Origin: Paracoccus sp. S3-43
GTDB taxonomy: Bacteria; Pseudomonadota; Alphaproteobacteria; Rhodobacterales; Rhodobacteraceae
Assembly: GCF_029027965.1 (NCBI RefSeq)
Contig: NZ_CP119082.1
Span: 1,096,001 to 1,160,000, forward strand
DNA length: 64,000 nt
Direction of reading: 5' to 3'
In this document: positions 1 to 64,000 of the stretch, one piece after another
Layout: each line of letters opens with the position of its first letter
Numbering within the stretch: position 1 is the stretch's first letter
Program-made: the position numbers and the translations under genes
The notes under the pieces: model-generated
Database searches by the model: none
Told to the model about the DNA's origin: nothing
The model's input: the letters and a program-made list of their open reading frames with translations, nothing else

Positions 1-523
1 GGGCGCGCGGGTCAGCTTTGTCACCGGCCCGGCCGAGGTGGCCCCGCCCGAGGGGGTGACGGTGATCCGCGTCCAGACCGCCGGGCAGATGCGCGACGCG
101 GTGGAGGCCGCGCTGCCCGCCGATGCGGCGGTGATGGCGGCGGCGGTGGCCGACTGGCGGATCAGGAATTCATCGGCCAGGAAGATGAAGAAGGACGGAT
201 CGGGCAAGCCTCTGTCGCTGGAGATGACCGAGAATCCCGATATCCTGGCCTGGGTCAGCCAGCCCGGCGCGCGCCGTCCCCGGCTGGTGGTGGGCTTTGC
301 CGCCGAAACCAACGATGTCGTCGCCCATGCCACCGACAAGCGGCTGCGCAAGGGCTGCGACTGGATCGTGGCCAATGATGTCAGCGAGGGCACCGGCATC
401 ATGGGCGGGTCCGAAAACGCCGTGACCGTCATCACCGAGGACGGACCCGAGGAATGGCCGCGCATGGCCAAGGACGCCGTGGCCCGCAAGCTGGCCCAGA
501 AGATCGCCGGAGTGATCGGATGA
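1..523 (+). CDS. coaBC: CoaBC phosphopantothenoylcysteine synthetase domain, 5' end outside window
   Basis: Partial gene; the frame is open from base 2, so the real start lies upstream of the window. The 173 visible residues match the CoaB half of bifunctional CoaBC, which ligates cysteine to 4'-phosphopantothenate using CTP in coenzyme A synthesis. Visible CoaB signatures are the KMKKDG stretch, ENPDIL, VGFAAETND and the ANDVSEG loop. The TGA stop overlaps the next ATG (ATGA at 520-523), suggesting translational coupling to the cysteine desulfurase. The decarboxylase (CoaC) half cannot be seen. Confidence 0.9.
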   Translation, partial: GARVSFVTGPAEVAPPEGVTVIRVQTAGQMRDAVEAALPADAAVMAAAVADWRIRNSSARKMKKDGSGKPLSLEMTENPDILAWVSQPGARRPRLVVGFAAETNDVVAHATDKRLRKGCDWIVANDVSEGTGIMGGSENAVTVITEDGPEEWPRMAKDAVARKLAQKIAGVIG

Positions 524-1560
524 GAACCTATCTGGACTGGAACGCCACCACCCCGCTGCGCCCCGAGGTGAAGGCCGCGATGCGCGAGGCGATGGAGATC
601 GTCGGAAACCCGTCCTCGGTCCATACCGAGGGGCGCGAGGCCAAGATGGCGATGGAGCGCGCGCGCGAACAGGTGGCGGCGGCCCTGGGCGCGGAAGGCG
701 CGGACGTGATCTTCACATCCGGCACGACCGAGGCTGCGGCAATGGTGCTGGCGGACCGTGGCGTTCATTGCGCGCCGGTCGAACACAGCGCCGTCAAGGT
801 CTGGTGCGAACAGGATCTGGCGGTGGACGGGGACGGGATCGTCTCGGTGCCCGATCCGGCGCGCGCGTCCTTGCAACTGGCGAACAACGAAACCGGCGTG
901 ATCCAGGACTTGCCGCAGGGGCTGGCCTCCAGCGACCTGACCCAGGCGTTCGGAAAAATCCCCTTTGCCTTCAACTGGCTGGGCGTCACGGCGGGCTTTG
1001 TCAGCGCCCACAAGCTGGGCGGTCCCAAGGGCATCGGCGCGCTGATCGTGAAGCGCGGCACCGACATTCCGGCGCTGATCCGGGGCGGGGGGCAGGAACA
1101 GGGCCGCCGCGGCGGGACCGAGAACCTGATCGGCATCCTGGGATTCGCCGCCGCCGCCGCCGCCGCGCAACGGGATCTTGACGCCGGGCTGTGGGATCAG
1201 GTCGCCGAACGCCGCGATGCGCTGGAGGAGCGGCTGCTGGCTGCCGCGCCGGGCGCAATGATTGCCGGAAAGGGCGCGAAACGCTTGCCGAACACGACCT
1301 GCCTTCTTACATCGGGCTGGAAGGGGGAGACCCAGGTCATGCAGATGGATCTGGCGGGCTTTGCGATATCAGCCGGGTCGGCCTGTTCCTCGGGCAAGGT
1401 TCGGGCCAGCGGCGTTTTGCAGGCCATGGGTTTCGACGACAGGGCCGCGCAATCGGCAATTCGGATATCCATAAGCCCGGCTGTGGGCGACGATCAGGTG
1501 AACCGATTTGCGCAAGTGTGGGAAAGCGCGTATTCACGCTGGCGCGACAGGACTGGCTAG
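520..1560 (+). CDS. Cysteine desulfurase, class V aminotransferase (NifS/IscS-like)
   Basis: A 346-residue PLP enzyme expected to take sulfur from cysteine as an enzyme persulfide for Fe-S assembly. The probable Schiff-base lysine is K165 in SAHKLGG, and the catalytic cysteine is C289 in SAGSACSSGK. A start at 454 is possible, but homology begins at MRTYLDWNATTP, and the ATG at 520 overlaps the coaBC stop by four bases, so 520 is chosen. It heads the SUF cluster (sufB starts 30 nt downstream), while a second desulfurase of SufS type ends the same cluster. It is shorter than typical IscS (about 400 aa), as in many alphaproteobacterial NifS-like proteins. Confidence 0.88.
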   Translation: MRTYLDWNATTPLRPEVKAAMREAMEIVGNPSSVHTEGREAKMAMERAREQVAAALGAEGADVIFTSGTTEAAAMVLADRGVHCAPVEHSAVKVWCEQDLAVDGDGIVSVPDPARASLQLANNETGVIQDLPQGLASSDLTQAFGKIPFAFNWLGVTAGFVSAHKLGGPKGIGALIVKRGTDIPALIRGGGQEQGRRGGTENLIGILGFAAAAAAAQRDLDAGLWDQVAERRDALEERLLAAAPGAMIAGKGAKRLPNTTCLLTSGWKGETQVMQMDLAGFAISAGSACSSGKVRASGVLQAMGFDDRAAQSAIRISISPAVGDDQVNRFAQVWESAYSRWRDRTG

Positions 1561-1590
1561 GCGACCGCCCGGCCCATGGAAGGACAAAGG

Positions 1591-3111
1591 ATGAACGAGA
1601 TCACCGATCTTGAGGTGCGCGAGGGCGTCGACCGCGAAACGGTCGAGACCGTGCAGAACATGGGCAGCTATAAATACGGCTGGGACACCGAGATCGAGAT
1701 GGACTATGCCCCCAAGGGGCTGTCCGAGGATATCGTCCGCCTGATCTCGCAGAAGAACGGCGAGCCGGAATGGATGCTGGACTGGCGGCTGGAAGCCTAT
1801 CGCCGCTGGCTGACCATGACGGAACCGAAATGGGCGATGCTGAACTATCCGGTCATCGACTATCAGGACCAGTATTACTATGCCCGCCCGAAAAGCATGG
1901 AGGTGAAGCCCAAGTCGCTGGACGAGGTGGATCCCAAGCTGCTGGCGACCTATGAAAAGCTGGGTATTCCGCTGAAAGAGCAGATGATCCTGGCCGGGGT
2001 CGAGGGCGCCGACGAAGCCCCCGTCGAGGGCCGCCGCGTGGCCGTTGATGCGGTTTTCGACAGCGTGTCGGTGGGCACGACCTTCAAGGAGGAGCTTGCC
2101 AGGGCCGGCGTGATCTTCTGTTCCATCAGCGAGGCGATCCGCGAACATCCCGACCTGGTGAAGAAATACCTGGGCAGCGTCGTGCCGCAGTCGGACAACT
2201 ATTTCGCGACGCTGAACAGCGCGGTGTTTTCCGACGGATCCTTCGTCTATGTCCCCAAGGGCGTGCGCTGCCCGATGGAACTGTCCACCTATTTCCGCAT
2301 CAACGCGGAAAACACCGGCCAGTTCGAACGCACGCTTATCATTGCGGATCAAGGATCTTACGTCAGCTATCTCGAAGGCTGCACGGCGCCCAAACGCGAC
2401 ACGAACCAGCTTCACGCGGCGGTGGTCGAGATCGTCATCCTGCAAGACGCCGAGGTCAAGTATTCGACCGTCCAGAACTGGTATCCGGGCGATGAGGAAG
2501 GCCGGGGCGGCATCTACAACTTCGTCACCAAGCGCGCCGATTGCCGCGAGGCCCGCGCCAAGGTGATGTGGACGCAGGTGGAAACCGGCAGCGCGATCAC
2601 CTGGAAATACCCCTCCTGCATCCTGCGCGGCGACGAATCGCAGGGCGAGTTCTATTCCATCGCCATCGCCAACAACTTCCAGCAGGCCGATACCGGGACC
2701 AAGATGATCCATCTTGGCAGGAACACCCGGTCGCGGATCGTTTCCAAGGGGATTTCGGCGGGGCAGGCGCAGAACACCTATCGCGGTCTGGTGTCGATGC
2801 ACCCGCGCGCGACCAACAGCCGCAACTATACCCAATGCGACAGCCTGCTGATCGGCGACAAATGCGGCGCCCATACCGTGCCCTATATCGAGGTGAAGAA
2901 CACCAGCAGCCGCGTCGAACACGAGGCGACGACCAGCAAGGTCGATGACGACCAGTTGTTCTATTGCCGGTCGCGCGGCATGGACGAGGAAGAGGCGGTG
3001 GCCCTGGTGGTGAACGGCTTCTGCCGCGAGGTCTTGCAGGCCCTGCCGATGGAATTCGCCATGGAGGCGCAGTCGCTGGTCGCCATTTCGCTGGAAGGCT
3101 CGGTCGGCTGA
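1591..3111 (+). CDS. sufB: Fe-S cluster assembly scaffold protein SufB
   Basis: About 506 residues, typical SufB length. SufB forms the SufBC2D scaffold in the cytoplasm on which nascent Fe-S clusters are built. It is recognised by the N-terminal [10 protein letters not shown] stretch, the [10 protein letters not shown] segment, the long beta-helix core and the C-terminal [21 protein letters not shown] motif. The ATG at 1591 is preferred over the in-frame ATG at 1576 because GGAAGGAC (1578-1585) is well placed upstream of it. sufC begins 67 nt downstream with no supportable gene between. A long antisense frame across this gene is a GC-rich shadow. Confidence 0.95.
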
Positions 3112-3178
3112 GGCCGCGAAGGGATTTGATGATGGTGCCGGACCGCTGGCACCGCCACCACCATCTGATGAGGAAAAG

Positions 3179-3934
3179 ATGCTGAAAATCGACAACCTGC
3201 ATGTGAAACTTGAGGCGGAGGACAAGCAGATCCTGAAGGGTCTGTCGCTGGAGATTCCCGCCGGTCAGGTTCATGCGATCATGGGACCGAACGGGTCGGG
3301 CAAATCCACGCTGTCCTATGTCCTGTCGGGCCGCGACGGCTATGAGGTGACCGAAGGCACCGCCACGCTGGACGGCGAAAGCCTGCTGGACATGGAGCCC
3401 GAGGAACGCGCCGCCGCCGGGCTGTTCCTCGCCTTCCAGTATCCGGTCGAGATCCCCGGCGTTGGCAACATGACCTTCCTGCGCACCGCCGTGAACGCGC
3501 AACGCAAGGCGCGCGGGCAGGAGGAACTGTCCTCGGGCGAGTTCCTGAAGATCGTGCGCGCCAAGGCCGCCGAATTGCAGATCAGCCCGGACATGCTGAA
3601 GCGCCCGGTCAATGTCGGCTTCTCGGGCGGGGAAAAGAAGCGCAACGAGATCCTGCAAATGGCCATGCTGGAGCCGCGCATGTGCATCATGGACGAGACC
3701 GATTCGGGTCTTGACGTGGATGCGATGCGGCTGGTCTCGGACGGGGTGAACGCGCTGCGCTCGCCCGACCGCAGCTTCCTGGTCATCACCCATTATCAGC
3801 GGCTGCTGAACCACATCCAGCCGGACGTGGTCCATATCATGGCCGATGGCCGGATCGTCAAATCGGGCGGTCCCGCACTGGCCTTGCAGGTCGAGGAAGA
3901 AGGTTATGGCGACCTGCTGGCGGAGGCCCGCTGA
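3179..3934 (+). CDS. sufC: Fe-S cluster assembly ATPase SufC
   Basis: A 251-residue ABC-type ATPase that powers conformational change in the SufBC2D complex. Walker A is GPNGSGKST (residues 36-44), the ABC signature is FSGGEKKRNEILQ, and the Walker B region reads MCIMDETDSGLDVDA, as is typical of SufC. There are no membrane segments, as expected for a soluble ABC protein. The stop overlaps the sufD start by one base (TGATG at 3932-3936), indicating tight co-translation of SufC and SufD. Confidence 0.96.
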   Translation: MLKIDNLHVKLEAEDKQILKGLSLEIPAGQVHAIMGPNGSGKSTLSYVLSGRDGYEVTEGTATLDGESLLDMEPEERAAAGLFLAFQYPVEIPGVGNMTFLRTAVNAQRKARGQEELSSGEFLKIVRAKAAELQISPDMLKRPVNVGFSGGEKKRNEILQMAMLEPRMCIMDETDSGLDVDAMRLVSDGVNALRSPDRSFLVITHYQRLLNHIQPDVVHIMADGRIVKSGGPALALQVEEEGYGDLLAEAR

Positions 3935-5274
3935 TGGCGGACGCGGCAGTCAGGACCAAGGACCAGACCCCGACCGTCGAGGGATCGCCGAGGCCCGCCA
4001 ACGCGCTTGACGCGCGGATGGCGGTGCTGACCCTGCCGCAGGGCGGGTTCACGGCGGCGGCGCGCCGGGACGCGCTGGCGCGGTTGCGCGAGATGGGCTT
4101 GCCCGGTCCGCGCGACGAATACTGGCGCTATACCGATCCGCGCGCCTTCAACGCGCCGGTTCCGCAACCCATCCCGCTGCTGGACAAAGAGGCGGATTCG
4201 CCGCTGTTCGGTGACCGCGACCGGTTGAAGCTGGTTTTCGTGGACGGGCGCTTCGACGCCGCCGCCTCGGACGACCTGGCGCTGGAAGGGATTCAGATCG
4301 AGACACTGGCCCATGCCGACACCCGGCCGGACCACTGGGCGGCCGATCTGTATGGCAGGCTGGAAACGGCGGGCCAGACCCCGGTGCGCCGCCCCTTCGC
4401 CGCGCTGAACACGGCCGCGGCAGCGGACGGGGTGCTGATCCGCGTCACATCCTCGCCCGCGCGCCCGGTTCATGTGATCCACCGCCGCGCGTCCGAGGAT
4501 GCCGATGTCGCCTGGCACCACGTCATCCGGGTCGAGGAGGGCGCCGAACTGACCTTCCTGGAAACCGGCATGGTGGGCGCGCGCTCCAACGGCGTGATCG
4601 AGGCCGATCTGCGCCCCGGCGCCCGGCTGCACCACATCACCGCCAAGCGCGCCGGGCATCAGAAGCTGGGCCTGTCGCATCTGTTCGCCCGCGTGGCCGA
4701 AGGCGCGCTGTTCAAAAGCTTCGGCCTGTCGGTCAACGGCACGCTGATGCGGCACGAGGCGGTGATCGACATCGCGGGCGACGACGCGGTGGCCCATATC
4801 GCCGCGGCCGTGCTGGGCGACGGCAATGTCGGGTCGTTCCATCACGACGACACCGTCTTCATCACCCACGGGGCCGAACGCTGCGAAAGCCGCCAGGTCT
4901 TCAAGAAGGTGCTGAAGAACGGGGCCGAGGGCGTGTTCCAGGGCAAGATCCTGGTCAAGCCGGGCGCCCAGAAGACCGACGGCTACCAGATCAGCCAGGC
5001 GCTGCTGCTGGACGAACGCAGCCAGTTCCTGGCCAAGCCGGAACTGGAAATCTACGCGGATGACGTGAAATGCTCGCACGGTTCCACGACCGGCGCCATC
5101 GACGAGGAGGCGCTATTCTATCTGCGCTCTCGCGGGGTGCCCTACGGGCGGGCCATCGTGTTCCTGGTGCTGTCCTTCCTGGCCGACGCGCTTGAGGAGA
5201 TCGAGGACGAGGATCTGCGGGCCGAGATCAACGACCGGCTGGAAGCATGGCTGACCCTTCACGCCACGCAATGA
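3934..5274 (+). CDS. sufD: Fe-S cluster assembly protein SufD
   Basis: A 446-residue SufB paralogue that completes the SufBC2D scaffold. Family features include the N-terminal RDEYWRYTDPRAF region and the C-terminal CSHGSTTGAIDEEALFYLRSRG motif, with a histidine in the position important for cluster assembly. It is coupled to sufC by TGATG, and its stop overlaps the next ORF by ATGA (5271-5274), so the run sufC - sufD - membrane proteins - sufS is one translationally coupled operon. Confidence 0.95.
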   Translation: MADAAVRTKDQTPTVEGSPRPANALDARMAVLTLPQGGFTAAARRDALARLREMGLPGPRDEYWRYTDPRAFNAPVPQPIPLLDKEADSPLFGDRDRLKLVFVDGRFDAAASDDLALEGIQIETLAHADTRPDHWAADLYGRLETAGQTPVRRPFAALNTAAAADGVLIRVTSSPARPVHVIHRRASEDADVAWHHVIRVEEGAELTFLETGMVGARSNGVIEADLRPGARLHHITAKRAGHQKLGLSHLFARVAEGALFKSFGLSVNGTLMRHEAVIDIAGDDAVAHIAAAVLGDGNVGSFHHDDTVFITHGAERCESRQVFKKVLKNGAEGVFQGKILVKPGAQKTDGYQISQALLLDERSQFLAKPELEIYADDVKCSHGSTTGAIDEEALFYLRSRGVPYGRAIVFLVLSFLADALEEIEDEDLRAEINDRLEAWLTLHATQ

Positions 5275-5759
5275 GCAGGGGGGGCATCGTCCCCCGCGTG
5301 CTGCAAAGCTGGGTGGCCCCGCGCCGGGTGGTGCGGGGCCTTTCCGACATGCCGGAACGGGTCAAGCTGGCGGTCCTGATGGCGGCGATGCTGATCTTCC
5401 TGATCGCGCAGGCGCCCGCCAACGCGCGGCTGGCGCAGATCGACCCCTCGGTCCCGTTCCAGGCGCGGATGGGCGGCGCGCTGCTGGCGGTGATGTTCAT
5501 GATGCCGATCCTGGGCTATGCCCTGGCGGGGCTGGTCGCGGCCCTGTCGCGGCTGACCCCGTGGCGGCTGACGCCCGAGGATTCGCGCCTGGCGCTGTTC
5601 TGGGCGCTGCTGGCGGTCGCGCCCGCGATGCTGCTGGCCGGGCTGGTCGCGGGACTGGTGGGGCAGGGACCGGGCCTGACCCTGGTCCGCGCCGTCTGCG
5701 GCCTTGGTTTTCTGATGATCTGGGGCGCCGGCCTTTCGGCGCTGGCGAGGGAAGCATGA
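5271..5759 (+). CDS. Small multi-pass membrane protein in suf operon, YIP1-like
   Basis: 162 residues with about four hydrophobic helices (near residues 27-45, 68-90, 104-127 and 132-155 counting from the chosen start). The ATG at 5271 overlaps the sufD stop (ATGA); an upstream in-frame ATG at 5247 lies inside sufD. No catalytic motif is visible. Its position between sufD and a YIP1-family gene is conserved in Rhodobacteraceae suf operons as far as I know, but its function in Fe-S assembly is not established. Real as a gene because of the coupled overlaps at both ends (ATGA again at 5756-5759). Confidence 0.75.
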   Translation: MSRGGIVPRVLQSWVAPRRVVRGLSDMPERVKLAVLMAAMLIFLIAQAPANARLAQIDPSVPFQARMGGALLAVMFMMPILGYALAGLVAALSRLTPWRLTPEDSRLALFWALLAVAPAMLLAGLVAGLVGQGPGLTLVRAVCGLGFLMIWGAGLSALAREA

Positions 5760-6345
5760 GTTTCGACGACGTCAAGGCCCTGGTCGGTTTGTCGTTCCGG
5801 GATCCGCAGGCAGCGGCCCATGCGCTGATGGCGCAGGGCTGGCCGGTCTCGGCGCGCTGGATGGCGCTGATCGTGGCAGTCTCGGTTTCCGCGCTGCTGA
5901 CCTCGCTTGCGGCGATGCTGGTCAACGGCCCTGACCCGGACGGAACCCAGGTCGTGATGCTCAGCCGTCAGCCGATGGCGCTGGCCGCCATGCAGCTTGT
6001 CGCCATCGTGCTGGCGGCCGGGCTGATGTCGGGCGTCGGCCGCCTGTTCGGCGGCCACGGCCGGTTCGAGGACGCGCTGCTGCTGACCGTCTGGATCGAG
6101 GTTCTGCTGCTGCTGATCCAGGTCGTCCAACTGGTCCTGTCCCTGGTCCTGCCCGGCGTGGCGGGCCTGCTGGGCCTGGCCGCCATCGCGCTGTTCCTGT
6201 GGCTGACGGTGCAGTTCACCAAGGCGCTGCATGGGTTCCGCAACAGCGCCAAGGTCGCTTTGGGCCTGATCGGCACCGCCTTCGTGGCGGGTTTCGTCCT
6301 GTCGCTGATCGCGGCCGCCCTGGGTATCCTGCCGGAGATAGCGCA

Positions 6346-6349
<4 letters not shown>
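5756..6349 (+). CDS. YIP1 family membrane protein
   Basis: 197 residues with about five transmembrane helices after a short cytosolic N terminus (MSFDDVKALVGLSF). The pattern fits the YIP1/DUF1282-type integral membrane family found next to sufS in Rhodobacteraceae; no enzymatic residues are evident. The start at 5756 is set by the ATGA overlap with the preceding gene; an upstream in-frame start at 5561 would lie inside that gene and is rejected. It also ends in ATGA with sufS at 6346. Its role is unknown. Confidence 0.78.
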
Positions 6350-7557
<1,208 letters not shown>

Positions 7558-7570
7558 ATCTTGCAAAGTT

Positions 7571-7600
7571 TTGAATGGCTGCCGAAGATCGTGCGATAAT
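7571..7600 (+). promoter_or_regulatory. Candidate sigma-70-type promoter upstream of the FAD oxidoreductase
   Basis: TTGAAT (7571-7576) and GATAAT (7595-7600) are separated by 18 nt, 58 nt before the ATG of the downstream gene. The spacing and hexamers fit a housekeeping promoter; this is by inspection only. Confidence 0.4.
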
Positions 7601-7657
7601 CCTTGCCCGATCCGAGTGACTCTGCATCCCTGACTGAAACTTGGTCAGGGGAAGGAC

Positions 7658-8872
7658 ATGGCAGAGATTCTGGTTCTGGGTGCAGGCATGGTCGGCGTCA
7701 CGACCGGGTTGGCTTTGCAGGCGCGCGGTCATCAGGTGACCATCGTCGAACGCGGCGTGCCGGGGCGGGAAACCAGCTATGGCAATGCCGGCCTGATCCA
7801 GACCGAGGCGGTCGAACCCTATGCCATGCCGCTGGCCCCCGGCGCGCTGATCCAGATCGCGCTCGGCCGGGGCTATGACGTGAAATGGAACGTCGGCGGC
7901 CTGCTGTCGCAACTGAACGCCGTCTGGACCTATGCGATCAACTCGCTGCCTTCGGGTCACCGCCGCGCGACGCTGGTTTGGGGCAAGATGATCCGGCAAT
8001 CGACCGACCGCCATGCGCCGCTGATCGACGCGGCGGGCGCCGACAACATCATCCGCCGCGACGGCTATATCGAGGTCCATCGGACCCCCGCGCGGATGGA
8101 AAAGGCCCGTGTCACCGCCAAGCGGTTCCTGGACGAATTCGGGGTCGAGGCGCGGCTGATGGACGGCCGCGCCCTGCGCGCCCTGGAACCGGCGATCAAG
8201 ATCGAGGTCGAGGGCGCGACCCATTGGGCGGACGCCTGGACCTGTTCCGATCCCGGCGGGCTGGTCGCGGCCTATGCGGCGCTGTTCGAACGCCGGGGCG
8301 GGCGGATCGTCAACGCCGACGCGGGCGATCTGCATCGCGCGGGCAACGGCTGGAAGGTGGACGAGCATAGCGGCGAACATGCCGTCGTGGCGCTCGGCCC
8401 CTGGTCGCCGATGCTGCTGCAACGCTTCGGCCTGACGGTGCCGATGGTCTTCAAGCGCGGCTATCACCGCCATTACCACATGCAGACGCCGCCCAACCAT
8501 CCGATCGCGGATTTCGGCAACTCGGTGGTGATGTCGCCGATGCGGCGCGGATTGCGGATCGCCACGGCGGCCGAACTGACCAGCCATCCCCGCCTGACGC
8601 CGCCGCAGCTGAAGCATGGCGAAAAGGCCGCGCGCGAGCTGTTCGACATCGGTTCCCCGGTCGAGGCCGAACCCTGGACCGGCCGCCGCCCCTGCATCCC
8701 CGACATGCTGCCGGTGATCGGCCGGGTGCCCGACCAGCCGAACCTCTGGGCGCATTTCGGCCACGGCCATCAGGGCTTCACGCTGGGTCCGGTCACCGCG
8801 GAAATCCTGGCTGATGAATTGGACGGTAAGCAGGGCTGGGCCGAATTGCAGCCCGCCCGCTTCAAGCGGTAG
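7658..8872 (+). CDS. FAD-dependent oxidoreductase, DadA-like (D-amino acid dehydrogenase family)
   Basis: 404 residues of the DAO fold. The N-terminal ILVLGAGMVGVTTG contains the GxGxxG dinucleotide-binding motif, followed by the acidic end of beta-2 (TIVERG). The C-terminal GHGHQGFTLGPVTAE segment is the second FAD-contacting region. Family members oxidise D-amino acids or related amines, passing electrons to the respiratory chain or to oxygen; the substrate here cannot be deduced. It stands alone, with its own candidate promoter upstream and a strong hairpin downstream (8923-8940). Confidence 0.82.
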   Translation: MAEILVLGAGMVGVTTGLALQARGHQVTIVERGVPGRETSYGNAGLIQTEAVEPYAMPLAPGALIQIALGRGYDVKWNVGGLLSQLNAVWTYAINSLPSGHRRATLVWGKMIRQSTDRHAPLIDAAGADNIIRRDGYIEVHRTPARMEKARVTAKRFLDEFGVEARLMDGRALRALEPAIKIEVEGATHWADAWTCSDPGGLVAAYAALFERRGGRIVNADAGDLHRAGNGWKVDEHSGEHAVVALGPWSPMLLQRFGLTVPMVFKRGYHRHYHMQTPPNHPIADFGNSVVMSPMRRGLRIATAAELTSHPRLTPPQLKHGEKAARELFDIGSPVEAEPWTGRRPCIPDMLPVIGRVPDQPNLWAHFGHGHQGFTLGPVTAEILADELDGKQGWAELQPARFKR

Positions 8873-8913
8873 TTTCTTCTTCACGCAAATATCCTCGGGG
8901 GTGAATTGGCCGC

Positions 8914-8943
8914 AGGCCAAGAGGGGGCGCGAGCGCCCCCTTG
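8914..8943. terminator. GC-rich hairpin, terminator or REP-like element
   Basis: GGGGGCGC (8923-8930) and GCGCCCCC (8933-8940) form a perfect 8-bp stem with a two-base loop, followed by TTG. A small GGCC hairpin precedes it. It lies between the DadA-like gene and uvrB. I recall similar 'ggccgcaggcc - ggggg - ccccc' sequences after many Rhodobacteraceae genes, so it may be a dispersed REP-like terminator. Confidence 0.55.
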
Positions 8944-9022
8944 CTGCCGCAATCGGTCAGCACTGCCGGTTGACATTCGCGTGCGGCGACACACTTTGGA
9001 AGTCTGCCGAAAAGGACGCCCG

Positions 9023-11209
<2,187 letters not shown>

Positions 11210-11326
11210 GGCCCGGACCGCTGCCTCCATTCACGACTTCGTGCGAATCATGGTCCGTGTTACGGTGTCCGGGCAGACTGGTCGGTTTGCTTTGGTTTGG
11301 TTAACGATACTGGGGGGTACCGCACG

Positions 11327-12112
11327 ATGTACATCAAGCGAATGACGACCGCCTTCTTTGTGATGGCGGCGACTCCTGCGCTGTCCGCCACGATGCATGT
11401 TCACGATTCGAACGGTATGCTGGGCACGGTTGATACGACGACCGGCGCGGTGTCCGTCATCGGCGACATGGGCGTGGTGATGACCGACATTGCCTTCGAT
11501 CCGACAGGCAATCTTTATGGGATGAGCTTCACGGCTCTCTACCGCATCAATCCCGGCACCGGGGCCAGCACCCTGATCGGAACCCATGGGATCAACGGTG
11601 GAAACGCCCTTGTCTTCGGTGTTGACGGCACGCTGTATGGGGCGGGGAATACGACGACCAATCTTTACACGCTGAATACGACGACCGGGGCGGGAAGCTC
11701 GCTTGGCTCCATCGGATTCTTTTCGGGCGGCGATCTGGCCTTTGTGGGAAGCGATTTCTATCTCGCTTCCAGCGCGAACCAGCTGGTCAAGATCGACCTG
11801 GCAAATCCGGGCGGCACGGCGGCCATCGGTCCTTTCGGCGTCGGCAACGTCTTCGGGCTGGCGACGGCGCCCGATGGCAAGCTGTACGGCGTGGCTGGCA
11901 CCTCGATCTATGAGGTGGACGTGACGACCGGGCTTGCGACAAACCGGCTGTCTTTCGCCGGTCACGGCCTGGGGGCGGCCTATGGGCAGAGCTTCTATAC
12001 GGAATCCGGCGCCGAGCCTGCGCCCGTCCCGGTCCCGCCCGCAGGGGTGCTGCTGGCGGGGGGGCTTGTGCTGCTGGGAAGGGCCGGGCGGCGCGGCAGG
12101 GCCTTGTCCTGA
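11327..12112 (+). CDS. Exported protein with VPLPA-CTERM/PEP-CTERM-type sorting signal
   Basis: 261 residues. A signal peptide covers about residues 1-21, ending ATPALSA. The body has repeated short beta-rich units (GTLYGAGNTTTN, TLNTTTGAGSSLGSI, PDGKLYGVAG), suggesting a beta-propeller-like fold. The C terminus has a VPVPPAG motif, a hydrophobic helix and a basic RAGRRGR tail, the layout of exosortase/archaeosortase-type sorting signals common in Rhodobacteraceae. It is expected to be membrane-processed and released to the surface. The ATG at 11327 is chosen for signal-peptide length and the GGGGGG sequence upstream. Function unknown. Confidence 0.75.
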   Translation: MYIKRMTTAFFVMAATPALSATMHVHDSNGMLGTVDTTTGAVSVIGDMGVVMTDIAFDPTGNLYGMSFTALYRINPGTGASTLIGTHGINGGNALVFGVDGTLYGAGNTTTNLYTLNTTTGAGSSLGSIGFFSGGDLAFVGSDFYLASSANQLVKIDLANPGGTAAIGPFGVGNVFGLATAPDGKLYGVAGTSIYEVDVTTGLATNRLSFAGHGLGAAYGQSFYTESGAEPAPVPVPPAGVLLAGGLVLLGRAGRRGRALS

Positions 12113-12130
12113 CTGTCCGCGACATGAACC

Positions 12131-12165
12131 ACGGGCCGCGGCATCCGCTGCGGCCCGTGCTTTTT
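12131..12165 (+). terminator. Rho-independent terminator of the VPLPA-CTERM gene
   Basis: ACGGGCCGC (12131-12139) pairs with GCGGCCCGT (12150-12158), and CTTTTTC follows. It lies 18 nt after the stop of the exported protein gene, and marks the last clearly chromosomal feature before the ygjP fragment. Confidence 0.88.
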
Positions 12166-12169
12166 CAGG

Positions 12170-12487
12170 CCAAGGCCGCACCGACGCCTGCTGCTGAACC
12201 GCCGCCTTGTGCAGGCGCCGGTCGACGCCATCGACTACGTGATCACCCACGAGCTCTGCCATGTGGCCGAGCCACATCACGGCGCCGCATTCTTTGAGCT
12301 ACTTGACAAGGTGATGCCCGATTGGGAGCGGCGGAAGCAGAGGTTGGAACGGGCCATGGCCCGAGAACTTCCGAACCCGGTCGCGGCAGACGCAAACGCG
12401 ACCCCAATCCAAGTAATTTCAGGGCCGGGATTTTTCTTTGTTCCGACAAGCACTTATAGGAAATTCACCAAATCTGCGCAGTCATGA
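12170..12487 (+). pseudogene. YgjP-like (DUF45/M48-type) metallopeptidase, 3' fragment
   Basis: The open frame resembles the C-terminal part of YgjP-family zinc peptidases: RLLLNRRLVQAPVDAIDYVI followed by the zinc motif HELCH and the downstream EPHHGAAFFELLDKVMPDW and RRKQRLE helices. The N-terminal two thirds expected for the family (about 230 aa) are missing; the frame runs straight back into the terminator at 12131-12165. A GTG at 12209 could start a 92-residue product. After LERAMA the sequence continues about 30 residues unlike the family. The cut end probably marks the left junction of the stress island. Confidence 0.65.
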
Positions 12488-12582
12488 GGTCTGGAGAATA
12501 CGGGCCCTGAGAGACCGCTTCCGAGCCCCTTGGCGCTGAGGCCAGTGCTCAGCCCCTTCCGTATAACCCTCGAAAACAACGG

Positions 12583-12604
12583 AAAAATCCGGCCGTAGCC
12601 GGAT
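12583..12604 (-). terminator. Rho-independent terminator for the leftward stress operon
   Basis: ATCCGGC (12587-12593) and GCCGGAT (12598-12604) form a stem; read on the minus strand, a T run (12583-12587) follows. It lies about 115 nt downstream of the htpX-like gene. The rest of the 12488-12718 gap holds no supportable gene. Confidence 0.75.
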
Positions 12605-12718
12605 CGGGAGAACGTTTTCGCGAGGGCAAGTGGCGGAGGGGATGGGTCTGATATCCAACCTTCTCTGCTTCTTTGCCATCGCTGGCCGTCACAGGGAAAG
12701 ACGGACCGCTGCCGTCTC

Positions 12719-13663
12719 CTACCAGTAGAGGCCGAAGCTTCGGAAGCGGGGCGCCGTCTTCGGCGCACGAAACCTGTCGCTCGGAAAGTCTGCGAGGGGC
12801 GGGATCGGGGCCGTCCTGCGCGCGGCCAGTTCGCGGAGCCTGCGGATCCGGCTGTCGGTCGGCGGATGCGTCCGAAGCAGCGATGGATCGGGCATCCGCC
12901 TCCCGGGAAGCAGGATCTCTTCCCAGAAGCGGCCGAGCTGACGGTCGAGCTTGCGCAACGCGCGAACGAGGCCTTCCGGGTCGCCGGTCAGCTCGGCCGC
13001 GGCCCGGTCGGCATCATATTCGCGGGTCCGAGACAGGCCAAGCTGGACAAGCGTCATCAGGGTGGGGGCAAGGATGAGCAGCAGCACGATGTGCCAGGGC
13101 ACATGGACGGCGCCGACAAGGACAAGGGGCAGGTTGAGGATCAGCAGGAACTGTCCGATCCAGCTTGCCAGAGACACGAGCCTCGACATTACATCCGCCA
13201 GCCCCATGAGCCAGAGATCGCGATTGGCGACATGGCCGACCTCGTGGGCCAGCACACCGGCCAGTTCGCGCCCGTCAAGTAGCCCGAGCAGCCCGTCGGT
13301 GACGCAGATCGCGCTGTCCTCGGGGCTGCCCATGGCGAAGGCGTTGGGCAGGGAGCTCGGCACGCGATAGAGCGCGGGGATGCGCGGCAGGCCGGCGCGG
13401 CGCGCCAGTTCGGCGAGGGTGGCGACGAGGCCCGGCGCCTCACGTGCGGTCAGGCGCTGCGCCCGGTAGGCCGACATCAGCATCCGCCGCGAGAGGTCGG
13501 GCGCGAACGCGAGGCCCAGGAGCATGCCGAGCGCCGCGAGGAGACCGGCCTGCGCACCGAGGACCGCAGTCACCGATACCCAGGCGATGGCCGCCATGAG
13601 GGTCAGCAGAAGCGCAGACTGGACAAGGTTCAACAGCCGGTGCCGGATCAGCATGGTCGTCAT
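12719..13663 (-). CDS. M48 family zinc metalloprotease, HtpX-like
   Basis: 314 residues. Two N-terminal hydrophobic segments (about 12-35 and 38-54) are followed by the zinc motif HEVGH (140-144) and two more hydrophobic segments after it, the HtpX/M48B layout of an inner-membrane protease that cuts misfolded membrane proteins. The downstream glutamate ligand is likely in TREYDADRAAAEL. The start at 13663 (MTTMLIRHRLL) is preferred; the longer frame to 13795 would overlap the protease gene. It lies 10 nt after the DegP-like stop as the last gene of the operon, and a terminator follows. Confidence 0.85.
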   Translation of the reverse strand: MTTMLIRHRLLNLVQSALLLTLMAAIAWVSVTAVLGAQAGLLAALGMLLGLAFAPDLSRRMLMSAYRAQRLTAREAPGLVATLAELARRAGLPRIPALYRVPSSLPNAFAMGSPEDSAICVTDGLLGLLDGRELAGVLAHEVGHVANRDLWLMGLADVMSRLVSLASWIGQFLLILNLPLVLVGAVHVPWHIVLLLILAPTLMTLVQLGLSRTREYDADRAAAELTGDPEGLVRALRKLDRQLGRFWEEILLPGRRMPDPSLLRTHPPTDSRIRRLRELAARRTAPIPPLADFPSDRFRAPKTAPRFRSFGLYW

Positions 13664-13673
13664 GTCGCCCGTC

Positions 13674-14816
13674 CTACATCGGCTGGCGAAGCGTGATCTC
13701 GAGACGCAGGAGCTGTGCGCCGCGCTGGATGTGCAACTCGACCCTGTCACCCGGCCGATACTCTTCGAGAGCAGCGAATAAATCCCGCGAATCACCTATC
13801 CTCGAGGCGCCGAGACCGACGATACGGTCACCTACGACGATCAGTCCGTCCTGGGACACCCGCGCCGGGATCAGCCCGGTACTGGCTGCGGGGCTATCCG
13901 GTTCCACACCAAGGACCAGAGCACCAGACCCGCCCTCGCGCGCGATCATAGCATCGATGCGGGGATCGGTCAGGATGCCCAGCCGCGGCGGGTCATAGCG
14001 GCCGCGCGCGATCAGCTGCGGCACCACCCGGTTGACGGTATCGACCGGCACCGCGAAGCCGATCCCGGCGCTGCCGCCCGAGGGGCTGAAGATGGCGGTG
14101 TTGACGCCGATGAGCCGCCCGGCGCTGTCGATCAGCGGTCCGCCCGAATTGCCGGGGTTGATCGCCGCGTCGGTCTGGATCAGGCCCCGGATCGGCGGTC
14201 CGCCCTCGCCCGGAAGCTCGCGACCGAGGGCAGAGACGATGCCTGTCGTCATCGTCCAGTCGAGCCCGAAGGGATTTCCGATGGCAAGGACGCTCTGGCC
14301 CACGCGCAGATCGCCGCTGGTGCCAATGGGGATCGGCGGCGGCCGGTCCGCGCCCACCCCGATGTGCAGGACGGCAAGGTCGTGCTCGGGGGCGCGGCCG
14401 ACCAGTCGCGCGGGATAGGCGCGGCCGTCGGCCAGGCGCACGGTCGCGCCGCTCGCCCCGGCGATGACATGGTTGTTCGTCACCACGTGGCCGAGCTCGT
14501 CCCAGACGAAGCCCGAGCCGTTGCCGCGCGGGATGTCATAGGCGTTGCGGGTCCAGGGGTCGATCACCCGTTCGGCCGTGGTGATGAAGACGACGCTGTC
14601 GCGGGCGGCTTCGAAAATCGCGATGGTGCTCTGTTCGGAGGCGGCCAGATCGCCCCGCGGCGCTACGGTGCGCGGTTCGGCGAAGCGGCCGAGGATGGCG
14701 GACTGGAGGATCGGCAGGCTCTGCCAGGCCACCATCAGGACGAGCGCGGCCGCGGTCGCCGCAACGAGCCGCGCATGGAAGCACCCGGTCACCCCCGCCT
14801 GCCGCCGTTCCGGCAT
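13674..14816 (-). CDS. degP: DegP/DegQ-like trypsin-type serine protease with PDZ domain
   Basis: 380 residues. An N-terminal membrane anchor (about 15-40) is followed by a trypsin-like domain with catalytic H116 (TNNHVIAG), D146 (EHDLAVL) and S224 (GNSGGPL), then one PDZ domain (about 275-375). It probably degrades or holds misfolded periplasmic proteins under heat and oxidative stress. A homologue is a constant member of tLST islands. The start at 14816 (MPERRQAGVTGC) is chosen; it lies 281 nt inside the extended psiE frame, which is unusual. The longer in-frame start at 14897 is less likely. Confidence 0.88.
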   Translation of the reverse strand: MPERRQAGVTGCFHARLVAATAAALVLMVAWQSLPILQSAILGRFAEPRTVAPRGDLAASEQSTIAIFEAARDSVVFITTAERVIDPWTRNAYDIPRGNGSGFVWDELGHVVTNNHVIAGASGATVRLADGRAYPARLVGRAPEHDLAVLHIGVGADRPPPIPIGTSGDLRVGQSVLAIGNPFGLDWTMTTGIVSALGRELPGEGGPPIRGLIQTDAAINPGNSGGPLIDSAGRLIGVNTAIFSPSGGSAGIGFAVPVDTVNRVVPQLIARGRYDPPRLGILTDPRIDAMIAREGGSGALVLGVEPDSPAASTGLIPARVSQDGLIVVGDRIVGLGASRIGDSRDLFAALEEYRPGDRVELHIQRGAQLLRLEITLRQPM

Positions 14817-15279
14817 GGTGCTGCTCGCGCCGGTCCTGATCGCGCACCAGCCAGTGGACAGCGCCCAGTGCAAGCGCTGCGGCGGCGAGTGCGGCAATCT
14901 TTGCCGGCTCCGTCTCGCCGAGGTCCAGGATGATGAATTTGCGCGCGACGGCGAGGAGCGCGATCAGCACGATCGTGCGGACTTGGAGGATCCCGAAGCT
15001 GCGTTCGGTCGCAACAAGAAGGGAGCGCTTGAACTCGAGCGCGATCACCACGGTGAAGATCATGCCGAACACCACCTGGAAGGTGGCGTAATCGAGAGTG
15101 TCGAATGCCCCCAGAACCAGGCGGTTCACGACTTCGCGCATCAGCGCCCAGACCGACGCCACGACGATCGCCGCAATGATGACGCTGAGGACGAAGATGA
15201 CAACTTGCTCGAACTTCTCGTAGAGCGTCATCGCCGACCATTGTTCACGGGTCAGCCCGGATCGTTGCAAGTCTTTCAT
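14536..15279 (-). CDS. psiE: PsiE family phosphate-starvation-inducible membrane protein, apparently extended
   Basis: 247 residues as read. Residues 1-145 form the four-helix PsiE domain (EKFEQVVIFVLSVIIAAIVV and similar helices, ending ALALGAVHWLVRDQDRR). From about residue 154, exactly where the DegP-like ATG occurs (14816), the sequence turns into a low-complexity Arg/Ala/Gly tail that is the out-of-frame shadow of degP. The natural stop therefore seems to have been lost. PsiE-type genes sit beside degP in tLST islands; the molecular function is unknown. Start ATG at 15279. The 115 nt to the upstream hsp20 stop hold no gene. Confidence 0.78.
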   Translation of the reverse strand: MKDLQRSGLTREQWSAMTLYEKFEQVVIFVLSVIIAAIVVASVWALMREVVNRLVLGAFDTLDYATFQVVFGMIFTVVIALEFKRSLLVATERSFGILQVRTIVLIALLAVARKFIILDLGETEPAKIAALAAAALALGAVHWLVRDQDRREQHHAGTAAGGGDRVLPCAARCGDRGRARPDGGLAEPADPPVRHPRPLRRTAHRSAAGRSGRLRTEHHRDFRSRPRQRRLHHHGRTGDRPLDPQRL

Positions 15280-15394
15280 GATTGCCTCTCGAAGGCCGCC
15301 CCGGAGAGACAAGCTCCCCGGGGCTTCTCCAGACGGTGCGATATCGCAAGGAGCGGAGGGGACGCCGCAAACCGGCGACACCCAATGTGGCAAA

Positions 15395-15886
15395 TCAGCC
15401 GTTCTTGACCTCGATGCGCTTGACCTTCGCCTGCGCCTCGGGAGTCTGGGGCAGCTTGATCGTCAGAACCCCGTTCTTGAAGGATGCCTGCGCCTTTTCG
15501 CCATCCACACCGGGAGGGAGCGGAATTGTCCGGTAGATCGCGCCGTAGCTGCGCTCGGAGAGATAGTATCCCTTCTTCTCCTCTTTGCGCTCGATCTTTT
15601 TCTCCCCCTTCACAGTCAACATGTCATCGTTAACTGTCACCTCGATGTCCTTCATCTCCATGCCCGGCAGCTCGATCGACACTTCGATCGCGTTGTCGGT
15701 CTCGACCATGTCGGATTTGGCTTCGCCGCTGCCCCAGGGCCATTCGAAATGACCGACCTTGTTCCAGAAGTTCTCGAACACATGGTTCATTTCGCGCTGG
15801 AGTGTCGCGATCGGGTTGTCTTCGCCGCTCTTGGCATCTGGCGCGCCGTCCTTGCGCGCCCAGGGAATGAAGTCTTTGATCTGCAT
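15395..15886 (-). CDS. Small heat shock protein Hsp20 (third copy)
   Basis: 163 residues. The alpha-crystallin domain spans about 55-155, with conserved VSIELPGMEMKDIEV and the GVLTIKLP (I/V-x-I/V-type) ending. The N terminus MQIKDFIPWARKD with a conserved WPWG aromatic stretch resembles the sHsp20 of tLST islands. It is an ATP-independent holdase that binds unfolding proteins for later rescue by disaggregases such as the ClpK encoded on the opposite operon. It lies 20 nt downstream of the second hsp20 gene. Confidence 0.93.
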   Translation of the reverse strand: MQIKDFIPWARKDGAPDAKSGEDNPIATLQREMNHVFENFWNKVGHFEWPWGSGEAKSDMVETDNAIEVSIELPGMEMKDIEVTVNDDMLTVKGEKKIERKEEKKGYYLSERSYGAIYRTIPLPPGVDGEKAQASFKNGVLTIKLPQTPEAQAKVKRIEVKNG

Positions 15887-15906
15887 GATATGGTCTCCTT
15901 CGGTTT

Positions 15907-16305
15907 TCAGGCGCCCTTGACGACGATCCTTTTCGGCTGCGCTTCAGGGGCTCGGGGGAGCGTCAGGGTGAGGACGCCGCCACGCATCTCGGCTTCGATC
16001 CTGTCGGGGTCGAAGTCCTCGGAAAGCGTGAAGGCACGCTCGAAATCGCCCTCGCCATATTCGGCATGGGCAAGTTCGAGGTTTTCCGGCCGCACCGGGT
16101 CAACCTTGCCGCGGATCGTCAACACGCGATTTTCGAGCGTGATTTCGACCGCATCGGGAGCGACCCCAGGCATTTCAAGCATCATGGAGACGCCCTGATC
16201 GGTCTCGACGATATCGGTCAACGGGCGGTAGATGCGTCCGTCGCCGGTGGTTTCGGGCGAGTCGGTCGGCGTCTTTTCGGCGGCTTGCGTGATGTCGGTG
16301 CTCAT
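15907..16305 (-). CDS. Small heat shock protein Hsp20 (second copy)
   Basis: 132 residues. A short polar N terminus (MSTDITQAAEKTPTD) precedes an alpha-crystallin domain (about 35-128) with VSMMLEMPGVAPDAVEI and a C-terminal GGVLTLTLPRA signature. It is shorter at both ends than the neighbouring copy, so it may form smaller or mixed oligomers. It is 14 nt downstream of the first hsp20 gene and belongs to the same leftward operon. Confidence 0.92.
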   Translation of the reverse strand: MSTDITQAAEKTPTDSPETTGDGRIYRPLTDIVETDQGVSMMLEMPGVAPDAVEITLENRVLTIRGKVDPVRPENLELAHAEYGEGDFERAFTLSEDFDPDRIEAEMRGGVLTLTLPRAPEAQPKRIVVKGA

Positions 16306-16319
16306 CGTGCCAGCTCTTC

Positions 16320-16745
16320 TCAGGCTGCCTTGATCTCGATTTTCTTCGGCTTTTCTTCCTCGGGCCGGGAGATGACGATCCGCAATACGCCGTTCGTCAT
16401 CCTCGCCTCGACCTTGTCATCCGAGGTCGCGAACGGCAGGCGGATAGCGCGGGAAAACCTGCCGTAACCGCGTTCGTTGCGGTGCCAGCGCGCACCGTCG
16501 GGAACCTCGGGCGCCTTGCGTTCGCCCGAAAGGGTCAGGACGCTGTCCTTGACCGAAATCTCAATGTCGCCCGGTTCGATGCCGGGAAGTTCAGCGGTGA
16601 CTCCAACGGCCTCAGGGCCTTGCCAGACATTCACCGCCGGGAACGCCGCGCGGGACGGCGGCCAGAAACCACGGTCGAGATCGCGCATCATGGAGCGCAT
16701 CAGCGCGAAGGGATCGCTGCGGCGCAGATATGTCGGGTAGAGCAT
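16320..16745 (-). CDS. Small heat shock protein Hsp20 (first gene of leftward operon)
   Basis: 141 residues. The N terminus MLYPTYLRRSDPFALMRSMMRD is typical of class A sHsps, and the alpha-crystallin domain (about 40-138) contains VTAELPGIEPGDIEI and GVLRIVIS. It starts the leftward operon whose promoter must lie in 16746-16946, back to back with the marR promoter. Expected role: cytosolic holdase chaperone. The three copies are clearly divergent in sequence, so they are not recent tandem duplicates. Confidence 0.93.
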   Translation of the reverse strand: MLYPTYLRRSDPFALMRSMMRDLDRGFWPPSRAAFPAVNVWQGPEAVGVTAELPGIEPGDIEISVKDSVLTLSGERKAPEVPDGARWHRNERGYGRFSRAIRLPFATSDDKVEARMTNGVLRIVISRPEEEKPKKIEIKAA

Positions 16746-16830
16746 TGCTGGCCTCCTGTTGCTGATCGATGCCCCCGAACCGTCGGCATGGACGGACCGG
16801 GCAACGGTGCCGGCCGGATGTGGGTTCGGA

Positions 16831-16854
16831 GACCGCCTATCAAGATAGGCGGTC
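16831..16854. promoter_or_regulatory. Perfect inverted repeat in the divergent stress promoter region
   Basis: GACCGCCTATC (16831-16841) and GATAGGCGGTC (16844-16854) are perfect 11-bp arms around AA. It lies in the 201-nt gap between hsp20 and marR. It could be an operator or a transcript hairpin; no T run follows, so a simple terminator is less likely. Confidence 0.5.
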
Positions 16855-16862
16855 CCATTTAT

Positions 16863-16892
16863 TATGCAAGCATATATGGTGCATGCATTGCG
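16863..16892. promoter_or_regulatory. Possible MarR operator upstream of marR
   Basis: An AT-rich stretch TATGCAAGCATATATGG followed by TGCATGCATTG has repeated GCA/TGC half-sites and an internal TGCATGCA palindrome, about 55-85 nt before the marR start. MarR proteins usually bind such AT-rich palindromes in their own promoters. Inferred from position only. Confidence 0.4.
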
Positions 16893-16946
16893 CCTTGGAT
16901 GGAGAGCAGTCTATCCTGTTTCTCATGCAGTGGAGGAAGGATACCC

Positions 16947-17375
16947 ATGATCTCTTCTGATCTTGCCCTGATCGGGACGACGATCCACCGGGTCGCGCAG
17001 CTCATCCAGCAGCGGATCGACAACGAGATCGGCGACAGCGGCCTGACCCGCCTGTCCTGGATGGCGGCGACACATGTCGAGGATTCGCCCGGGCTGACCA
17101 TCGGCGATCTGGCCGGGCGGCTGGAGGTAGGCCGGGCCACTGCGGGCCAGCTCGTCGATCGCATGGTACAGGGCGGTTGGGTCGAGCGGTGGCCCTCGCC
17201 CGACGACCGGCGGTCGCAGATCGTCACGGCAACACCTAAGGCCAGGGCGATGCTGGAGGAACTCGCGCCGCGGCAGTCGGCGCTCGAAGATGAAATCCTG
17301 CAGGATCTGTCGGCGGACGAAAGGCGCATTCTGCTGGCGCTGCTCGAGCGGATCAAGTCGCGGCTTTTACGCTAG
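16947..17375 (+). CDS. MarR family transcriptional regulator
   Basis: 142 residues with the MarR winged-helix layout: helices 1-50, recognition region TIGDLAGRLEVGRATAGQLVDRMV (about 53-76), and the beta-wing WVERWPSPDDRRSQIVTATPKA. It is probably the local repressor controlling the two divergent stress operons. The start at 16947 follows GGAGGAAGG (16932-16940). It lies 16 nt upstream of ftsH, so it is likely co-transcribed and autoregulated. The ligand or signal is unknown. Confidence 0.88.
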   Translation: MISSDLALIGTTIHRVAQLIQQRIDNEIGDSGLTRLSWMAATHVEDSPGLTIGDLAGRLEVGRATAGQLVDRMVQGGWVERWPSPDDRRSQIVTATPKARAMLEELAPRQSALEDEILQDLSADERRILLALLERIKSRLLR

Positions 17376-17391
17376 AGGGGGGCGAATAGGT

Positions 17392-19224
17392 ATGGAAAGG
17401 AAGACCGAATACAACATCTGGTACTGGGTGGTGGCTTTCATAGCCGTGCTTTTCATCCAGAACCTGATCGCCGGCTGGCAATCCGTCGCGCCGATCAGCT
17501 ACAGCCAGTTCGAGAAGTATCTCGCTGACGGGAAAATTTCCTCTGTCGCGGTCGGGGCAGACACTATCACAGGCACCTTCGCCGAACCGGTCGACGGCAA
17601 GAAGCAGTTTGTGACGACCGTAGTGAATCCCGCAATCCTGGAGCGGATAGACCGGTCAGGTATCGAGATCACTGGCGTTCCGCAAAACACTTTTCTCGGC
17701 ACGCTGATTTCCTGGGTAGCGCCAGCGCTTGTCTTCTTCGGAATCTGGATGCTGCTGTTCCGCAAGTTCGCCGACAAGCAGGGCTTCGGCGGGTTCATGC
17801 AGGTCGGCCGCAGCAAGGCCAAAGTTTACATGGAAAAAGAAACCGGCGTCAGCTTCGCCGACGTGGCTGGCGTGGACGAGGCCAAGGCCGAGCTCGAGGA
17901 GGTCGTGGAGTTCCTCAGGAACCCCGCCGAATACGGAAAGCTGGGCGCACATATCCCCAAAGGCATATTGCTCGTTGGGCCGCCGGGCACCGGCAAGACG
18001 CTGCTGGCCCGCGCGGTGGCGGGTGAGGCGGGCGTGACCTTCTTTTCGATCTCGGGATCGGAGTTCGTCGAGATGTTCGTGGGCGTCGGTGCCGCACGGG
18101 TGCGCGACCTGTTCGAGCAGGCCCGGAAATCCGCGCCGGCGATCATCTTCATCGACGAACTCGACGCTCTCGGGCGGGCGCGCTCCTCCGGCCAGATCGC
18201 TGGCGGCCACGATGAGCGTGAGCAGACGCTGAACCAGCTTCTGACCGAGCTCGACGGCTTCGACCCTTCGGTGGGCATCGTGCTCCTGGCCGCCACCAAC
18301 CGACCAGAGATCCTCGACCCCGCGCTGCTGCGTGCGGGACGCTTCGACCGGCAGGTGCTGGTGGATCGGCCGGATAAGAAGGGACGTGTGCAGATTCTCG
18401 GCGTTCACATGAAAAAGGTGAAGCTCGCCCCGGACGTCGATGCCGAGAAGGTCGCAGCGCTTACTCCCGGCTTTTCCGGGGCGGACCTCGCCAATCTCGT
18501 CAACGAGGCAGCATTGCTCGCCACGCGCCGCAAGGCGGATGCGGTGACGATGGACGACTTCAACAATGCCGTCGAGCGCATCATCGCAGGGTTGGAAAAG
18601 AAGAACCGCGTGCTCAATCCGCGCGAACGCGAGATCGTGGCGCATCACGAGATGGGGCACGCGCTGGTGGCGATGGCTCTGCCCGGCACGGATCCGGTGC
18701 ACAAGGTCTCGATCATCCCGCGCGGCATCGGCGCGCTCGGCTACACCATCCAGCGCCCGACCGAGGACCGCTTCCTGATGACGCGCGAGGAGCTGGAGAA
18801 CAAGATCGCCGTCCTCCTCGGCGGGCGCGCGGCCGAGAAGATCGTCTACGACCACCTCTCGACCGGGGCGGCCGACGATCTGGTCAAGGCTACCGATATC
18901 GCCCGCGCCATGGTCGCGCGGTACGGGATGGACGAAGACCTCGGGCATGTCAGCTACGACACCGATCGGCCCGGCTTTCTCGGCACCGGCGACCAGTCGT
19001 CGTGGCTGAACCGCCGCTACAGCGACGCCACTGCCGAGCGGATGGACGCGAAGGTGCGCGACATCGTGGATGGCGTGTTCAAGCGCACCCTCTCGCTTCT
19101 CGAAGCCAACCGGGCGCTGCTCGAGCAATCGGCGCAGGATCTCCTGCAACGCGAGACACTGGACGAGCCCGATCTGGTGGCAATTGGGTCCCAGGTGAAA
19201 AGAACGGAAGCGGTCGCTGCGTGA
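17392..19224 (+). CDS. ftsH: ATP-dependent zinc metalloprotease FtsH (island copy)
   Basis: 610 residues. Two membrane helices (about 8-28 and 103-124) flank a periplasmic domain. The AAA domain has Walker A GPPGTGKT (196-203), Walker [10 protein letters not shown] and the second region of homology [21 protein letters not shown]. The zinc site is HEMGH (419-423), a variant of the usual HEAGH, and the third ligand is in STGAADDL. FtsH degrades damaged membrane and short-lived cytosolic proteins. It is slightly shorter than housekeeping FtsH and matches the island-type FtsH. The start at 17392 follows GAGGGGGG. Confidence 0.95.
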
Positions 19225-19287
19225 CGCCGTAACTGACGCAGATGATCGGCGGACAACCCTGACTGGATAAAGAAACGGAGAGCAAAA

Positions 19288-22194
19288 ATGGCAAATGGAA
19301 CTTGCGATATTTGCGGTCGCCCGGCGACGGCGCGCGTGCGCGCTTCGGTGAACGGCAGAGTTCAGAACATGGAGCTGTGCGATCAGCACTACCGTGAAAT
19401 GGTGCGCCGGTCGGGCCGCAGCGCATCGCCGCTGGAGTCCCTGTTCGGGCGGCATTCCCTTTTCGACGAATTCTTCGGCGATAGCGGTTTCGGCAGCCTT
19501 CTCGGCGACAGCCCGCTGCGGGGCGGCACGCTCGGCTCCATGGGTGACGGCGATGACGATGTCGTCGACGCCACTTTCGGTGAGGGTGCCCCGCGGCGTG
19601 GATCGCGGCGCGGCGGTGGACGCACCATCGCTGACCGGCTGAGCGAACAGGGCAACAAGCTGTTGCAGGATGCCGCACAGAAGGCCGGAGAGTTCGGGCG
19701 CAGCGAGGTCGATACCGAACATTTGCTTTTGGCATTGACCTCGTCCGACGTCGTCAAGACGATCCTGGAACAGTTCAAGGTCGATGTGGACGATCTGCGG
19801 CGCCAGATCGAGAAGGAAGCGAAGCGTGGAGAGGCCAAGACGGAGGGCGAAATCGGCGTCAGTCCTCGCCTGAAGGACGCGCTGAACCGGGCCTTCATCG
19901 CCTCGAACGAACTCGGCCATTCCTATGTCGGCCCCGAGCATCTGCTGATCGGCCTCGCCGAGGAGGGCGAGGGCCTGGCCGCGTCTATCCTGCGCAAGTA
20001 CGGCCTCACGCCGCAGGCGCTTCGCCAGCAGGTGACCAAGGTCGTGGGCAAGGGAGCCGAGGAAGGCCGCGTGGAGGCGCCTTCCAGCACGCCCGATCTG
20101 GACCAGTTCAGCCGTGACCTGACGAAGCTCGCCCGCGAGGGCAAGCTCGATCCCGTCATCGGCCGCGCCCGTGAGATCGAGACGACGATCGAAGTGCTGG
20201 CCCGCCGGAAAAAGAACAACCCGGTGCTGATCGGCGAGCCTGGCGTGGGCAAGACCGCCATCGTCGAGGGACTTGCACAACGGATCGTCGCAGGGGAAGT
20301 GCCAGAGGCGCTGCGCGACAAGCGGCTGGTCGAACTCAACATCAACTCGATGGTGGCCGGGTCGAAGTATCGGGGCGAGTTCGAGGAGCGGGTGCAGAAG
20401 ATCCTCAAGGAGATCACCGAGGAGAAGGACAGTCTGATCCTGTTCATCGACGAGATCCATACCATCGTCGGCGCCGGTCAGGGCGGTGGCGAAGGCGGTC
20501 TAGACATCGCCAACACCTTCAAGCCGGCGCTGGCGCGGGGCGAGCTGAACCTGATCGGCGCGACAACGCTCAACGAGTACCAGAAATACATCGAGAAGGA
20601 CGCAGCACTCGAACGTCGCTTCCAGCCGGTCTATGTCGAGGAGCCTACGGTGGCTCAGGTCATCATGATCCTGCGCGGTCTGCGCGACACGCTGGAGGCG
20701 CACCACAAGGTGACGATCACCGACGAGGCCATCGTCGCGGCGGCCGAGCTTTCGGACCGCTACATCACTGGCCGTTTCATGCCTGACAAGGCGATCGACC
20801 TGATCGATCAGGCCGCCGCACGTGTGAAGATCAGCGCCACAGCGCGCCCCGTGGACGTCCAGGAGCTGGAGGCCGAGGTCGCGCAGATCAAGCGCGAGCA
20901 GGACTATGCCGCAGCCCGCAAGCAATTCGACCGGGCAGCGGAATTGAAGAAGGAACTCGAACAGAAGCAGAAGGAACTGGACGAGCTTCTGGAGATTTGG
21001 AAGCGCGACCAGGCCTCCGCCACCGCCGAGGTGCGCGCCGATCATGTCGCGCAGATCGTCTCGAAGATCACCGGCGTTCCGGTCACTGAGCTGACCACCG
21101 AGGAGAAAGACAAGCTCCTCAAGCTCGAGGAGAAGCTGCACGAGCGCGTCATCGGCCAAGAAGAGGCCATCCGCGCCGTGGCGGATGCGGTGCGCCTGGC
21201 GCGCGCAGGACTGCGCGAGGGACGCGGCCCGACCGCGACATTCCTCTTCCTCGGGCCGACCGGGGTTGGCAAGACGGAACTGGCCAAGACGCTCGCCGAA
21301 GTAATCTTTGGCGATCAGGACGCAATCATCCGCATCGACATGTCCGAGTACGGCGAGCGCCACTCGGTCGCCCGGCTGGTGGGCGCGCCTCCCGGCTACG
21401 TCGGATACGACGAAGGCGGGCAACTGACCGAGAAGGTGCGCCGTCGGCCCTACTCGGTCGTGCTGCTCGACGAGATCGAGAAGGCGCACCCGGATGTCTA
21501 CAACATTCTGTTGCAGGTGTTCGACGACGGTCGGCTGACCGACGGCAAGGGGCGCGTGGTGGACTTCACCAACACCATCATCATCGCCACGTCGAACCTC
21601 GGTTCGGACATCATCCAGCGCAACCTCAAGAAGCGCGGCACCAAGGAGTTCGACGAGGCAAAGCAGAAGTCCGAGCTGATGGAGGTGTTGCGCGGTCATT
21701 TCCGGCCAGAGTTCATCAACCGGATCGACGAGATCATCGTCTTCCACTCGCTGAACCAGTCGGAAATCCGCCAGATCGTGGGGTTGCAGCTGAACCGGGT
21801 GAAACGGACCGCCCTCGGCCAGGGCGTCGAGCTCGAGTTCGACGTGAGCGTCGTGGATCACTTCGGCGCGGTCGGCTTCCGCCCCGAATTCGGCGCCCGC
21901 GAGCTGCGCCGGCTGATCCGGTCGGAGCTGGAGACCGAGTTGGCTCGCGAGATGCTCTCCGGGCGGATCGAGGATGGTGACAAGGTCCGCGTCGCCTGGT
22001 CGGCGGACGAGCAGAAGGTCGTGTTCGAAAAGATCGCAAAGGACACCGGTGACGACAGCCCGGACGATCAGGCCAAGGCCGGGATCGACGAGTCCGGCAA
22101 AGTTGCCCAAGAAAAGGCGCACGCTCCGACGCCCGACGTCCCGGCCGAGGCCAAGGATGAGGTGCAGTCCAAGGACGACAAGTCCGCCGAGTGA
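19288..22194 (+). CDS. clpK: ClpK-type heat-resistance AAA+ disaggregase
   Basis: 968 residues. The N terminus has a small zinc-finger-like motif (C6, C9, C31, H34), a Gly/Asp-rich linker, and a double Clp_N domain (about 115-255). The first AAA domain has Walker A GEPGVGKT (316-323), then a coiled-coil middle region (about 520-570), and the second AAA domain has GPTGVGKT near 655-662. The C-terminal tail is charged. This architecture is ClpK, the third-class Clp ATPase tied to transmissible heat resistance. It probably dissolves aggregates or feeds ClpP. No ClpP is encoded nearby. Confidence 0.94.
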
Positions 22195-22271
22195 CAGCGC
22201 AAAAGACTGGCCCGGCGCGATATCGGTCGCGCCGGACCATCTCTTCGGAGAGTTATAGGAAGGTGCACGGC

Positions 22272-23444
22272 ATGAACGTCATCAGATCATTCCGCAATCT
22301 CGACCGGCACGGCCAACAGCGCGCGCCTGAGGTCATCGAGGAAGAGGTGCGGCAACTTGAACCGCACCTTGTACGCTTCCGCGAGGATCTGGTCCGGCTC
22401 GAAGTCGTCGCCTCCCAGACGAGGGGCAAGACGCGCATCCAGGTCAGCCTGCGCCTGCAACTGCCCTCGGGCGTGATCGCGGCACAGGAAGAGGGGTTTG
22501 AGATCGAGCCTGTCCTGCGCAAGGCCTTTGCCGACCTGCGCCAGCGGGTTGACCGGCATGTGGCGCGCCTCAAGCACGAGTCTGAATACAAGCGTCCCGC
22601 CCGCCGGCGCCGGATCGGCGCCCCGCTGCCGTCCGCGCGGGATGCGGCGGAAGCGGACCGGCGCCAACTCTTCTTCGACCTGATCGAGGATCATCTCGAT
22701 ACGGTCTACGATACCGTCAGGCGCGAGTTGACCTATCTCGAGTGTAGCGGGTCTGTGCCGGAGGGATATCTGAGCGTTCGCGGTCTCTTCGATGCGACGA
22801 TCCTCAAGGGGCTGGCCCGCTTCGAGGATCGGCCTTCGGAGTTTTCCGTCGGCGACTGGCTGAAACGGCTGGCTTTTGAGACCATCGAGGCCGAGGCGCA
22901 GGCTGCGCGCCGCGCGGTGCCCGAGGATGCCGCCTCGATCGAGGCGGAACCCGAGGCCCCGGCGGAGGATCCGACCGAGGCGGATCAGGCGATGTTCGAG
23001 TTCTACCAGCCCGACGAAGTGCTGATGCTGGAGGACCTCATCGCCGACGACGGCGGCACAGACCCCGATACCGAAGTGGATCGTCATGATATCGCCATGG
23101 CACTGCACCGGGCTATCGCAGATCTTGCTCCGGTCGAGCGCCGCGTCCTTTATCGGATGTACCTGGAAGACGCCACGATCGCGGAGACGGCGCACCTCCT
23201 GGGTCTCACTGAGGCGGAAGTGTTGAAGATTGCAGAGAACGCGGCGGAGACACTGCGCGGCACGCTGGTCGAGGCCGGGTTGATCGGCGAGGCATCGGGG
23301 CGCGCGCCCGTGGAAAGGGAAATTGCCCGGACGCAGTGTCTGCCTCAGCCGGTCGAGGACCGCCGCCGCGTGGTGGCCGCCCTGGCCGGCGCGGAGACAA
23401 TCGGTACTACTGAGTTGAAACCTGAACAGGAGATGGACCAATGA
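22272..23444 (+). CDS. Fusion of ribosome-hibernation-like (HPF/RaiA) domain with sigma-factor-like regions
   Basis: 390 residues. About residues 1-110 resemble the HPF/RaiA fold (VEVVASQTRGKTRIQVSLRLQ then a basic RVDRHVARLKHESEYKRPARRRR). Residues about 125-240 resemble sigma region 2, followed by an acidic linker, and DIAMALHRAIADLAPVERRV to about 340 with the helix-turn-helix TIAETAHLLGLTEAEVLKIA resembles sigma region 4. Sigma-like proteins are known in tLST islands. The ATG at 22272 has GGAAGG upstream. Its stop overlaps hdeD (ATGA). It could link translation arrest to stress transcription, but neither activity is demonstrated. Confidence 0.72.
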   Translation: MNVIRSFRNLDRHGQQRAPEVIEEEVRQLEPHLVRFREDLVRLEVVASQTRGKTRIQVSLRLQLPSGVIAAQEEGFEIEPVLRKAFADLRQRVDRHVARLKHESEYKRPARRRRIGAPLPSARDAAEADRRQLFFDLIEDHLDTVYDTVRRELTYLECSGSVPEGYLSVRGLFDATILKGLARFEDRPSEFSVGDWLKRLAFETIEAEAQAARRAVPEDAASIEAEPEAPAEDPTEADQAMFEFYQPDEVLMLEDLIADDGGTDPDTEVDRHDIAMALHRAIADLAPVERRVLYRMYLEDATIAETAHLLGLTEAEVLKIAENAAETLRGTLVEAGLIGEASGRAPVEREIARTQCLPQPVEDRRRVVAALAGAETIGTTELKPEQEMDQ

Positions 23445-24088
23445 CGACAACCTCTGCAAAACAATCCGACACGATGCAGGACATGCTGTGCAGCCTGTCC
23501 GGGAACTGGTGGCTGTTCGTGCTGCGCGGTGTCCTGGCGCTGGTGATCGCGGTTCTCGCCTTCCTCATGCCTGCGGAGTCGCTGCTTGCTCTGACGCTGG
23601 TCTTCGGCGCTTTCGCCTTCGCCGATGGCGTGTTCGGCCTCGTCGCCGCCGTCCGCAACATCCGCGGGGGCGATCGCTGGGGCTGGCTGATGTTCAGCGG
23701 CATTCTGGGGATCGCCACGGGGGTCGTCGTGGTCTTCTCGCCGTTCGTGGCGACGCTTGTGCTTGCGACATTCCTCTGGGCCAGCATCGCATTCTGGTCC
23801 GTGTTCTCGGGTGCCCTCGAGATCGCGGCAGCAATCCGCCTGCGCAAGGAAATCGAGGGCGAGATCTGGCTGATCCTGAGCGGCCTCGTCTCGGTCGTTC
23901 TCGGTGTCGTCGTGACCTGGATGCTGCTGACGCGCCCGGTCGAAAGCTTCCTCGCGCTCGGCTGGCTGATCGGCTTCTACGCCGCGGTCTTCGGGGTGAT
24001 GATGATCCTCCTCGGGCTACGGCTTCGCAAGGCGGATCGTTCGGACGGTGCGGCCTTCGATGACGCTCCCCCATCGGCAAAGGCGTGA
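23441..24088 (+). CDS. hdeD: HdeD family acid-resistance-type membrane protein
   Basis: 215 residues with six predicted transmembrane helices in three pairs (starting about residues 26, 49, 82, 105, 140 and 165), the HdeD/DUF308 layout. It starts inside the stop of the HPF-sigma gene (ATGA), so they are co-translated. HdeD proteins contribute to acid and heat tolerance in tLST islands by an unknown mechanism. No catalytic residues are evident. Confidence 0.9.
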   Translation: MTTTSAKQSDTMQDMLCSLSGNWWLFVLRGVLALVIAVLAFLMPAESLLALTLVFGAFAFADGVFGLVAAVRNIRGGDRWGWLMFSGILGIATGVVVVFSPFVATLVLATFLWASIAFWSVFSGALEIAAAIRLRKEIEGEIWLILSGLVSVVLGVVVTWMLLTRPVESFLALGWLIGFYAAVFGVMMILLGLRLRKADRSDGAAFDDAPPSAKA

Positions 24089-24297
24089 GGTGCCCTGTGG
24101 TGGATGACGGGCGACTTGCCGGCGAGGAGCCCGATTTCACCCGATGGGACGAAACGATCTTCGACCGTTGCCTTAGCGCCGGCTTCAATCCGTTCGGCAG
24201 CGGTCCGACGCCGATCTTCCTGCGGCACCCGGACGCAGAGGCGTGCGCCGATGCAAGGCCGTGCATGCCCCCTGATACCGAAAATGCGAGGTGCTGA
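24085..24297 (+). CDS. Small hypothetical protein in stress operon
   Basis: A possible 70-residue product from a GTG that overlaps the hdeD stop (GTGA), ending in TGATG with the next gene. The sequence (DEPDF-like acidic start, FNPFGSGPTPIFLRHPD in the middle) has no domain I recognise. Coupled overlaps at both ends favour translation, but an alternative frame at 24104-24316 is also open, so it may be spacer. Confidence 0.35.
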   Translation: MRCPVVDDGRLAGEEPDFTRWDETIFDRCLSAGFNPFGSGPTPIFLRHPDAEACADARPCMPPDTENARC

Positions 24298-24917
24298 TGT
24301 CGAACCGCCTGCCTGACTTGGCACTTGCGGCTGCGGCCGCTGCCTTGGGCATCGGCATCGTTTTCCTTTTTCGCTCGATGTATCTTGCCGAAGACACGCT
24401 GCCTTTCGCGCAGGAGATGACGCTCATCTTTCTCGGCGCTGTCGTGACGATCATTCTGACCGCGGCGCTTCTCAATCGCCAGACCGATCTCGAGCTTCGC
24501 AAGGAAGGAAGGGTCATCATCCTCCAGCAGCAATGCGACATTTACATGGCCTGCATCGAGAAGGTCGCAGAGATCGTGGAAACCGCAAGGCACGATGCGA
24601 AGCTGATCGATGAACTGCGTGTTCTCAGCCACAAGCTGGCTGTGGTCGCGAGTGCAGGGGTCGTGTCCAGCTTCGAGCAGGTACTGGAGAGCTTGCAGTC
24701 CGGTTTTGCTGACGGCACGCTCTCGGACGGGGACGGAGAGGGCGTGATGAATGCCGTCGCCGATCTCACGATAGCGATGCGGTCGGACGTCCTGCACGCT
24801 GCTGCCTTTCCTTCGCAGAACATCGAACGCGCCGTTCGCCTGAATTCGAGGCGAATGGAAAAACTCGACGATCTCGAACGTCACCTTCTCGTATCCACCG
24901 ACACCCGGGAGAACTGA
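24297..24917 (+). CDS. Membrane-anchored hypothetical protein of stress island
   Basis: 206 residues. Two hydrophobic helices (about 9-27 and 39-57) are followed by a soluble helical domain rich in charged residues (LELRKEGRVIILQQQCDIYMA and on), which may form coiled coils. No enzymatic motif. The ATG at 24297 overlaps the preceding stop (TGATG); a GTG at 24291 is an alternative. It occupies the position of the uncharacterised orf11-type gene between hdeD and trx in tLST islands, but I cannot confirm homology. Confidence 0.65.
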   Translation: MSNRLPDLALAAAAAALGIGIVFLFRSMYLAEDTLPFAQEMTLIFLGAVVTIILTAALLNRQTDLELRKEGRVIILQQQCDIYMACIEKVAEIVETARHDAKLIDELRVLSHKLAVVASAGVVSSFEQVLESLQSGFADGTLSDGDGEGVMNAVADLTIAMRSDVLHAAAFPSQNIERAVRLNSRRMEKLDDLERHLLVSTDTREN

Positions 24918-24918
24918 T

Positions 24919-25479
24919 ATGCGCGGCCATAATCGTCCACCATTCCCGCCGAAAATTCCCGGAACCGATCTGCCATCCTGGGACGTGCCGACCGCGGTCA
25001 TCTACCGCCCGGCGCGTTCCGCGATGACATCGGCGCCCCGGCCCAGCTACTGGGTTCTCGAGTTCGAGCCGTCCCGGCCGCCGCAGATCGAGCCGCTGAT
25101 GGGATGGACGGCAAGCGGCGATCCCTATCGTCCGATCCGGCTGAAGTTTCCGGATCGCGACAGCGCCGTGGACTTCGCAGAGCGGCAGGACTGGCATTAT
25201 GTCGTGCGCGAGGACGCTGGGGGGGCCCGGATGGCGAACCCGTGGGCGGGGGAGACGCGCCACCGGCTGCACAGGGGCGTCGATGCTCCGGGAGCCTTCC
25301 GGGTCCCGTTCCGCCCCGATCGCCGCCTCTCAAGAGGCGTCCAGCATGAGAGCACGGCCGACCCGTCTACCAGCGACAGGGAGAGTTTCGATCCGGTCCT
25401 CGAAGCCTCGCTCGAATCCTTCCCCGCCTCTGATCCTCCGGCGTGGACGGCTGTGACAATTGCAAGAAAGACGACGTGA
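24919..25479 (+). CDS. NDUFS4-like (complex I accessory subunit) domain protein
   Basis: 186 residues. The middle (about 45-95) matches the NDUFS4/ETC complex I accessory fold: YWVLEFEP, then GWTASGDPYRPIRLKF and SAVDFAERQDWHYVV. An N-terminal Pro-rich extension and a C-terminal tail with SFDPVLEASLESFPASDPPAW surround it; the tail motif occurs in small stress-associated proteins. In alphaproteobacteria NDUFS4 stabilises complex I, so this copy may protect respiration during heat or oxidative stress. It starts one base after the preceding stop. Confidence 0.7.
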   Translation: MRGHNRPPFPPKIPGTDLPSWDVPTAVIYRPARSAMTSAPRPSYWVLEFEPSRPPQIEPLMGWTASGDPYRPIRLKFPDRDSAVDFAERQDWHYVVREDAGGARMANPWAGETRHRLHRGVDAPGAFRVPFRPDRRLSRGVQHESTADPSTSDRESFDPVLEASLESFPASDPPAWTAVTIARKTT

Positions 25480-25512
25480 TGACGGCCAGCTGCATGCGCT
25501 CGGGGAAATGAG

Positions 25513-25827
25513 ATGTTTCCATGGGCCGATACCGTTGCTCGCAGATACCCCCCGTGGCCGTCTGGTCAGTCGTCGGGATCAGCCTTCTCGCTTTCCTCTG
25601 CCAGAGCGGCCTGCCGCCGCGCGTGCTGGACCGGTTCCTGTTCGAGTTCGCGCTGGTTCCCTCGCGCTTCTTCGGGGAACTAAGCCTCGTCGCCCCGTCG
25701 GACTGGACCCCGTTCCTGACCAACATCTTTCTGCACGGGGGCTGGCTGCACCTCATACTGAACATGTGGACGCTGTGGATCTTCGGCCCCGCCGTCGAAG
25801 ATCGGCTCGGACCGGGTAGATTCACGC
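25513..25827 (+). pseudogene. Rhomboid family intramembrane protease, frameshifted N-terminal fragment
   Basis: The ATG at 25513 opens a rhomboid-like start MFPWADTVARRYPP, which falls out of frame at a run of six C (25548-25553). The +2 frame then continues VAVWSVVGISLLAFL to the active loop HGGWLHLILNMWTLWIFGPAVEDRLG. Seven Cs would restore one frame. The gene then ends abruptly at about 25820, before the catalytic serine and histidine helices, where thioredoxin sequence begins in another frame. A shorter read from 25521 is possible but non-rhomboid at its start. It is non-functional as read. Confidence 0.75.
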
Positions 25828-26070
25828 TGGGCCGAGTGGTGCGGGCCATGCAAGATGATGGCGCCCCAGTTCGAGGCGGCGGCGCGCTCGCTCGAACCCC
25901 ATGTCCGCCTGGGCAAGCTCGACACCGAGGCCGAACAGCAGATTGCCGGCCGCTACGGGATCCGCGGCACTCCCACCATGATCCTGTTCAGGAGCGGCAA
26001 GGAAATCGCGAGGACGAGCGGTGCAATGCCTGCCGCGCAGATAGCGCAGTGGGCGCGGTCGCACGTCTAG
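25816..26070 (+). pseudogene. Thioredoxin, 5'-truncated and joined out of frame to the rhomboid remnant
   Basis: The frame carries the complete active site WAEWCGPCK (about 25828-25854) and the rest of the fold: KLDTEAEQQIAGRYGIRGTPTMILF with the cis-proline TP and the final helix to SHV. About 25 N-terminal residues (first beta strand and helix) are missing, and no ATG or GTG lies between the upstream in-frame stop (25759) and the CGPC motif; the first ATG (25855) is just after it. It therefore looks like a remnant of the trx gene normally found before kefB in tLST islands. Confidence 0.75.
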
Positions 26071-26127
26071 AGTTTACAGGTATTGGCCTTACCTGCGCCA
26101 TGCCATCAGGAGAAGAAGGACAAGAAC

Positions 26128-27273
26128 ATGCATGGCGTGACCGGATTTATTGAAAGTGCGGCCTTGTTGGTCTTTGCCGCGTTCGTGCTCGTGACGATAT
26201 GTTCACGGATCGGCGTGCCCAGTATCGTCGGTTACATTCTTGCCGGCATAGTCATCGGACCTGCCGGCCTCGGCCTGATCGCCGAAAACGCTGCCCTGAG
26301 CAGCATCGGCGAGATCGGAGTAGTACTCCTGCTGTTCGCTCTTGGCCTGGAATTCTCGTTCGAGAAGCTCGTAACGCTCAGGAAGCATGTCTTCGGTCTT
26401 GGAGCCGCGCAGGTTGCAGTCACGACGATATCGGTGTCGTTGATAGCGAGTCTGATCTTCGATCTCGCGCCCGTCCCCGCAATCCTCATCGGCGGGGCCG
26501 TTGCCATGTCATCCACGGCCATGTGCCTCAAGGTGCTCGCAAGCGCGAACGCTCTGGGATCGGCCCAAGGGCGTCTGGCCATTGCAGTGCTTCTGTTTCA
26601 AGACTTGGCAGCTGTCGCATTCCTGCTTCTGCACGATTCGATGAGTGGAGCCGCCGAAGGGTATGGCGTGATAACGGTCGTCGCCAGTGCAACGGCATTG
26701 GTTGCAGCTCTGTTCATTGCCCGTGGCCCGTTGCAGTTGCTGGCCCGTTGGGTAGCGTCGCGTGGCGATCCGGAACTTGCCCAGCTTCTCGCGCTCACCA
26801 TTGTACTAGGGTCTGCGATTGTCGCGGCCACCGCCGGCCTTTCTCCGGCACTCGCCGCATTCGCGGCCGGGATGATCATCGGCGAGGGCGACGCGCGCCA
26901 TGCTGTCGAGAACGAGATTCGGCCCTTCCGCGATCTGTTTGTCGGGATTTTCTTTGTCGGCATCGGGACGCAATTGCCACTTTGGATCATTCCATCTGCA
27001 TGGCGTGTAGTACTGATCTGGCTTGTCATTCTTCTCGTGGGCAAGACGCTGATTGTTATGGCCGTCGCCCGACTATTCGGCGAGTCGCTTCAGATTTCAT
27101 GGCGAACTGGAATCATTCTTGCTCATGGGGGCGAGTTTAGTCTCATGCTGCTGTCGGTTTCCTCGACATCGGGCATTGTTGCAGAGGAATTCGCTGGTCC
27201 TTTACTCCTCGCGATTGGCGTGAGCATGCTGGCCGGGACGCTTATGGTCAGGTGGGCGGGGCTAAAGGTTTAG
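26128..27273 (+). CDS. kefB: KefB-type CPA2 cation/proton antiporter, membrane domain only
   Basis: 381 residues with about 12 transmembrane helices of the Na+/H+ exchanger fold, including the LLLFALGLEF and FQDLAAV motifs and the GLSPALAAFAAGMIIGEG region of CPA2 carriers. KefB proteins usually continue about 200 residues into a cytosolic RCK/TrkA-N gating domain, which is absent here. The stop lies just before the prophage border, and sequence from about 27250 is AT-rich. The start at 26128 follows AGAAGAAGGA. A truncated antiporter could be inactive or ungated. Confidence 0.82.
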   Translation: MHGVTGFIESAALLVFAAFVLVTICSRIGVPSIVGYILAGIVIGPAGLGLIAENAALSSIGEIGVVLLLFALGLEFSFEKLVTLRKHVFGLGAAQVAVTTISVSLIASLIFDLAPVPAILIGGAVAMSSTAMCLKVLASANALGSAQGRLAIAVLLFQDLAAVAFLLLHDSMSGAAEGYGVITVVASATALVAALFIARGPLQLLARWVASRGDPELAQLLALTIVLGSAIVAATAGLSPALAAFAAGMIIGEGDARHAVENEIRPFRDLFVGIFFVGIGTQLPLWIIPSAWRVVLIWLVILLVGKTLIVMAVARLFGESLQISWRTGIILAHGGEFSLMLLSVSSTSGIVAEEFAGPLLLAIGVSMLAGTLMVRWAGLKV

Positions 27274-27310
27274 TAGGGCAAACATAAAGATAACTATACT
27301 GCTCAGTTTA

Positions 27311-27562
27311 CTAAGAGCACGCCCGAGCCTGATCCCGCATGACGCTGTAGTCGGCGAGCATTTCAACGATTGCCGATCCCTCCGGCAGCAGATTGAGCTC
27401 GTCGGCTGCCCGCGCCTGGAACTCCCGGCCATACTCGACCACGGGCGGGCAAGTCGCGAGCCTGCCATGCTCAGAACGAACCGTCCCGCATCCGTTCAGC
27501 AAGCTCGTGGTGATCGCGAGGACGGCGAGCCGCCGCTTCCAGCATCCGACGTTGGACGTCAT
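27311..27562 (-). CDS. Outer-membrane spanin lipoprotein (Rz1-like)
   Basis: 83 residues from the ATG at 27562 (a longer start at 27583 is possible). A lipoprotein signal ends in the lipobox-like LLNGC, followed by a short periplasmic part with CPPVVEYGREFQARAADEL. It is expected to pair with the inner-membrane spanin encoded just upstream and overlapping in another frame (27471-27728), fusing the membranes at lysis. It is the last prophage gene on this side; TAG at 27311-27313. Confidence 0.65.
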   Translation of the reverse strand: MTSNVGCWKRRLAVLAITTSLLNGCGTVRSEHGRLATCPPVVEYGREFQARAADELNLLPEGSAIVEMLADYSVMRDQARACS

Positions 27563-27728
27563 TGGCCTTCTCCATGGTTTCAAGGCGTGCGGCGAGGCGT
27601 CCCGCTCGCCCCCCGGAGCGCCGAAGCGAAAGCAGGAACAGGAGCACGGCGAACGCGATGGCGCCGTAGCGCAGAGCTACCCGCATGCACGGGCGGGCGG
27701 CGAACCCGGTCAGGAGCGCGGCGATCAT
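27471..27728 (-). CDS. Inner-membrane spanin (Rz-like)
   Basis: 85 residues. One transmembrane helix (about 20-38) is followed by an Arg/Glu/Lys-rich periplasmic helix (RLAARLETMEKANDVQRRMLEAA), the usual i-spanin layout. The ATG at 27728 has AAGGGG upstream; a TTG start 18 nt earlier is less likely. It overlaps the Rz1-like gene out of frame by about 90 nt, as in classical Rz/Rz1 pairs. Confidence 0.65.
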   Translation of the reverse strand: MIAALLTGFAARPCMRVALRYGAIAFAVLLFLLSLRRSGGRAGRLAARLETMEKANDVQRRMLEAAARRPRDHHELAERMRDGSF

Positions 27729-28399
27729 CGCAGCCCCTTCTTCCAATCGTCGAGCCGAGCGTAGATCGTGACCGCGATGCCGGCGAGCGCCACCGCGATG
27801 AACACCCAGCGCAGTGTGTCGAGATACGGCACGAGCGGCAGGATCGCGGACTGGGTCTCCGCCAGGACGCTCTGAGCCACCTCGACCCCGGCGGCACCCA
27901 GCGTCGCCACACCGGCTGCGCCGCCGCCCTTCATGGTGCGGCTGTCAGCCAGCACCTCGCGCGCGGGCGGCGTCTCGGCTGCAAATGCGGTCGCCCGGAC
28001 CGGGAACCGCTCGCCCCACTGCCGGGCGGGTCCAAGGTCGACATGGATGAAGCCCGAGCGCGGGTAGAAACCGAAGCCGAGGAATCCGACCTCCCGCGCC
28101 GCCGCCTCGAACGCCACCGGGTCGTGGTTCGCCATGGCGATGTCGAAGGCGGCGCCGTCGAGGTGCTTGGAGCGGGTCGCGCCGCCCACGGCACGGTTGT
28201 GCTCGGGGCTGCGATAGGCGGAGCGGACGATCAGCGGCTTGCCCAGCCGGTCGCGCAGCGCCTGCAGCCTGTCGAGCGCGGGTTCGTTGATGAGCAGCTT
28301 GCCAGTGCCCCGGCAGGCGATCTCGGCTGGCGAGAAGTTGGGCCAGCGCCAGCTGCTCACGGGGACGTCGCGCCAGTGGTCGTAGAAGGTCGTGGTCAT
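27725..28399 (-). CDS. Endolysin: peptidase M15-type D-Ala-D-Ala carboxypeptidase with membrane tail
   Basis: 224 residues. The M15_3-like fold carries SAYRSPEHNRAVGGATRSKHLDGAAFD, with the zinc-binding SxHxxGxAxD pattern, and the downstream GFIHVDLGP. It cleaves cross-links of peptidoglycan for host lysis. After a linker, the C terminus has a hydrophobic segment (about 190-212), which may tether it to the inner membrane. The start at 28399 follows GGAGAA. It overlaps the Rz-like start by four bases, making an endolysin - Rz - Rz1 cassette. Confidence 0.85.
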   Translation of the reverse strand: MTTTFYDHWRDVPVSSWRWPNFSPAEIACRGTGKLLINEPALDRLQALRDRLGKPLIVRSAYRSPEHNRAVGGATRSKHLDGAAFDIAMANHDPVAFEAAAREVGFLGFGFYPRSGFIHVDLGPARQWGERFPVRATAFAAETPPAREVLADSRTMKGGGAAGVATLGAAGVEVAQSVLAETQSAILPLVPYLDTLRWVFIAVALAGIAVTIYARLDDWKKGLR

Positions 28400-28413
28400 G
28401 GGGTTCTCCGAAA

Positions 28414-28441
28414 CGAAAAAAAACCCGCCACGAGGGCGGGT
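28414..28441 (-). terminator. Rho-independent terminator before the endolysin gene
   Basis: CCCGCC (28424-28429) and GGCGGG (28435-28440) form the stem, and on the minus strand a run of eight T (28416-28423) follows. It separates the tail genes from the lysis cassette, so lysis genes may need readthrough or their own promoter. Confidence 0.85.
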
Positions 28442-28474
28442 CATTGCGGGCTGATGAATGGGGATGGGGCGCGG

Positions 28475-28761
28475 CTACGGGCTGCCGCCGAAGATCTTGA
28501 GCTTGATGGCGATGCCCGCGAGCAGCGCCAGCATGACGCCCGTGGTGATCATGCGGACGGCGGTCTGCATGGCGGTGCGGCGCACCAGGCGGATGCAGTC
28601 GACGAGCGAGCTAGATCGCGGATGTCGAGCGCGGCCTCGTCGCCGTCGAGACCGACATCGGCGAGCGCGCGCTTCGCGCCTTCCTCGGCGGCCCGGGTCA
28701 GGATCGCCTCGAATTCGGCGTCGGGCATGCGGACGAAGCCGTCGGATCGGGGTGGTGTCAT
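28475..28761 (-). pseudogene. Small phage membrane protein (DUF6127-like), frameshifted
   Basis: The frame from ATG 28761 (after AAGGAGG) reads SDGFVRMPDAEFEAILTRAAEEGAKRAL and on to ALDIRDL, then loses frame near a CTAG (28608-28613). One missing base restores SSLVDCIRLVRRTAMQTAVRM and a hydrophobic helix (MITTGVMLALLAGIAIKLKIF), ending at TAG 28475-28477. Without a frameshift the product stops at 28549 and lacks the membrane helix. The restored protein of about 95 residues resembles DUF6127-type phage proteins; beside an endolysin gene a holin-like role is conceivable. It could also be a sequencing error. Confidence 0.6.
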
Positions 28762-28781
28762 CGGGATCCTCCTTCCACCGC

Positions 28782-29858
28782 TCAGCCGATCTTGCAGCCC
28801 CAGAAGGACGTGTGATCGGCGGCGAAGTAGCCGTCCGCGACCCGGAAGTACCCCTGCAGCTCGACGGTATCGCCCGCGGTGAGCGGCACCATGGTCTGCA
28901 GCCAGATCGCGGTGGCGAGCGAGACGTGGGTGGCGGAGATTTCGCCGAGGGAGCCGCGGATTTCCGTCGTGCCGTTCAGCACGAACCGGCCGCTCATTCG
29001 TGCGGACGTGCTGGCGTTGACCTTGTAAAGCAGCGTCGCGCCGAAGAGGTAGGTGCCGTCGACCGGGGCCACGAAATGGTTGTTCGCGGCGTCGAAGGTG
29101 CCCTGATCGTTGTAGTCGGTATTGTTCAGCCCGATCTTCGTCCAGGTGCCGACGCCGACATAGTTGTCGTAGTTGGTGTACGCCTTGAACCGGGGCAGCC
29201 GGGGCTGGTCGACGATGCCAGTGGCGTTGTCCACGCTCAGCCCGTCGAAGAAGGTGCTGCCGTCGGCGGAGACTGCGAGGCGGAACCGGTCGGAGCCAAA
29301 GAGGCCCAGCAGCGCCTTGGTCACGAAGCCGGTCTGCAGCGTCAGCCCGAGATCGTCGCCAGCGGCCTCCTTGTTCATGGTGTAGAACAGATCGCCGGTG
29401 CCGCCCTCGGCCACGGTCTTCGCGGTCCAGAGCGCGGCGTTCAGCTTGGCCGAGAACGGGTTCGACCCATCCGCTGTCGTGCCGATGCCGAGGAGCGCCA
29501 TGTTCTGCAACTGGCTGGGCGTGGTGCCGACCCAATCAGACCCGTCGTAGACCAGCAGCAGGCCCTCGTCCTCGACCCATGCCCGCCAGCCGGTTCGCGG
29601 CGGAAGGCGAAGCCAGGCACCGTCGGTCCAGAGCGCGACGTTCAGATCCCAGCCCGCCCACGCCGCGGTGGCGCCAGAGCCGACGATGTAGCGGTCGCCG
29701 TCGGTGGGGCTGCCGGGCGGCGCCGTCAGATCCCGATCGAGGACGGAGAGCTGGACGAGTCCGTCGAGCAGCCGCAGCGCCTCGTTGTGGGTGACATGCT
29801 TCTGTGCCTGCGCCGCCCGAATGTAGGGCAGAAGCAGATGGGTGGTGGCATCGGACAT
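28782..29858 (-). CDS. Tail fibre-like protein with DUF2793 and C1q-like C terminus
   Basis: 358 residues. The N terminus (LLPYIRAAQAQKHVTHNEALRLLDGLVQLSV, then DGDRYIVG and TGWRAWVEDEGLLLVYDG) is the DUF2793 module found in phage distal tail proteins. The C-terminal part (about 215-358) is beta-rich and C1q/TNF-like (FVAPVDGTYLFGATLLYKVNAST), suggesting a trimeric receptor-binding head. It is 8 nt downstream of the TIM-barrel tail gene. It probably determines host adsorption. Confidence 0.75.
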   Translation of the reverse strand: MSDATTHLLLPYIRAAQAQKHVTHNEALRLLDGLVQLSVLDRDLTAPPGSPTDGDRYIVGSGATAAWAGWDLNVALWTDGAWLRLPPRTGWRAWVEDEGLLLVYDGSDWVGTTPSQLQNMALLGIGTTADGSNPFSAKLNAALWTAKTVAEGGTGDLFYTMNKEAAGDDLGLTLQTGFVTKALLGLFGSDRFRLAVSADGSTFFDGLSVDNATGIVDQPRLPRFKAYTNYDNYVGVGTWTKIGLNNTDYNDQGTFDAANNHFVAPVDGTYLFGATLLYKVNASTSARMSGRFVLNGTTEIRGSLGEISATHVSLATAIWLQTMVPLTAGDTVELQGYFRVADGYFAADHTSFWGCKIG

Positions 29859-29866
29859 GGGCGTTC

Positions 29867-32800
29867 TCAGAATGTCAGTGTGACGGTCTTGGGCATGCCC
29901 CGCCCGATCAGGGCGGAGAGCTGGAAGATGCGGACGGTCAGCGTGTCGCCAGACCCGAGCGGCGCGCCCCAGTCGGCGGACTGCTGGGCGGCGGTGTAGA
30001 CCACGCTGGTGCTGGCGGCGGCCAAGGTTCGCTTGACGGCCGGGCCATCGAGGATCTCGACCTCGTAGGCTTCGACCTCCTCGGCGAGCGGCACCTCGCC
30101 GGCGCCCCAGTTGTCGGCCGAGAGGGATCGTGAACGGCGGGTCCAGCGGATCGTGAGATCGCCCGGTGTCCGGGGTCTTCGCCATGGCTGCTCGACATGA
30201 GCGACCGAGAACGGCCGGAGCCCCACGCCCTCGGGCGTGAAGGTGGTGGCAAGATAGGTCTCGTCGCTGGCCGGACGGCTTGCCGGGCCGATGCGCCAGT
30301 TCCAGGGAAGCCCGAGATCGGCCTCGGCGATCGGCAGCGAGGCAATGCTCTCGTCCAGCACCACGACCCGCGCCCCGGCTGGGACCGGATTGCCCATGGC
30401 GCCTTCCGTACCGCGCTGGCCGCGCAGGAGCCGGGTCAGACGATAGCGCCCCGGTGCGATCAGTTCGGCCGCCCCCGCCTGCACGATTTCCCAGATGCCT
30501 GGTGCGCTCTCGACGGCAAGTGCATTGGCGCCGCCGAACAGCGCCAGATCGGTGACGCTCTCCAGCGTGCCCGAAAGCAGGTCTACCACCAGCACGTTGC
30601 CGAGATCGAAGCGTGAGGTCGGTCCCGGCCAGAAATCCGAAACCAGGACGCCGATCCGTGCCCGACCGCCGAAGGTGGTCAGCAGCTCGAAGCCATCGGA
30701 CGAGCCGCTGCGGAACACCGCCATCTCGCCGGGCCATGGAACGGCATGGGCTGCGACGAAGGGACGATGCGCAGGCTGATCCTCACTCAGTTGCGGCAGG
30801 TCCATCAATATCGCGTCGGGCGCTCCGAACACGACCGGGCGCGTCAGCGAGGCGGCACGCGGATCGCCCGGCGGCAGATCGTAGGTCGCGCGGTCCTGGC
30901 GGATCGCCTCCACTCTGCGCGCCTCGGCATCTGCGACGGAGACGAGACGGAACTCGATCTCCCGCCCGTCATGGGCGAGCCGGATCACGTCGGCGGGATC
31001 GAGAGCCAGCCGCGAGGGTGGAAGGCGGAAGGCTGCGCTTTCGCGCCCGGTCCAGGCCTCGAGTAGCGCACGACGGCAGCGGCGTTCCGCCTCTTCGGGC
31101 GGCACCGCCATCGGAAAGCTCTCCGATGTGATCCGCGTCGTGTCGACCGTGATGCGCTGCGCCTCGACTAGCGCGGTGTCGTAATCCTCGTCGGCGCGGG
31201 CGATCTGCCACTTCAGCGCCTGCGGCAGCTCGGTTTCCTGGCTGCGGATCAGTTCCAGCACGTCACCCTCGCGGGTAGCTACGAGGTGATCGGGGTCGAT
31301 GGTCAAGACCGACGCCCGGCCACGCATCACGAAACGAATGATCCCTTCGGTCTCCACGGCGTCGAAACCAAAATGCCGCGACAGCGTGGTGATGGAGGCG
31401 CGTGGGCTTTCCAGTGCGCCGATGACATATCCCTCGACCGCGCCCCAGAGCCCGGAGACATCAATCCGATCCTCGGGCATGCCTGCCCGCAGGCAGAGGT
31501 GCCGCACGAGGGCGGCCAGCGAGACCGCGCCAAGGCGTCCGGTCAGCCAGTGGCCGAGCCGCCAGTTCGGACCGTCGGTCCAGACGCCGGTCAGTTCCGG
31601 GAAGAACGGATAGGGCCGTGCATCCCAGGTCCAGGCGGCGCATTCCGGGACATGAACCATCCGGTCGCCATAGACTGAGGACACCGGATTGTTCGCAGCC
31701 TCGCCCCACCAGAGATAGCTCGCCTCGAGATAGGCGCGCTGGATCGCATCGTCGCGCCAGCCCCGCGAGAAATGTGGCGTGAAGCTCTCGGAGGACTTCG
31801 GATCGAAGAAGACGTTGGGCTGGTTGGTGCCACGATCGATGGCGGGGCAGCCGAGTTCGGTGAACCGGATCGGCTTCGACTGCGGGACCCATGCCGTCGG
31901 CGTCGCGCTCTCCACCCCGCCCGGGCGGTCGTAATGCTGGTTCGACCACCAGGCGCGCAGATCCTTGTAGCGGAAGACCCACGGCTTTCCCGCTGCACCA
32001 TCGGTGATCGGCGTTCGCACCTGAGCCGACCGATCGGCGGCGCTGGCGTAGAACCAGTCGAAGCCTTCGCCACCCGCGATGTTCGCCTGCAGATACGCCC
32101 GATCGTAGATCGCGGGCCAGCTATCGGCGGCGTCGAGATGGTCGAACCCGTCCCGCCAGTCCGACAGCGGCATGTAGTTGTCGATCCCGACAAAATCGAT
32201 CTCCGGATCGGCCCAGAGCGGATCGAGGTGAAAGAACACGTCGCCGCTGCCATCGCTCGGCTGGTGCCCGAAATATTCCGACCAGTCGGCAGCGTAGCCA
32301 ATCTTCGTTCCAGTGCCCAGAATGGACCGGACATCAGCTGCCAGATCCCGATAGGCCTGCACGGCCGGATAGGTGGATACGCCCGAGCGGATGGTGGTGA
32401 GCCCCGGCATTTCCGAGCCGATCAGGAAGGCGTCCACACCGCCTGCGGCGGCGCAGAGATGGGCATAGTGCAGCACCATCCGCCGCAGGCCCCAATCGCC
32501 CGATGGGCCGGTCCAGACGACCGATTGGCCCGAGACGCTGAAACTCGCTGGCGTCGCCGTACCGAAAAGCGCCGAAACCTGTGCCGCGCCGGCGGCGGTC
32601 TTGTCGACCGATCCCACATAATCCGCTGCGGGGGAACAGGTGATCCGCCCCCGCCAGGGGAATGCGGCCTGGCCGGTCTCGGCAGCATTGTCGGAATACG
32701 GGTTCGGCAGCGCGTTGCCGGGCGGCACGTCCATCAGAATGAACGGATAGAAGGTGACGCGCAGCCCGCGCGCCTTCATCTCCCGGATGGCCTGCACGAC

Positions 32801-33832
32801 GGCGAAGTCGGACGGCGTGCCGCCATAGACCGGGCGATCCTGATCGTCGCGGCTGACGAGGAAGGCATTGGCGCGGCTGACGCCGTTGACCGACCAGGAC
32901 AGAGGCGTGGTCGACTTGGCTGACACCTCGACGCCGGGCCGCACCTTGCAGGATCCCGCGCGCAGATCGTCGCCGAACCAGGCGACGACGAGGCTGACGC
33001 CCTCGACCGCGGGCGCCATGGCCTGCAGCCGGTCCAGCGCCTCCACCATGTCGGTGGAGTCGGCCAGCGCGTTCAGGTTCTCTGCCTGCGTCGCACCACC
33101 ATCCGTCTTGCGGATGGCCTGCGTGGCATAGGTGAACTCGCCCGATGCCGGGATCATGGTGACGGCGCGGATCAGCCCCTCGGCGGTGTCGGGATCGGCC
33201 AACGGACGAAACACCTCGAAGGAGAGCTGCGGCAGGCGGTTGCCATAGGTCGAGAGCGCCAGTTCCTCGAACACCACATAGGCCGTGCCGCGATAGGCGG
33301 GAGTGTTGGCCGCGCCCATCCTGGCCGCAATGAACGGGTCCGCCGTCTGTGCCTCGTCGCCCGGATACCAGCGCCAGGTGACGCCGGAGAGGTCCATCGG
33401 CTTGCCGTCGGCCCAGATGCGCCCGATGCCGGTGATCGGGCCCTCGCAGAGCGCGACCGCGAAACTCGCATAGTAGAGATACTCGGTCGTCTTGACCTTG
33501 CCGCCGCCGCCGCCCTTGCCGCCGCCCTGCGTGGTGGTCTTCGTCTCCTCGCGGAAATCCGTCGCCCAGATGATGTTGCCGCCCATCCGCATGCGGCCGT
33601 AGAGCCGCGGGATAACCGCGCCCTCGGTGGCAGAGGTGATGCGCAGCGTGTCGAGCCGCGGCCCATCGATGCGCTGCGCCGGCGCGAGCGAGGAGACGAT
33701 CCAGCCATCGACGGCGGAGCCGATGGTCGAGCCGACAAAGCCGCCGATGGTCGCGGCTGACAGCCCGAGGATGCTGCCGCCGATCGAGCCGCCGATGGCG
33801 GTGCCCACGGCGCCGAGAACGAGGGTGGCCAT
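29867..33832 (-). CDS. GTA gp15-like baseplate hub/megatron protein with TIM-barrel-like domain
   Basis: 1321 residues. The N terminus is a Gly-rich membrane-like stretch (LGAVGTAIGGSIGGSILGLS). The middle (about 400-720) contains a glycoside hydrolase/TIM-barrel-like domain (DFVGIDNYMPLSDWRDG, WPAIYDRAYLQANIAGGEGFDW) as in Rhodobacter GTA ORFg15, and the C-terminal third has fibronectin-like beta domains. In GTAs and siphophages this protein forms the tail-tip hub that contacts the cell envelope. A typical length for the family is about 1300. Confidence 0.9.
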   Translation of the reverse strand: MATLVLGAVGTAIGGSIGGSILGLSAATIGGFVGSTIGSAVDGWIVSSLAPAQRIDGPRLDTLRITSATEGAVIPRLYGRMRMGGNIIWATDFREETKTTTQGGGKGGGGGKVKTTEYLYYASFAVALCEGPITGIGRIWADGKPMDLSGVTWRWYPGDEAQTADPFIAARMGAANTPAYRGTAYVVFEELALSTYGNRLPQLSFEVFRPLADPDTAEGLIRAVTMIPASGEFTYATQAIRKTDGGATQAENLNALADSTDMVEALDRLQAMAPAVEGVSLVVAWFGDDLRAGSCKVRPGVEVSAKSTTPLSWSVNGVSRANAFLVSRDDQDRPVYGGTPSDFAVVQAIREMKARGLRVTFYPFILMDVPPGNALPNPYSDNAAETGQAAFPWRGRITCSPAADYVGSVDKTAAGAAQVSALFGTATPASFSVSGQSVVWTGPSGDWGLRRMVLHYAHLCAAAGGVDAFLIGSEMPGLTTIRSGVSTYPAVQAYRDLAADVRSILGTGTKIGYAADWSEYFGHQPSDGSGDVFFHLDPLWADPEIDFVGIDNYMPLSDWRDGFDHLDAADSWPAIYDRAYLQANIAGGEGFDWFYASAADRSAQVRTPITDGAAGKPWVFRYKDLRAWWSNQHYDRPGGVESATPTAWVPQSKPIRFTELGCPAIDRGTNQPNVFFDPKSSESFTPHFSRGWRDDAIQRAYLEASYLWWGEAANNPVSSVYGDRMVHVPECAAWTWDARPYPFFPELTGVWTDGPNWRLGHWLTGRLGAVSLAALVRHLCLRAGMPEDRIDVSGLWGAVEGYVIGALESPRASITTLSRHFGFDAVETEGIIRFVMRGRASVLTIDPDHLVATREGDVLELIRSQETELPQALKWQIARADEDYDTALVEAQRITVDTTRITSESFPMAVPPEEAERRCRRALLEAWTGRESAAFRLPPSRLALDPADVIRLAHDGREIEFRLVSVADAEARRVEAIRQDRATYDLPPGDPRAASLTRPVVFGAPDAILMDLPQLSEDQPAHRPFVAAHAVPWPGEMAVFRSGSSDGFELLTTFGGRARIGVLVSDFWPGPTSRFDLGNVLVVDLLSGTLESVTDLALFGGANALAVESAPGIWEIVQAGAAELIAPGRYRLTRLLRGQRGTEGAMGNPVPAGARVVVLDESIASLPIAEADLGLPWNWRIGPASRPASDETYLATTFTPEGVGLRPFSVAHVEQPWRRPRTPGDLTIRWTRRSRSLSADNWGAGEVPLAEEVEAYEVEILDGPAVKRTLAAASTSVVYTAAQQSADWGAPLGSGDTLTVRIFQLSALIGRGMPKTVTLTF

Positions 33833-33841
33833 GTGTGGATC

Positions 33842-34288
33842 TCAGCGTTGCGGGAACAGGAAAGCGAAGGCGATGCGCCGCCGCCAGGATTGGGTGAGCG
33901 GCTCCTCGATCACGCCGAGCCGCTCGTAGGCGTGGACGAAGGCGGCGGGCGTGGTGAGGATCCCGACATGTTTGGCGATGGCCCGGGGCTTCATCCGGAA
34001 GAGGAGCAGTGCTCCGGGACCGATTTCGGCGGGCAGCACCTCGATCATCATCCGCCGCGCGCCCTCGGCCAGCACCTCGCGCGGCCCGGTTTCGCCCCAA
34101 TCGCGGCTGTAGGGCGGGATCGGGAACGGCTCGGGACCGACGACCTCGCGCCAGACGCCGCGGGCCAGCCCGAGGCAATCGCAGCCGACACCGCGCAGGC
34201 TGGCTTGGTCGTGGTACGGCGTGCCCAGCCATGACCGCGCGATGGCGATGACGCGGGCGGGGTCGGCCAATGCGAGGGGTTGCGTCAC
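33842..34288 (-). CDS. NlpC/P60 family tail peptidase (GTA gp14-like)
   Basis: 148 residues. The NlpC/P60 fold has the catalytic cysteine C38 in GVGCDCLGLARG and the histidine in KHVGIL. It is thought to open peptidoglycan during DNA entry. GTG start at 34288 overlaps the preceding stop (GTGA). The order gp12-gp13-gp14-gp15 is the same as in the Rhodobacter GTA. Confidence 0.9.
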   Translation of the reverse strand: MTQPLALADPARVIAIARSWLGTPYHDQASLRGVGCDCLGLARGVWREVVGPEPFPIPPYSRDWGETGPREVLAEGARRMMIEVLPAEIGPGALLLFRMKPRAIAKHVGILTTPAAFVHAYERLGVIEEPLTQSWRRRIAFAFLFPQR

Positions 34289-35169
34289 AGCACGCCTCCC
34301 TCGTGCCCGCCATCCTTCGTGGCGTAGCGCAGAACGGCATCCTGGCCGGGGATGTGCGGGAAACCCCGGAAGTTGGCGGTGTTCGCGAACTTCGCCCCGC
34401 AGGTCTCCATGCGCTTGTCGCAGCCCGCGCGGATGATGAAGGCGTCGCCCTCTGCGATCCCCCGCACCGGCGCTTCGAGCAGGGTCAGGATCGCCACGCC
34501 GTCCGTCGCGTCGTGGCCAAGCACCTCGGCCTGACGCCCCGCGTTGGAGCCGCTGGTCCATTCGATGGTGCCGAAAGTGAACCAGCCCGCCTCGAACCCG
34601 CCGAGCCCCGAGGCGGTGAAGGCCCGGTCGCGCAGGAGATCGATGACGGCGCCGGTTCCCTTGAAGGCGGTAGCCTCCAGCTCGACGCCGCAGCGCGCAT
34701 CGCCAAGCGCGGCATCGCAGGTCGCCTGGAAGGTCCGCCCGACCGTCTGGCCGAGCACATGGGCGAGCGACCGCACCTCGGCCACAAAGGCGAGCCGCCC
34801 GCGCCGGATCTGGCCGATGGCGCCGCGTCGCATCAGCACGCGCTGGCCCGTGTCGGCCCAGTTCACGCGCCAGACCTCGACCTCAGCGTTGTCCCAGCGG
34901 CCGTCGAGGATGTCGGTCTCGGTAATCCGGTCCGAGGTCAGCACGCCTTCGGCGTCCTGCGCATCGACCGACAGGTCGGAGCCGGAGCGCACCTCGGAGG
35001 CCGTGAGCCCGCTCGCGGGCTCGAAGTCGGTCCCGTCAAAGCTGAGCGTCCGGTCGTGGTCGGTGAAACCGAAGGTGACGCCATCGGCGCGCGTGATCCG
35101 CCAGCACCAGGCGAGCGTGGTCGTGCCCTCGTCGAGATGGGCCTGCATCGCGGGGTCGAGGGTCTTCAT
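34285..35169 (-). CDS. DUF2163 tail protein (GTA gp13-like)
   Basis: 294 residues. It matches the DUF2163/phage_BR0599 family: LDEGTTTLAWCWRITRADGVTFGFTDHD near the N terminus and a C-terminal cysteine cluster GCDKRMETCGAKFANTANFRGFPHIPG. In GTA structures it links the distal tail protein to the hub. The ATG at 35169 overlaps the preceding gene stop by four bases. Both ends are coupled to neighbours. Confidence 0.9.
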   Translation of the reverse strand: MKTLDPAMQAHLDEGTTTLAWCWRITRADGVTFGFTDHDRTLSFDGTDFEPASGLTASEVRSGSDLSVDAQDAEGVLTSDRITETDILDGRWDNAEVEVWRVNWADTGQRVLMRRGAIGQIRRGRLAFVAEVRSLAHVLGQTVGRTFQATCDAALGDARCGVELEATAFKGTGAVIDLLRDRAFTASGLGGFEAGWFTFGTIEWTSGSNAGRQAEVLGHDATDGVAILTLLEAPVRGIAEGDAFIIRAGCDKRMETCGAKFANTANFRGFPHIPGQDAVLRYATKDGGHEGGVL

Positions 35170-35792
35170 CGGCGCAGTTCCAGCAGCGGGATGGAGGTGA
35201 TCGAGCCGAGCCGCTCGAGGTCGAGCGTCACGTCGAGCGCATCGGCGTCGAAGCGGACCGGCACATCGAACTCGAAGCCCGCGGTGATCGCGACGCCAGA
35301 GCCCGGCGCCGCAGCGAAGGTGACGAGGCCCGTCGTGACGTCGACCGACCAGCCGGAGAGCTGCTCTACATCCGACAGCGCGATACGCACGGTTCCGGTC
35401 ACCGGCTTCGTGATGGCGCGTGTCCAGGACTGCGCGCCGGAGGTGTAGCGCTTGACCAGCTGAAAGGCGGTCGTCGTGCCGTCGCCTGTGCCGATCGCTT
35501 GGTCGGTGGGCGACGGCGTGCCCGAGGGCAGGCAGGACTTGTGGTCGCCCCAGTCCTTGAAGCGGAAACCGTGGAGCCGACCGTTGCGCGCTTCGAAGAA
35601 GGCGACCACCGCCGCCAGATCGTCGGCGCGGCGGATGCCGTAGGCGACATCGTAGCGGCGGCGCGAGTTGGCCCAGCTGGCGTTCCGCTCCTCGTCGCCC
35701 GAGGCGAGCTCGACGATCTGGGTGCGCCGCTCGGGCCCGCCCCGCGCGCCGCGGCTGATGTTGTCGGGGAACCGAACCTCGTGAAACGCCAT
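35166..35792 (-). CDS. DUF2460 distal tail protein (GTA gp12-like)
   Basis: 208 residues. It is recognised by FHEVRFPDNISRGARGGPERRT at the N terminus and GIRRADDLAAVVAFFEARNGRLHGFRFKDW, both typical of DUF2460. It probably forms the hexameric distal tail ring. The ATG at 35792 overlaps the tape measure stop by one base (TGATG); a GTG three bases upstream is an alternative. Confidence 0.9.
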   Translation of the reverse strand: MAFHEVRFPDNISRGARGGPERRTQIVELASGDEERNASWANSRRRYDVAYGIRRADDLAAVVAFFEARNGRLHGFRFKDWGDHKSCLPSGTPSPTDQAIGTGDGTTTAFQLVKRYTSGAQSWTRAITKPVTGTVRIALSDVEQLSGWSVDVTTGLVTFAAAPGSGVAITAGFEFDVPVRFDADALDVTLDLERLGSITSIPLLELRR

Positions 35793-38209
35793 CACATGCC
35801 CCTCCGCCCGAGCGAGACCGCACGGGCAATGTCGGCCGCAACCTGCGTGCGGGACTGCCGGAAGCTCTCGGCGTCGCGGGCCATGATGGTGACGTTGACC
35901 CCGCCGCCTGCGCCGTAGCTCTGGGCCTCGCGGCGCGACAGAACCCGCTCACCGCGCTGCAGGATCGCGGGCACCTCGTCGTGGCGAAGTCCGGCCATGC
36001 CGCCGCCATGCATGCGCGGCGCTGCGGCGAAGGCCATGGCCGGGACCATGCGGGACGACCCAGCCGAGCCGACCATGCCGCCCGCATGCAGGACGCTGGC
36101 GAAGATGCCGCCCGCCCCGGAGAACACGCCGGAGAGCGCGTTGGCGATCGGCCCGAGAATGAACCGCCGCGCCGCCAGCTGGGCGAGATCGGCGATCATC
36201 GACGTGACCATATCGCGGAAGTCGAGCTTGCCGGTCTTCACGAACTGGCCCACCGCGTTCTCGGCCGACTGGAAGGCGCCGACGAGGCTCTGGCCGATGT
36301 CGCCGCCGATCTCGCGCGCCTTGCTGGCGTAGTCCGACAGCGCCGCCGTGACCGCCTGCCAGCCGGTGACGGCGGCCTCGGTCGCGGGCTCTGCCGCAGC
36401 GGCGGCAGCTCCGGCCGCCGCGCCTGCACCTGTCGCGGCGCGGCCGGCTTCACCAAGCGCCGTCTCCAGCCGTTCGGCCGCGCCTGTGGCCTCGGTCAGC
36501 GCATCGGCGCTCGCCTCGTCGGTGCCGCGCACCGCATCGCGCAGGGCCTGCCAGCTTTCGAGTGGGGCGCGGGCCCCTTCCGCCAGATCGCGCGCGGCGC
36601 CCCTATAGAGGTTGGCGGACTCGAGCGCCCGGTTCGCCGCGTCGGTCAGACCAAGGTCGGGCGCGGTCAGCGGGTTGTCCTCGAAAGCCCTATCAAAGGC
36701 TGCCTGCGCCGCTGTCGTGGCAGCACTGGCCGCGCCCTCGAACCGGTTCTCGATCTCACCGAGGTCGAGGTCGGGCACCAGCGTGATGCGCCGCTCCGAC
36801 CCGAGCGCTTCGAGCCCTTGGTTGATGCCGCCGATGAAGCCATTGATGCGCGAGACCACGCCGTTCAGCATCGCCTCGACGCCGTCGACCAGGCTGTTTG
36901 CGGCCTGGAACGCCAGATCGCCGATGGCGGCGGGCAGCAGGCCCCAGATCGCCTTGATGGTCTCGTAGGCCCCCTCGAACGTGTTCGCGGCGGTGTTCCC
37001 GAAACCGACGACGCTCTCGATGGCGCTCTGCATGCCCGAGGCGGCGTCGGCCTTCAGATCGAAGAACATCGCCGTGGCGGCCGCACCCGCCGCCGCCGCG
37101 CCCATCCTGATCCGCTCCCAGACCTCGACGGCGACGTCCTTCAGGAGCGACATCGCCTCTCCAAAGCCGCCCGCGCCGGAGACGAGACGGGTGAACTGGT
37201 AGACGAGCTCGCCCGCACCGACGATCAGCGCGCCGATACCGGTACGGATCAGCGCCCCACGCAGAACGACCAGCGCCGTAGCGAGGCCCCGGACCGAGAG
37301 CGCCGCAGCGGCCATGCCGGCGACCCAGCGTCCCGCGAGGAAGGCGGCGAAGGTCGCGGCATAGGTGGTCAGGCGGCCGATGTTGTCGAAGAGGCCACGG
37401 ATGGCGATGCCGAGCGGCCCGGTGCGGCTGGCAACCGCCGCCATGGCGTTGGCGACGGCTTCCAGCGCGGGGGCCGCGGCGACGGCCAGCTGGTTCGACA
37501 ACCCGCGCCAGATCAGCCCGAGCCGGGAGATCGCGTCGTTCGTCCGCTCGATCTGGTCGGCATCCTGTTCAGAGACGACCACACCAAAAGCGAGCACGTC
37601 CTCTGTCGCCTGGCGCAGCGTCGCCGTGTCGATCCGCGACATGGCGATCGAGCCTTCCTCGCCGAACAGCTGACCCGCGACGGCCGCACGTTCGGCGACG
37701 GGCACGAAGCTCTCGATGGCCGCGTTGATCGCGCCGACCCGCTGATCCAGCGGCAGGGCGATAAGCTCGTTCGCCGAGAGCCCGAGCCGGTCGAGCGCAT
37801 CGGCGGCGGGGCCGGTCCCGGCGGCCGCCTGGCTGAGACGGCGCGTCAGATCCTTGGTGGCCTGCTCGATGCCGGACATGGAAACGCCCGCCAGCTCGCC
37901 CGCGCGCTCCAGCGTCTGGATCGAGGCGACCGTGGTGCCGAGCGACTGGGCGAGCTTGGCCTGCGCATCGACCGTCTGCAGCCCGGAGCGGATCATCGCC
38001 ACGCCAGCGGCTGCGGCAGCCGCCACGGCGGCAGCGGCGGCGACGCGAACCCGACGCGCGAAGCCAGCGAGCCGGGTGTTCGCCGCCTCCATCTCCCGGC
38101 TCAGCCGGCCGAAGCCGCGCGCGCCGGCCTCGCCAACACCTTCCAGTTCGGCGCGCACCTGCCGTCCGCCCACGGCGGCGAGGCGGACAGAAACGCGCTT
38201 CTCAGCCAT
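35792..38209 (-). CDS. Phage tail tape measure protein
   Basis: 805 residues, mostly helical, with long Ala-rich stretches and several hydrophobic segments (about 55-75, 255-340). The start MAEKRVSVRLAAVGGRQVRAELEGVGEAG is typical of alphaproteobacterial tape measures. It sets tail length and may help DNA eject through the inner membrane. Its start overlaps the end of the -1 frame chaperone extension by 8 nt, the expected position directly downstream of a frameshifted chaperone pair. Confidence 0.9.
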   Translation of the reverse strand: MAEKRVSVRLAAVGGRQVRAELEGVGEAGARGFGRLSREMEAANTRLAGFARRVRVAAAAAVAAAAAAGVAMIRSGLQTVDAQAKLAQSLGTTVASIQTLERAGELAGVSMSGIEQATKDLTRRLSQAAAGTGPAADALDRLGLSANELIALPLDQRVGAINAAIESFVPVAERAAVAGQLFGEEGSIAMSRIDTATLRQATEDVLAFGVVVSEQDADQIERTNDAISRLGLIWRGLSNQLAVAAAPALEAVANAMAAVASRTGPLGIAIRGLFDNIGRLTTYAATFAAFLAGRWVAGMAAAALSVRGLATALVVLRGALIRTGIGALIVGAGELVYQFTRLVSGAGGFGEAMSLLKDVAVEVWERIRMGAAAAGAAATAMFFDLKADAASGMQSAIESVVGFGNTAANTFEGAYETIKAIWGLLPAAIGDLAFQAANSLVDGVEAMLNGVVSRINGFIGGINQGLEALGSERRITLVPDLDLGEIENRFEGAASAATTAAQAAFDRAFEDNPLTAPDLGLTDAANRALESANLYRGAARDLAEGARAPLESWQALRDAVRGTDEASADALTEATGAAERLETALGEAGRAATGAGAAAGAAAAAAEPATEAAVTGWQAVTAALSDYASKAREIGGDIGQSLVGAFQSAENAVGQFVKTGKLDFRDMVTSMIADLAQLAARRFILGPIANALSGVFSGAGGIFASVLHAGGMVGSAGSSRMVPAMAFAAAPRMHGGGMAGLRHDEVPAILQRGERVLSRREAQSYGAGGGVNVTIMARDAESFRQSRTQVAADIARAVSLGRRGM

Positions 38210-38866
38210 TGGAATGATCCATCTGTTCGTTGAGTTTGGCGACCATCACCGCTTCGATGACGGGCAGCAGTTCGGCCATGGCCAGCGGGGGCACGCCGAG
38301 CGCGTCACCGAGCCCCAGCGCCGCCGACATGTCCCAGCCGATCACCGCGCCGGGCAACACGCGGAGTTGTCCGCCGAGGCGGCCGACCAGGTCCCAGACC
38401 TGCCAACCCTCCGGCGTTTCCGGACGGTTCAGCCGCGCCGGGCAGTCCGGGCAGGCTTGCGGGCAGGCTTGGCAGTAGCGCTCGCCCCCGCCGAAGGACC
38501 ATTCGGCGAGGGCGCGGAGGCGTTTTTTTCCTGCTCCAGCAGCAGACCCTTGGAGACGTAGGTCAGCTGGAACGCCTCGAAGATCGGCCAGATGTCGAGC
38601 AGCGCGTCGATGGCCTCGGGGCTCGGATCGATGGGGTTGCCGTCCGCGTCCCCGATGCCCTCCCAGGCGAGCACCGCCCGCCGCGCCAGCGCCTTGGCGA
38701 AGGCGACCGCGCGCTCCTCGTCGGAAGCCTCCTCGGGCACCGCCTCGACGACCGGATCGCTGCGGGTCGCCACCATCAGCGCCGTGGTCAGCGGGCGCAG
38801 CTCCACGCGGACGCCGGGTGCAAGATCATGCCAGCGCGGTTCATTCGTCAGGTCGAGCGTGAGCAT
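38202..38866 (-). CDS. Tail assembly chaperone, predicted -1 frameshift product (GT-like)
   Basis: Predicted fusion of about 221 residues: 115 from the ATG at 38866 to the slippery site, then 106 in the -1 frame to TGA 38202-38204. The -1 part has no start of its own and contains a CxxCxxxCxxC cluster (YCQACPQACPDCPARLNRPE), then GWQVWDLVGRLGGQLRVLPG and PPLAMAELLPVIEAVM, ending just inside the tape measure start. Lambda G/GT and many siphophages make the same kind of pair at this position. The frame arithmetic is exact; frameshifting itself is inferred. Confidence 0.7.
38429..38866 (-). CDS. Tail assembly chaperone, zero-frame product (G-like)
   Basis: 145 residues. N-terminal beta-rich part (LTLDLTNEPRWHDLAPGVRVELRPL), then helices typical of GTA gp10-type proteins (AVAFAKALARRAVLAWEGIGDADG, PEAIDALLDIWPIFEAFQLTYV). 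The tail after LLLEQEKN is low-complexity Ala/Lys/Pro, as expected for sequence downstream of a frameshift site. It lies 2 nt downstream of the tail tube gene. Confidence 0.8.
   Translation of the reverse strand: MLTLDLTNEPRWHDLAPGVRVELRPLTTALMVATRSDPVVEAVPEEASDEERAVAFAKALARRAVLAWEGIGDADGNPIDPSPEAIDALLDIWPIFEAFQLTYVSKGLLLEQEKNASAPSPNGPSAGASATAKPARKPARTARRG
38522..38530 (-). promoter_or_regulatory. Slippery heptamer A AAA AAC for programmed -1 frameshifting
   Basis: On the minus strand the chaperone codons GAA AAA AAC contain X-XXY-YYZ in the correct phase. Slipping one base back gives AAA AAA and then the -1 frame codon CGC. No other run of seven A occurs in the tail genes. Confidence 0.72.
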
Positions 38867-38868
38867 CG

Positions 38869-39810
38869 TCAATACACCTCGATGTCGTTGATCAGGGTTG
38901 CGGTGCACATCCGGCCGACCACGCTGTCCCGAGCGGCCTGCCAGTCGAAGGTCGCCTGCACCCCCTGCGGCCCGGAGATCTCGATCCGCGGGCGCGGCAG
39001 GTAGACGGCGTGCACGGTGAAGGTGAAGCTCTCGCCGGACGGCAGGACATAGGCGAATTCCATCTCGCAAGCCTCGCCGTTGATCGCCTGCGTCACCAGC
39101 GTCTGGTCGGCAAAGCGCACCTCGATCCGACCCGTGAGCGCCGCAATGGACGGGTCCGCGCCGTCGATGCGCCCGTCCGAGCGGATCGTCTCGATCCGGT
39201 CGAGGTTGTTGGCATAGGTGATGTCGGCCGAGACCACGTTGCCGAGGGCGGTGCCATTGCGCGTGATCGCGCCGTTGAAATGACCGAAGCGCTTCAGCTC
39301 CAGCGCGGCAGGCGTCCCGGCGCCGGTCGTCGTGCCCACCGTCTCGCCCTGCGCCACCAGCCGCGCCGTCGCGGTCAGCAGGCCCGAGCGCTGCATCTGC
39401 CAGGTGATCTGGTCGAGCACGCAGCCGGAATACATCGCATAGCGCGGAACCTCCGGCATGCCGGTTTCGATCGACATGCTGGGCAGCGTCCACGACCCCG
39501 ACTGGAACTCGTGGCTGTACGGCGCTTCCGCGCCCGTGGTCGTCGGCGCGCCGAAGGCCGCCTTCAGCCAGAAGCCGAAGGCCTCCGCGTCGAGCGGCAC
39601 GACGACATCGCCGTCGGCCGTCACCGCATCCTTGATCGGCGCCAGCGGATCACGACCGTAGCCCAGCAGTTCCGAGTTCAGCAGCGGTTGCTCCGCGCCG
39701 AGCGAGGTGCTGGCGAAGGGCATGCGGGTGAAGCCGCCCACGGGCGGCGTTCCATAGGTCGTCTCGAACGCAAGCGCCATCAGCGCCCGCGCCCCCTGGG
39801 CTCGTGCCAT
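38869..39810 (-). CDS. Phage tail tube (major tail) protein
   Basis: 313 residues, beta-rich. N-terminal ALMALAFETTYGTPPVGGF is typical of lambda gpV/TTP-like tail tube proteins of alphaproteobacterial phages; the C-terminal half (SFTFTVHAVYLPRPRIEISGPQG) may be an Ig-like or second tube domain. Its position, after the tail-completion gene and immediately before the chaperone pair, fits. Start ATG at 39810 with GGAGAA upstream. Confidence 0.85.
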   Translation of the reverse strand: MARAQGARALMALAFETTYGTPPVGGFTRMPFASTSLGAEQPLLNSELLGYGRDPLAPIKDAVTADGDVVVPLDAEAFGFWLKAAFGAPTTTGAEAPYSHEFQSGSWTLPSMSIETGMPEVPRYAMYSGCVLDQITWQMQRSGLLTATARLVAQGETVGTTTGAGTPAALELKRFGHFNGAITRNGTALGNVVSADITYANNLDRIETIRSDGRIDGADPSIAALTGRIEVRFADQTLVTQAINGEACEMEFAYVLPSGESFTFTVHAVYLPRPRIEISGPQGVQATFDWQAARDSVVGRMCTATLINDIEVY

Positions 39811-39834
39811 GGTGTTCTCCTCGGGTTTTCGGGG

Positions 39835-40251
39835 TCAGGCCAGCGGGTCGGCCGTGGAATAGTGCAGGACCACCGGGATCACGGCGGCCTTCAGGCTAGC
39901 CGCGCCCTCGACCGGCAGATCGACGGGCCGTGGCGCTTCCGCCTCGACCCAGTCGCAGAGCCCGCCCAGTGTCCGGTCGGCGACGAGCGCTGTGCCGATG
40001 CTGGCGCAGAGGGTGTCGAAGGCGGTGTCGCGGTCGGAGCCCTGCACGACCGCCTCGATCTCGGCCCGGTGCTGGTAGTGGTAGCGCAGCGGCGACAGCG
40101 TTACCTCGGGCTCGCCTGGTTCGCCGTCGCGCAGGATCAGGAGGCCCTCGGCCGGGACACGCTCGGGCAGCACCTCACCGCGCAGGGCGGTCGCGGGCAG
40201 CGCTGAGAGCCGCGCGTGCAGCGCGGCGAGGATGGTTTCGCGAGGTGTCAT
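39835..40251 (-). CDS. Tail completion/terminator-like protein
   Basis: 138 residues: MTPRETILAALHARLSALPA, then LRYHYQHRAEIEAVVQGSDRDTAFD and a C-terminal VDLPVEGAASLKAAVIPVVLHYST. Homologues lie between the head-tail connector and the tail tube in this phage type (sometimes oddly labelled acyl-CoA transferase); lambda gpU/DUF3168-like function is inferred. Its ATG overlaps the stop of merR (ATGA at 40248-40251), so it now sits directly behind a mercury regulator gene and not behind a phage gene. Confidence 0.75.
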   Translation of the reverse strand: MTPRETILAALHARLSALPATALRGEVLPERVPAEGLLILRDGEPGEPEVTLSPLRYHYQHRAEIEAVVQGSDRDTAFDTLCASIGTALVADRTLGGLCDWVEAEAPRPVDLPVEGAASLKAAVIPVVLHYSTADPLA

Positions 40252-40673
40252 GGGTCGGCCGAGTTGGAAATCGCGTCGAGCACCGGACAATCGGGGACTT
40301 CGGCGCCCGAACACCTGGATGCAGTTGTAGCGAGGACGGATTCGATACGCCGAAGATCCGCGATCCTCGCGCGGACATCGGCAAGGTGCCGCTCCGTCCG
40401 TTCCTTGACCTCGGCGCAGGTCGGCGCGGCGCCGTCGCCGAGCCCCATCAGCCCGCGGATGTCCTCCATCGAGAACCCGAGTTCGCGGGCGCGCAGGATG
40501 AAGCGGAGGCGTGTGGCGTGTGCGGCGGAATAGACCCGGTAGCCGGCGTCCGTGCGGGGCGGGTCGGGCAGCAGGCCGGTCTTCTCGTAATAGCGGATCG
40601 TCTCGATGTTGCAGCCGGTCGCCCGGGCCAGGTCGCCGCGTGTGAAGCCGCTCTCGCGCTCGTGATCGGTCAT
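40248..40673 (-). CDS. merR: Mercuric resistance transcriptional regulator MerR
   Basis: 141 residues. The N-terminal helix-turn-helix (FTRGDLARATGCNIETIRYYEKTGLL) is MerR-type. The three mercury-binding cysteines are C86 (PTCAEVKE), C121 and C129 (RCSGAEVPDCP). It represses merTPFA without Hg(II) and activates by twisting the promoter when Hg(II) binds. The start at 40673 (MTDHERESGF) is preferred to the longer frame at 40727, which would cover the promoter. Its stop overlaps the start of the phage tail-completion gene (ATGA). Confidence 0.92.
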   Translation of the reverse strand: MTDHERESGFTRGDLARATGCNIETIRYYEKTGLLPDPPRTDAGYRVYSAAHATRLRFILRARELGFSMEDIRGLMGLGDGAAPTCAEVKERTERHLADVRARIADLRRIESVLATTASRCSGAEVPDCPVLDAISNSADP

Positions 40674-40687
40674 GGGCAAGTTTCCTC

Positions 40688-40718
40688 TTGAGCCTGTAGT
40701 TGCTACAGACCCTACACC
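40688..40718 (+). promoter_or_regulatory. MerR-regulated merT promoter with operator dyad
   Basis: TTGAGC (40688-40693) and TACACC (40713-40718) are separated by 19 nt, the overlong spacer typical of MerR promoters. The spacer contains the dyad CTGTAG-TTG-CTACAG (40694-40708). merT starts 31 nt after the -10. Confidence 0.85.
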
Positions 40719-40749
40719 CATCGTCAATCACAGACGAGAGGTGCGCGAC

Positions 40750-41139
40750 ATGGCGCTGACAGACGACAGAACGGACAGCACGGGCGCGGATCGCCCCGCC
40801 CGAAAGGGCTGGCTCGCGGCGGGCGGTGTGGTGGGCGCCTTTCTCGCCTCGGCCTGCTGCATCGGGCCGCTGGTGCTTCTGACTCTCGGCATCTCGGGCG
40901 CCTGGATCGGCAACCTGACGGCTCTGGAGCCTTACAAGCCGATCTTCGCCGTGATCGCGCTCGGCTTCATCGCGGCGGGTTTCTGGCAGGTCTATTTCCG
41001 CAAGCCAACCGTCTGCGAACCCGGTTCCTACTGCGCAAGGCCAGCATCGGCGCGCATCACCAAGTCGGCTCTCTGGGCCTCCCTGATCCTCGTTCTCGCA
41101 GCCCTCACCATCGACTGGTGGGCCCCGCTTCTCTACTGA
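40750..41139 (+). CDS. merT: Mercuric ion transporter MerT
   Basis: 129 residues with three transmembrane helices (about 22-45, 67-80, 105-125). The first-helix cysteine pair is C36-C37 (SACCIGP) and the cytosolic-loop cysteines are C89 and C95 (CEPGSYC), as in classical MerT. It takes Hg(II) from periplasmic MerP and brings it to MerA. The start at 40750 (MALTDDRTD), with GAGAGG upstream, is preferred to 40672. Confidence 0.93.
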   Translation: MALTDDRTDSTGADRPARKGWLAAGGVVGAFLASACCIGPLVLLTLGISGAWIGNLTALEPYKPIFAVIALGFIAAGFWQVYFRKPTVCEPGSYCARPASARITKSALWASLILVLAALTIDWWAPLLY

Positions 41140-41157
41140 CCCCGAAAGGACATCCAC

Positions 41158-41463
41158 ATGAAGAAGATCCTTGCACTCGCCTTGTTCGGCCTGACCGCCG
41201 TTGTGCCGATCACCGCCATCCCTGTTGCCGCGCAGACCGTCGCCGCCGAGCAGACCGTCACCTTCGCGGTGGACAACATGACCTGCGCGCTCTGCCCAGT
41301 CACCGTGAAGCGTGCGATGGAGGGCGTCGCGGGCGTGCGCGCCGTCGAGATCGACTTCGATGCCCGCACCGCCACGGTGATCTTCGACACCGCCGCGACG
41401 AGCGCCGACGCCATCGCGACCGCGTCGGCCAATGCAGGCTACCCGGCGCGTGTCGCGGGCTGA
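41158..41463 (+). CDS. merP: Periplasmic mercuric ion-binding protein MerP
   Basis: 101 residues. A signal peptide (about 1-25, ending PVAAQ) is followed by a heavy-metal-associated domain with the Hg-binding motif MTCALC (C43, C46). It scavenges Hg(II) in the periplasm and passes it to MerT or MerF. It lies 18 nt after merT. Confidence 0.95.
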   Translation: MKKILALALFGLTAVVPITAIPVAAQTVAAEQTVTFAVDNMTCALCPVTVKRAMEGVAGVRAVEIDFDARTATVIFDTAATSADAIATASANAGYPARVAG

Positions 41464-41467
41464 CGAG

Positions 41468-41701
41468 ATGACCGAGCAGTCCGACCGCAAGCTGATCGCG
41501 ACAGGGATCGTCGGCACCGTCATCGCGGCGCTCTGCTGCTTCACTCCGGTGCTGGTGGTGCTTCTGGGTGCCGTGGGCCTGTCGGCCTGGCTGGGTTGGC
41601 TCGACTACGTTCTGCTGCCCGCGCTCGCCTTTTTCGTCGCGCTGACCGTGTACGCGGTCTGGAGACGGCAGCGGCGCCAGACCACTCGAACGGATGGATG
41701 A
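41468..41701 (+). CDS. merF: Mercury transporter MerF
   Basis: 77 residues with two transmembrane helices (about 9-30 and 36-62). The first helix has the vicinal cysteines C23-C24 in ALCCFTPVLV. The C-terminal second cysteine pair of canonical MerF is not present; the tail is RRQRRQTTRTDG. The ATG at 41468, 4 nt after merP, is chosen over 41432. It overlaps merA by 8 nt. Having both MerT and MerF gives two import routes. Confidence 0.87.
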   Translation: MTEQSDRKLIATGIVGTVIAALCCFTPVLVVLLGAVGLSAWLGWLDYVLLPALAFFVALTVYAVWRRQRRQTTRTDG

Positions 41702-43130
41702 CTTGATGAAAGACGATTGCTGCGCGCCCAAGGGCGATTTCGACCTTGCCGTGATCGGCGCCGGATCGGCCGGGTTCTCGGCCGCGATCACCGCCGCCGA
41801 GGGAGGCAAGCGCGTCGCGCTGATCGGCCATGGCACCATCGGCGGGACCTGCGTGAACGTGGGCTGTGTGCCCTCCAAGACGATGATCCGGGCCGCGGAA
41901 GCCCTGCACGGTGCGCAGACAGCACATCGGTTCCCGGGCCTGAACAGCGAGGCGCAGGTCGCCGACTGGTCGGCGCTGATTGCGGCCAAGGACGATCTTG
42001 TCGCGACACTGCGCCAGAAGAAGTACGCCGATCTGCTGCCGGGCTACGGCGGTGTGACCTATCTCGACGAGGGTCCGGCGCGTCTCGTCCTCGGCGGGGT
42101 CGAGGTCGGCGGGCGCAGGATCACGGCTCCCAAGGTGATCGTCGCGACCGGTGGCCGACCCGCCGTGCCCGACATCCCTGGGATCCAGGACGCACCAACG
42201 CTCGACAGCACGTCGCTGCTGGAGCTGGACCGGTTGCCCGAAAGCCTGATCTTCCTCGGCGGCGGCTACATCGGCGTGGAGCTGGCGCAGATGATGGCGC
42301 GGATGGGCACCCGCGTCACCATTGTCTGCCGCTCGCGCCTGCTGCCGCGCACAGAGCCGGAGGTGTCCCGGGCGCTGACGGAGACGCTGCGCGCCGAGGG
42401 CGTCGCGGTTGTCGATGGCGCGACCTACGACGCCGCACGGCGCGACGGGGCCCGTGCGGTCCTGACGGTGACGGTGGACGGCGCAGACCGCGATCTGACG
42501 GCCGACCGCCTCGTCCTGACGACGGGACGCGCAGCCAACACCGAGGGGCTGGGCCTCGCGGAGATGGGCGTCGAGACCGACGCGCGTGGCGCGATCCGGG
42601 TGGGCGACGACATGCAGACCACGAAGGCCGGCATCTTCGCGGCGGGCGATGTGACCGACCGCGACCAGTTCGTCTACATGGCCGCCTATGGCGCCAAGCT
42701 CGCGTCCCGCAACGCCGTTCTGGGCGGGGCGGAGCGCTACGACAACGCCGCGATGCCGTGGGTGGTGTTCACCGATCCGCAGGTCGCCGGCGTCGGGCTG
42801 ACCGAGGCGCAGGCGCGCGCCGCGGGTCATGACGTCAAGACCAGTGTGCTGACGCTCGACAACGTGCCCCGCGCGCTCGCCGCCCGCGACACGCGCGGCC
42901 TGATCAAGCTCGTCGCGGACCGGGCGACCGACCGCCTCCTGGGCGGCGTGATCATGGCGCCGGAGGGAGCCGACAGTGTCCAGACGCTCGCCATGGCGCT
43001 CAAGTTCGGCATGACGACAAAGGCGCTCGGCGAGACGATCTTCCCCTATCTGACCACGGTAGAGGGGCTGAAGCTCGCCGCGCAGACCTTCGACAAGGAT
43101 GTCGCGAAGCTGTCGTGCTGCGCGGGGTAA
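41694..43130 (+). CDS. merA: Mercuric reductase MerA
   Basis: 478 residues. A flavin-disulfide reductase that reduces Hg(II) to volatile Hg(0) with NADPH. FAD motif GAGSAG (about 22-27), redox-active C53 and C58 in GGTCVNVGCVPSK, and the C-terminal vicinal pair C475-C476 (LSCCAG) that receives Hg(II). The N-terminal heavy-metal domain found in Tn501 MerA is missing; only a short DDCCAPK leader with a CC pair remains. The start may be 41694 or the ATG at 41706. Confidence 0.95.
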   Translation: MDDLMKDDCCAPKGDFDLAVIGAGSAGFSAAITAAEGGKRVALIGHGTIGGTCVNVGCVPSKTMIRAAEALHGAQTAHRFPGLNSEAQVADWSALIAAKDDLVATLRQKKYADLLPGYGGVTYLDEGPARLVLGGVEVGGRRITAPKVIVATGGRPAVPDIPGIQDAPTLDSTSLLELDRLPESLIFLGGGYIGVELAQMMARMGTRVTIVCRSRLLPRTEPEVSRALTETLRAEGVAVVDGATYDAARRDGARAVLTVTVDGADRDLTADRLVLTTGRAANTEGLGLAEMGVETDARGAIRVGDDMQTTKAGIFAAGDVTDRDQFVYMAAYGAKLASRNAVLGGAERYDNAAMPWVVFTDPQVAGVGLTEAQARAAGHDVKTSVLTLDNVPRALAARDTRGLIKLVADRATDRLLGGVIMAPEGADSVQTLAMALKFGMTTKALGETIFPYLTTVEGLKLAAQTFDKDVAKLSCCAG

Positions 43131-43180
43131 CCCGAGCCGTCGGTTTCGTGGCTGCCGAGCAAGATTGCGCATCGATGCGA

Positions 43181-43810
43181 TCACAACCTACCCCCCACCC
43201 AGTTCGCCACGATCAGCCCCGGCACGCTGTCCAACGCCCGGTCTGCATCCCGCGCCAGATCCAGCCGCTTCGGCAGCTTGACCTGCGGCACCAGCAGGAA
43301 GATCGGCGCAGTGACCTTTCCGCGCCCGGTCTTCGACCGCGACACCACCGCCTGGCCTTTCGTGTTCAGCCGCCCCTCGGCGACCAGCAGGCTGGGGCCC
43401 GTCCGGCGATAGACGAAACGCAGGCGGAGGCCGCGTCGCCGCTCCCATTCACCGGGGGTGATCCGGCCGCCGCGCAGGGATTTGCCCGCCGCGGGCAGCG
43501 GGATCGCCAGCCAGAACCCGTTCTTCGATCGGATCAGCGGCCCGGTGTCATGCGCACCGACGATTACCGGCGCCTTCGACCAGACCAGCGCCGCAGCCTC
43601 AAGGCTCTCGCCCGACCTCGGGAAGTTCTGGCTCCGGATCGAGTTGGCGAGCCGTGTACCAAGCCCCGCGCCGGTGATCTGCAACCGCCACGCCGTCTTC
43701 AGCCCAGTCCCGGCCTCGCGAATGGCGGCGGTGACGGCCCGTTCACCCGCCGCGACCTCGGCCGCCATCATCGCGACGATGTCGGGATCGATGTCGAGCT
43801 TCAGTTTCAC
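43181..43810 (-). CDS. DUF6441 phage tail/connector protein
   Basis: 209 residues starting with GTG at 43810, which overlaps the preceding stop (GTGA). The sequence KLKLDIDPDIVAMMAAEVAAGERAVTAAIREAG, then WRLQITGAGLGTRLANSIRSQ, fits DUF6441, with a likely HK97 gp10-type tail-completion role. Its stop at 43181 lies 50 nt from the merA stop (convergent). In the ancestral phage the next gene would be that at 39835-40251. Confidence 0.75.
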   Translation of the reverse strand: MKLKLDIDPDIVAMMAAEVAAGERAVTAAIREAGTGLKTAWRLQITGAGLGTRLANSIRSQNFPRSGESLEAAALVWSKAPVIVGAHDTGPLIRSKNGFWLAIPLPAAGKSLRGGRITPGEWERRRGLRLRFVYRRTGPSLLVAEGRLNTKGQAVVSRSKTGRGKVTAPIFLLVPQVKLPKRLDLARDADRALDSVPGLIVANWVGGRL

Positions 43811-44118
43811 GCGGGCCTCAGGTCGACGGTCCAGACCAGCCGCTCGCGGTCGCGGACCGGCTCGCCCTGTATGAGGAAGGCGTCGCCGTCGATCTCGATG
43901 CGGTCGCCGGGACGCGGGTTCGCCACCTCGGCCACGCGCAGGTCGATCCGGGTGGTTTCGGACCAGAGCCGCGCGTCGCCGAAGTCGGTGACCGCGTCGG
44001 CGCGACGGGCGACGGCACGCACCAGCACGGGTGTACCGCCGTCGGCGATGTAGACCGCGTCCCGGCCGATGTTCGGATCGGCGAAGAGCGCGCCGATGGC
44101 GGCGGCGAAGGCCGACAT
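43807..44118 (-). CDS. Head-tail joining protein (lambda FII-like)
   Basis: 103 residues. SAFAAAIGALFADPNIGRDAVY, then a beta-rich segment (GDRIEIDGDAFLIQGEPVRD) resembles gpFII/phage tail attachment proteins. It lies between the capsid decoration gene and DUF6441, where the head-tail connector is expected. Its ATG overlaps the DUF2190 stop by one base (TGATG). Confidence 0.7.
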   Translation of the reverse strand: MSAFAAAIGALFADPNIGRDAVYIADGGTPVLVRAVARRADAVTDFGDARLWSETTRIDLRVAEVANPRPGDRIEIDGDAFLIQGEPVRDRERLVWTVDLRPA

Positions 44119-44453
44119 CAGAACGTCGCGTTCAGGCGCACCCGGCCGATGGTGTCGCCGGCGCCGCTCGCCACCGCCTCGACGGCCGCGCCGATGAGGG
44201 TGTTGTCGGTCGCGACGGTCGTGGTGCGCTTGTTGGTGTCGTCCCAATAGACCTTGGCGCCAACCGTCCACGCCTGGGAGCCGACCTTGGTGATGTCGAA
44301 CACGCCGACGAGCGCGGTCTCGACGGGCTCGCCAATGGCGGCGGCACCCGCGGCGATGCCGAAGATGGAGCCGACGAGCAGGCCATCGCCGGAGGCGACG
44401 GCATAGGGCGCGGTCAGGGTGATGGTGTTGCCGGGCTGGACGTAGGTTTTCAT
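44118..44453 (-). CDS. DUF2190 capsid cement/decoration protein
   Basis: 111 residues. YVQPGNTITLTAPYAVASGDGLLVGSIFGIAAGAA is the characteristic DUF2190 start, and GAKVYWDDTNKRTT also fits. DUF2190 proteins decorate the capsid, stabilising expanded heads. It is 74 nt downstream of the capsid gene, with a hairpin between. Confidence 0.88.
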   Translation of the reverse strand: MKTYVQPGNTITLTAPYAVASGDGLLVGSIFGIAAGAAAIGEPVETALVGVFDITKVGSQAWTVGAKVYWDDTNKRTTTVATDNTLIGAAVEAVASGAGDTIGRVRLNATF

Positions 44454-44479
44454 GATGGGGATCCTCGTGGAAAGACGAA

Positions 44480-44501
44480 GGGCGGCCCGTCAGGACCGCC
44501 C
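44480..44501 (-). terminator. Hairpin between capsid and decoration genes
   Basis: GGGCGG (44480-44485) and CCGCCC (44496-44501) can pair around a 10-nt loop. No clear T run follows on the minus strand, so it may be an attenuator or mRNA processing/stability hairpin. Confidence 0.4.
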
Positions 44502-44527
44502 GTGTGTCAGGGTTCAGGAAGCGCGCC

Positions 44528-46582
44528 TTACGCGCCCGGGTTCTTGTAGAGGCCGCGCCAGTCGATGGCCTTGGCTCCGAAGTCGAGGCGGCACTTGATC
44601 TCGACCCCGTCGACGTCGAAGCCGTTGCGCGTCTCGATATAGGCGCCCTGCTGGCCCTCGAGATAGGCGTACTCGATGGTGTCGATCTGGTTCGGGCTGG
44701 CCGCCAGATACCAGGCGGTCTCGCTGGCGGCGTCGAGCCGGGGCTCGCTGATCGGCGCCAGCGTCCTGATCGACTGCGGCACCACGCTGGACGTCGCGGC
44801 GGGCACGAGGTTCTGGGCCACCAGCTGTTCGGCTTTCAGTTCCAGTGAGGCCGGCACGATCAGGAAGGCAGGCCGGACGTTCAGCACCGTCTTCTTGTCG
44901 AGGCCGGTCTGCTTGGCCATCGCCGCGCGCGCCGCTCCGACGCTGCTGACATCGAGCGCCGCGCCGGTGCCTGCCAGGTTCTTGTGGGTGGTGTGGAAGA
45001 GCGCATTGCCGTCGGCCATCGCCGGGTTGGCGGTGATGATGCCCCAGACCACGTCCGACTCCAGCTGGGCGATGGAGTTGCCGTACATCGCCGGGATGCG
45101 GGTGAAGGCGTCGAGATCGTCGTTGATCAGCGTCTGACGGGTGATGGCGACCACCCGGCCATAGGTCTTGACCTTGTAGCTCTCCTTGCTCTCGCCCAGC
45201 GTGCCGCGCTTGAACTCGCCGCTTTCGCCGACCTCGAGCAGCTGCGGGGCTTCGCCGAGCTGGACGCGATGCATCGCCTTGAAGTCGGTCGCCAGCACCT
45301 GGCGACAGAACAGCATGAAGGTGCGGGGATAGGCCTCGTAGGCCTGCCGCAGCGTCTTGTTGGTGACGGCCGACAGGATCTCGGGGAAGTCCGAGGTCGA
45401 GTGCAGCGCGCGCGTCGCCACCTCGTCACGCGACAGGCCGCGCGTGTTGACCCCGGCATTGCCGAGGCTTTCGCGGGCGAGCTCCAGCAGCGTCATGCCG
45501 CGATACTGGCGCGCGGCGTCCTCGAGCTGGAACAGCGTTGGGCTGTAGCGGTGCAGCAGTGCGTTCGCCACCGCGTCACGGCGGGTGATGCACTCGTCTC
45601 GGCCGCCGAGCGGGACGGAGACATGGGGGAAGTTCCGGGTCTCGTCGGATTTCGCGGCGACCTGGTCGAGGATCAGTCGGCGGGACTCGTCGATGCTGAC
45701 GCCGCGCTTGACCAGATCCTCGGCGAAGCCGCGCTCGAGGTTCAGCCGCCCGGCCAGATCGTAAATGGTGGAGACGCGGTCGCGCTCGGCCTCGCGGGCG
45801 CGGGTGGCGACCACTTCGGTATCGGGCGCGGGAGTTACCTGCGTCTTCTGGCTGCGCGTCTCGCTGGCCGCGACCTTCGGGTCGGGCGCAGCCGGTTTCG
45901 GCTCGGTCATGGGGGTGTCCTCGGTTTCGACCGGCGCGGTCGGCTGGGTGTTGGCGGGGGTTGCGGCGTCGCTCGCCGGGGTCTGGGTCGTGTCCGTCAT
46001 CGGGATCGGTCCTTTCGTGGTGGAAGGGGCGTCCCGGCGGTGGAGGACGCAGTCGTGAAGGGGGTGCTGGGCGCGGAAGCCCGCTGCTGGGTCGGCTCCG
46101 ACCGCGACGGCGGAGACCTCGAAGGGCGTCCAGTCCACCGCGCGCCAGAGCTCGCGGGCGCCATCAGGCTTCGAGATATCAAACCGGTGGACCTGGTAGC
46201 CGATGGAGACGGCGCGGATGTGCCCCGCCTGGATGTCGCGCCAGATCGGCTCGACATCGGCACGCTCGCTGATCCGGACCAAGGCGATGCCGCGACCGTT
46301 CTCGATCCGGGCCGAGCCCGGCACGACCGAGCCGATCACCGCGTCGAGCGTGTCGAGCTCGTGCACCTTCAGGAACGGCGCGCCCGCGTTCAGCCGGTCG
46401 AGCCGGACATGGGCCGGGTCGAGGCTGAGTTCCTCGTCATAAGGCTCGCCGAAGAAGGTGGCACGGCGGACGCGAGCCCCGGCCGACCAGACCACCTCGA
46501 CGGTGCGGTTGTCGGCATCGGCCGTGTTCGGCGCAAGCTCCGCCGACCGGCGCATGGCCGGCAGTTCGATCATCGTGTCCAT
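44528..46582 (-). CDS. Prohead protease/major capsid protein fusion
   Basis: 684 residues. Residues 1-200 are a prohead-protease domain (AGARVRRATFFGEPYDEELSL, GHIRAVSIGYQVHRF, AVDWTPFEVSAVAVGADPAAG). An Ala/Pro/Thr-rich linker with a predicted scaffold-like part follows (about 205-310), and the rest is a capsid domain (MTLLELARESLGNAGVNTRG through IKCRLDFGAKAIDWRGLYKNPG). Such fusions of protease and capsid are known in this phage type; the protease probably cleaves the linker during maturation. Start ATG at 46582. No separate capsid gene is present. Confidence 0.88.
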   Translation of the reverse strand: MDTMIELPAMRRSAELAPNTADADNRTVEVVWSAGARVRRATFFGEPYDEELSLDPAHVRLDRLNAGAPFLKVHELDTLDAVIGSVVPGSARIENGRGIALVRISERADVEPIWRDIQAGHIRAVSIGYQVHRFDISKPDGARELWRAVDWTPFEVSAVAVGADPAAGFRAQHPLHDCVLHRRDAPSTTKGPIPMTDTTQTPASDAATPANTQPTAPVETEDTPMTEPKPAAPDPKVAASETRSQKTQVTPAPDTEVVATRAREAERDRVSTIYDLAGRLNLERGFAEDLVKRGVSIDESRRLILDQVAAKSDETRNFPHVSVPLGGRDECITRRDAVANALLHRYSPTLFQLEDAARQYRGMTLLELARESLGNAGVNTRGLSRDEVATRALHSTSDFPEILSAVTNKTLRQAYEAYPRTFMLFCRQVLATDFKAMHRVQLGEAPQLLEVGESGEFKRGTLGESKESYKVKTYGRVVAITRQTLINDDLDAFTRIPAMYGNSIAQLESDVVWGIITANPAMADGNALFHTTHKNLAGTGAALDVSSVGAARAAMAKQTGLDKKTVLNVRPAFLIVPASLELKAEQLVAQNLVPAATSSVVPQSIRTLAPISEPRLDAASETAWYLAASPNQIDTIEYAYLEGQQGAYIETRNGFDVDGVEIKCRLDFGAKAIDWRGLYKNPGA

Positions 46583-46587
46583 GAAGG

Positions 46588-48156
46588 TCAGTCCTGTTGG
46601 TCGGCCTGCGCCGGGTCTGTATCCGCGTCGGCGGTCGGGTCGTCGGCGTCTGGTTCGTCGGCGGCCGGATCGTTCGCCGGATCGCTGGCCCCGTCTTTGG
46701 ATTGTGCGCTGCCGGTCTTGGTGACGCGGCGAGGGTCGCTGTCGAGGACCAACCCCAGCGCGTCGAGCTTGGCGTTGGTCGCCGCGATCTCGGCCAGCAC
46801 GGCGTCGGGGTTGCGGCCCTGCCGGGCGATCACCTCGGCCAGCGTCATGGTGCCCGAGCGGATGGACAGCAGGTTCGCCATCGCGTCCTTCTGCGGATCG
46901 ACCGCCTCGAACTTCGGCGGCGACCATTCCACAGGCACGATCGGCGACGGGATCTGCCCCGCCGCCCATGCGGCTTCCGTGAACCACCGCCACACCGGGG
47001 CGCAGAACATCGGGATGAACAGCTGCCATTGGACGGCGTCGATCTGGCGGCGGAACTCCACGAGACCCGCCCGGATCGAGGAGTAGTTCACTTGGGACAG
47101 GTCCCCCGTCAGCAGCTCGTAGGGCACGCGGAAGCCTGCCGAGATCGTGTGCAGGCTCGCGCGCTTGTATTCGCCGTAGCCGCCCGTCGCCGAGGGCTGG
47201 TTGAAGCGGATGTCCTTGCCGCCGCGGGCATAGGCGATCAGCCCCGGCTCGAACTGTTCCACCCGGTTGCCGTCGGCATCGACCACGGAGGGCGCGATGC
47301 CCTGTTGCGCCTCGTCGTCGCCGAAGACGATGGCGGTGACGCAGGCCTCGGTCTTCTTGCGAACCAGTTCGGCCACTTCATAGTCGTCGAGATCACGCAA
47401 CGACCGGATCACCGGCGCGCCCCAGGGGACGCCGCGCGCTTGCGTGCGCTGCTTCTCGTAGACATGGGCGATCTCGGTCGCGGGGACCGGGCGGCTCTGC
47501 AACCCGTTCTGCAAGGCCCCGTAGGCGTCGCCCGGATGCTCGGCATGCAGCCAGTAAGCCCGGCGCTTCCCGACCGGGTCGAACTCGATCCCCTGCACGA
47601 GGCGCCCTGCGCCGAGGGCTCCGGACTTGGTGGCGTCGAGGAAGTCGGCTTCCAGCACCTGCAATTGCAGCGGCACCGGCAGGCCGTCGCTCGCGCGCCG
47701 CAGGCGGCGGCGCACCAGAACCTCGCCCGCCTCGACCATCTCCCGGCAGATCAGCGTCTGCAGGCCATAGAAGTCAAGCTGGCCATCGGCGTCGCAGTCC
47801 GCCGTCCAGCGTTCGAAGAGCGCATCGACCTTCCGGTCCAGCTTGTCGTCGCCGCTAGCGGCGCGGGGCATGATGCCCGCGCCGATGATGTTGTTGACCA
47901 GCACCGCCACGGCCTTGGCCGCATGCGGGTTGTTGCGCACCAGATCGCGCATGCGGTCGCGCAGCAGCGCCCCGGCGACGCCGATTTCGGTGTCGGCCGA
48001 GGATCCCGGCGCGCGCCAGCCGTCCGTCCGTCGCCCGCGCGCCGCGCCGTCATAGCCACGCGTCAGCGTCTCGAATGCCTGACGCGCCATCACGCGCCGA
48101 GCCGCCATGCGCGGCGCCACCGTGGCGATGGCGTGGTCGAACCAGGTCGCCGACAT
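46588..48156 (-). CDS. Phage portal protein, lambda gpB family
   Basis: 522 residues. Portal-family motifs include RNNPHAAKAVAVLVNNIIG, FYGLQTLICREMVEAGEVLVRRR and QVNYSSIRAGLVEFRRQIDAVQ. It forms the dodecameric DNA channel at the capsid vertex. The C terminus is an acidic Asp-rich tail. Its ATG overlaps the gpW-like stop by one base (TGATG), and the capsid gene starts 5 nt after its stop. Confidence 0.94.
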   Translation of the reverse strand: MSATWFDHAIATVAPRMAARRVMARQAFETLTRGYDGAARGRRTDGWRAPGSSADTEIGVAGALLRDRMRDLVRNNPHAAKAVAVLVNNIIGAGIMPRAASGDDKLDRKVDALFERWTADCDADGQLDFYGLQTLICREMVEAGEVLVRRRLRRASDGLPVPLQLQVLEADFLDATKSGALGAGRLVQGIEFDPVGKRRAYWLHAEHPGDAYGALQNGLQSRPVPATEIAHVYEKQRTQARGVPWGAPVIRSLRDLDDYEVAELVRKKTEACVTAIVFGDDEAQQGIAPSVVDADGNRVEQFEPGLIAYARGGKDIRFNQPSATGGYGEYKRASLHTISAGFRVPYELLTGDLSQVNYSSIRAGLVEFRRQIDAVQWQLFIPMFCAPVWRWFTEAAWAAGQIPSPIVPVEWSPPKFEAVDPQKDAMANLLSIRSGTMTLAEVIARQGRNPDAVLAEIAATNAKLDALGLVLDSDPRRVTKTGSAQSKDGASDPANDPAADEPDADDPTADADTDPAQADQQD

Positions 48157-48365
48157 CAGCGATCCCCGCGCGAGAAGCCAGCGAGCCCCGCCACGGGCAG
48201 CGGGCGGCTGAAGCCCGCGATGGCGCGCTCGATGGTCCGGATGCGGGCGAGCAGATCCTCGGCCGAGCCGTAATCCACCGACTTGCCGTCATAGCTGACG
48301 CGCGTCGTGCCGCTGGCATAGGCCCGGCGCAGCGCCGAAAGCTCGGTTTCCGTCCAGTCGATCAT
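48156..48365 (-). CDS. Head-tail connector gpW-like protein
   Basis: 69 residues: MIDWTETELSALRRAYASGTTRVSYDGKSV and GSAEDLLARIRTIERAI. This is the pattern of the small gpW family in alphaproteobacterial phages, needed to join heads to tails. The start at 48365 is preferred; an in-frame ATG at 48377 overlaps the terminase end. Its place between terminase and portal matches lambda (A-W-B). Confidence 0.88.
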   Translation of the reverse strand: MIDWTETELSALRRAYASGTTRVSYDGKSVDYGSAEDLLARIRTIERAIAGFSRPLPVAGLAGFSRGDR

Positions 48366-48367
48366 GT

Positions 48368-50371
48368 TCAGAACCATCCCTCCCGCCGCCCGAGCCAGTC
48401 GGAGCGGCGCTTGCCCTGCGGGGCCTGTCCCGGCCGGTTGATCTGCCCGGCGGGATCGGTGTCGGTGGGGGCGGCCCCGAGCTGATCCTCGAGGTCGCGC
48501 CATTTCTCGTCGGGCCAGCGGTCCGCGCCCGCGATCCAGGCGGCTGCGCGGGCGTAGACCCGGCAATCCAGCGCCTCGTTGCGCTCGCGCAGCTTCTGCC
48601 ATTCCAGCCGGGCGAAGCCGCGCTTGGTGCGCACCGTCACCAGCTGCTCGGCCACGAACTGCTTCAGCCATTCGTTCTCGACCCAGTGCGGCAGGTGCAC
48701 CGAGCCGGGCGGGAACGCCGCCCCGTCGGCCATCTCCTCCTCGGTCGGGCGTGCCAGCCGCAGGAAGCGGTAGGTTTCGGCCTTGAAGGTCGAGACCGCC
48801 ACGGTCCAGAGCCGCGCCCCGCGCCGCAGGCGTTTGCCGCCCTCGGTCGCGTCGACAAAGGTCGGCCCCGACACCGGGCTCGAGCGGTTGAACCCCTCGA
48901 CGCCCTTGACCGGCGACACCTGCGCGAAGCCTTGCGCCCGCGACCAGGAATAGACCGCCGGGGCCTCGTAGCCGGTGTCGATGGCGAGCCGCGCGATCCT
49001 GAGATGCGCGCGGCGTTCATGCGGCCAGGACCTGTCCAGCAGCGCGGTCAGCTCCGACCAGGCGTCGTGCCGGTCGGGCCCGCCCTCGATGACGACGTGA
49101 TCGACGAGCCAGCTTTCCAAGCCGCGACCCCAGGCCCAGACATCGACCTCGATCCGGTCCTTCTGCACGTCGGCTCCGGCTGTCAGGAACAACCCGCCTG
49201 CTGGCACCGTGCCGGATTTCCAGCGTTCGCGCCGGTCGTAGAGCCGCTGCCAGTCGGGCGCTTCCCCGGTCTCGACCCATGTCTCGCCGAGGATCGTGTT
49301 GCGGAACGCCTTGATCGCCTCGTCCGACCCTTGGGCTGCTTCCCATGACCGCACGATCCGCTCCCAGCTCAGCCAGCCGATCGGCGAATAGAGCGCCGAA
49401 AGGTGATACCCGACCGTGGTCGGATCGGCGGCCGTGGCGGTCGCCCGCCATTCGCCGCCCTCCAGCATCGCCGTCTTGTGGTGTTCCGCGATTGCCGCGT
49501 CGCAGCCCTCGCAGTGATACTCGGCCGTCTCCGGGCGGCCCTTTTGCCAGCGCAGCCGGTCGAACTTCAGCCATTGTGCGTGGCCGCATTGTGGGCACGG
49601 CACGAAGAACCGACGCTGGTCGCTGGCCTCGTACTCGCGCTCGATGCGCGACAGCCCCCGGATCGTGGGCGTCGAGACCAGCAGCACCTTGCGCCGGTGG
49701 GCGAAGGTCAGGGAGCGCGCCTCGGCGAGCGTGACCGGATCGCCTTCCTCGTCGGCCGAGGCGGGATAGGCGTCGACCTCGTCGAGGAAGATGTAGCGCG
49801 CCGGGGTGGACCGAAGCCCGACCGCCGAGTTCGCGCCCGTCATGATCAGGATGCCGCCCGCGAACTCCTTCGAGAGCATCGTGTTGCCCGCATCGCGGGA
49901 TCGCGCGGGCTTCACCCGCTCCCGCAGCTCTGGGCTTTCATCGATCAGCGGGTCGATGCGCTGGCGCGAGTTGCGCTTGGCCAGTTCCACGGTCGGCTGG
50001 ACCGCCAGCATCGGACCCGGCGCCTGGTGGATCGCGAACCCGATCCAGTTGTTGCCCGCCTCGGTCGCGCCGACCTGCGCCGCCTTCATGAACACGATCC
50101 GCTGCGTGGGATCCCCCGGCGACAGCCGGTCCATGATCTCGCGCATGTAGGGCGTGCGCACCGTGCGGTATCGCCCGGGCTCGGCTGAAGCCCGCCCCGA
50201 GAGCATCCGGTGCCGGTCCGCCCATTCCGAAACGGTCAGGTCCGGGTCGGGCCGCAACCCGTTGCCCCAGGCGCGGAGGATCTCGCCCGCGCCGTCGAAG
50301 TCGATCAGGCCATCATCGTCACCGGAAGTCGGGCCGGACCTCGGCGAGTTCGTCGAGGTGGGCGCGTACAT
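48368..50371 (-). CDS. Terminase large subunit, lambda gpA family
   Basis: 667 residues. The packaging ATPase motif region is FMKAAQVGATEAGNN, with Walker B YIFLDEVDAYP, a zinc-ribbon-like CPQCGH/CEGC pair, and the C-terminal nuclease domain with AIDTGYEAPAVYSW. GpA terminases cut concatemers at cos sites and drive packaging. The start at 50371 overlaps the small subunit by 53 nt; a later start is possible since homology begins at LIDFDGAGEILRAWG. Confidence 0.95.
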   Translation of the reverse strand: MYAPTSTNSPRSGPTSGDDDGLIDFDGAGEILRAWGNGLRPDPDLTVSEWADRHRMLSGRASAEPGRYRTVRTPYMREIMDRLSPGDPTQRIVFMKAAQVGATEAGNNWIGFAIHQAPGPMLAVQPTVELAKRNSRQRIDPLIDESPELRERVKPARSRDAGNTMLSKEFAGGILIMTGANSAVGLRSTPARYIFLDEVDAYPASADEEGDPVTLAEARSLTFAHRRKVLLVSTPTIRGLSRIEREYEASDQRRFFVPCPQCGHAQWLKFDRLRWQKGRPETAEYHCEGCDAAIAEHHKTAMLEGGEWRATATAADPTTVGYHLSALYSPIGWLSWERIVRSWEAAQGSDEAIKAFRNTILGETWVETGEAPDWQRLYDRRERWKSGTVPAGGLFLTAGADVQKDRIEVDVWAWGRGLESWLVDHVVIEGGPDRHDAWSELTALLDRSWPHERRAHLRIARLAIDTGYEAPAVYSWSRAQGFAQVSPVKGVEGFNRSSPVSGPTFVDATEGGKRLRRGARLWTVAVSTFKAETYRFLRLARPTEEEMADGAAFPPGSVHLPHWVENEWLKQFVAEQLVTVRTKRGFARLEWQKLRERNEALDCRVYARAAAWIAGADRWPDEKWRDLEDQLGAAPTDTDPAGQINRPGQAPQGKRRSDWLGRREGWF

Positions 50372-50915
50372 GTTTCTCCAGGACCTTCTGCATCGCGGCT
50401 GGCTCCACGGTGATCTGCTGGCCGGTCACGTCGGCGCACGAGGCTGACAGTTCGGCCGCCATCAGCGCCGCCGCGCGTGCAGGCCAGTTCACCCACGCGT
50501 CCCGTTCCTCCCGCGCCAGCCGGAACACCAGCGCCAGCGCGCGGGCCCGCTCGATCAACTCCCCCTTCAGCTTCTGGAGCCGGATGCGCCGCTCCTGCGC
50601 TTTCAGCACCTCGTTCGCGGTCTTCGCCTGCAGGAAGGTCGTGCCGCCGCCGACGGCCGGGACTGCCAGCCCCTGTTCACGCAGCGTGTCGCCAACAGCG
50701 GCCACGGCCGCCTCGGGGACGGGCTTCAGCTTCGGCGTGGGCGGCTTGCGGGTCTTGGACGGGTCGGTCGTCTCGGCACGTCTGGCGTCGCTGGCGGCCG
50801 CGTTGATGCTGCCGTCGGGATAGAGGACCAGCCGCTCGGCGGCCTTGGCCTTCTGGATCGCGCCCCGCGACAGCCCGACATGCGCGGCGTACTGGCGCTC
50901 GCTCATGCCCTGCAT
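50319..50915 (-). CDS. Terminase small subunit (Nu1-like)
   Basis: 198 residues. The N-terminal winged-helix-like DNA-binding region MSERQYAAHVGLSRGAIQKAKAAERLVLYPDGSINAA is typical of Nu1-type small terminase subunits. The C-terminal helix (AMQKVLEKHVRAHLDELAEV) may contact the large subunit. ATG at 50915, with GGAG upstream; an ATG at 50906 is an alternative. Confidence 0.85.
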   Translation of the reverse strand: MQGMSERQYAAHVGLSRGAIQKAKAAERLVLYPDGSINAAASDARRAETTDPSKTRKPPTPKLKPVPEAAVAAVGDTLREQGLAVPAVGGGTTFLQAKTANEVLKAQERRIRLQKLKGELIERARALALVFRLAREERDAWVNWPARAAALMAAELSASCADVTGQQITVEPAAMQKVLEKHVRAHLDELAEVRPDFR

Positions 50916-50947
50916 CGACGGCTCCGATTATCTATCGAAATCATGTT

Positions 50948-50964
50948 CTTATCGAGTTGATAAG
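50948..50964. promoter_or_regulatory. Inverted repeat in divergent promoter region of the prophage
   Basis: CTTATC (50948-50953) and GATAAG (50959-50964) flank GAGTT. It lies in the 111-nt gap between the leftward packaging genes and the rightward small genes, in AT-rich DNA. A promoter/operator role is likely but unproven. Confidence 0.4.
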
Positions 50965-51026
50965 CAGCGCGACCGGAGCGAACGTCCGTTCAGAAGGACG
51001 ATGCAACTCACCAAGGAGCCATCACG

Positions 51027-51299
51027 ATGACCACGCGCCTGAACCCGATCACCACCCCGCGCCACGAACTCCGCGCCGAGAAGGCGCGCCGGAATAAGGA
51101 AGCCGCGCTCGCGGCCTTCATCGGCAAGAAGGCCGAGATCGACGAGATGCTCGCCCGGCTGCAGACGCTGAGCGACGACCACTTCAACGCCCACCCCGAC
51201 GAGATCAACTGGGGCCATGTCGGCACCCTCGAACACTACGCCAGCCTCCTGAAGCGCATCACCGACAGCGCCTTCGGCGAGGGCGAGCACGCCCGCTGA
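51027..51299 (+). CDS. Small hypothetical phage protein on the plus strand
   Basis: 90 residues, charged and helical: RHELRAEKARRNKEAALAAFIGKKAEIDEMLARLQTL then DEINWGHVGTLEHYASLLKRI. AAGGAG lies upstream of the ATG. It is one of two plus-strand genes in an otherwise minus-strand phage; with its neighbour it may be a cargo or regulatory pair. No known domain recognised. Confidence 0.7.
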   Translation: MTTRLNPITTPRHELRAEKARRNKEAALAAFIGKKAEIDEMLARLQTLSDDHFNAHPDEINWGHVGTLEHYASLLKRITDSAFGEGEHAR

Positions 51300-51394
51300 T
51301 CTCCGGCACTGCCGGAACTCCCGCCGCGCGCCCTGCGCGGCTCGGGGTCGTAGGAGGCGCCGCATGACGCGGGCCCGAATACGGAGACGATCCC

Positions 51395-51967
51395 ATGACC
51401 AAGCTTTCTGACACCCAAGCCATCATCCTCAGCGCCGCCGCACAGCGCGAGGACCGCATCGCACTGCCGCTGCCCGAGAGCCTGCGCGGCGGCGCCGCTG
51501 CCAAGGTGGTCGGCGCGATGCTCGCGAAGAACTTCCTGCAGGAGGTCGACGCCGACACGCGCAAGGGCGAGCTTATGTGGCGCGAGACCGGAGACGGCCA
51601 CGGCGTCACGCTGGTTGCCACCGACGCGGGCCTTGCCGCCATCGGGATCGAGACCGAGGACGCGAACCCCGCGCCTGCGGGCGCGACGGACGCGCCTACC
51701 GAGGAGGCCGCGCCGGACACCCCCACCGTAGCCGAAACCGCGCCCAAGACGCGCACACCGCGCGAGGGCACCAAGCAGGCCACGCTGATCGCCATGCTGC
51801 GCGCACCGGACGGCGCGACCATCGAGGAGATCATGGCCGCGACGGGCTGGCAGTCGCACACGGTGCGCGGCGCGATGGCGGGGGCGCTGAAGAAGAAGCT
51901 CGGGCTCGAGGTGACCTCGGAGAAGGTCGAGGATCGGGGGCGCGTGTACAAACTCCCCGCCGCCTGA
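51395..51967 (+). CDS. DUF3489 domain protein
   Basis: 190 residues. The N terminus (TKLSDTQAIILSAAAQREDRIALPLPESLRGGAAAKVV) and the C-terminal winged-helix-like part (GTKQATLIAMLRAPDGATIEEIMAATGWQSHTVRGAMAGALKKKLG) are DUF3489, probably DNA binding. An acidic Ala/Pro/Thr linker joins them (about 85-125). It is found in many prophages and plasmids; it may regulate the adjacent leftward genes. It ends near a symmetric hairpin (51992-52018). Confidence 0.82.
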   Translation: MTKLSDTQAIILSAAAQREDRIALPLPESLRGGAAAKVVGAMLAKNFLQEVDADTRKGELMWRETGDGHGVTLVATDAGLAAIGIETEDANPAPAGATDAPTEEAAPDTPTVAETAPKTRTPREGTKQATLIAMLRAPDGATIEEIMAATGWQSHTVRGAMAGALKKKLGLEVTSEKVEDRGRVYKLPAA

Positions 51968-51991
51968 CGCGCCGGACCCCGACAAGCTGAT

Positions 51992-52018
51992 GACCGCCGT
52001 CCCTACGGGGCGGCGGTC
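51992..52018. terminator. Bidirectional hairpin between convergent genes
   Basis: GACCGCCG (51992-51999) pairs with CGGCGGTC (52011-52018), extendable through TCCC/GGGG to about 12 bp. It sits between the DUF3489 gene and the convergent DUF7220 gene. No T run, so termination is inferred from location. Confidence 0.55.
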
Positions 52019-52020
52019 GA

Positions 52021-52245
52021 TCATTTGGCGCTCCGCATCCGGATCGCCTCGAACACCCGCCGCAAGGCGAAGGAACGGGCGATCGAGACGACGGTGAAAA
52101 TGGCGCCCATCTTCAGGTTCTGCGCCAGCGTCGTGTGCAGCCCGAAGATCGGGAAGATCAGGATCTGCGTCACGACCGCGACGCCGTAGCCGACGATCAC
52201 GTTGGCGACGGACTCGACCAGCGACATGAGGCGGGTCTGCTTCAT
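52021..52245 (-). CDS. Small membrane protein, DUF7220-like
   Basis: 74 residues. RLMSLVESVANVIVGYGVAVVTQILIFPIFG and then KMGAIFTVVSIARSFALRRVFEAI give two transmembrane helices and a basic C terminus. This small protein recurs in alphaproteobacterial prophages; its function is unknown. Its start overlaps the stop of the second-frame methyltransferase-region ORF (ATGA at 52242-52245). Confidence 0.7.
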   Translation of the reverse strand: MKQTRLMSLVESVANVIVGYGVAVVTQILIFPIFGLHTTLAQNLKMGAIFTVVSIARSFALRRVFEAIRMRSAK

Positions 52246-53432
52246 GCCGCTGCCTCATCCATCGGCCAGCAGTTCAGCCGCGAGAGTTCGCAGCGCATGC
52301 GCCGCAACCAAGGGGACCACGCCGTTGCCACAGAGGCGAAGCCGGTCCACCCGGTGGGCCAACCCATCAGTGCCTCGACGAACAGCGGGTTCAAGGTCCG
52401 GCGCGGCTCGGAGGTATCGCTCCCAGCCATCGGCGTCACCAGGACCTGGCGGCCAAGCAGGCCGTTCACCGGCGTGTTCGCGAGTGTCGTCGCCCCGTCC
52501 TTGTGATCCCGCGCCGTCGGCGTCATCCACAATCCCACCGCATGGGTCAGATCGGCCGTCTTGCGGTTGCCCGCGCTCGGCTTGCAGCCGTCGTTCGCCA
52601 TCGGCGTCGGCCAGTCCCGCGCCATGCGGTCCAGACCCTTCTCGTCTCGTCGTTCGCCGCCCCGGCTGCGGAAACTGTCGGTCTGCGGCGTGGGCCACAT
52701 CGCAGCCGTGGTCGCCAGGTTCATGCCGTGCTGGCCCGCTTTCTGCGACGGCGTCGGTATTGTCTGCCTGTTCTCGTTGGCGCTGGCCCTTGGCGTCGGC
52801 CAGAGCCGCAGCAGTTCCGTCCGGTTCCCGCCACTCGACCGGGTGCCAGAGCAGGCGCGCGGGGTCGGCCAGCTCGTCCCCTTCGCGGATGGCGAGGATG
52901 AAGAGCCGCTCGCGCTTGTGGGGCGCGCCGACTTCCGCCGCCGTGAAGAGGCCTGCCGCAAGGCGGTAGCCCATGCCGACCAGTCCTGCGGCGACTTCGG
53001 GGAAGCCGAGGCGGAGATGATGGGCGACATTCTCGAGAAACACGAAGGGCGGCTCGACCTCGCCGATGATGCGGGCGACATGCGGCCAGAGGTGGCGCGG
53101 GTCCTCCGCGCCCCGGCGCTTGCCCGCGACGGAGAACGGCTGGCACGGATAGCCCGCAGTGACGATGTCCACCGCGCCGCGCCACGGGCGGCCGTCGAAG
53201 GTTCCAACGTCGTCCCAGACAACAGCCCGATCCAGGGACGCATCTTCCATCCGCGCCACGAGAGTGGCTGCGGCGAAGGTTTCCCGTTCGACGTGGCCCA
53301 CAGCACGATATCCGGGGATGGCGATGGCGAGCCCGAGGTCGAGACCGCCTGCGCCGGAGCAGAGCGAGAGGCCGAAGAGGCATGCGTCTCCGGATCCGGA
53401 AGTGTCTCCGGAGGAAGGTAGAGCCAGGTCAT
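52242..53432 (-). CDS. Second-frame ORF overlapping dcm, with WPTP repeats and methyltransferase-type C terminus
   Basis: 396 residues open in the frame next to dcm. Its ATG (53432) is four bases from the dcm ATG (53436). Its C-terminal half carries repeated WPTPxA units (SWPTPRAC, LWPTPRASAN, MWPTPQTD, DWPTPMAND) and LNPLFVEALMGWPTGWTGFA, a sequence typical of C-terminal regions of phage DNA methyltransferases. Its TGA overlaps the DUF7220 start (ATGA). The N-terminal half looks like a Ser/Arg-rich shadow of dcm. Either both frames are expressed, or one recent frameshift split a single gene, or this is an overprinted ORF. Confidence 0.4.
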   Translation of the reverse strand: MTWLYLPPETLPDPETHASSASRSAPAQAVSTSGSPSPSPDIVLWATSNGKPSPQPLSWRGWKMRPWIGLLSGTTLEPSTAARGAARWTSSLRAIRASRSPSRASAGARRTRATSGRMSPASSARSSRPSCFSRMSPIISASASPKSPQDWSAWATALRQASSRRRKSARPTSASGSSSSPSAKGTSWPTPRACSGTRSSGGNRTELLRLWPTPRASANENRQTIPTPSQKAGQHGMNLATTAAMWPTPQTDSFRSRGGERRDEKGLDRMARDWPTPMANDGCKPSAGNRKTADLTHAVGLWMTPTARDHKDGATTLANTPVNGLLGRQVLVTPMAGSDTSEPRRTLNPLFVEALMGWPTGWTGFASVATAWSPWLRRMRCELSRLNCWPMDEAAA

Positions 53433-53436
53433 GCAT
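52255..53436 (-). CDS. DNA cytosine-5 methyltransferase (Dcm family)
   Basis: 393 residues. Motif I LFGLSLCSGAGGLDLG (about 20-35), motif IV GYPCQPFSVAG with catalytic C98, motif VI FLENV (134-138), RERLFILA (VIII region), and the C-terminal motif X LCGNGVVPLVAAHALRTL. It methylates C5 of cytosine, probably as phage DNA protection. The part between motif VIII and motif X, about 160 residues, is rich in repeated ADADG/REH-like low-complexity sequence and coincides with a second open frame. ATG at 53436 lies one base after the preceding stop. Confidence 0.88.
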   Translation of the reverse strand: MHDLALPSSGDTSGSGDACLFGLSLCSGAGGLDLGLAIAIPGYRAVGHVERETFAAATLVARMEDASLDRAVVWDDVGTFDGRPWRGAVDIVTAGYPCQPFSVAGKRRGAEDPRHLWPHVARIIGEVEPPFVFLENVAHHLRLGFPEVAAGLVGMGYRLAAGLFTAAEVGAPHKRERLFILAIREGDELADPARLLWHPVEWREPDGTAAALADAKGQRQREQADNTDAVAESGPARHEPGDHGCDVAHAADRQFPQPGRRTTRREGSGPHGAGLADADGERRLQAERGQPQDGRSDPCGGIVDDADGAGSQGRGDDTREHAGERPAWPPGPGDADGWERYLRAAPDLEPAVRRGTDGLAHRVDRLRLCGNGVVPLVAAHALRTLAAELLADG

Positions 53437-53437
53437 G

Positions 53438-54832
53438 TCACGCGGCGGTCTTGCGCTTTCGCGCGGGTTCGGGAGCGGTGTCCGTGACCGGAGCGGCGTC
53501 CCTGTCCGAAACATCGGCGGGGGCTTCGGCGTCTTGGCCGAGCCGCTCCGTTCTCACCTGCGCGAAAGCCCGGCCATCGCCGTCGAGGATCGCCTCCTTG
53601 CCGGTTTCGGCCTGCCAGCGTTCGACGGCGACGTCGATGTAGGCCGGGCTGATCTCCATCGCGAAGACACGGCGGCCGTTGGCCTCGCCCGCCATGATCT
53701 GCGAGCCGGAGCCCGAGAACGGCTCGTAGCAAAGCCCGCCCCGCGCCACATGCTGGCGCATCGGGATCCCGAAAGCGTCGAGCGGCTTCGGCGTCGGGTG
53801 GTCGGGGCGCTCGTCCTTGGCAAAGCTGGGCAGCGCCCATGTCGACGGCAGCGTTTCCTCGGCCATCTTCGGCGGCCGGTTCGGGCGGCGCCAGCCCATG
53901 AAACAGGGCTCGTGTTTCCAGAGGTAATGCGAGCGGGTGAGAACCCCGCGGTCCTTCACCCAGATGATCTGCTGATGCACGAAGGCCCCCGCCTTCTCCC
54001 AGCAAGCCTCGAGCATCGCCTGGCGGCGCGAGGCGTGCCAGCAGTACCAGGCGGCATCCTCGGTGATCGCCTCGGCGACGGCCGCCGAGATGAACCCGTC
54101 GTAAAGCTCGGCGCCCTGCGAGCTGTCGTCCCAGGTCGTTCCATAGGACGCGGACCAGTCCTTGTTGCGGGTCGGATGGTTCGAGCCGTCGTAGTCGACG
54201 AGATAGGGCGGATCGGTCGCGAACAGGATCGCGCGCTCGCCATTCATCAGGCGGCGCACATCGGCCGCGCTGGTGCTGTCGCCGCAGAGGAGGCGATGGT
54301 CACCGAGGATCCACAGATCGCCCGTCCGCGACGCCGGGTTGCGCGGCGGCTCTGGAATGGTCACCGGCGGTACGGAGCCCCCGGCGCCACCCTCTTCACC
54401 GTCGTCTTCCGCGACGTAGGCCAGCAGCTTGTCCAACTCGCCGTCGGAGAACCCGACCAGCGACAGATCGAAATCCTCGGCCAAGAGGTCATTCAGTTCC
54501 GCCGACAGCAGCGCCTCGTCCCAGGTGCCGAGCTCGGTGAGCTTGTTGTCCGCGATCCGGTAGGCCCGGCGCTGCGCTTCGGTCAGATGCCCGAGGACGA
54601 TCACCGGCGCTTCGGTCAGACCCAGCTGTGTCGCGGCCAGCACCCGGCCGTGGCCGGCGATCAGCTCTCCGTCCTCTGCGACGAGGCAGGGCACGGTCCA
54701 GCCGAACTCGGCCATGCTGGCGGCGATCTTCGCGACCTGGTCCGCGCCATGCGCCTTCGCGTTCTTCGCGTAGGGCTGGAGCTTTGCCAGCGGCCAAGTC
54801 TCGATCGCATCCGGGGCGAAGCTCAGCGTCAT
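53438..54832 (-). CDS. ParB-domain DNA adenine/N4-cytosine methyltransferase
   Basis: 464 residues. The N-terminal ParB/Srx-like domain (about 12-90, with EDGELIAGHGRVLAA) is followed by a group beta amino-methyltransferase: catalytic DPPY (FATDPPYLVDYDG) and the SAM-binding FSGSGSQIMAGE. The C terminus is a charged, disordered tail. Expected to methylate N6-adenine or N4-cytosine of phage DNA. The start at 54832 (MTLSFAPDAIETW) fixes the ParB domain. It lies just before the dcm gene. Confidence 0.9.
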   Translation of the reverse strand: MTLSFAPDAIETWPLAKLQPYAKNAKAHGADQVAKIAASMAEFGWTVPCLVAEDGELIAGHGRVLAATQLGLTEAPVIVLGHLTEAQRRAYRIADNKLTELGTWDEALLSAELNDLLAEDFDLSLVGFSDGELDKLLAYVAEDDGEEGGAGGSVPPVTIPEPPRNPASRTGDLWILGDHRLLCGDSTSAADVRRLMNGERAILFATDPPYLVDYDGSNHPTRNKDWSASYGTTWDDSSQGAELYDGFISAAVAEAITEDAAWYCWHASRRQAMLEACWEKAGAFVHQQIIWVKDRGVLTRSHYLWKHEPCFMGWRRPNRPPKMAEETLPSTWALPSFAKDERPDHPTPKPLDAFGIPMRQHVARGGLCYEPFSGSGSQIMAGEANGRRVFAMEISPAYIDVAVERWQAETGKEAILDGDGRAFAQVRTERLGQDAEAPADVSDRDAAPVTDTAPEPARKRKTAA

Positions 54833-55248
54833 GGTGGACAAGGTTCCTCGGTGGGGTGGATGCCGGTGGCTTCCGGACTCCGGATGCCGGGCTGGACTCC
54901 AAGCGGGGTCCAGCGGCCACCAGCGGTGTCCGGTCGGAAGGCCAGCGTTCATTGGTGTTTGCGCAGGGCGCGGGTGGCTCCGGCTTCCGGGTGGCTTCCC
55001 AAAAATCCGGCCCTGTCGCTGGCGATGTTCCGCGCTTCGCCCGCCAGCATACGAATGTCGCCAGGAAGGAACCGGAAACTGCCGTGGGATGGACCCCCGC
55101 CGGACCCTCGCTGGATACCGGGGTCCAGAAGAGCCCCGTCAACGCAAAGGGGAGAGCGAGCTTTCCAGCGCACTCTCCCCATCTTGCCTTCGGAATAGCA
55201 CGATCATGTTGCAGATGTCGAAGGAAAAAGTGTTGCAACACATTGGAG
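54833..55248. other. 416-nt non-coding region with palindromes
   Basis: No gene I can support; a minus-strand frame (54949-55182, 77 codons) has no recognisable sequence. The right part holds the 12-bp palindrome GTGTTGCAACAC (55230-55241) and a second TGTTGCA at 55207. The left part has CTGGACTCC/GGGGTCCAG-type imperfect repeats. It lies directly before the methyltransferase gene and probably carries its promoter and operators. Confidence 0.5.
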
Positions 55249-55629
55249 TCACTGCGCATTCAGGCGCGCAGCGATCTTGGTCAGCGCCAGCTGCCAGCGA
55301 CGCCAGGCGGTCGTGCGGTCGCACCCCAGCTCGCCGCTGATCTGCTTCCACGGCACGCGGGCGGCACGAGACCAGACCAGCTTGCGCTCCGCCTCCTCGA
55401 TCCAGAGCACCCAGTCGAAGGTCTGCTCGAGCCGGGTGATTGCGGCGGCCGAGGGCCAGACCCGCATCGGCTGCGGCTCCATCGCCGCGATCTCGCGGCT
55501 GGTCCGCACGATGTCGGGCCAAGTGTTGAAATAGCCCTGCGCCTTCACCGGCGGCAGCTTGCGCAGGGTGCGGAACGCCTCCTCGAAATGATCGGCGACG
55601 CAGTCGGCGGTCCATTCGCGATCAGCCAT
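55249..55629 (-). CDS. DUF6362 family phage protein
   Basis: 126 residues, mainly helical. DREWTADCVADHFEEAFRTLRKLPPVKAQGYFNTWPDIVRTS and a C-terminal helix-turn-helix (WKQISGELGCDRTTAWRRWQLAL) suggest DNA binding. This family is common beside DNA metabolism genes of alphaproteobacterial prophages. The start at 55629 is chosen; the long upstream frame to 55722 is not supported. It may be an antiterminator or regulator of late genes. Confidence 0.78.
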   Translation of the reverse strand: MADREWTADCVADHFEEAFRTLRKLPPVKAQGYFNTWPDIVRTSREIAAMEPQPMRVWPSAAAITRLEQTFDWVLWIEEAERKLVWSRAARVPWKQISGELGCDRTTAWRRWQLALTKIAARLNAQ

Positions 55630-55822
55630 GGCGCGCCTCCCTGTCAGAGGGACGCGGGCCGTAGAGCCTCTCGCCCAGCTGGCGGACCAGTTCACGCTCG
55701 GGCCAGGTGAGGCGGTCGTCATCGGCGGAGACCGCGAGGACGCCCTGTTCCTGCCAGCCCTCGCGCTTGACCTGCTCGGGATCCCGGCGTCGGCCGCCGT
55801 AGCCGTGGGGGTGACATCTCAT
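55622..55822 (-). CDS. Small hypothetical phage protein
   Basis: 66 residues, basic N terminus (CHPHGYGGRRRDPEQVKREGW) and a C-terminal LTWPERELVRQLGERLYG helix. No known domain recognised. It begins in ATGA overlap with the upstream RuvC-like gene and ends overlapping the DUF6362 start, so it is likely translated. Confidence 0.6.
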   Translation of the reverse strand: MRCHPHGYGGRRRDPEQVKREGWQEQGVLAVSADDDRLTWPERELVRQLGERLYGPRPSDREARHG

Positions 55823-56358
55823 GCGACACCTCCCTTCGTCTCGATCGCCCAGAGCAGGATGGCGATTGCGTCGGCCTCGTTGTCGTCGGCGGGGCTGAAG
55901 CCGCGGGCGCGGACGGCGGTGACCATGGCGACCTTGTCGGCATTGCCCTTGCCAGCGGCGTGACGCTTGATCGTGCCGACCGGAACGCCCTCATAGGGCA
56001 CGCCGCGCAGTTCCGCCCATGCGGTCAGCGTGGCCATGAGCCCGCCGTAGATATGGCTCGCGTCGGTGCCCGCGTGGCGGCGGACTTCCTCGAACCAGAT
56101 CGCGGCGACGGGACCGGAGAGCCGGTCGATCTCGGTCAGCCAGTTGGTGAAGCGCAGGTAGCGCATGCCGCCGCCATCGAAGCGGCCGGGGCGCAGCGAG
56201 ACGGTGCCGCTGGTGACCAGACCGTCATGGCCGCGGATCGCCCAGCCGGTCGAGGTGCCGAGGTCGAGCGCAAGGATGCAGCGGTTGCGGGGGGCGTCGA
56301 GCGGCAGCGATTCAAACCTTGCGCCGTCGCAATTCGGGATCAGAGTCGGCTGAGCCAT
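55819..56358 (-). CDS. RuvC-like Holliday junction resolvase
   Basis: 179 residues with an RNase H-like fold: ILALDLGTSTGWAI (first Asp), IWFEEVRRHAGTDASHIYGGL (Glu), VGTIKRHAAGKGNADKVAMV, and DNEADAIAILLW (final acids). Phage RuvC-like resolvases debranch recombination intermediates before packaging. ATG at 56358 with AAAGGAG upstream. It begins the leftward segment that follows the palindrome-rich gap. Confidence 0.85.
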   Translation of the reverse strand: MAQPTLIPNCDGARFESLPLDAPRNRCILALDLGTSTGWAIRGHDGLVTSGTVSLRPGRFDGGGMRYLRFTNWLTEIDRLSGPVAAIWFEEVRRHAGTDASHIYGGLMATLTAWAELRGVPYEGVPVGTIKRHAAGKGNADKVAMVTAVRARGFSPADDNEADAIAILLWAIETKGGVA

Positions 56359-56698
56359 GATGGGTCTCCTTTGCCGGTGGCCTGTGGTGGTGGAAGACGA
56401 CGGCGGTCTGGTGCTTGGCGGTACGGGGCCGCCGTCGTCGGATCGGAGAGCACAAGGGAGAGTCACGGCGGCGCGCGCGGCTGGCTCGGACGTATGGGAG
56501 GAGTGGCCAACCCTGTGGGGTGGCCCTCCCATACGTAGTATGGGGGTTTGACACCTAACTGTTCCGAGGTGTTCAAGTGGCTGAAATCATTGCGGAATAA
56601 GACTTCATGAAGTCTTCGGGCATGAGTTAGGGACCTAACTCTTATTTGCCCGTAACCCGTTGATTTCATTGAGTGCACAGTTGGCGCTGTCATATGAG
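56359..56698. promoter_or_regulatory. Palindrome-rich intergenic region (putative operators or origin)
   Basis: This 340-nt AT-richer gap has several perfect palindromes. CGTATGGGAG/CTCCCATACG (56491-56500, 56526-56535) frames an inner hairpin. AAGACTTCATGAAGTCTT (56599-56616) is an 18-bp palindrome. GAGTTAGG-GA-CCTAACTC (56624-56641) is a dyad, and CCTAACT/AGTTAGG recurs at 56554-56560 and 56717-56723. CATATGAGT/ACTCATATG (56691-56699, 56708-56716) overlaps the end of the primase gene. They look like binding sites for a phage regulator or replication initiator. Weakly supported ORFs here are dismissed. Confidence 0.6.
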
Positions 56699-59020
56699 TC
56701 AGGCCTCACTCATATGAGTTAGGTCGTCCTCCAGCCCCTCCGGGTAGACCCAGACGGCGGGGTTTTCGACCTGAAGGCAGAGCCCGGACTGGGGGCATTT
56801 GAAGTGGCTGGGCAGGACCGGACGGGCGGTTGTGGTGACCTCGCCGGTGTCCGGATCGACCTCCTCGACGGGCGCGCCGAACTGCATGCCCTCGACGCAG
56901 AGGTAGCCGAACCGCGACCGGGTGACGGGGAAGCCGAACCCCGAGGGGTCGCGCAGGAACTTCACGAAGCCCTTGGTCGCCAGCACGCTGAGGCGCTCAC
57001 GGATCGTGTGCTTGCTGCCCAGACCGCCCCGGTTCTCGAAGGTCTCGGCGAACTGCATGGCGGTGTAGAGGCGCTCGCTCGCCGCCTCATCCAGCAGCAT
57101 GCCGAGGATGACATCGTGTTTGCGCAGCCGCTCGGCATCGAGCTTGGCGCCAACCTCCTTGCGCACCAGGCGTTCGTTCAGCGGGTTCAGCTCGACCCAT
57201 TCGCCTTTCACCTTGTCGATCAGCTTGCCCGGCAGCGCGGGGCCATTGCGCAGCTCGATCTCCAGCCTACGGACGCTGCTGTCCTCGTCAGGCCGGTGCA
57301 TCAGCAGACCCGAGGTGTAGAAGCCGCGCAGCGCGCTGGCGCCGGAGAGCGCGAGGAAGGGATCGTCCTTGACCTGGTGCTTGCTGGCCTTGCGGGTGTG
57401 ATGGGCGAGGATGACGCCCGCGTCCGGATTGACGGCATCGCGGAGAAGCTCCACCCGGTCCTTCAGGAAGAACATCATGGCGGTGTTGTCGTTCTCGCCG
57501 CCGCCCTCAGGTCCGCCGTCGAAGAGATTGCGGATCGGGTCGATGACGATGATGTCGGGCGGCGCGTCGGCGAATGCAGCCCGGATCGCCTCGGCCACGC
57601 GGGCGACGCCCTCCGCGTCGAGCAGCAGCTTCAGCTTCGGTGTGGCGATGAAGGTGTCGCGCGCGGCGGCGATCACGGTGGCGGGCAGCGCGATCTGCTG
57701 CATGCGCTCGCGCAGGTAGTGATACTGGATCTCCGCCTGGAGATAGAACACGCGCAGTGCCCGGGGCGGCGCGAAGCCGAGGAAGGGCACGCCCGCCGCC
57801 ATGTGGACGAGCCAGGAGATCAGGAAGTCGCTCTTGCCGACCTTGGGCGCGCCGCCCAGCACCAGGAGCCCGCCCGGCGTCAGCACGCGCGGCCCGATGA
57901 CGTCCTCGGGCATGGGGCTCGTGTCGTCGAGCAGAGCGCCGAGGCTGAAGGTCGGCAGCGGGCTGGCCGGGGCATCGACGTGGGCTGCGCGCAGTAGCGG
58001 CGGACCGTTGCGCTTCAAATGCAGCGCCCAGAGCCGTTCGGACTCGGCCATCAGCCGATCGAGCGGCCAGGACGGGCGCAGCATGGCGGCGTTGTAGCCG
58101 CAGATCGCCTCCCAGCCCGCGAAGGGGTCGAGGCGGCCTTCGTGCACCAGGCGCACGTAATGGCCGATGGCGGCGCTGGCCCCCTGGAACCGAGACCAGT
58201 CGTCCACCGCGCCCTCGCGCACCGGCGTGGTGAGCACCGCGTCGATGCCGGGCTTCGAGGCTGGTGCGGTGAGGTCGCTGGCGAAGCCCACGCCGGGCAG
58301 CGGCGGCATCTCGGCGACCTTCTCGGCGAAGTCCGCAAGATCCACCTCGACGTCGCGACGTTCGCGGATCTGCACGAGGCGTTGATGGCCGTGCTTGTGA
58401 TAGACGGTGCCGGGCACCCGGATCGGCTGGTGCGCCGAGCGGAAATGCGTGTCGCCGCCGACCTTCACGGCAATCTCGCCGCGCAGGCGGCAGAGGGTGG
58501 CCAGATCCTCGCCCTCAGCGGGTTCGGTCAGTTTCCACCAGACATGGAGCTTCGCGGCGCCCTCGGGCGTGCGCCCTCCGCTTTCGATGATGAGTGTGGG
58601 CGCGCCGAGGTGGCGCGTGACGTGATCCAGCTTGGCCGGGATGTCACCCGCGTCCAGATCGACGACGACGGCCTGCATCTGCAGCACGTCGGCGGCGCGG
58701 GCCTGGCCCTGCTCCTCGACCGTGCCGGGGATGACATAGACGGCGGCGCCCTCGCGGTTCGCCCAGGCGGCAAAGGTCGCGAGTTTCCCTGGTGCGCTGT
58801 CGTCGGCCGCGATCCAGATATTGTGTGGCTTGCCGTCCCGGCCCTGACCCTTGTCGACGAAGCCGCGGAGCGGGATCAGCCCCTCGCACCAGCTGAACAC
58901 GGTGTCGAGGAAGACGGCGATCTGCTCGGGGTCGGGATCGCAGCCGAACGGGTTCTCGGACGGTGGCCCGTCATTGAAGTCCATCCACGGGTTGAAATGC
59001 AGGATGCCGTCGTCGCTCAT
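56699..59020 (-). CDS. Primase-helicase: RepB-like primase domain with AAA ATPase
   Basis: 773 residues. The N-terminal half (about 40-240) has a RepB/archaeo-eukaryotic-type primase layout (QAVVVDLDAGDIPAKLDH, ESGGRTPEGAAKLHVWWKL, HQPIRVPGTVYHKHG). A RecA/RepA-like ATPase follows, with Walker A GAPKVGKSD and IVIDPIRNLF, then LAHHTRKA. A C-terminal winged-helix region (SKHTIRERLSVLATKGFVKFLRD) ends it. It is likely the phage replication primase-helicase. Start ATG at 59020, overlapping the nuclease stop (ATGA). Confidence 0.85.
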   Translation of the reverse strand: MSDDGILHFNPWMDFNDGPPSENPFGCDPDPEQIAVFLDTVFSWCEGLIPLRGFVDKGQGRDGKPHNIWIAADDSAPGKLATFAAWANREGAAVYVIPGTVEEQGQARAADVLQMQAVVVDLDAGDIPAKLDHVTRHLGAPTLIIESGGRTPEGAAKLHVWWKLTEPAEGEDLATLCRLRGEIAVKVGGDTHFRSAHQPIRVPGTVYHKHGHQRLVQIRERRDVEVDLADFAEKVAEMPPLPGVGFASDLTAPASKPGIDAVLTTPVREGAVDDWSRFQGASAAIGHYVRLVHEGRLDPFAGWEAICGYNAAMLRPSWPLDRLMAESERLWALHLKRNGPPLLRAAHVDAPASPLPTFSLGALLDDTSPMPEDVIGPRVLTPGGLLVLGGAPKVGKSDFLISWLVHMAAGVPFLGFAPPRALRVFYLQAEIQYHYLRERMQQIALPATVIAAARDTFIATPKLKLLLDAEGVARVAEAIRAAFADAPPDIIVIDPIRNLFDGGPEGGGENDNTAMMFFLKDRVELLRDAVNPDAGVILAHHTRKASKHQVKDDPFLALSGASALRGFYTSGLLMHRPDEDSSVRRLEIELRNGPALPGKLIDKVKGEWVELNPLNERLVRKEVGAKLDAERLRKHDVILGMLLDEAASERLYTAMQFAETFENRGGLGSKHTIRERLSVLATKGFVKFLRDPSGFGFPVTRSRFGYLCVEGMQFGAPVEEVDPDTGEVTTTARPVLPSHFKCPQSGLCLQVENPAVWVYPEGLEDDLTHMSEA

Positions 59021-59784
59021 GCCGGCAGCCCCCAGCAGCGCTCGGACCACGGGCAGAAGCGGCATTCGAAGAAGTCGGGCGTGGTGGCGACGCGCGGCAG
59101 AAGCTCGCCCGCATCGGTCGCCTGCAGGATCCGCACGCCCCGGTCGGACATGCGCTGCGCGAGATCGGCATCGAAAGGCACTAGTTCGTGGTGCATCTCG
59201 GCGGTGTCCTTGTTGATCGCGGTGAACACGGCGGGCGCGGCCGAGATACCGGGGACCGTCGCCTCCATGTAGGCCTGGTAGAGCGCGATCTGGGCGGCAT
59301 AGACCGGCTTCGACTTGGTCACGCCGTCCTTGACGCAAGCGCGCCAGTTCTTCGCGTTCATCGTCTTGCATTCCCAGAGCGCGGGAACGGCCAGATCGAA
59401 GCCCTCGGGCCCGGCGGCGACGATGCCGTCGACATGACCGCGGATGCGCCCGCCCGCGACGGAGAAGCCGAACTGGCCGCCATCGGGGCGGTTGCCCTTG
59501 CGGGTGTAGAGATCGAACCCGGCGCCGCGCAGCCAGGCGACGGCCAGATCCTCGAGCGCATGGCCGATGGCGAAGATGCGCAGCGACTGGCCGCTGAAGT
59601 CCTGGCCCTCGTCCTTCGGCGTCGCCGTGAACTCGAACTGCAAGGCGCGCTCGCAGGCATGGCCGAGGCGCGAGCCGCCGAGGTAGTCGCGGGGCGTCCG
59701 TGTCGCCTGATCGGCGGTCAGCGCCCGATCGACGGCAGAGTTGACCCGGTCGGCGAAGCTGGGGCGGTGATTGTAGTCCAGCAT
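59017..59784 (-). CDS. PD-(D/E)XK nuclease (Cas4/RecB-like exonuclease)
   Basis: 255 residues. The nuclease core has GHVDGIV and ALWECKTMNAKNW (E-x-K), then QIALYQAYM. Cysteines C40-like (HACERALQFEF) and the C-terminal CRFCPWSERCW resemble Fe-S coordinating cysteines of AddB/Cas4-type nucleases. With the Sak4-like ATPase and SSB-like protein it likely forms a recombination module. The ATG at 59784 overlaps the preceding stop (TGATG). Confidence 0.87.
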   Translation of the reverse strand: MLDYNHRPSFADRVNSAVDRALTADQATRTPRDYLGGSRLGHACERALQFEFTATPKDEGQDFSGQSLRIFAIGHALEDLAVAWLRGAGFDLYTRKGNRPDGGQFGFSVAGGRIRGHVDGIVAAGPEGFDLAVPALWECKTMNAKNWRACVKDGVTKSKPVYAAQIALYQAYMEATVPGISAAPAVFTAINKDTAEMHHELVPFDADLAQRMSDRGVRILQATDAGELLPRVATTPDFFECRFCPWSERCWGLPA

Positions 59785-60194
59785 CAAAACGGCACCTCCG
59801 GCGTCTGCGCCCGGGCGATGTCGGACATGGCCTCGCGGAAGCCCTCGACGGCTTCCTCGATCAGCGCGCGCACCTGCGCCTCGGTCAGGTCGGCGAGCGG
59901 AGTGGCCCAGCCGATCTCGTCCATCAGCAGCGCCACGCGCTTCATGGTGGCGGTGATCGCGGCGCGCTCTTCCTCGGTCAGATCAACCATGGCGAAACGC
60001 TCCCGCGCCAAACGCGTCCAGAAGGACTGGCAGGGCATCGAGCAGAACCAGACCGAGGGCCGGGGCCGCTTCGACCGGTGCGGATCGAACCAGCCAAAAC
60101 CACGGGTGGGTTGCCGGCAGACAGCACAGAGCGTTCCACGCGGATGCCAGAGCCGCCGCCGGTCCTCGGCCGTGATGGGGATGACGGAGGCCAT
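59784..60194 (-). CDS. DUF6511 zinc-finger-like phage protein
   Basis: 136 residues. LCAVCRQPTRGFGWFDPH and SVWFCSMPCQSFW give four cysteines (C23, C26, C51, C55), a likely zinc ribbon; the rest is helical and acidic. It is found in alphaproteobacterial prophages between helicase and nuclease genes. Function unknown. It is 3 nt downstream of the helicase stop. Confidence 0.78.
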   Translation of the reverse strand: MASVIPITAEDRRRLWHPRGTLCAVCRQPTRGFGWFDPHRSKRPRPSVWFCSMPCQSFWTRLARERFAMVDLTEEERAAITATMKRVALLMDEIGWATPLADLTEAQVRALIEEAVEGFREAMSDIARAQTPEVPF

Positions 60195-60197
60195 GGG

Positions 60198-61886
60198 TCA
60201 TGCCGCCCTCCGTTCGGGCCGGGCGGCCGTGTCGATCAGCTGGCGGATGGCGCGCTTGTTGAAGCCGAAGGTCATCAGCGCCGAGGCGCGGTAGCGCGTC
60301 AGGCCGAAGTCGTGGCGGCACTCGGGCGGCAGGTATTGCAACTGCTTCTCGGTCGGCGGCTGGCGCAGCCAGGAGCGGGTCTTGAAGGCGCTCTCGTCGG
60401 TCTCGTGGGTGTTCAGCCAGTCGTCGGCCTGCGCGAGGCAGACGGTGCGTTCGCCGACACCCAACAGGTGGGGGCGTTCGCCCTTCGCCCCGCCGATGGC
60501 GTACCAGACCCCGTCCAGCCAGAAGATGCCGCCCCAGGCTGCGAAGCCCGTGGCCATCAGCGCGTCGTCCGTGCCGTAGAGGTCGACCCACGCGAAGCTG
60601 GATCGCTTCAGCAGGTCGATCTCCGTCATCAGGAAGCCCGAGAGCGGCGCGGCGGCGCCGCCTTCGCCTGCATCCAGATCCTCCCGCGGGAACGCCTCAC
60701 CGCAGAGCGGGCATTCGGTGGCGGCGAGCGGGATCTCCGCCTCGCAGGCCGGACAGGTCTTGGTCGGCGCCTCGCCGGTTTCGGTCTTGCCGTCGAGATC
60801 GACATCCTGTTCCAGCGTGCCGTGGATCAAGCTCGAGGTGCCGAAATCCAGCACGACGCAGTCGGTCTTGACGATGCCGGGATGTTCCTCGGGATCGACG
60901 GTGCGCAAGCCGCGTCCGACCATCTGGATCATCGTGGACTTGTAGGAACTCGGCCGCAGCAGCACGACGCAGGAAGTGGGCGGATGGTCCCAGCCCTCGG
61001 TCAGCACCGCCACGTTGACGATGACGCGGATGTCGCCCGCCGCGTAGTCGGCGAGGATCGCCTTGCGGGTCTCGGCCGCCAGATCGCCGTGGATCAGCGC
61101 GGCGGAAACGCCCGCCGCCCTGAAGGCGTCGGTCACATGCTCTGCGTGGGCGACGGTGGAGCAGAACACCACGGTCTGCCGTTCGCCCGCCTTCTCCTTC
61201 CAGTGCCGGATCACTTCGTCCGTGACGGGGGCGCGGTCCATGATGCCCGCCACCTCCGCCATGTCGAAATCCGACATGGTCTTGCGGACCGAGCGCAACT
61301 CGTCCTGCACGCCCACATCGATGACGAAGGTGCGCGGCGGCACGAGATGGCCCGAGGAAATCAGTTCGCCCAGCCGCACCTGGTCGGCGACATTGTCGAA
61401 GACCTCGCGCAGGCCCTTCCTGTCGCCCCGGTTCGGCGTCGCCGTGACCCCGAAGATGCGGGCGTCGGGATTGGCCGCGCGTACGCGGTCGATGATGCGG
61501 CGGTAGCTGTCGGCGACGGCATGGTGCGCCTCGTCGACGACCAGCAGGTCGAGGCGCGGCATGTCCGCGAGGTTCGAAGCCCGCGCCAGCGTAGGCACCA
61601 TGGCGAAGGCGACCTGGCCGCCCCAGGACTTCTCCGTGGCGTCGATGACCGATGTGGCGACGCCCGGCACCACGCGCTGGAACTTGGCGCGGTTCTGGGC
61701 TGTCAGCTCGTCGCGATGGGCCAGCACGCAGGCCTTCGCGCCGTCGCCGATCATCTCGCCGGTGACCGCCGAGAGCATGATGGTCTTGCCCGCACCGGTG
61801 GGCGCCACGCCCAGCGTGTTGCCGCGGGAAGCGAGCGCAGCCACGCTGCGCTCGACGAAGGTCTTCTGGCGGGGGCGCAGGCGCAT
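60198..61886 (-). CDS. DEAD/DEAH-box (superfamily 2) helicase
   Basis: 562 residues. Walker A APTGAGKT, DEAH box VVDEAHHA, motif III GVTATP, and the C-terminal helicase domain with STVAHAEHVTDAFRAAG and QMVGRGLR (motif VI). A zinc-ribbon (CPACEAEIPLAATECPLCG) and about 130 further residues follow. Probably a phage replication or recombination helicase similar to the UvsW/Rad25-like group. ATG at 61886. Confidence 0.93.
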   Translation of the reverse strand: MRLRPRQKTFVERSVAALASRGNTLGVAPTGAGKTIMLSAVTGEMIGDGAKACVLAHRDELTAQNRAKFQRVVPGVATSVIDATEKSWGGQVAFAMVPTLARASNLADMPRLDLLVVDEAHHAVADSYRRIIDRVRAANPDARIFGVTATPNRGDRKGLREVFDNVADQVRLGELISSGHLVPPRTFVIDVGVQDELRSVRKTMSDFDMAEVAGIMDRAPVTDEVIRHWKEKAGERQTVVFCSTVAHAEHVTDAFRAAGVSAALIHGDLAAETRKAILADYAAGDIRVIVNVAVLTEGWDHPPTSCVVLLRPSSYKSTMIQMVGRGLRTVDPEEHPGIVKTDCVVLDFGTSSLIHGTLEQDVDLDGKTETGEAPTKTCPACEAEIPLAATECPLCGEAFPREDLDAGEGGAAAPLSGFLMTEIDLLKRSSFAWVDLYGTDDALMATGFAAWGGIFWLDGVWYAIGGAKGERPHLLGVGERTVCLAQADDWLNTHETDESAFKTRSWLRQPPTEKQLQYLPPECRHDFGLTRYRASALMTFGFNKRAIRQLIDTAARPERRAA

Positions 61887-61900
61887 GGCCGGTCTCCCCC

Positions 61901-62524
61901 TTACTGCGCCCAGCTCGGCCGACCGGCGGCGCCGGGGGCGGACGCGGGCTGGCTGGGCTGGGTGGCCGTGGCGGGCTGCTGCACGGCGTGGCCCTGCGCC
62001 GGGGCGGCGGCGAACTGCGACGCGACCGTGCCCATCAGCGCGGCGTAGTCGCGATGGTCGGGGGTGACCGCGGCGCGGATCTCGTTCTTGTCCTCGCCGT
62101 TGGTGTCGGTGCCGATGTCGATGCGGGCGACGAACTCGACGCCGTCGAGATCGCCAAAGCCGTTGATGCGGCGGCGCGCCTGCGCCTCGGGCGAGTTGTC
62201 CTTGTCGGACACGCCGCGCGCCGAGTTGAGGATGCCGCGGATCAACCCGCGCCCCATGTTCGCCCAGTCCGGGCCCTTCGGGCTGTAGAGGCCGATCAGC
62301 GACCAGACCTTGCGCCGGGCGTAGGGCCCTTCGAGCACCGTGTATTCGGCGTCCAGGTAGACGGCGCCGGTGGCGGCGCGGCGCGCCCAGCCTCCGGTCC
62401 AGCCCTGCGAGGGGTCGTCGAAACCGCCGGGGCGGAGCGTCAGGCGCACCTTGGCGAGCGTGCCCTTGGGGATGACGTTGGTGTTGGATTGGGCGGAGTT
62501 GAAGTCGTTCCAGGGTCCGGACAT
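61901..62524 (-). CDS. Single-strand-binding-like phage protein (DUF669-like)
   Basis: 207 residues. The N-terminal SGPWNDFNSAQSNTNVIPKGTLAKVRLTLRPGGFD and a core with YTVLEGPYARRKVWSLIGLY resemble SSB-like/DUF669 proteins associated with phage recombinases. The C-terminal tail is a Gln/Ala/Pro linker. Its place between Sak4-like ATPase and helicase supports a DNA-binding role. ATG at 62524 with AAAGGAG upstream. Confidence 0.65.
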   Translation of the reverse strand: MSGPWNDFNSAQSNTNVIPKGTLAKVRLTLRPGGFDDPSQGWTGGWARRAATGAVYLDAEYTVLEGPYARRKVWSLIGLYSPKGPDWANMGRGLIRGILNSARGVSDKDNSPEAQARRRINGFGDLDGVEFVARIDIGTDTNGEDKNEIRAAVTPDHRDYAALMGTVASQFAAAPAQGHAVQQPATATQPSQPASAPGAAGRPSWAQ

Positions 62525-62625
62525 TGCGCGGCTCCTTTCAGTTGGAGGATGGGACGCGCAGCGGCGTCAGTGGGGAAAAGCCACTCCGGCGACCGGATCG
62601 GGACACCGGGCGTGGCGAGAGGCGC

Positions 62626-63501
62626 TCAGCCATGGCTGGGCTCCTGCGCGGGGGCGGGATCGGTGGGCGTCACCGGCGGCCAGGTCAGACGTTCGGAGAC
62701 CGGCGCCGCGGGGCGCTGGATCTTCTCCATCAGCCGGCCGAGATGCGGGGCCTCGACCCTGTCGAGGCGGCCGGAACGGTCCTTGGCCGGATAGCCCCAG
62801 GGGTTCAGCGTCTGGCAGACGAAGGCGCGCTGCGGCTGGCCGCCCGGGTCCGGGATGTCGGCCATGGTGATGACCTGATCCACGATGCCCGGCAGTTCGA
62901 GCCCGGTCTTGCTGCCGTCGATCTGCGGCTGGAAGACCTTGCGGTTGAAGTCGTCGAGCCGCTCGTCGAGGATGCCCACGAACCAGACATGCTTGCCGCG
63001 CGTGTGCTGCAGATGGGTCAGCCAGCCGATCATCTCGCGGCCATGCAGACCGTAGGCGCCGCGGATGTCGGGCTTGCCGGTCTTCTCGGAGAACGCTTCG
63101 GGCTGCCCACGGCACCACTGGAAGCAGAGCCGCCCGGCCACCGTGATCGAGTCGATGAAGACGGTCTCGTACTTCCCGATCACCGCCGGATCGCCGTAGC
63201 GCCCGCAGACCTCGTCGAAATGCGCCTGGCTGTAGGGCTGGTCCTCGCGCAGCGCCGGGTTCGGCCCGCCGATGAACACCGCGAAGTCGCGGCATTCCTT
63301 CCAGGTGCGGGGCCGGAGCGTGTCGATCTCCAGCCCCTCGACCGCCAGATCCCCGGCCTCGAGGTCGAGGAAGAGCGTGGTGGAGGCGTTCAGCGTCCAG
63401 AGCAGGCTGGTCTTGCCGATGCCGGACCGGCCGAAGATGACGCCCTTGATGCCCTTGCGCTGCGCGAGCCGTTCGTCGGCGCCGATGATGGGAAGAGCCA
63501 T
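62626..63501 (-). CDS. RecA-like AAA ATPase, Sak4-type recombinase
   Basis: 291 residues. VIFGRSGIGKTSLLW is Walker A, TLFLDLEAGD follows, and KYETVFIDSITVAGRL is Walker B. This short RecA-core architecture, next to an SSB-like and a nuclease gene, fits Sak4 single-strand-annealing recombinases (AAA_24). The ATG at 63501 overlaps the preceding stop by one base. Confidence 0.85.
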   Translation of the reverse strand: MALPIIGADERLAQRKGIKGVIFGRSGIGKTSLLWTLNASTTLFLDLEAGDLAVEGLEIDTLRPRTWKECRDFAVFIGGPNPALREDQPYSQAHFDEVCGRYGDPAVIGKYETVFIDSITVAGRLCFQWCRGQPEAFSEKTGKPDIRGAYGLHGREMIGWLTHLQHTRGKHVWFVGILDERLDDFNRKVFQPQIDGSKTGLELPGIVDQVITMADIPDPGGQPQRAFVCQTLNPWGYPAKDRSGRLDRVEAPHLGRLMEKIQRPAAPVSERLTWPPVTPTDPAPAQEPSHG

Positions 63502-63797
63502 CACTGGCCCTCCTTCTTCAGCACCGCCGTGGCGGCGCGATCTGCGCCGACGCAACCCGCTTCGCGAGCGAGCTTGTAGAGCCGCTTCAGCGCATCGGCG
63601 CGTCGGTAGGCGGCCGTGCTCTCACGCTCCGCTTCCACGATCGCGAAGGCGATCTCGTCGACGCTCGCCTCGACGACCGGCAGCGGCTCGCGTGGCTCGT
63701 CACCGGCGCGCTGCGGGAGGGAGATGGTTTCGGGGAGGTCTTCGAGCGCGTAGCTCGCCTTGCGAAGACGGGTGATGTCGTCCGGCTGGTCCGGCAT
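63501..63797 (-). CDS. Hypothetical phage protein
   Basis: 98 residues, acidic N terminus (PDQPDDITRLRKASYALEDL) and a helical C-terminal half (DEIAFAIVEAERESTAAYRRADALKRLYKLAREAG). No known domain. The ATG at 63797 has GGAGAA upstream; an in-frame ATG at 63836 overlaps the next gene stop (TGATG) and would give 111 residues. Confidence 0.68.
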   Translation of the reverse strand: MPDQPDDITRLRKASYALEDLPETISLPQRAGDEPREPLPVVEASVDEIAFAIVEAERESTAAYRRADALKRLYKLAREAGCVGADRAATAVLKKEGQ

Positions 63798-63835
63798 GGC
63801 TTTTCTCCGTGAGATGAGGTGATCGAGGAGGCGCA

Positions 63836-64000
63836 TCACGCGGCCTCGCGGACGTCGGGCGCGGGCTCGGCGACGTAGATCGCCAAGAGCGGCGTCCCGT
63901 CGGCGTGGACGCCGGCGTCCTCGATCTGATAGTTGCGGTTGGGCTCGCAGACCTCGGTCAGCTCCCAGCGGCGATAGAGCCCCGGAAGACGCCTGAAATC
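63836..64000 (-). CDS. Hypothetical phage protein, N terminus outside window
   Basis: The 54 visible C-terminal residues read FRRLPGLYRRWELTEVCEP, then YQIEDAGVHADGTPLLAIYVAEP and end VREAA. No domain recognised. It continues past base 64000, showing that the prophage operon extends beyond the window. Confidence 0.6.
   Translation of the reverse strand, partial: DFRRLPGLYRRWELTEVCEPNRNYQIEDAGVHADGTPLLAIYVAEPAPDVREAA

Follow-up and report, generated by a model that had tools for sequence, protein, structure and literature searches.

A mercury-resistance operon occupies a general cargo slot in the tail module of an alphaproteobacterial phage family

Introduction

How does a complete mercury-resistance (mer) operon come to lie between two tail genes of a Paracoccus prophage? 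The spread of metal resistance is usually attributed to plasmids and transposons. Passages of a metagenome study (PMC11128244) likewise place metal-resistance genes on non-viral elements only. The window analysed here, 64,000 nt of the forward strand of Paracoccus sp. S3-43 (GCF_029027965.1, NZ_CP119082.1, positions 1,096,001-1,160,000), had been described in a sequence-only reading as carrying a phage-borne mer cassette free of transposon ends. That description stands, and near-identical mer phages occur in several genera. The site that houses the operon, between a DUF6441 gene and the tail terminator gene, is a general cargo slot of the phage family, with mer as one of its cargos.

Results

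The five mer genes, each with a Pfam match as expected of the complete operon first proposed, fully occupy a 2923-bp insert (Table 1; Pfam queries started at 40753 for merT, one codon past its ATG, and at 41465 for merF, one codon ahead of its ATG). The best solved relative of MerR is 4ua1, which we take to be a Bacillus MerR, with three cysteines aligned; MerA is devoid of an N-terminal HMA domain, and its CVNVGC motif and C-terminal CC align to 5x1y. A MerR regulator, transporters and a MerA reductase with catalytic cysteines are thus all encoded. The genes contain no stops, and dN/dS was 0.02-0.20 in 14 of 15 comparisons. Within the 19-bp spacer of the putative merTPFA promoter lies the dyad CTGTAG-TTG-CTACAG (40694-40708). 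In an alignment of 15 operons (the window plus 14 loci, of which one is an identical copy), all 15 share the -35 hexamer and the two arms of the dyad, and 12 share the -10 hexamer, in agreement with the intact MerR promoter claimed earlier. A consensus scan returned no sigma-70 promoters, being blind to a MerR promoter because it spans 16-18 nt spacers only, and a terminator scan of 39800-43900 found none against 1.3 expected by chance.

Table 1 Features of the mer insert and its phage, given as window positions except for the integrase, which is placed on locus L239
Feature	Position	Strand	Support
Tail module (tail tube, chaperone, tape measure, tail assembly, tail proteins) and endolysin-like peptidase	27725-39810	-	
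Tail terminator gene, one slot edge	39835-40251	-	PHROG 4204 1.4e-43
merR	40248-40673	-	Pfam MerR-DNA-bind 1.5e-20
MerR-type promoter of merTPFA	40688-40718	+	-35 TTGAGC 40688-40693, 19-bp spacer, -10 TACACC 40713-40718
merT, mercuric transport protein	40750-41139	+	Pfam MerT 2.2e-30
merP, periplasmic mercury-binding protein	41158-41463	+	Pfam HMA 5e-13
merF, mercury transporter	41468-41701	+	Pfam Transport_MerF 3.4e-26
merA, mercuric reductase	41694-43130	+	Pfam Pyr_redox_2 1.1e-62
DUF6441 gene, other slot edge	43181-43810	-	Pfam 3e-46; PHROG 6367
Head and packaging module (head-tail attachment, cement, head/protease fusion, portal, terminase large subunit)	43807-50371	-	
Cas4-domain exonuclease gene	59017-59784		
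Sak4-like single-strand annealing protein	62626-63501	-	
Integrase	L239 6349-7674		

The element around the insert has genes for integration (a serine integrase), packaging, head, tail and lysis, and so looks, by gene content, like a complete temperate phage. Both genes at the slot edges are intact, as first read, and the reported ATGA overlap is present, the merR stop (40248-40250) overlapping the terminator start (40249-40251). The expectation that the two tail genes should be neighbours is borne out by the isolated Rhodobacter phage RcKai, whose genes 12 and 13, the same two tail genes, share a 4-bp overlap, and by seven distant relatives among the 195 related loci, in which the junction is uninterrupted (gap -9 to -13). 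The mer genes are therefore moron-like: extra genes between genes adjacent in related phages, with what appears by sequence to be their own promoter.

The simplest reading would be a single chance moron, in which mer entered the window phage once at a site without any special role. The near-constant edges of the mer insert fit such an event, with 2922-2923 bp in 21 of the 24 loci of the mer cluster and 2119 bp in the remaining three (locus L263 carries mer plus about 1.1 kb extra at the slot). Against it, 98 nucleotide clusters of cargo share the junction, and three more DUF6441 loci in the window's own genome each carry other cargo, which makes a lone chance insertion very improbable. From 55 places listed, 49 were studied (48 fetched plus the window) and six short fragment matches left out. 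The terminator gene was not found in 14 of 209 loci in total, 11 of these lying no more than 2.3 kb from the end of a contig. Both flanking genes are present in 195 related loci, a count that includes some loci fetched twice; an insert of 372-6753 bp lies at the DUF6441/terminator junction in 188 of them. Dropping 33 of these 188 as duplicates or incomplete-flank loci from the pair and tree counts left a distinct set of 155 filled loci in 96 clusters. Cargo types include mer, chrA/chrB, cation efflux, an SBF transporter, and defence-like cassettes such as ParDE. The earlier reading had suggested looking for other phages with mer at this junction; mer is the cargo of 24 of 188 filled loci (19 of 155 distinct), an over-representation because sampling was seeded with the window phage's own DUF6441 protein. 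Pfam was used to scan 142 of the 155 listed cargo ORFs (25 families each among 26, 42, 29 and 29), and PADLOC was applied to 38 of the 142; matches were confirmed to their cargo ORFs for ten proteins, four cargo proteins and the first members L032 and L164, other cluster members being assigned by DNA clustering.

Adjoining junctions are filled far less often. In the distinct set, none of 155 slot junctions falls within -100 to 200 bp, a range that holds 149/153 attachment-DUF6441, 113/114 cement-attachment, 138/149 terminator-tube and 101/106 head-cement junctions; inserts longer than 350 bp occur at 11/149 terminator-tube junctions and at 5/106, 4/153 and 1/114 elsewhere. On a 164-row tree one change divides filled from empty loci; the 155 filled loci enclose no empty one, and none of them has reverted to empty. 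In two filled loci (L049 and L078), however, DUF6441 identity is no higher than 68-70%, a level also seen in some empty loci. Many unrelated cargos thus share one locus with conserved genes on either side, as in a hotspot.

A second reading takes the insert for what is left of a mer transposon, of Tn5053/Tn402 type for instance, that landed among the tail genes and whose ends were then lost. A close mer operon on a Celeribacter plasmid adjoins TniB/TniQ and Mu-transposase-like genes, and further operons lie on other plasmids, so the slot operon may derive from such an element; merA genes from slot and non-slot contexts also interleave on the tree. The insert itself has no transposition genes, the five mer genes leaving no room for them. 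The longest word common to its edges, direct or inverted, is 7 nt, the same as for random stretch pairs, and in a repeat scan nothing of 13 nt or longer matched both edges. The best plasmid copies are homologous over merR-merA only, and unrelated cargos use the same edges. We thus regard a transposon remnant as quite unlikely; the claims that transposase and terminal inverted repeats are missing from the insert, and that the context differs from Tn21/Tn501, were both upheld. Separately, a single entry of mer into phages was rejected, since well-supported branches of the interleaved merA tree force at least two changes.

Cargo and flanks have different histories. In four pairs (L120/L129, L052/L223, L100/L198 and L058/L094), cassettes 0.984-0.997 identical sit between DUF6441 genes 0.875-0.917 identical and terminators 0.888-0.905 identical, which argues for swapping by recombination in the flanks, that is, for cargo exchange independent of the flanking genes. 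(Pair L067/L196 was excluded as a divergent-flank example, the L067 terminator match covering residues 5-73 only.) Identity drops tens to hundreds of bp from the cassette edge, at varying distances inside the flanking genes, and within 10-30 nt of the edge in some pairs. Homologous recombination fits these varying distances better than precise site-specific cassette exchange, with which the pairs that drop within 10-30 nt would also be compatible. Wherever the DUF6441 identity of a pair reaches 99%, its cargo is the same (94 of 94 pairs), so cargo is not shuffled at once.

The mer cassette and DUF6441 gene are 99-100% identical in Paracoccus, Rhodovulum, Tropicimonas, Amaricoccus and Histidinibacterium (Rhodobacterales), as well as in Jiella, Roseibium and Hoeflea. 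Compared over 16.6 kb with the mer phage of Paracoccus marcusii, bins at least 99.2% identical numbered 28/28 in Amaricoccus, 28/28 in Histidinibacterium, 27/28 in Roseibium and 26/28 in Jiella. At the Jiella contig end, other families match (E down to 1e-166) far better than genomes of its own family (best 9e-34), which make up 4 of 289 sampled genomes; for Hoeflea the host-flank control was weak. From these genomes we infer that a near-identical mer phage has spread through several genera in two orders. The window phage is by sequence a recombinant, its head and mer matching the multi-genus phage and its tail being only about 85-91% alike.

Contamination or misassembly could in principle place mer in phage tails, and 4 of 14 named loci come from metagenome bins that are possibly mis-binned (L083, L087, L089 and L091). 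The mer/tail junction is present in a single-contig genome (G000), twice in one 3.62-Mb contig (G036) and, at 99% identity or above, in 5 of 390 genomes of one order, all at least 90% complete. Its recurrence in many independent assemblies disposes of the assembly error that the earlier reading had named as its refutation, and leaves such an artefact a negligible probability.

The insert might alternatively be a host-selected mer operon in a domesticated prophage that makes no particles, its tail module disturbed. Its position within the late gene cluster, with merTPFA opposed to that cluster, would suit this. The flanking genes are intact, all 155 distinct loci of the clade carry an insert at the junction, and near-identical phages across genera and orders require recent transfer, so we consider domestication unlikely.

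Discussion

We conclude that mer is very probably the present content of a recombination-reloaded cargo slot in temperate tailed phages of Alphaproteobacteria, whose function, read-through and transfer would follow as set out here. On the tree the slot opened once, with the overlap of the DUF6441 and tail terminator genes broken, and it has since remained filled with small cassettes throughout the clade. Cassettes would be swapped via homologous recombination in the conserved tail genes flanking the slot, probably between co-resident prophages and aided by a phage annealing protein, for which the Sak4-like protein is a candidate driver. Once Hg(II) enters a lysogen, MerR, acting at its own divergent promoter, should turn on merTPFA, so that the prophage would render its host mercury resistant; during lytic growth, late transcription should pass through the cassette, and particles may transfer it. 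Our judgement is evenly balanced on the bolder proposal that the tail-completion module contains a permanently open cartridge site. Such a site would have been opened once and never left empty since, recombination reloading it with cassettes for metal resistance, defence or toxin-antitoxin functions that move as units between alphaproteobacterial genera and orders. If true, empty sites would be lacking because an empty slot is counter-selected or cannot be restored, and phages would join plasmids and transposons as important carriers of resistance to mercury and chromate within Alphaproteobacteria.

Cassettes for mercury resistance, chromate resistance and cation efflux share one fixed slot of one phage family, and the resulting natural series of phages differing in cargo makes tail-module tolerance, cassette exchange and the payoff of lysogeny under metal stress testable. 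Passages of Decewicz et al. 2019 (PMC6536676) describe ten Paracoccus prophages with metal-resistance genes, similar to ours in cargo and in an arsB opposed to neighbouring structural genes in two 99% identical prophages, which may be the L041/L042 cassette; those passages mention one mercury transporter and name no mer operon, and contain none of the terms hotspot, hot spot or insertion. The slot appears in no title or abstract of the open-licence literature that we searched on mer in prophages, Paracoccus/Rhodobacteraceae prophages, phage hotspots and morons.

Three known systems bear comparison. Mer transposons of the Tn21/Tn501/Tn5053 type have merR divergent from the merT, P, F and A genes, an arrangement shared by the window insert, which differs by the absence of transposition genes and end repeats. 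Morons of lambdoid and other temperate phages are accessory genes with their own promoter, located between late genes and acting in the lysogen; the mer cassette resembles them in promoter, position and expected action, whereas the slot is a single fixed junction, occupied in every one of the 155 distinct loci of the clade and holding 96 cargo clusters, one of them a five-gene metal-resistance operon. P2-like phages and P4 satellites carry defence-gene hotspots at a fixed locus among conserved phage genes, with high cargo turnover. The slot shares the fixed locus, conserved flanks and turnover, and differs in belonging to another phage family, in lying at the DUF6441/tail terminator site and in having metal resistance as a recurrent class of cargo.

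A cargo slot between two tail genes

The mer operon of Paracoccus sp. S3-43, whose genome is a single 3.22 Mb contig, occupies a cargo slot of a temperate tailed phage family rather than the site of a single insertion. All sampling was seeded with the DUF6441 protein of the window's own phage; of 61 genomes, 19 had homologues, at 55 places, and the analysis took in 49 of these together with the best 80 loci from genome contigs and the best 80 from viral contigs. Both flanking genes, DUF6441 and the tail terminator, were present in 195 of 209 sampled loci, with an insert between them in 188 and none in 7 (gaps −9 to −13). These inserts form 98 nucleotide clusters and by our own ORF scoring mostly hold 1–3 genes on either strand, with G+C often below that of the locus. 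After repeat copies of a locus and those lacking full flanks were set aside, the filled loci numbered 155; the slot junction fell within −100 to 200 bp in 0/155, while four neighbouring junctions, used as controls, did so in 149/153, 113/114, 138/149 and 101/106 cases and themselves carry inserts occasionally. At L036, L072 and L144, no terminator gene was found in the approximately 8–12 kb downstream of DUF6441, which would point either to cargo of unusual size or to rearrangement of the tail module.

An uninterrupted junction, which the sequence-only reading had suggested looking for in related phages, exists in the 7 empty loci and in the isolated Rhodobacter phage RcKai, where the two genes overlap by 4 bp; they also overlap in a phage labelled as a Nostoc phage. 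The empty loci are distant relatives (DUF6441 38–70% identical), and two filled loci (L049, L078) are equally distant. Phages whose records give Nostoc and Synechococcus as hosts, labels that may be doubtful, have tail genes resembling those of these alphaproteobacterial phages (L250, PP438413.1).

The mer operon and its prophage

The same reading had described a mer operon between two phage tail genes, an ATGA overlap of merR with the tail-completion gene and an intact MerR promoter, all of which held: merR stops within the terminator start codon, and the 19-bp spacer of the divergent promoter contains a perfect dyad. The −35 and dyad arms are identical in 15/15 aligned operons, phage-borne or not, and the −10 in 12/15. 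Among solved structures the best relative of MerR is 4ua1, which we take to be a Bacillus MerR, with CadR chains close behind; three cysteines align with it, presumably those that bind Hg. MerA is nearest to mercuric reductase 5x1y and conserves the CVNVGC pair and the C-terminal CC. Against diverged slot copies (L059, L101, L108), dN/dS has a defined value for 14 of 15 gene comparisons and ranges there from 0.02 to 0.20, without stops. Because of the conserved cysteines, promoter conservation and low dN/dS without stops, the operon looks functional; from sequence we infer mer function, phage induction, read-through and transfer.

Features of the window and of the adjoining locus (L239)
Feature	Position	Strand	Remark
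Three HSP20 genes	within 15395-27273		left of prophage
FtsH	17392-19224		left of prophage
Clp ATPase	19348-22194		left of prophage
Thioredoxin	25855-26070		left of prophage
Na/H exchanger	26083-27273		left of prophage
Late genes, endolysin-like peptidase to terminase	27725 to 50371	minus	order: peptidase, tail, slot, head, terminase
Tail-terminator gene	39835-40251	minus	slot flank
merR; merT, merP, merF, merA	40248-43130	minus; plus	between the flanks
DUF6441 gene	43181-43810	minus	slot flank
Methyltransferase, exonuclease, helicase, primase-like, Sak4-like genes			right of terminase
ParB-like domain fused to DNA methyltransferase	53438-54832		one protein
Serine integrase	L239 6349-7674		past window edge, with DUF2924 gene
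Type I (HsdM) methyltransferase gene			outside window, after integrase and DUF2924 gene

The prophage looks complete, its exact ends not having been found. It is a recombinant, matching a widespread mer phage across the cassette and head genes, starting approximately 30 nt inside the terminator gene, but only about 85–91% like it on the tail side. The stress-gene stretch immediately to its left resembles the transmissible locus of stress tolerance.

Cargo content and exchange

Cargo functions were assigned from Pfam families. Chromate transporter with ChrB makes up one cluster of 10 loci, of which 6 are distinct. In two clusters, comprising 7 loci (6 distinct), cation efflux with an HMA domain adjoins a regulator of the ArsR family, and 3 loci (2 distinct) carry an SBF transporter, a family that includes arsenite exporters. 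At L184 cation efflux is paired with a metal-sensing repressor, L137 carries sulphate permease and L033 putative AbiC, the L046 cluster carries ParD/ParE, and further families comprise DarT, NADAR, HEPN, GmrSD, RES and other defence- or toxin–antitoxin-like proteins. Metal-cassette clusters account for 11 of 40 filled loci in the relatives sample (mer 5, chromate 2, cation efflux 2, SBF 2), and the window's own genome has three further DUF6441 loci with three different cargos. A 614-bp cargo in L067, L115, L119 and L196, in which ORF scoring gave no clear gene, is 99.7–100% conserved between different flanks. Stacked cargo is seen at L263 (3627-8322), a diverged mer operon with approximately 1.1 kb extra between merR and the terminator, and 2119-bp mer inserts at L093, L159 and L160 lack merP and most of merT and merF (L159 is apparently the same locus as L093).

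The slot was opened once and its cargo swapped many times. On a FastTree phylogeny of DUF6441 and terminator proteins (164 rows, cargo excluded), one change separates filled from empty loci, with no empty locus among the 155 filled, and the 96 cargo types imply a minimum of 119 changes (floor 95); for the 24 repeated types (83 loci) the minimum is 47 (floor 23). Cargo identity exceeds that of the flanks in L120/L129 (0.996 versus 0.917 and 0.905), L052/L223 (0.997 versus 0.912 and 0.891), L100/L198 (0.988 versus 0.875 and 0.905) and L058/L094 (0.984 versus 0.897 and 0.888), identity dropping within tens to hundreds of bp of the cassette edge. Cassettes move separately from their flanks, in a pattern expected of homologous recombination in the conserved flanking genes; as a counterpoint, wherever two loci have DUF6441 identity of 99% or more, they have the same cargo (94/94 pairs).

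Spread and origin of mer

Other phages with mer at this junction, also proposed as a check, were found: among the matches listed, 14 named loci (L079-L092) share a 2923-bp mer insert and 99–100% identical DUF6441, in Rhodovulum, Tropicimonas, Hoeflea, three Paracoccus, Jiella, Roseibium, Amaricoccus, Histidinibacterium and four metagenome bins. Compared with P. marcusii (L082) in 28 bins of 16.6 kb, the phages of Amaricoccus and Histidinibacterium, Rhodobacterales like P. marcusii, are at least 99.2% identical in 28/28 bins, those of the Hyphomicrobiales Roseibium and Jiella in 27/28 and 26/28, and those of Rhodovulum, Tropicimonas and Hoeflea are mosaic, some stretches being 84–95% identical. 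The Jiella contig end matches other families at E = 1e-166 versus an own-family best of 9e-34 (4 own-family genomes sampled); this host test is weak for Hoeflea. Among 390 genomes of the order, which may overlap with the named loci, 5, the window's included, have a match of ≥99% across the mer/DUF6441 junction, one has a match of 92% and two have matches of 80%. One 3.62 Mb contig (G036 C1) has two mer phage copies, at 425036 and 3609659, with identical DUF6441 and merA proteins.

Outside the slot, Ruegeria and Phaeobacter plasmid mer operons are approximately 92% identical across merR–merA only, and a Celeribacter copy adjoins TniB, TniQ and Mu-transposase-like genes. Slot and non-slot copies interleave on the merA tree, forcing at least 2 changes; therefore mer has probably moved into or out of the slot on more than one occasion. 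An unverified human faecal contig that carries a phage label (L248, MT835550.1) has a mer operon approximately 69% identical and, within the 20.8 kb read, no match to the structural genes of the window's phage.

Comparison with known systems

Literature searches turned up no title or abstract describing the slot. P2/P4 hotspots and lambdoid morons are systems for comparison. The nearest case found is that of ten Paracoccus prophages with metal-resistance genes, among them arsB, which lies opposite to the structural genes (Decewicz et al. 2019, PMC6536676).
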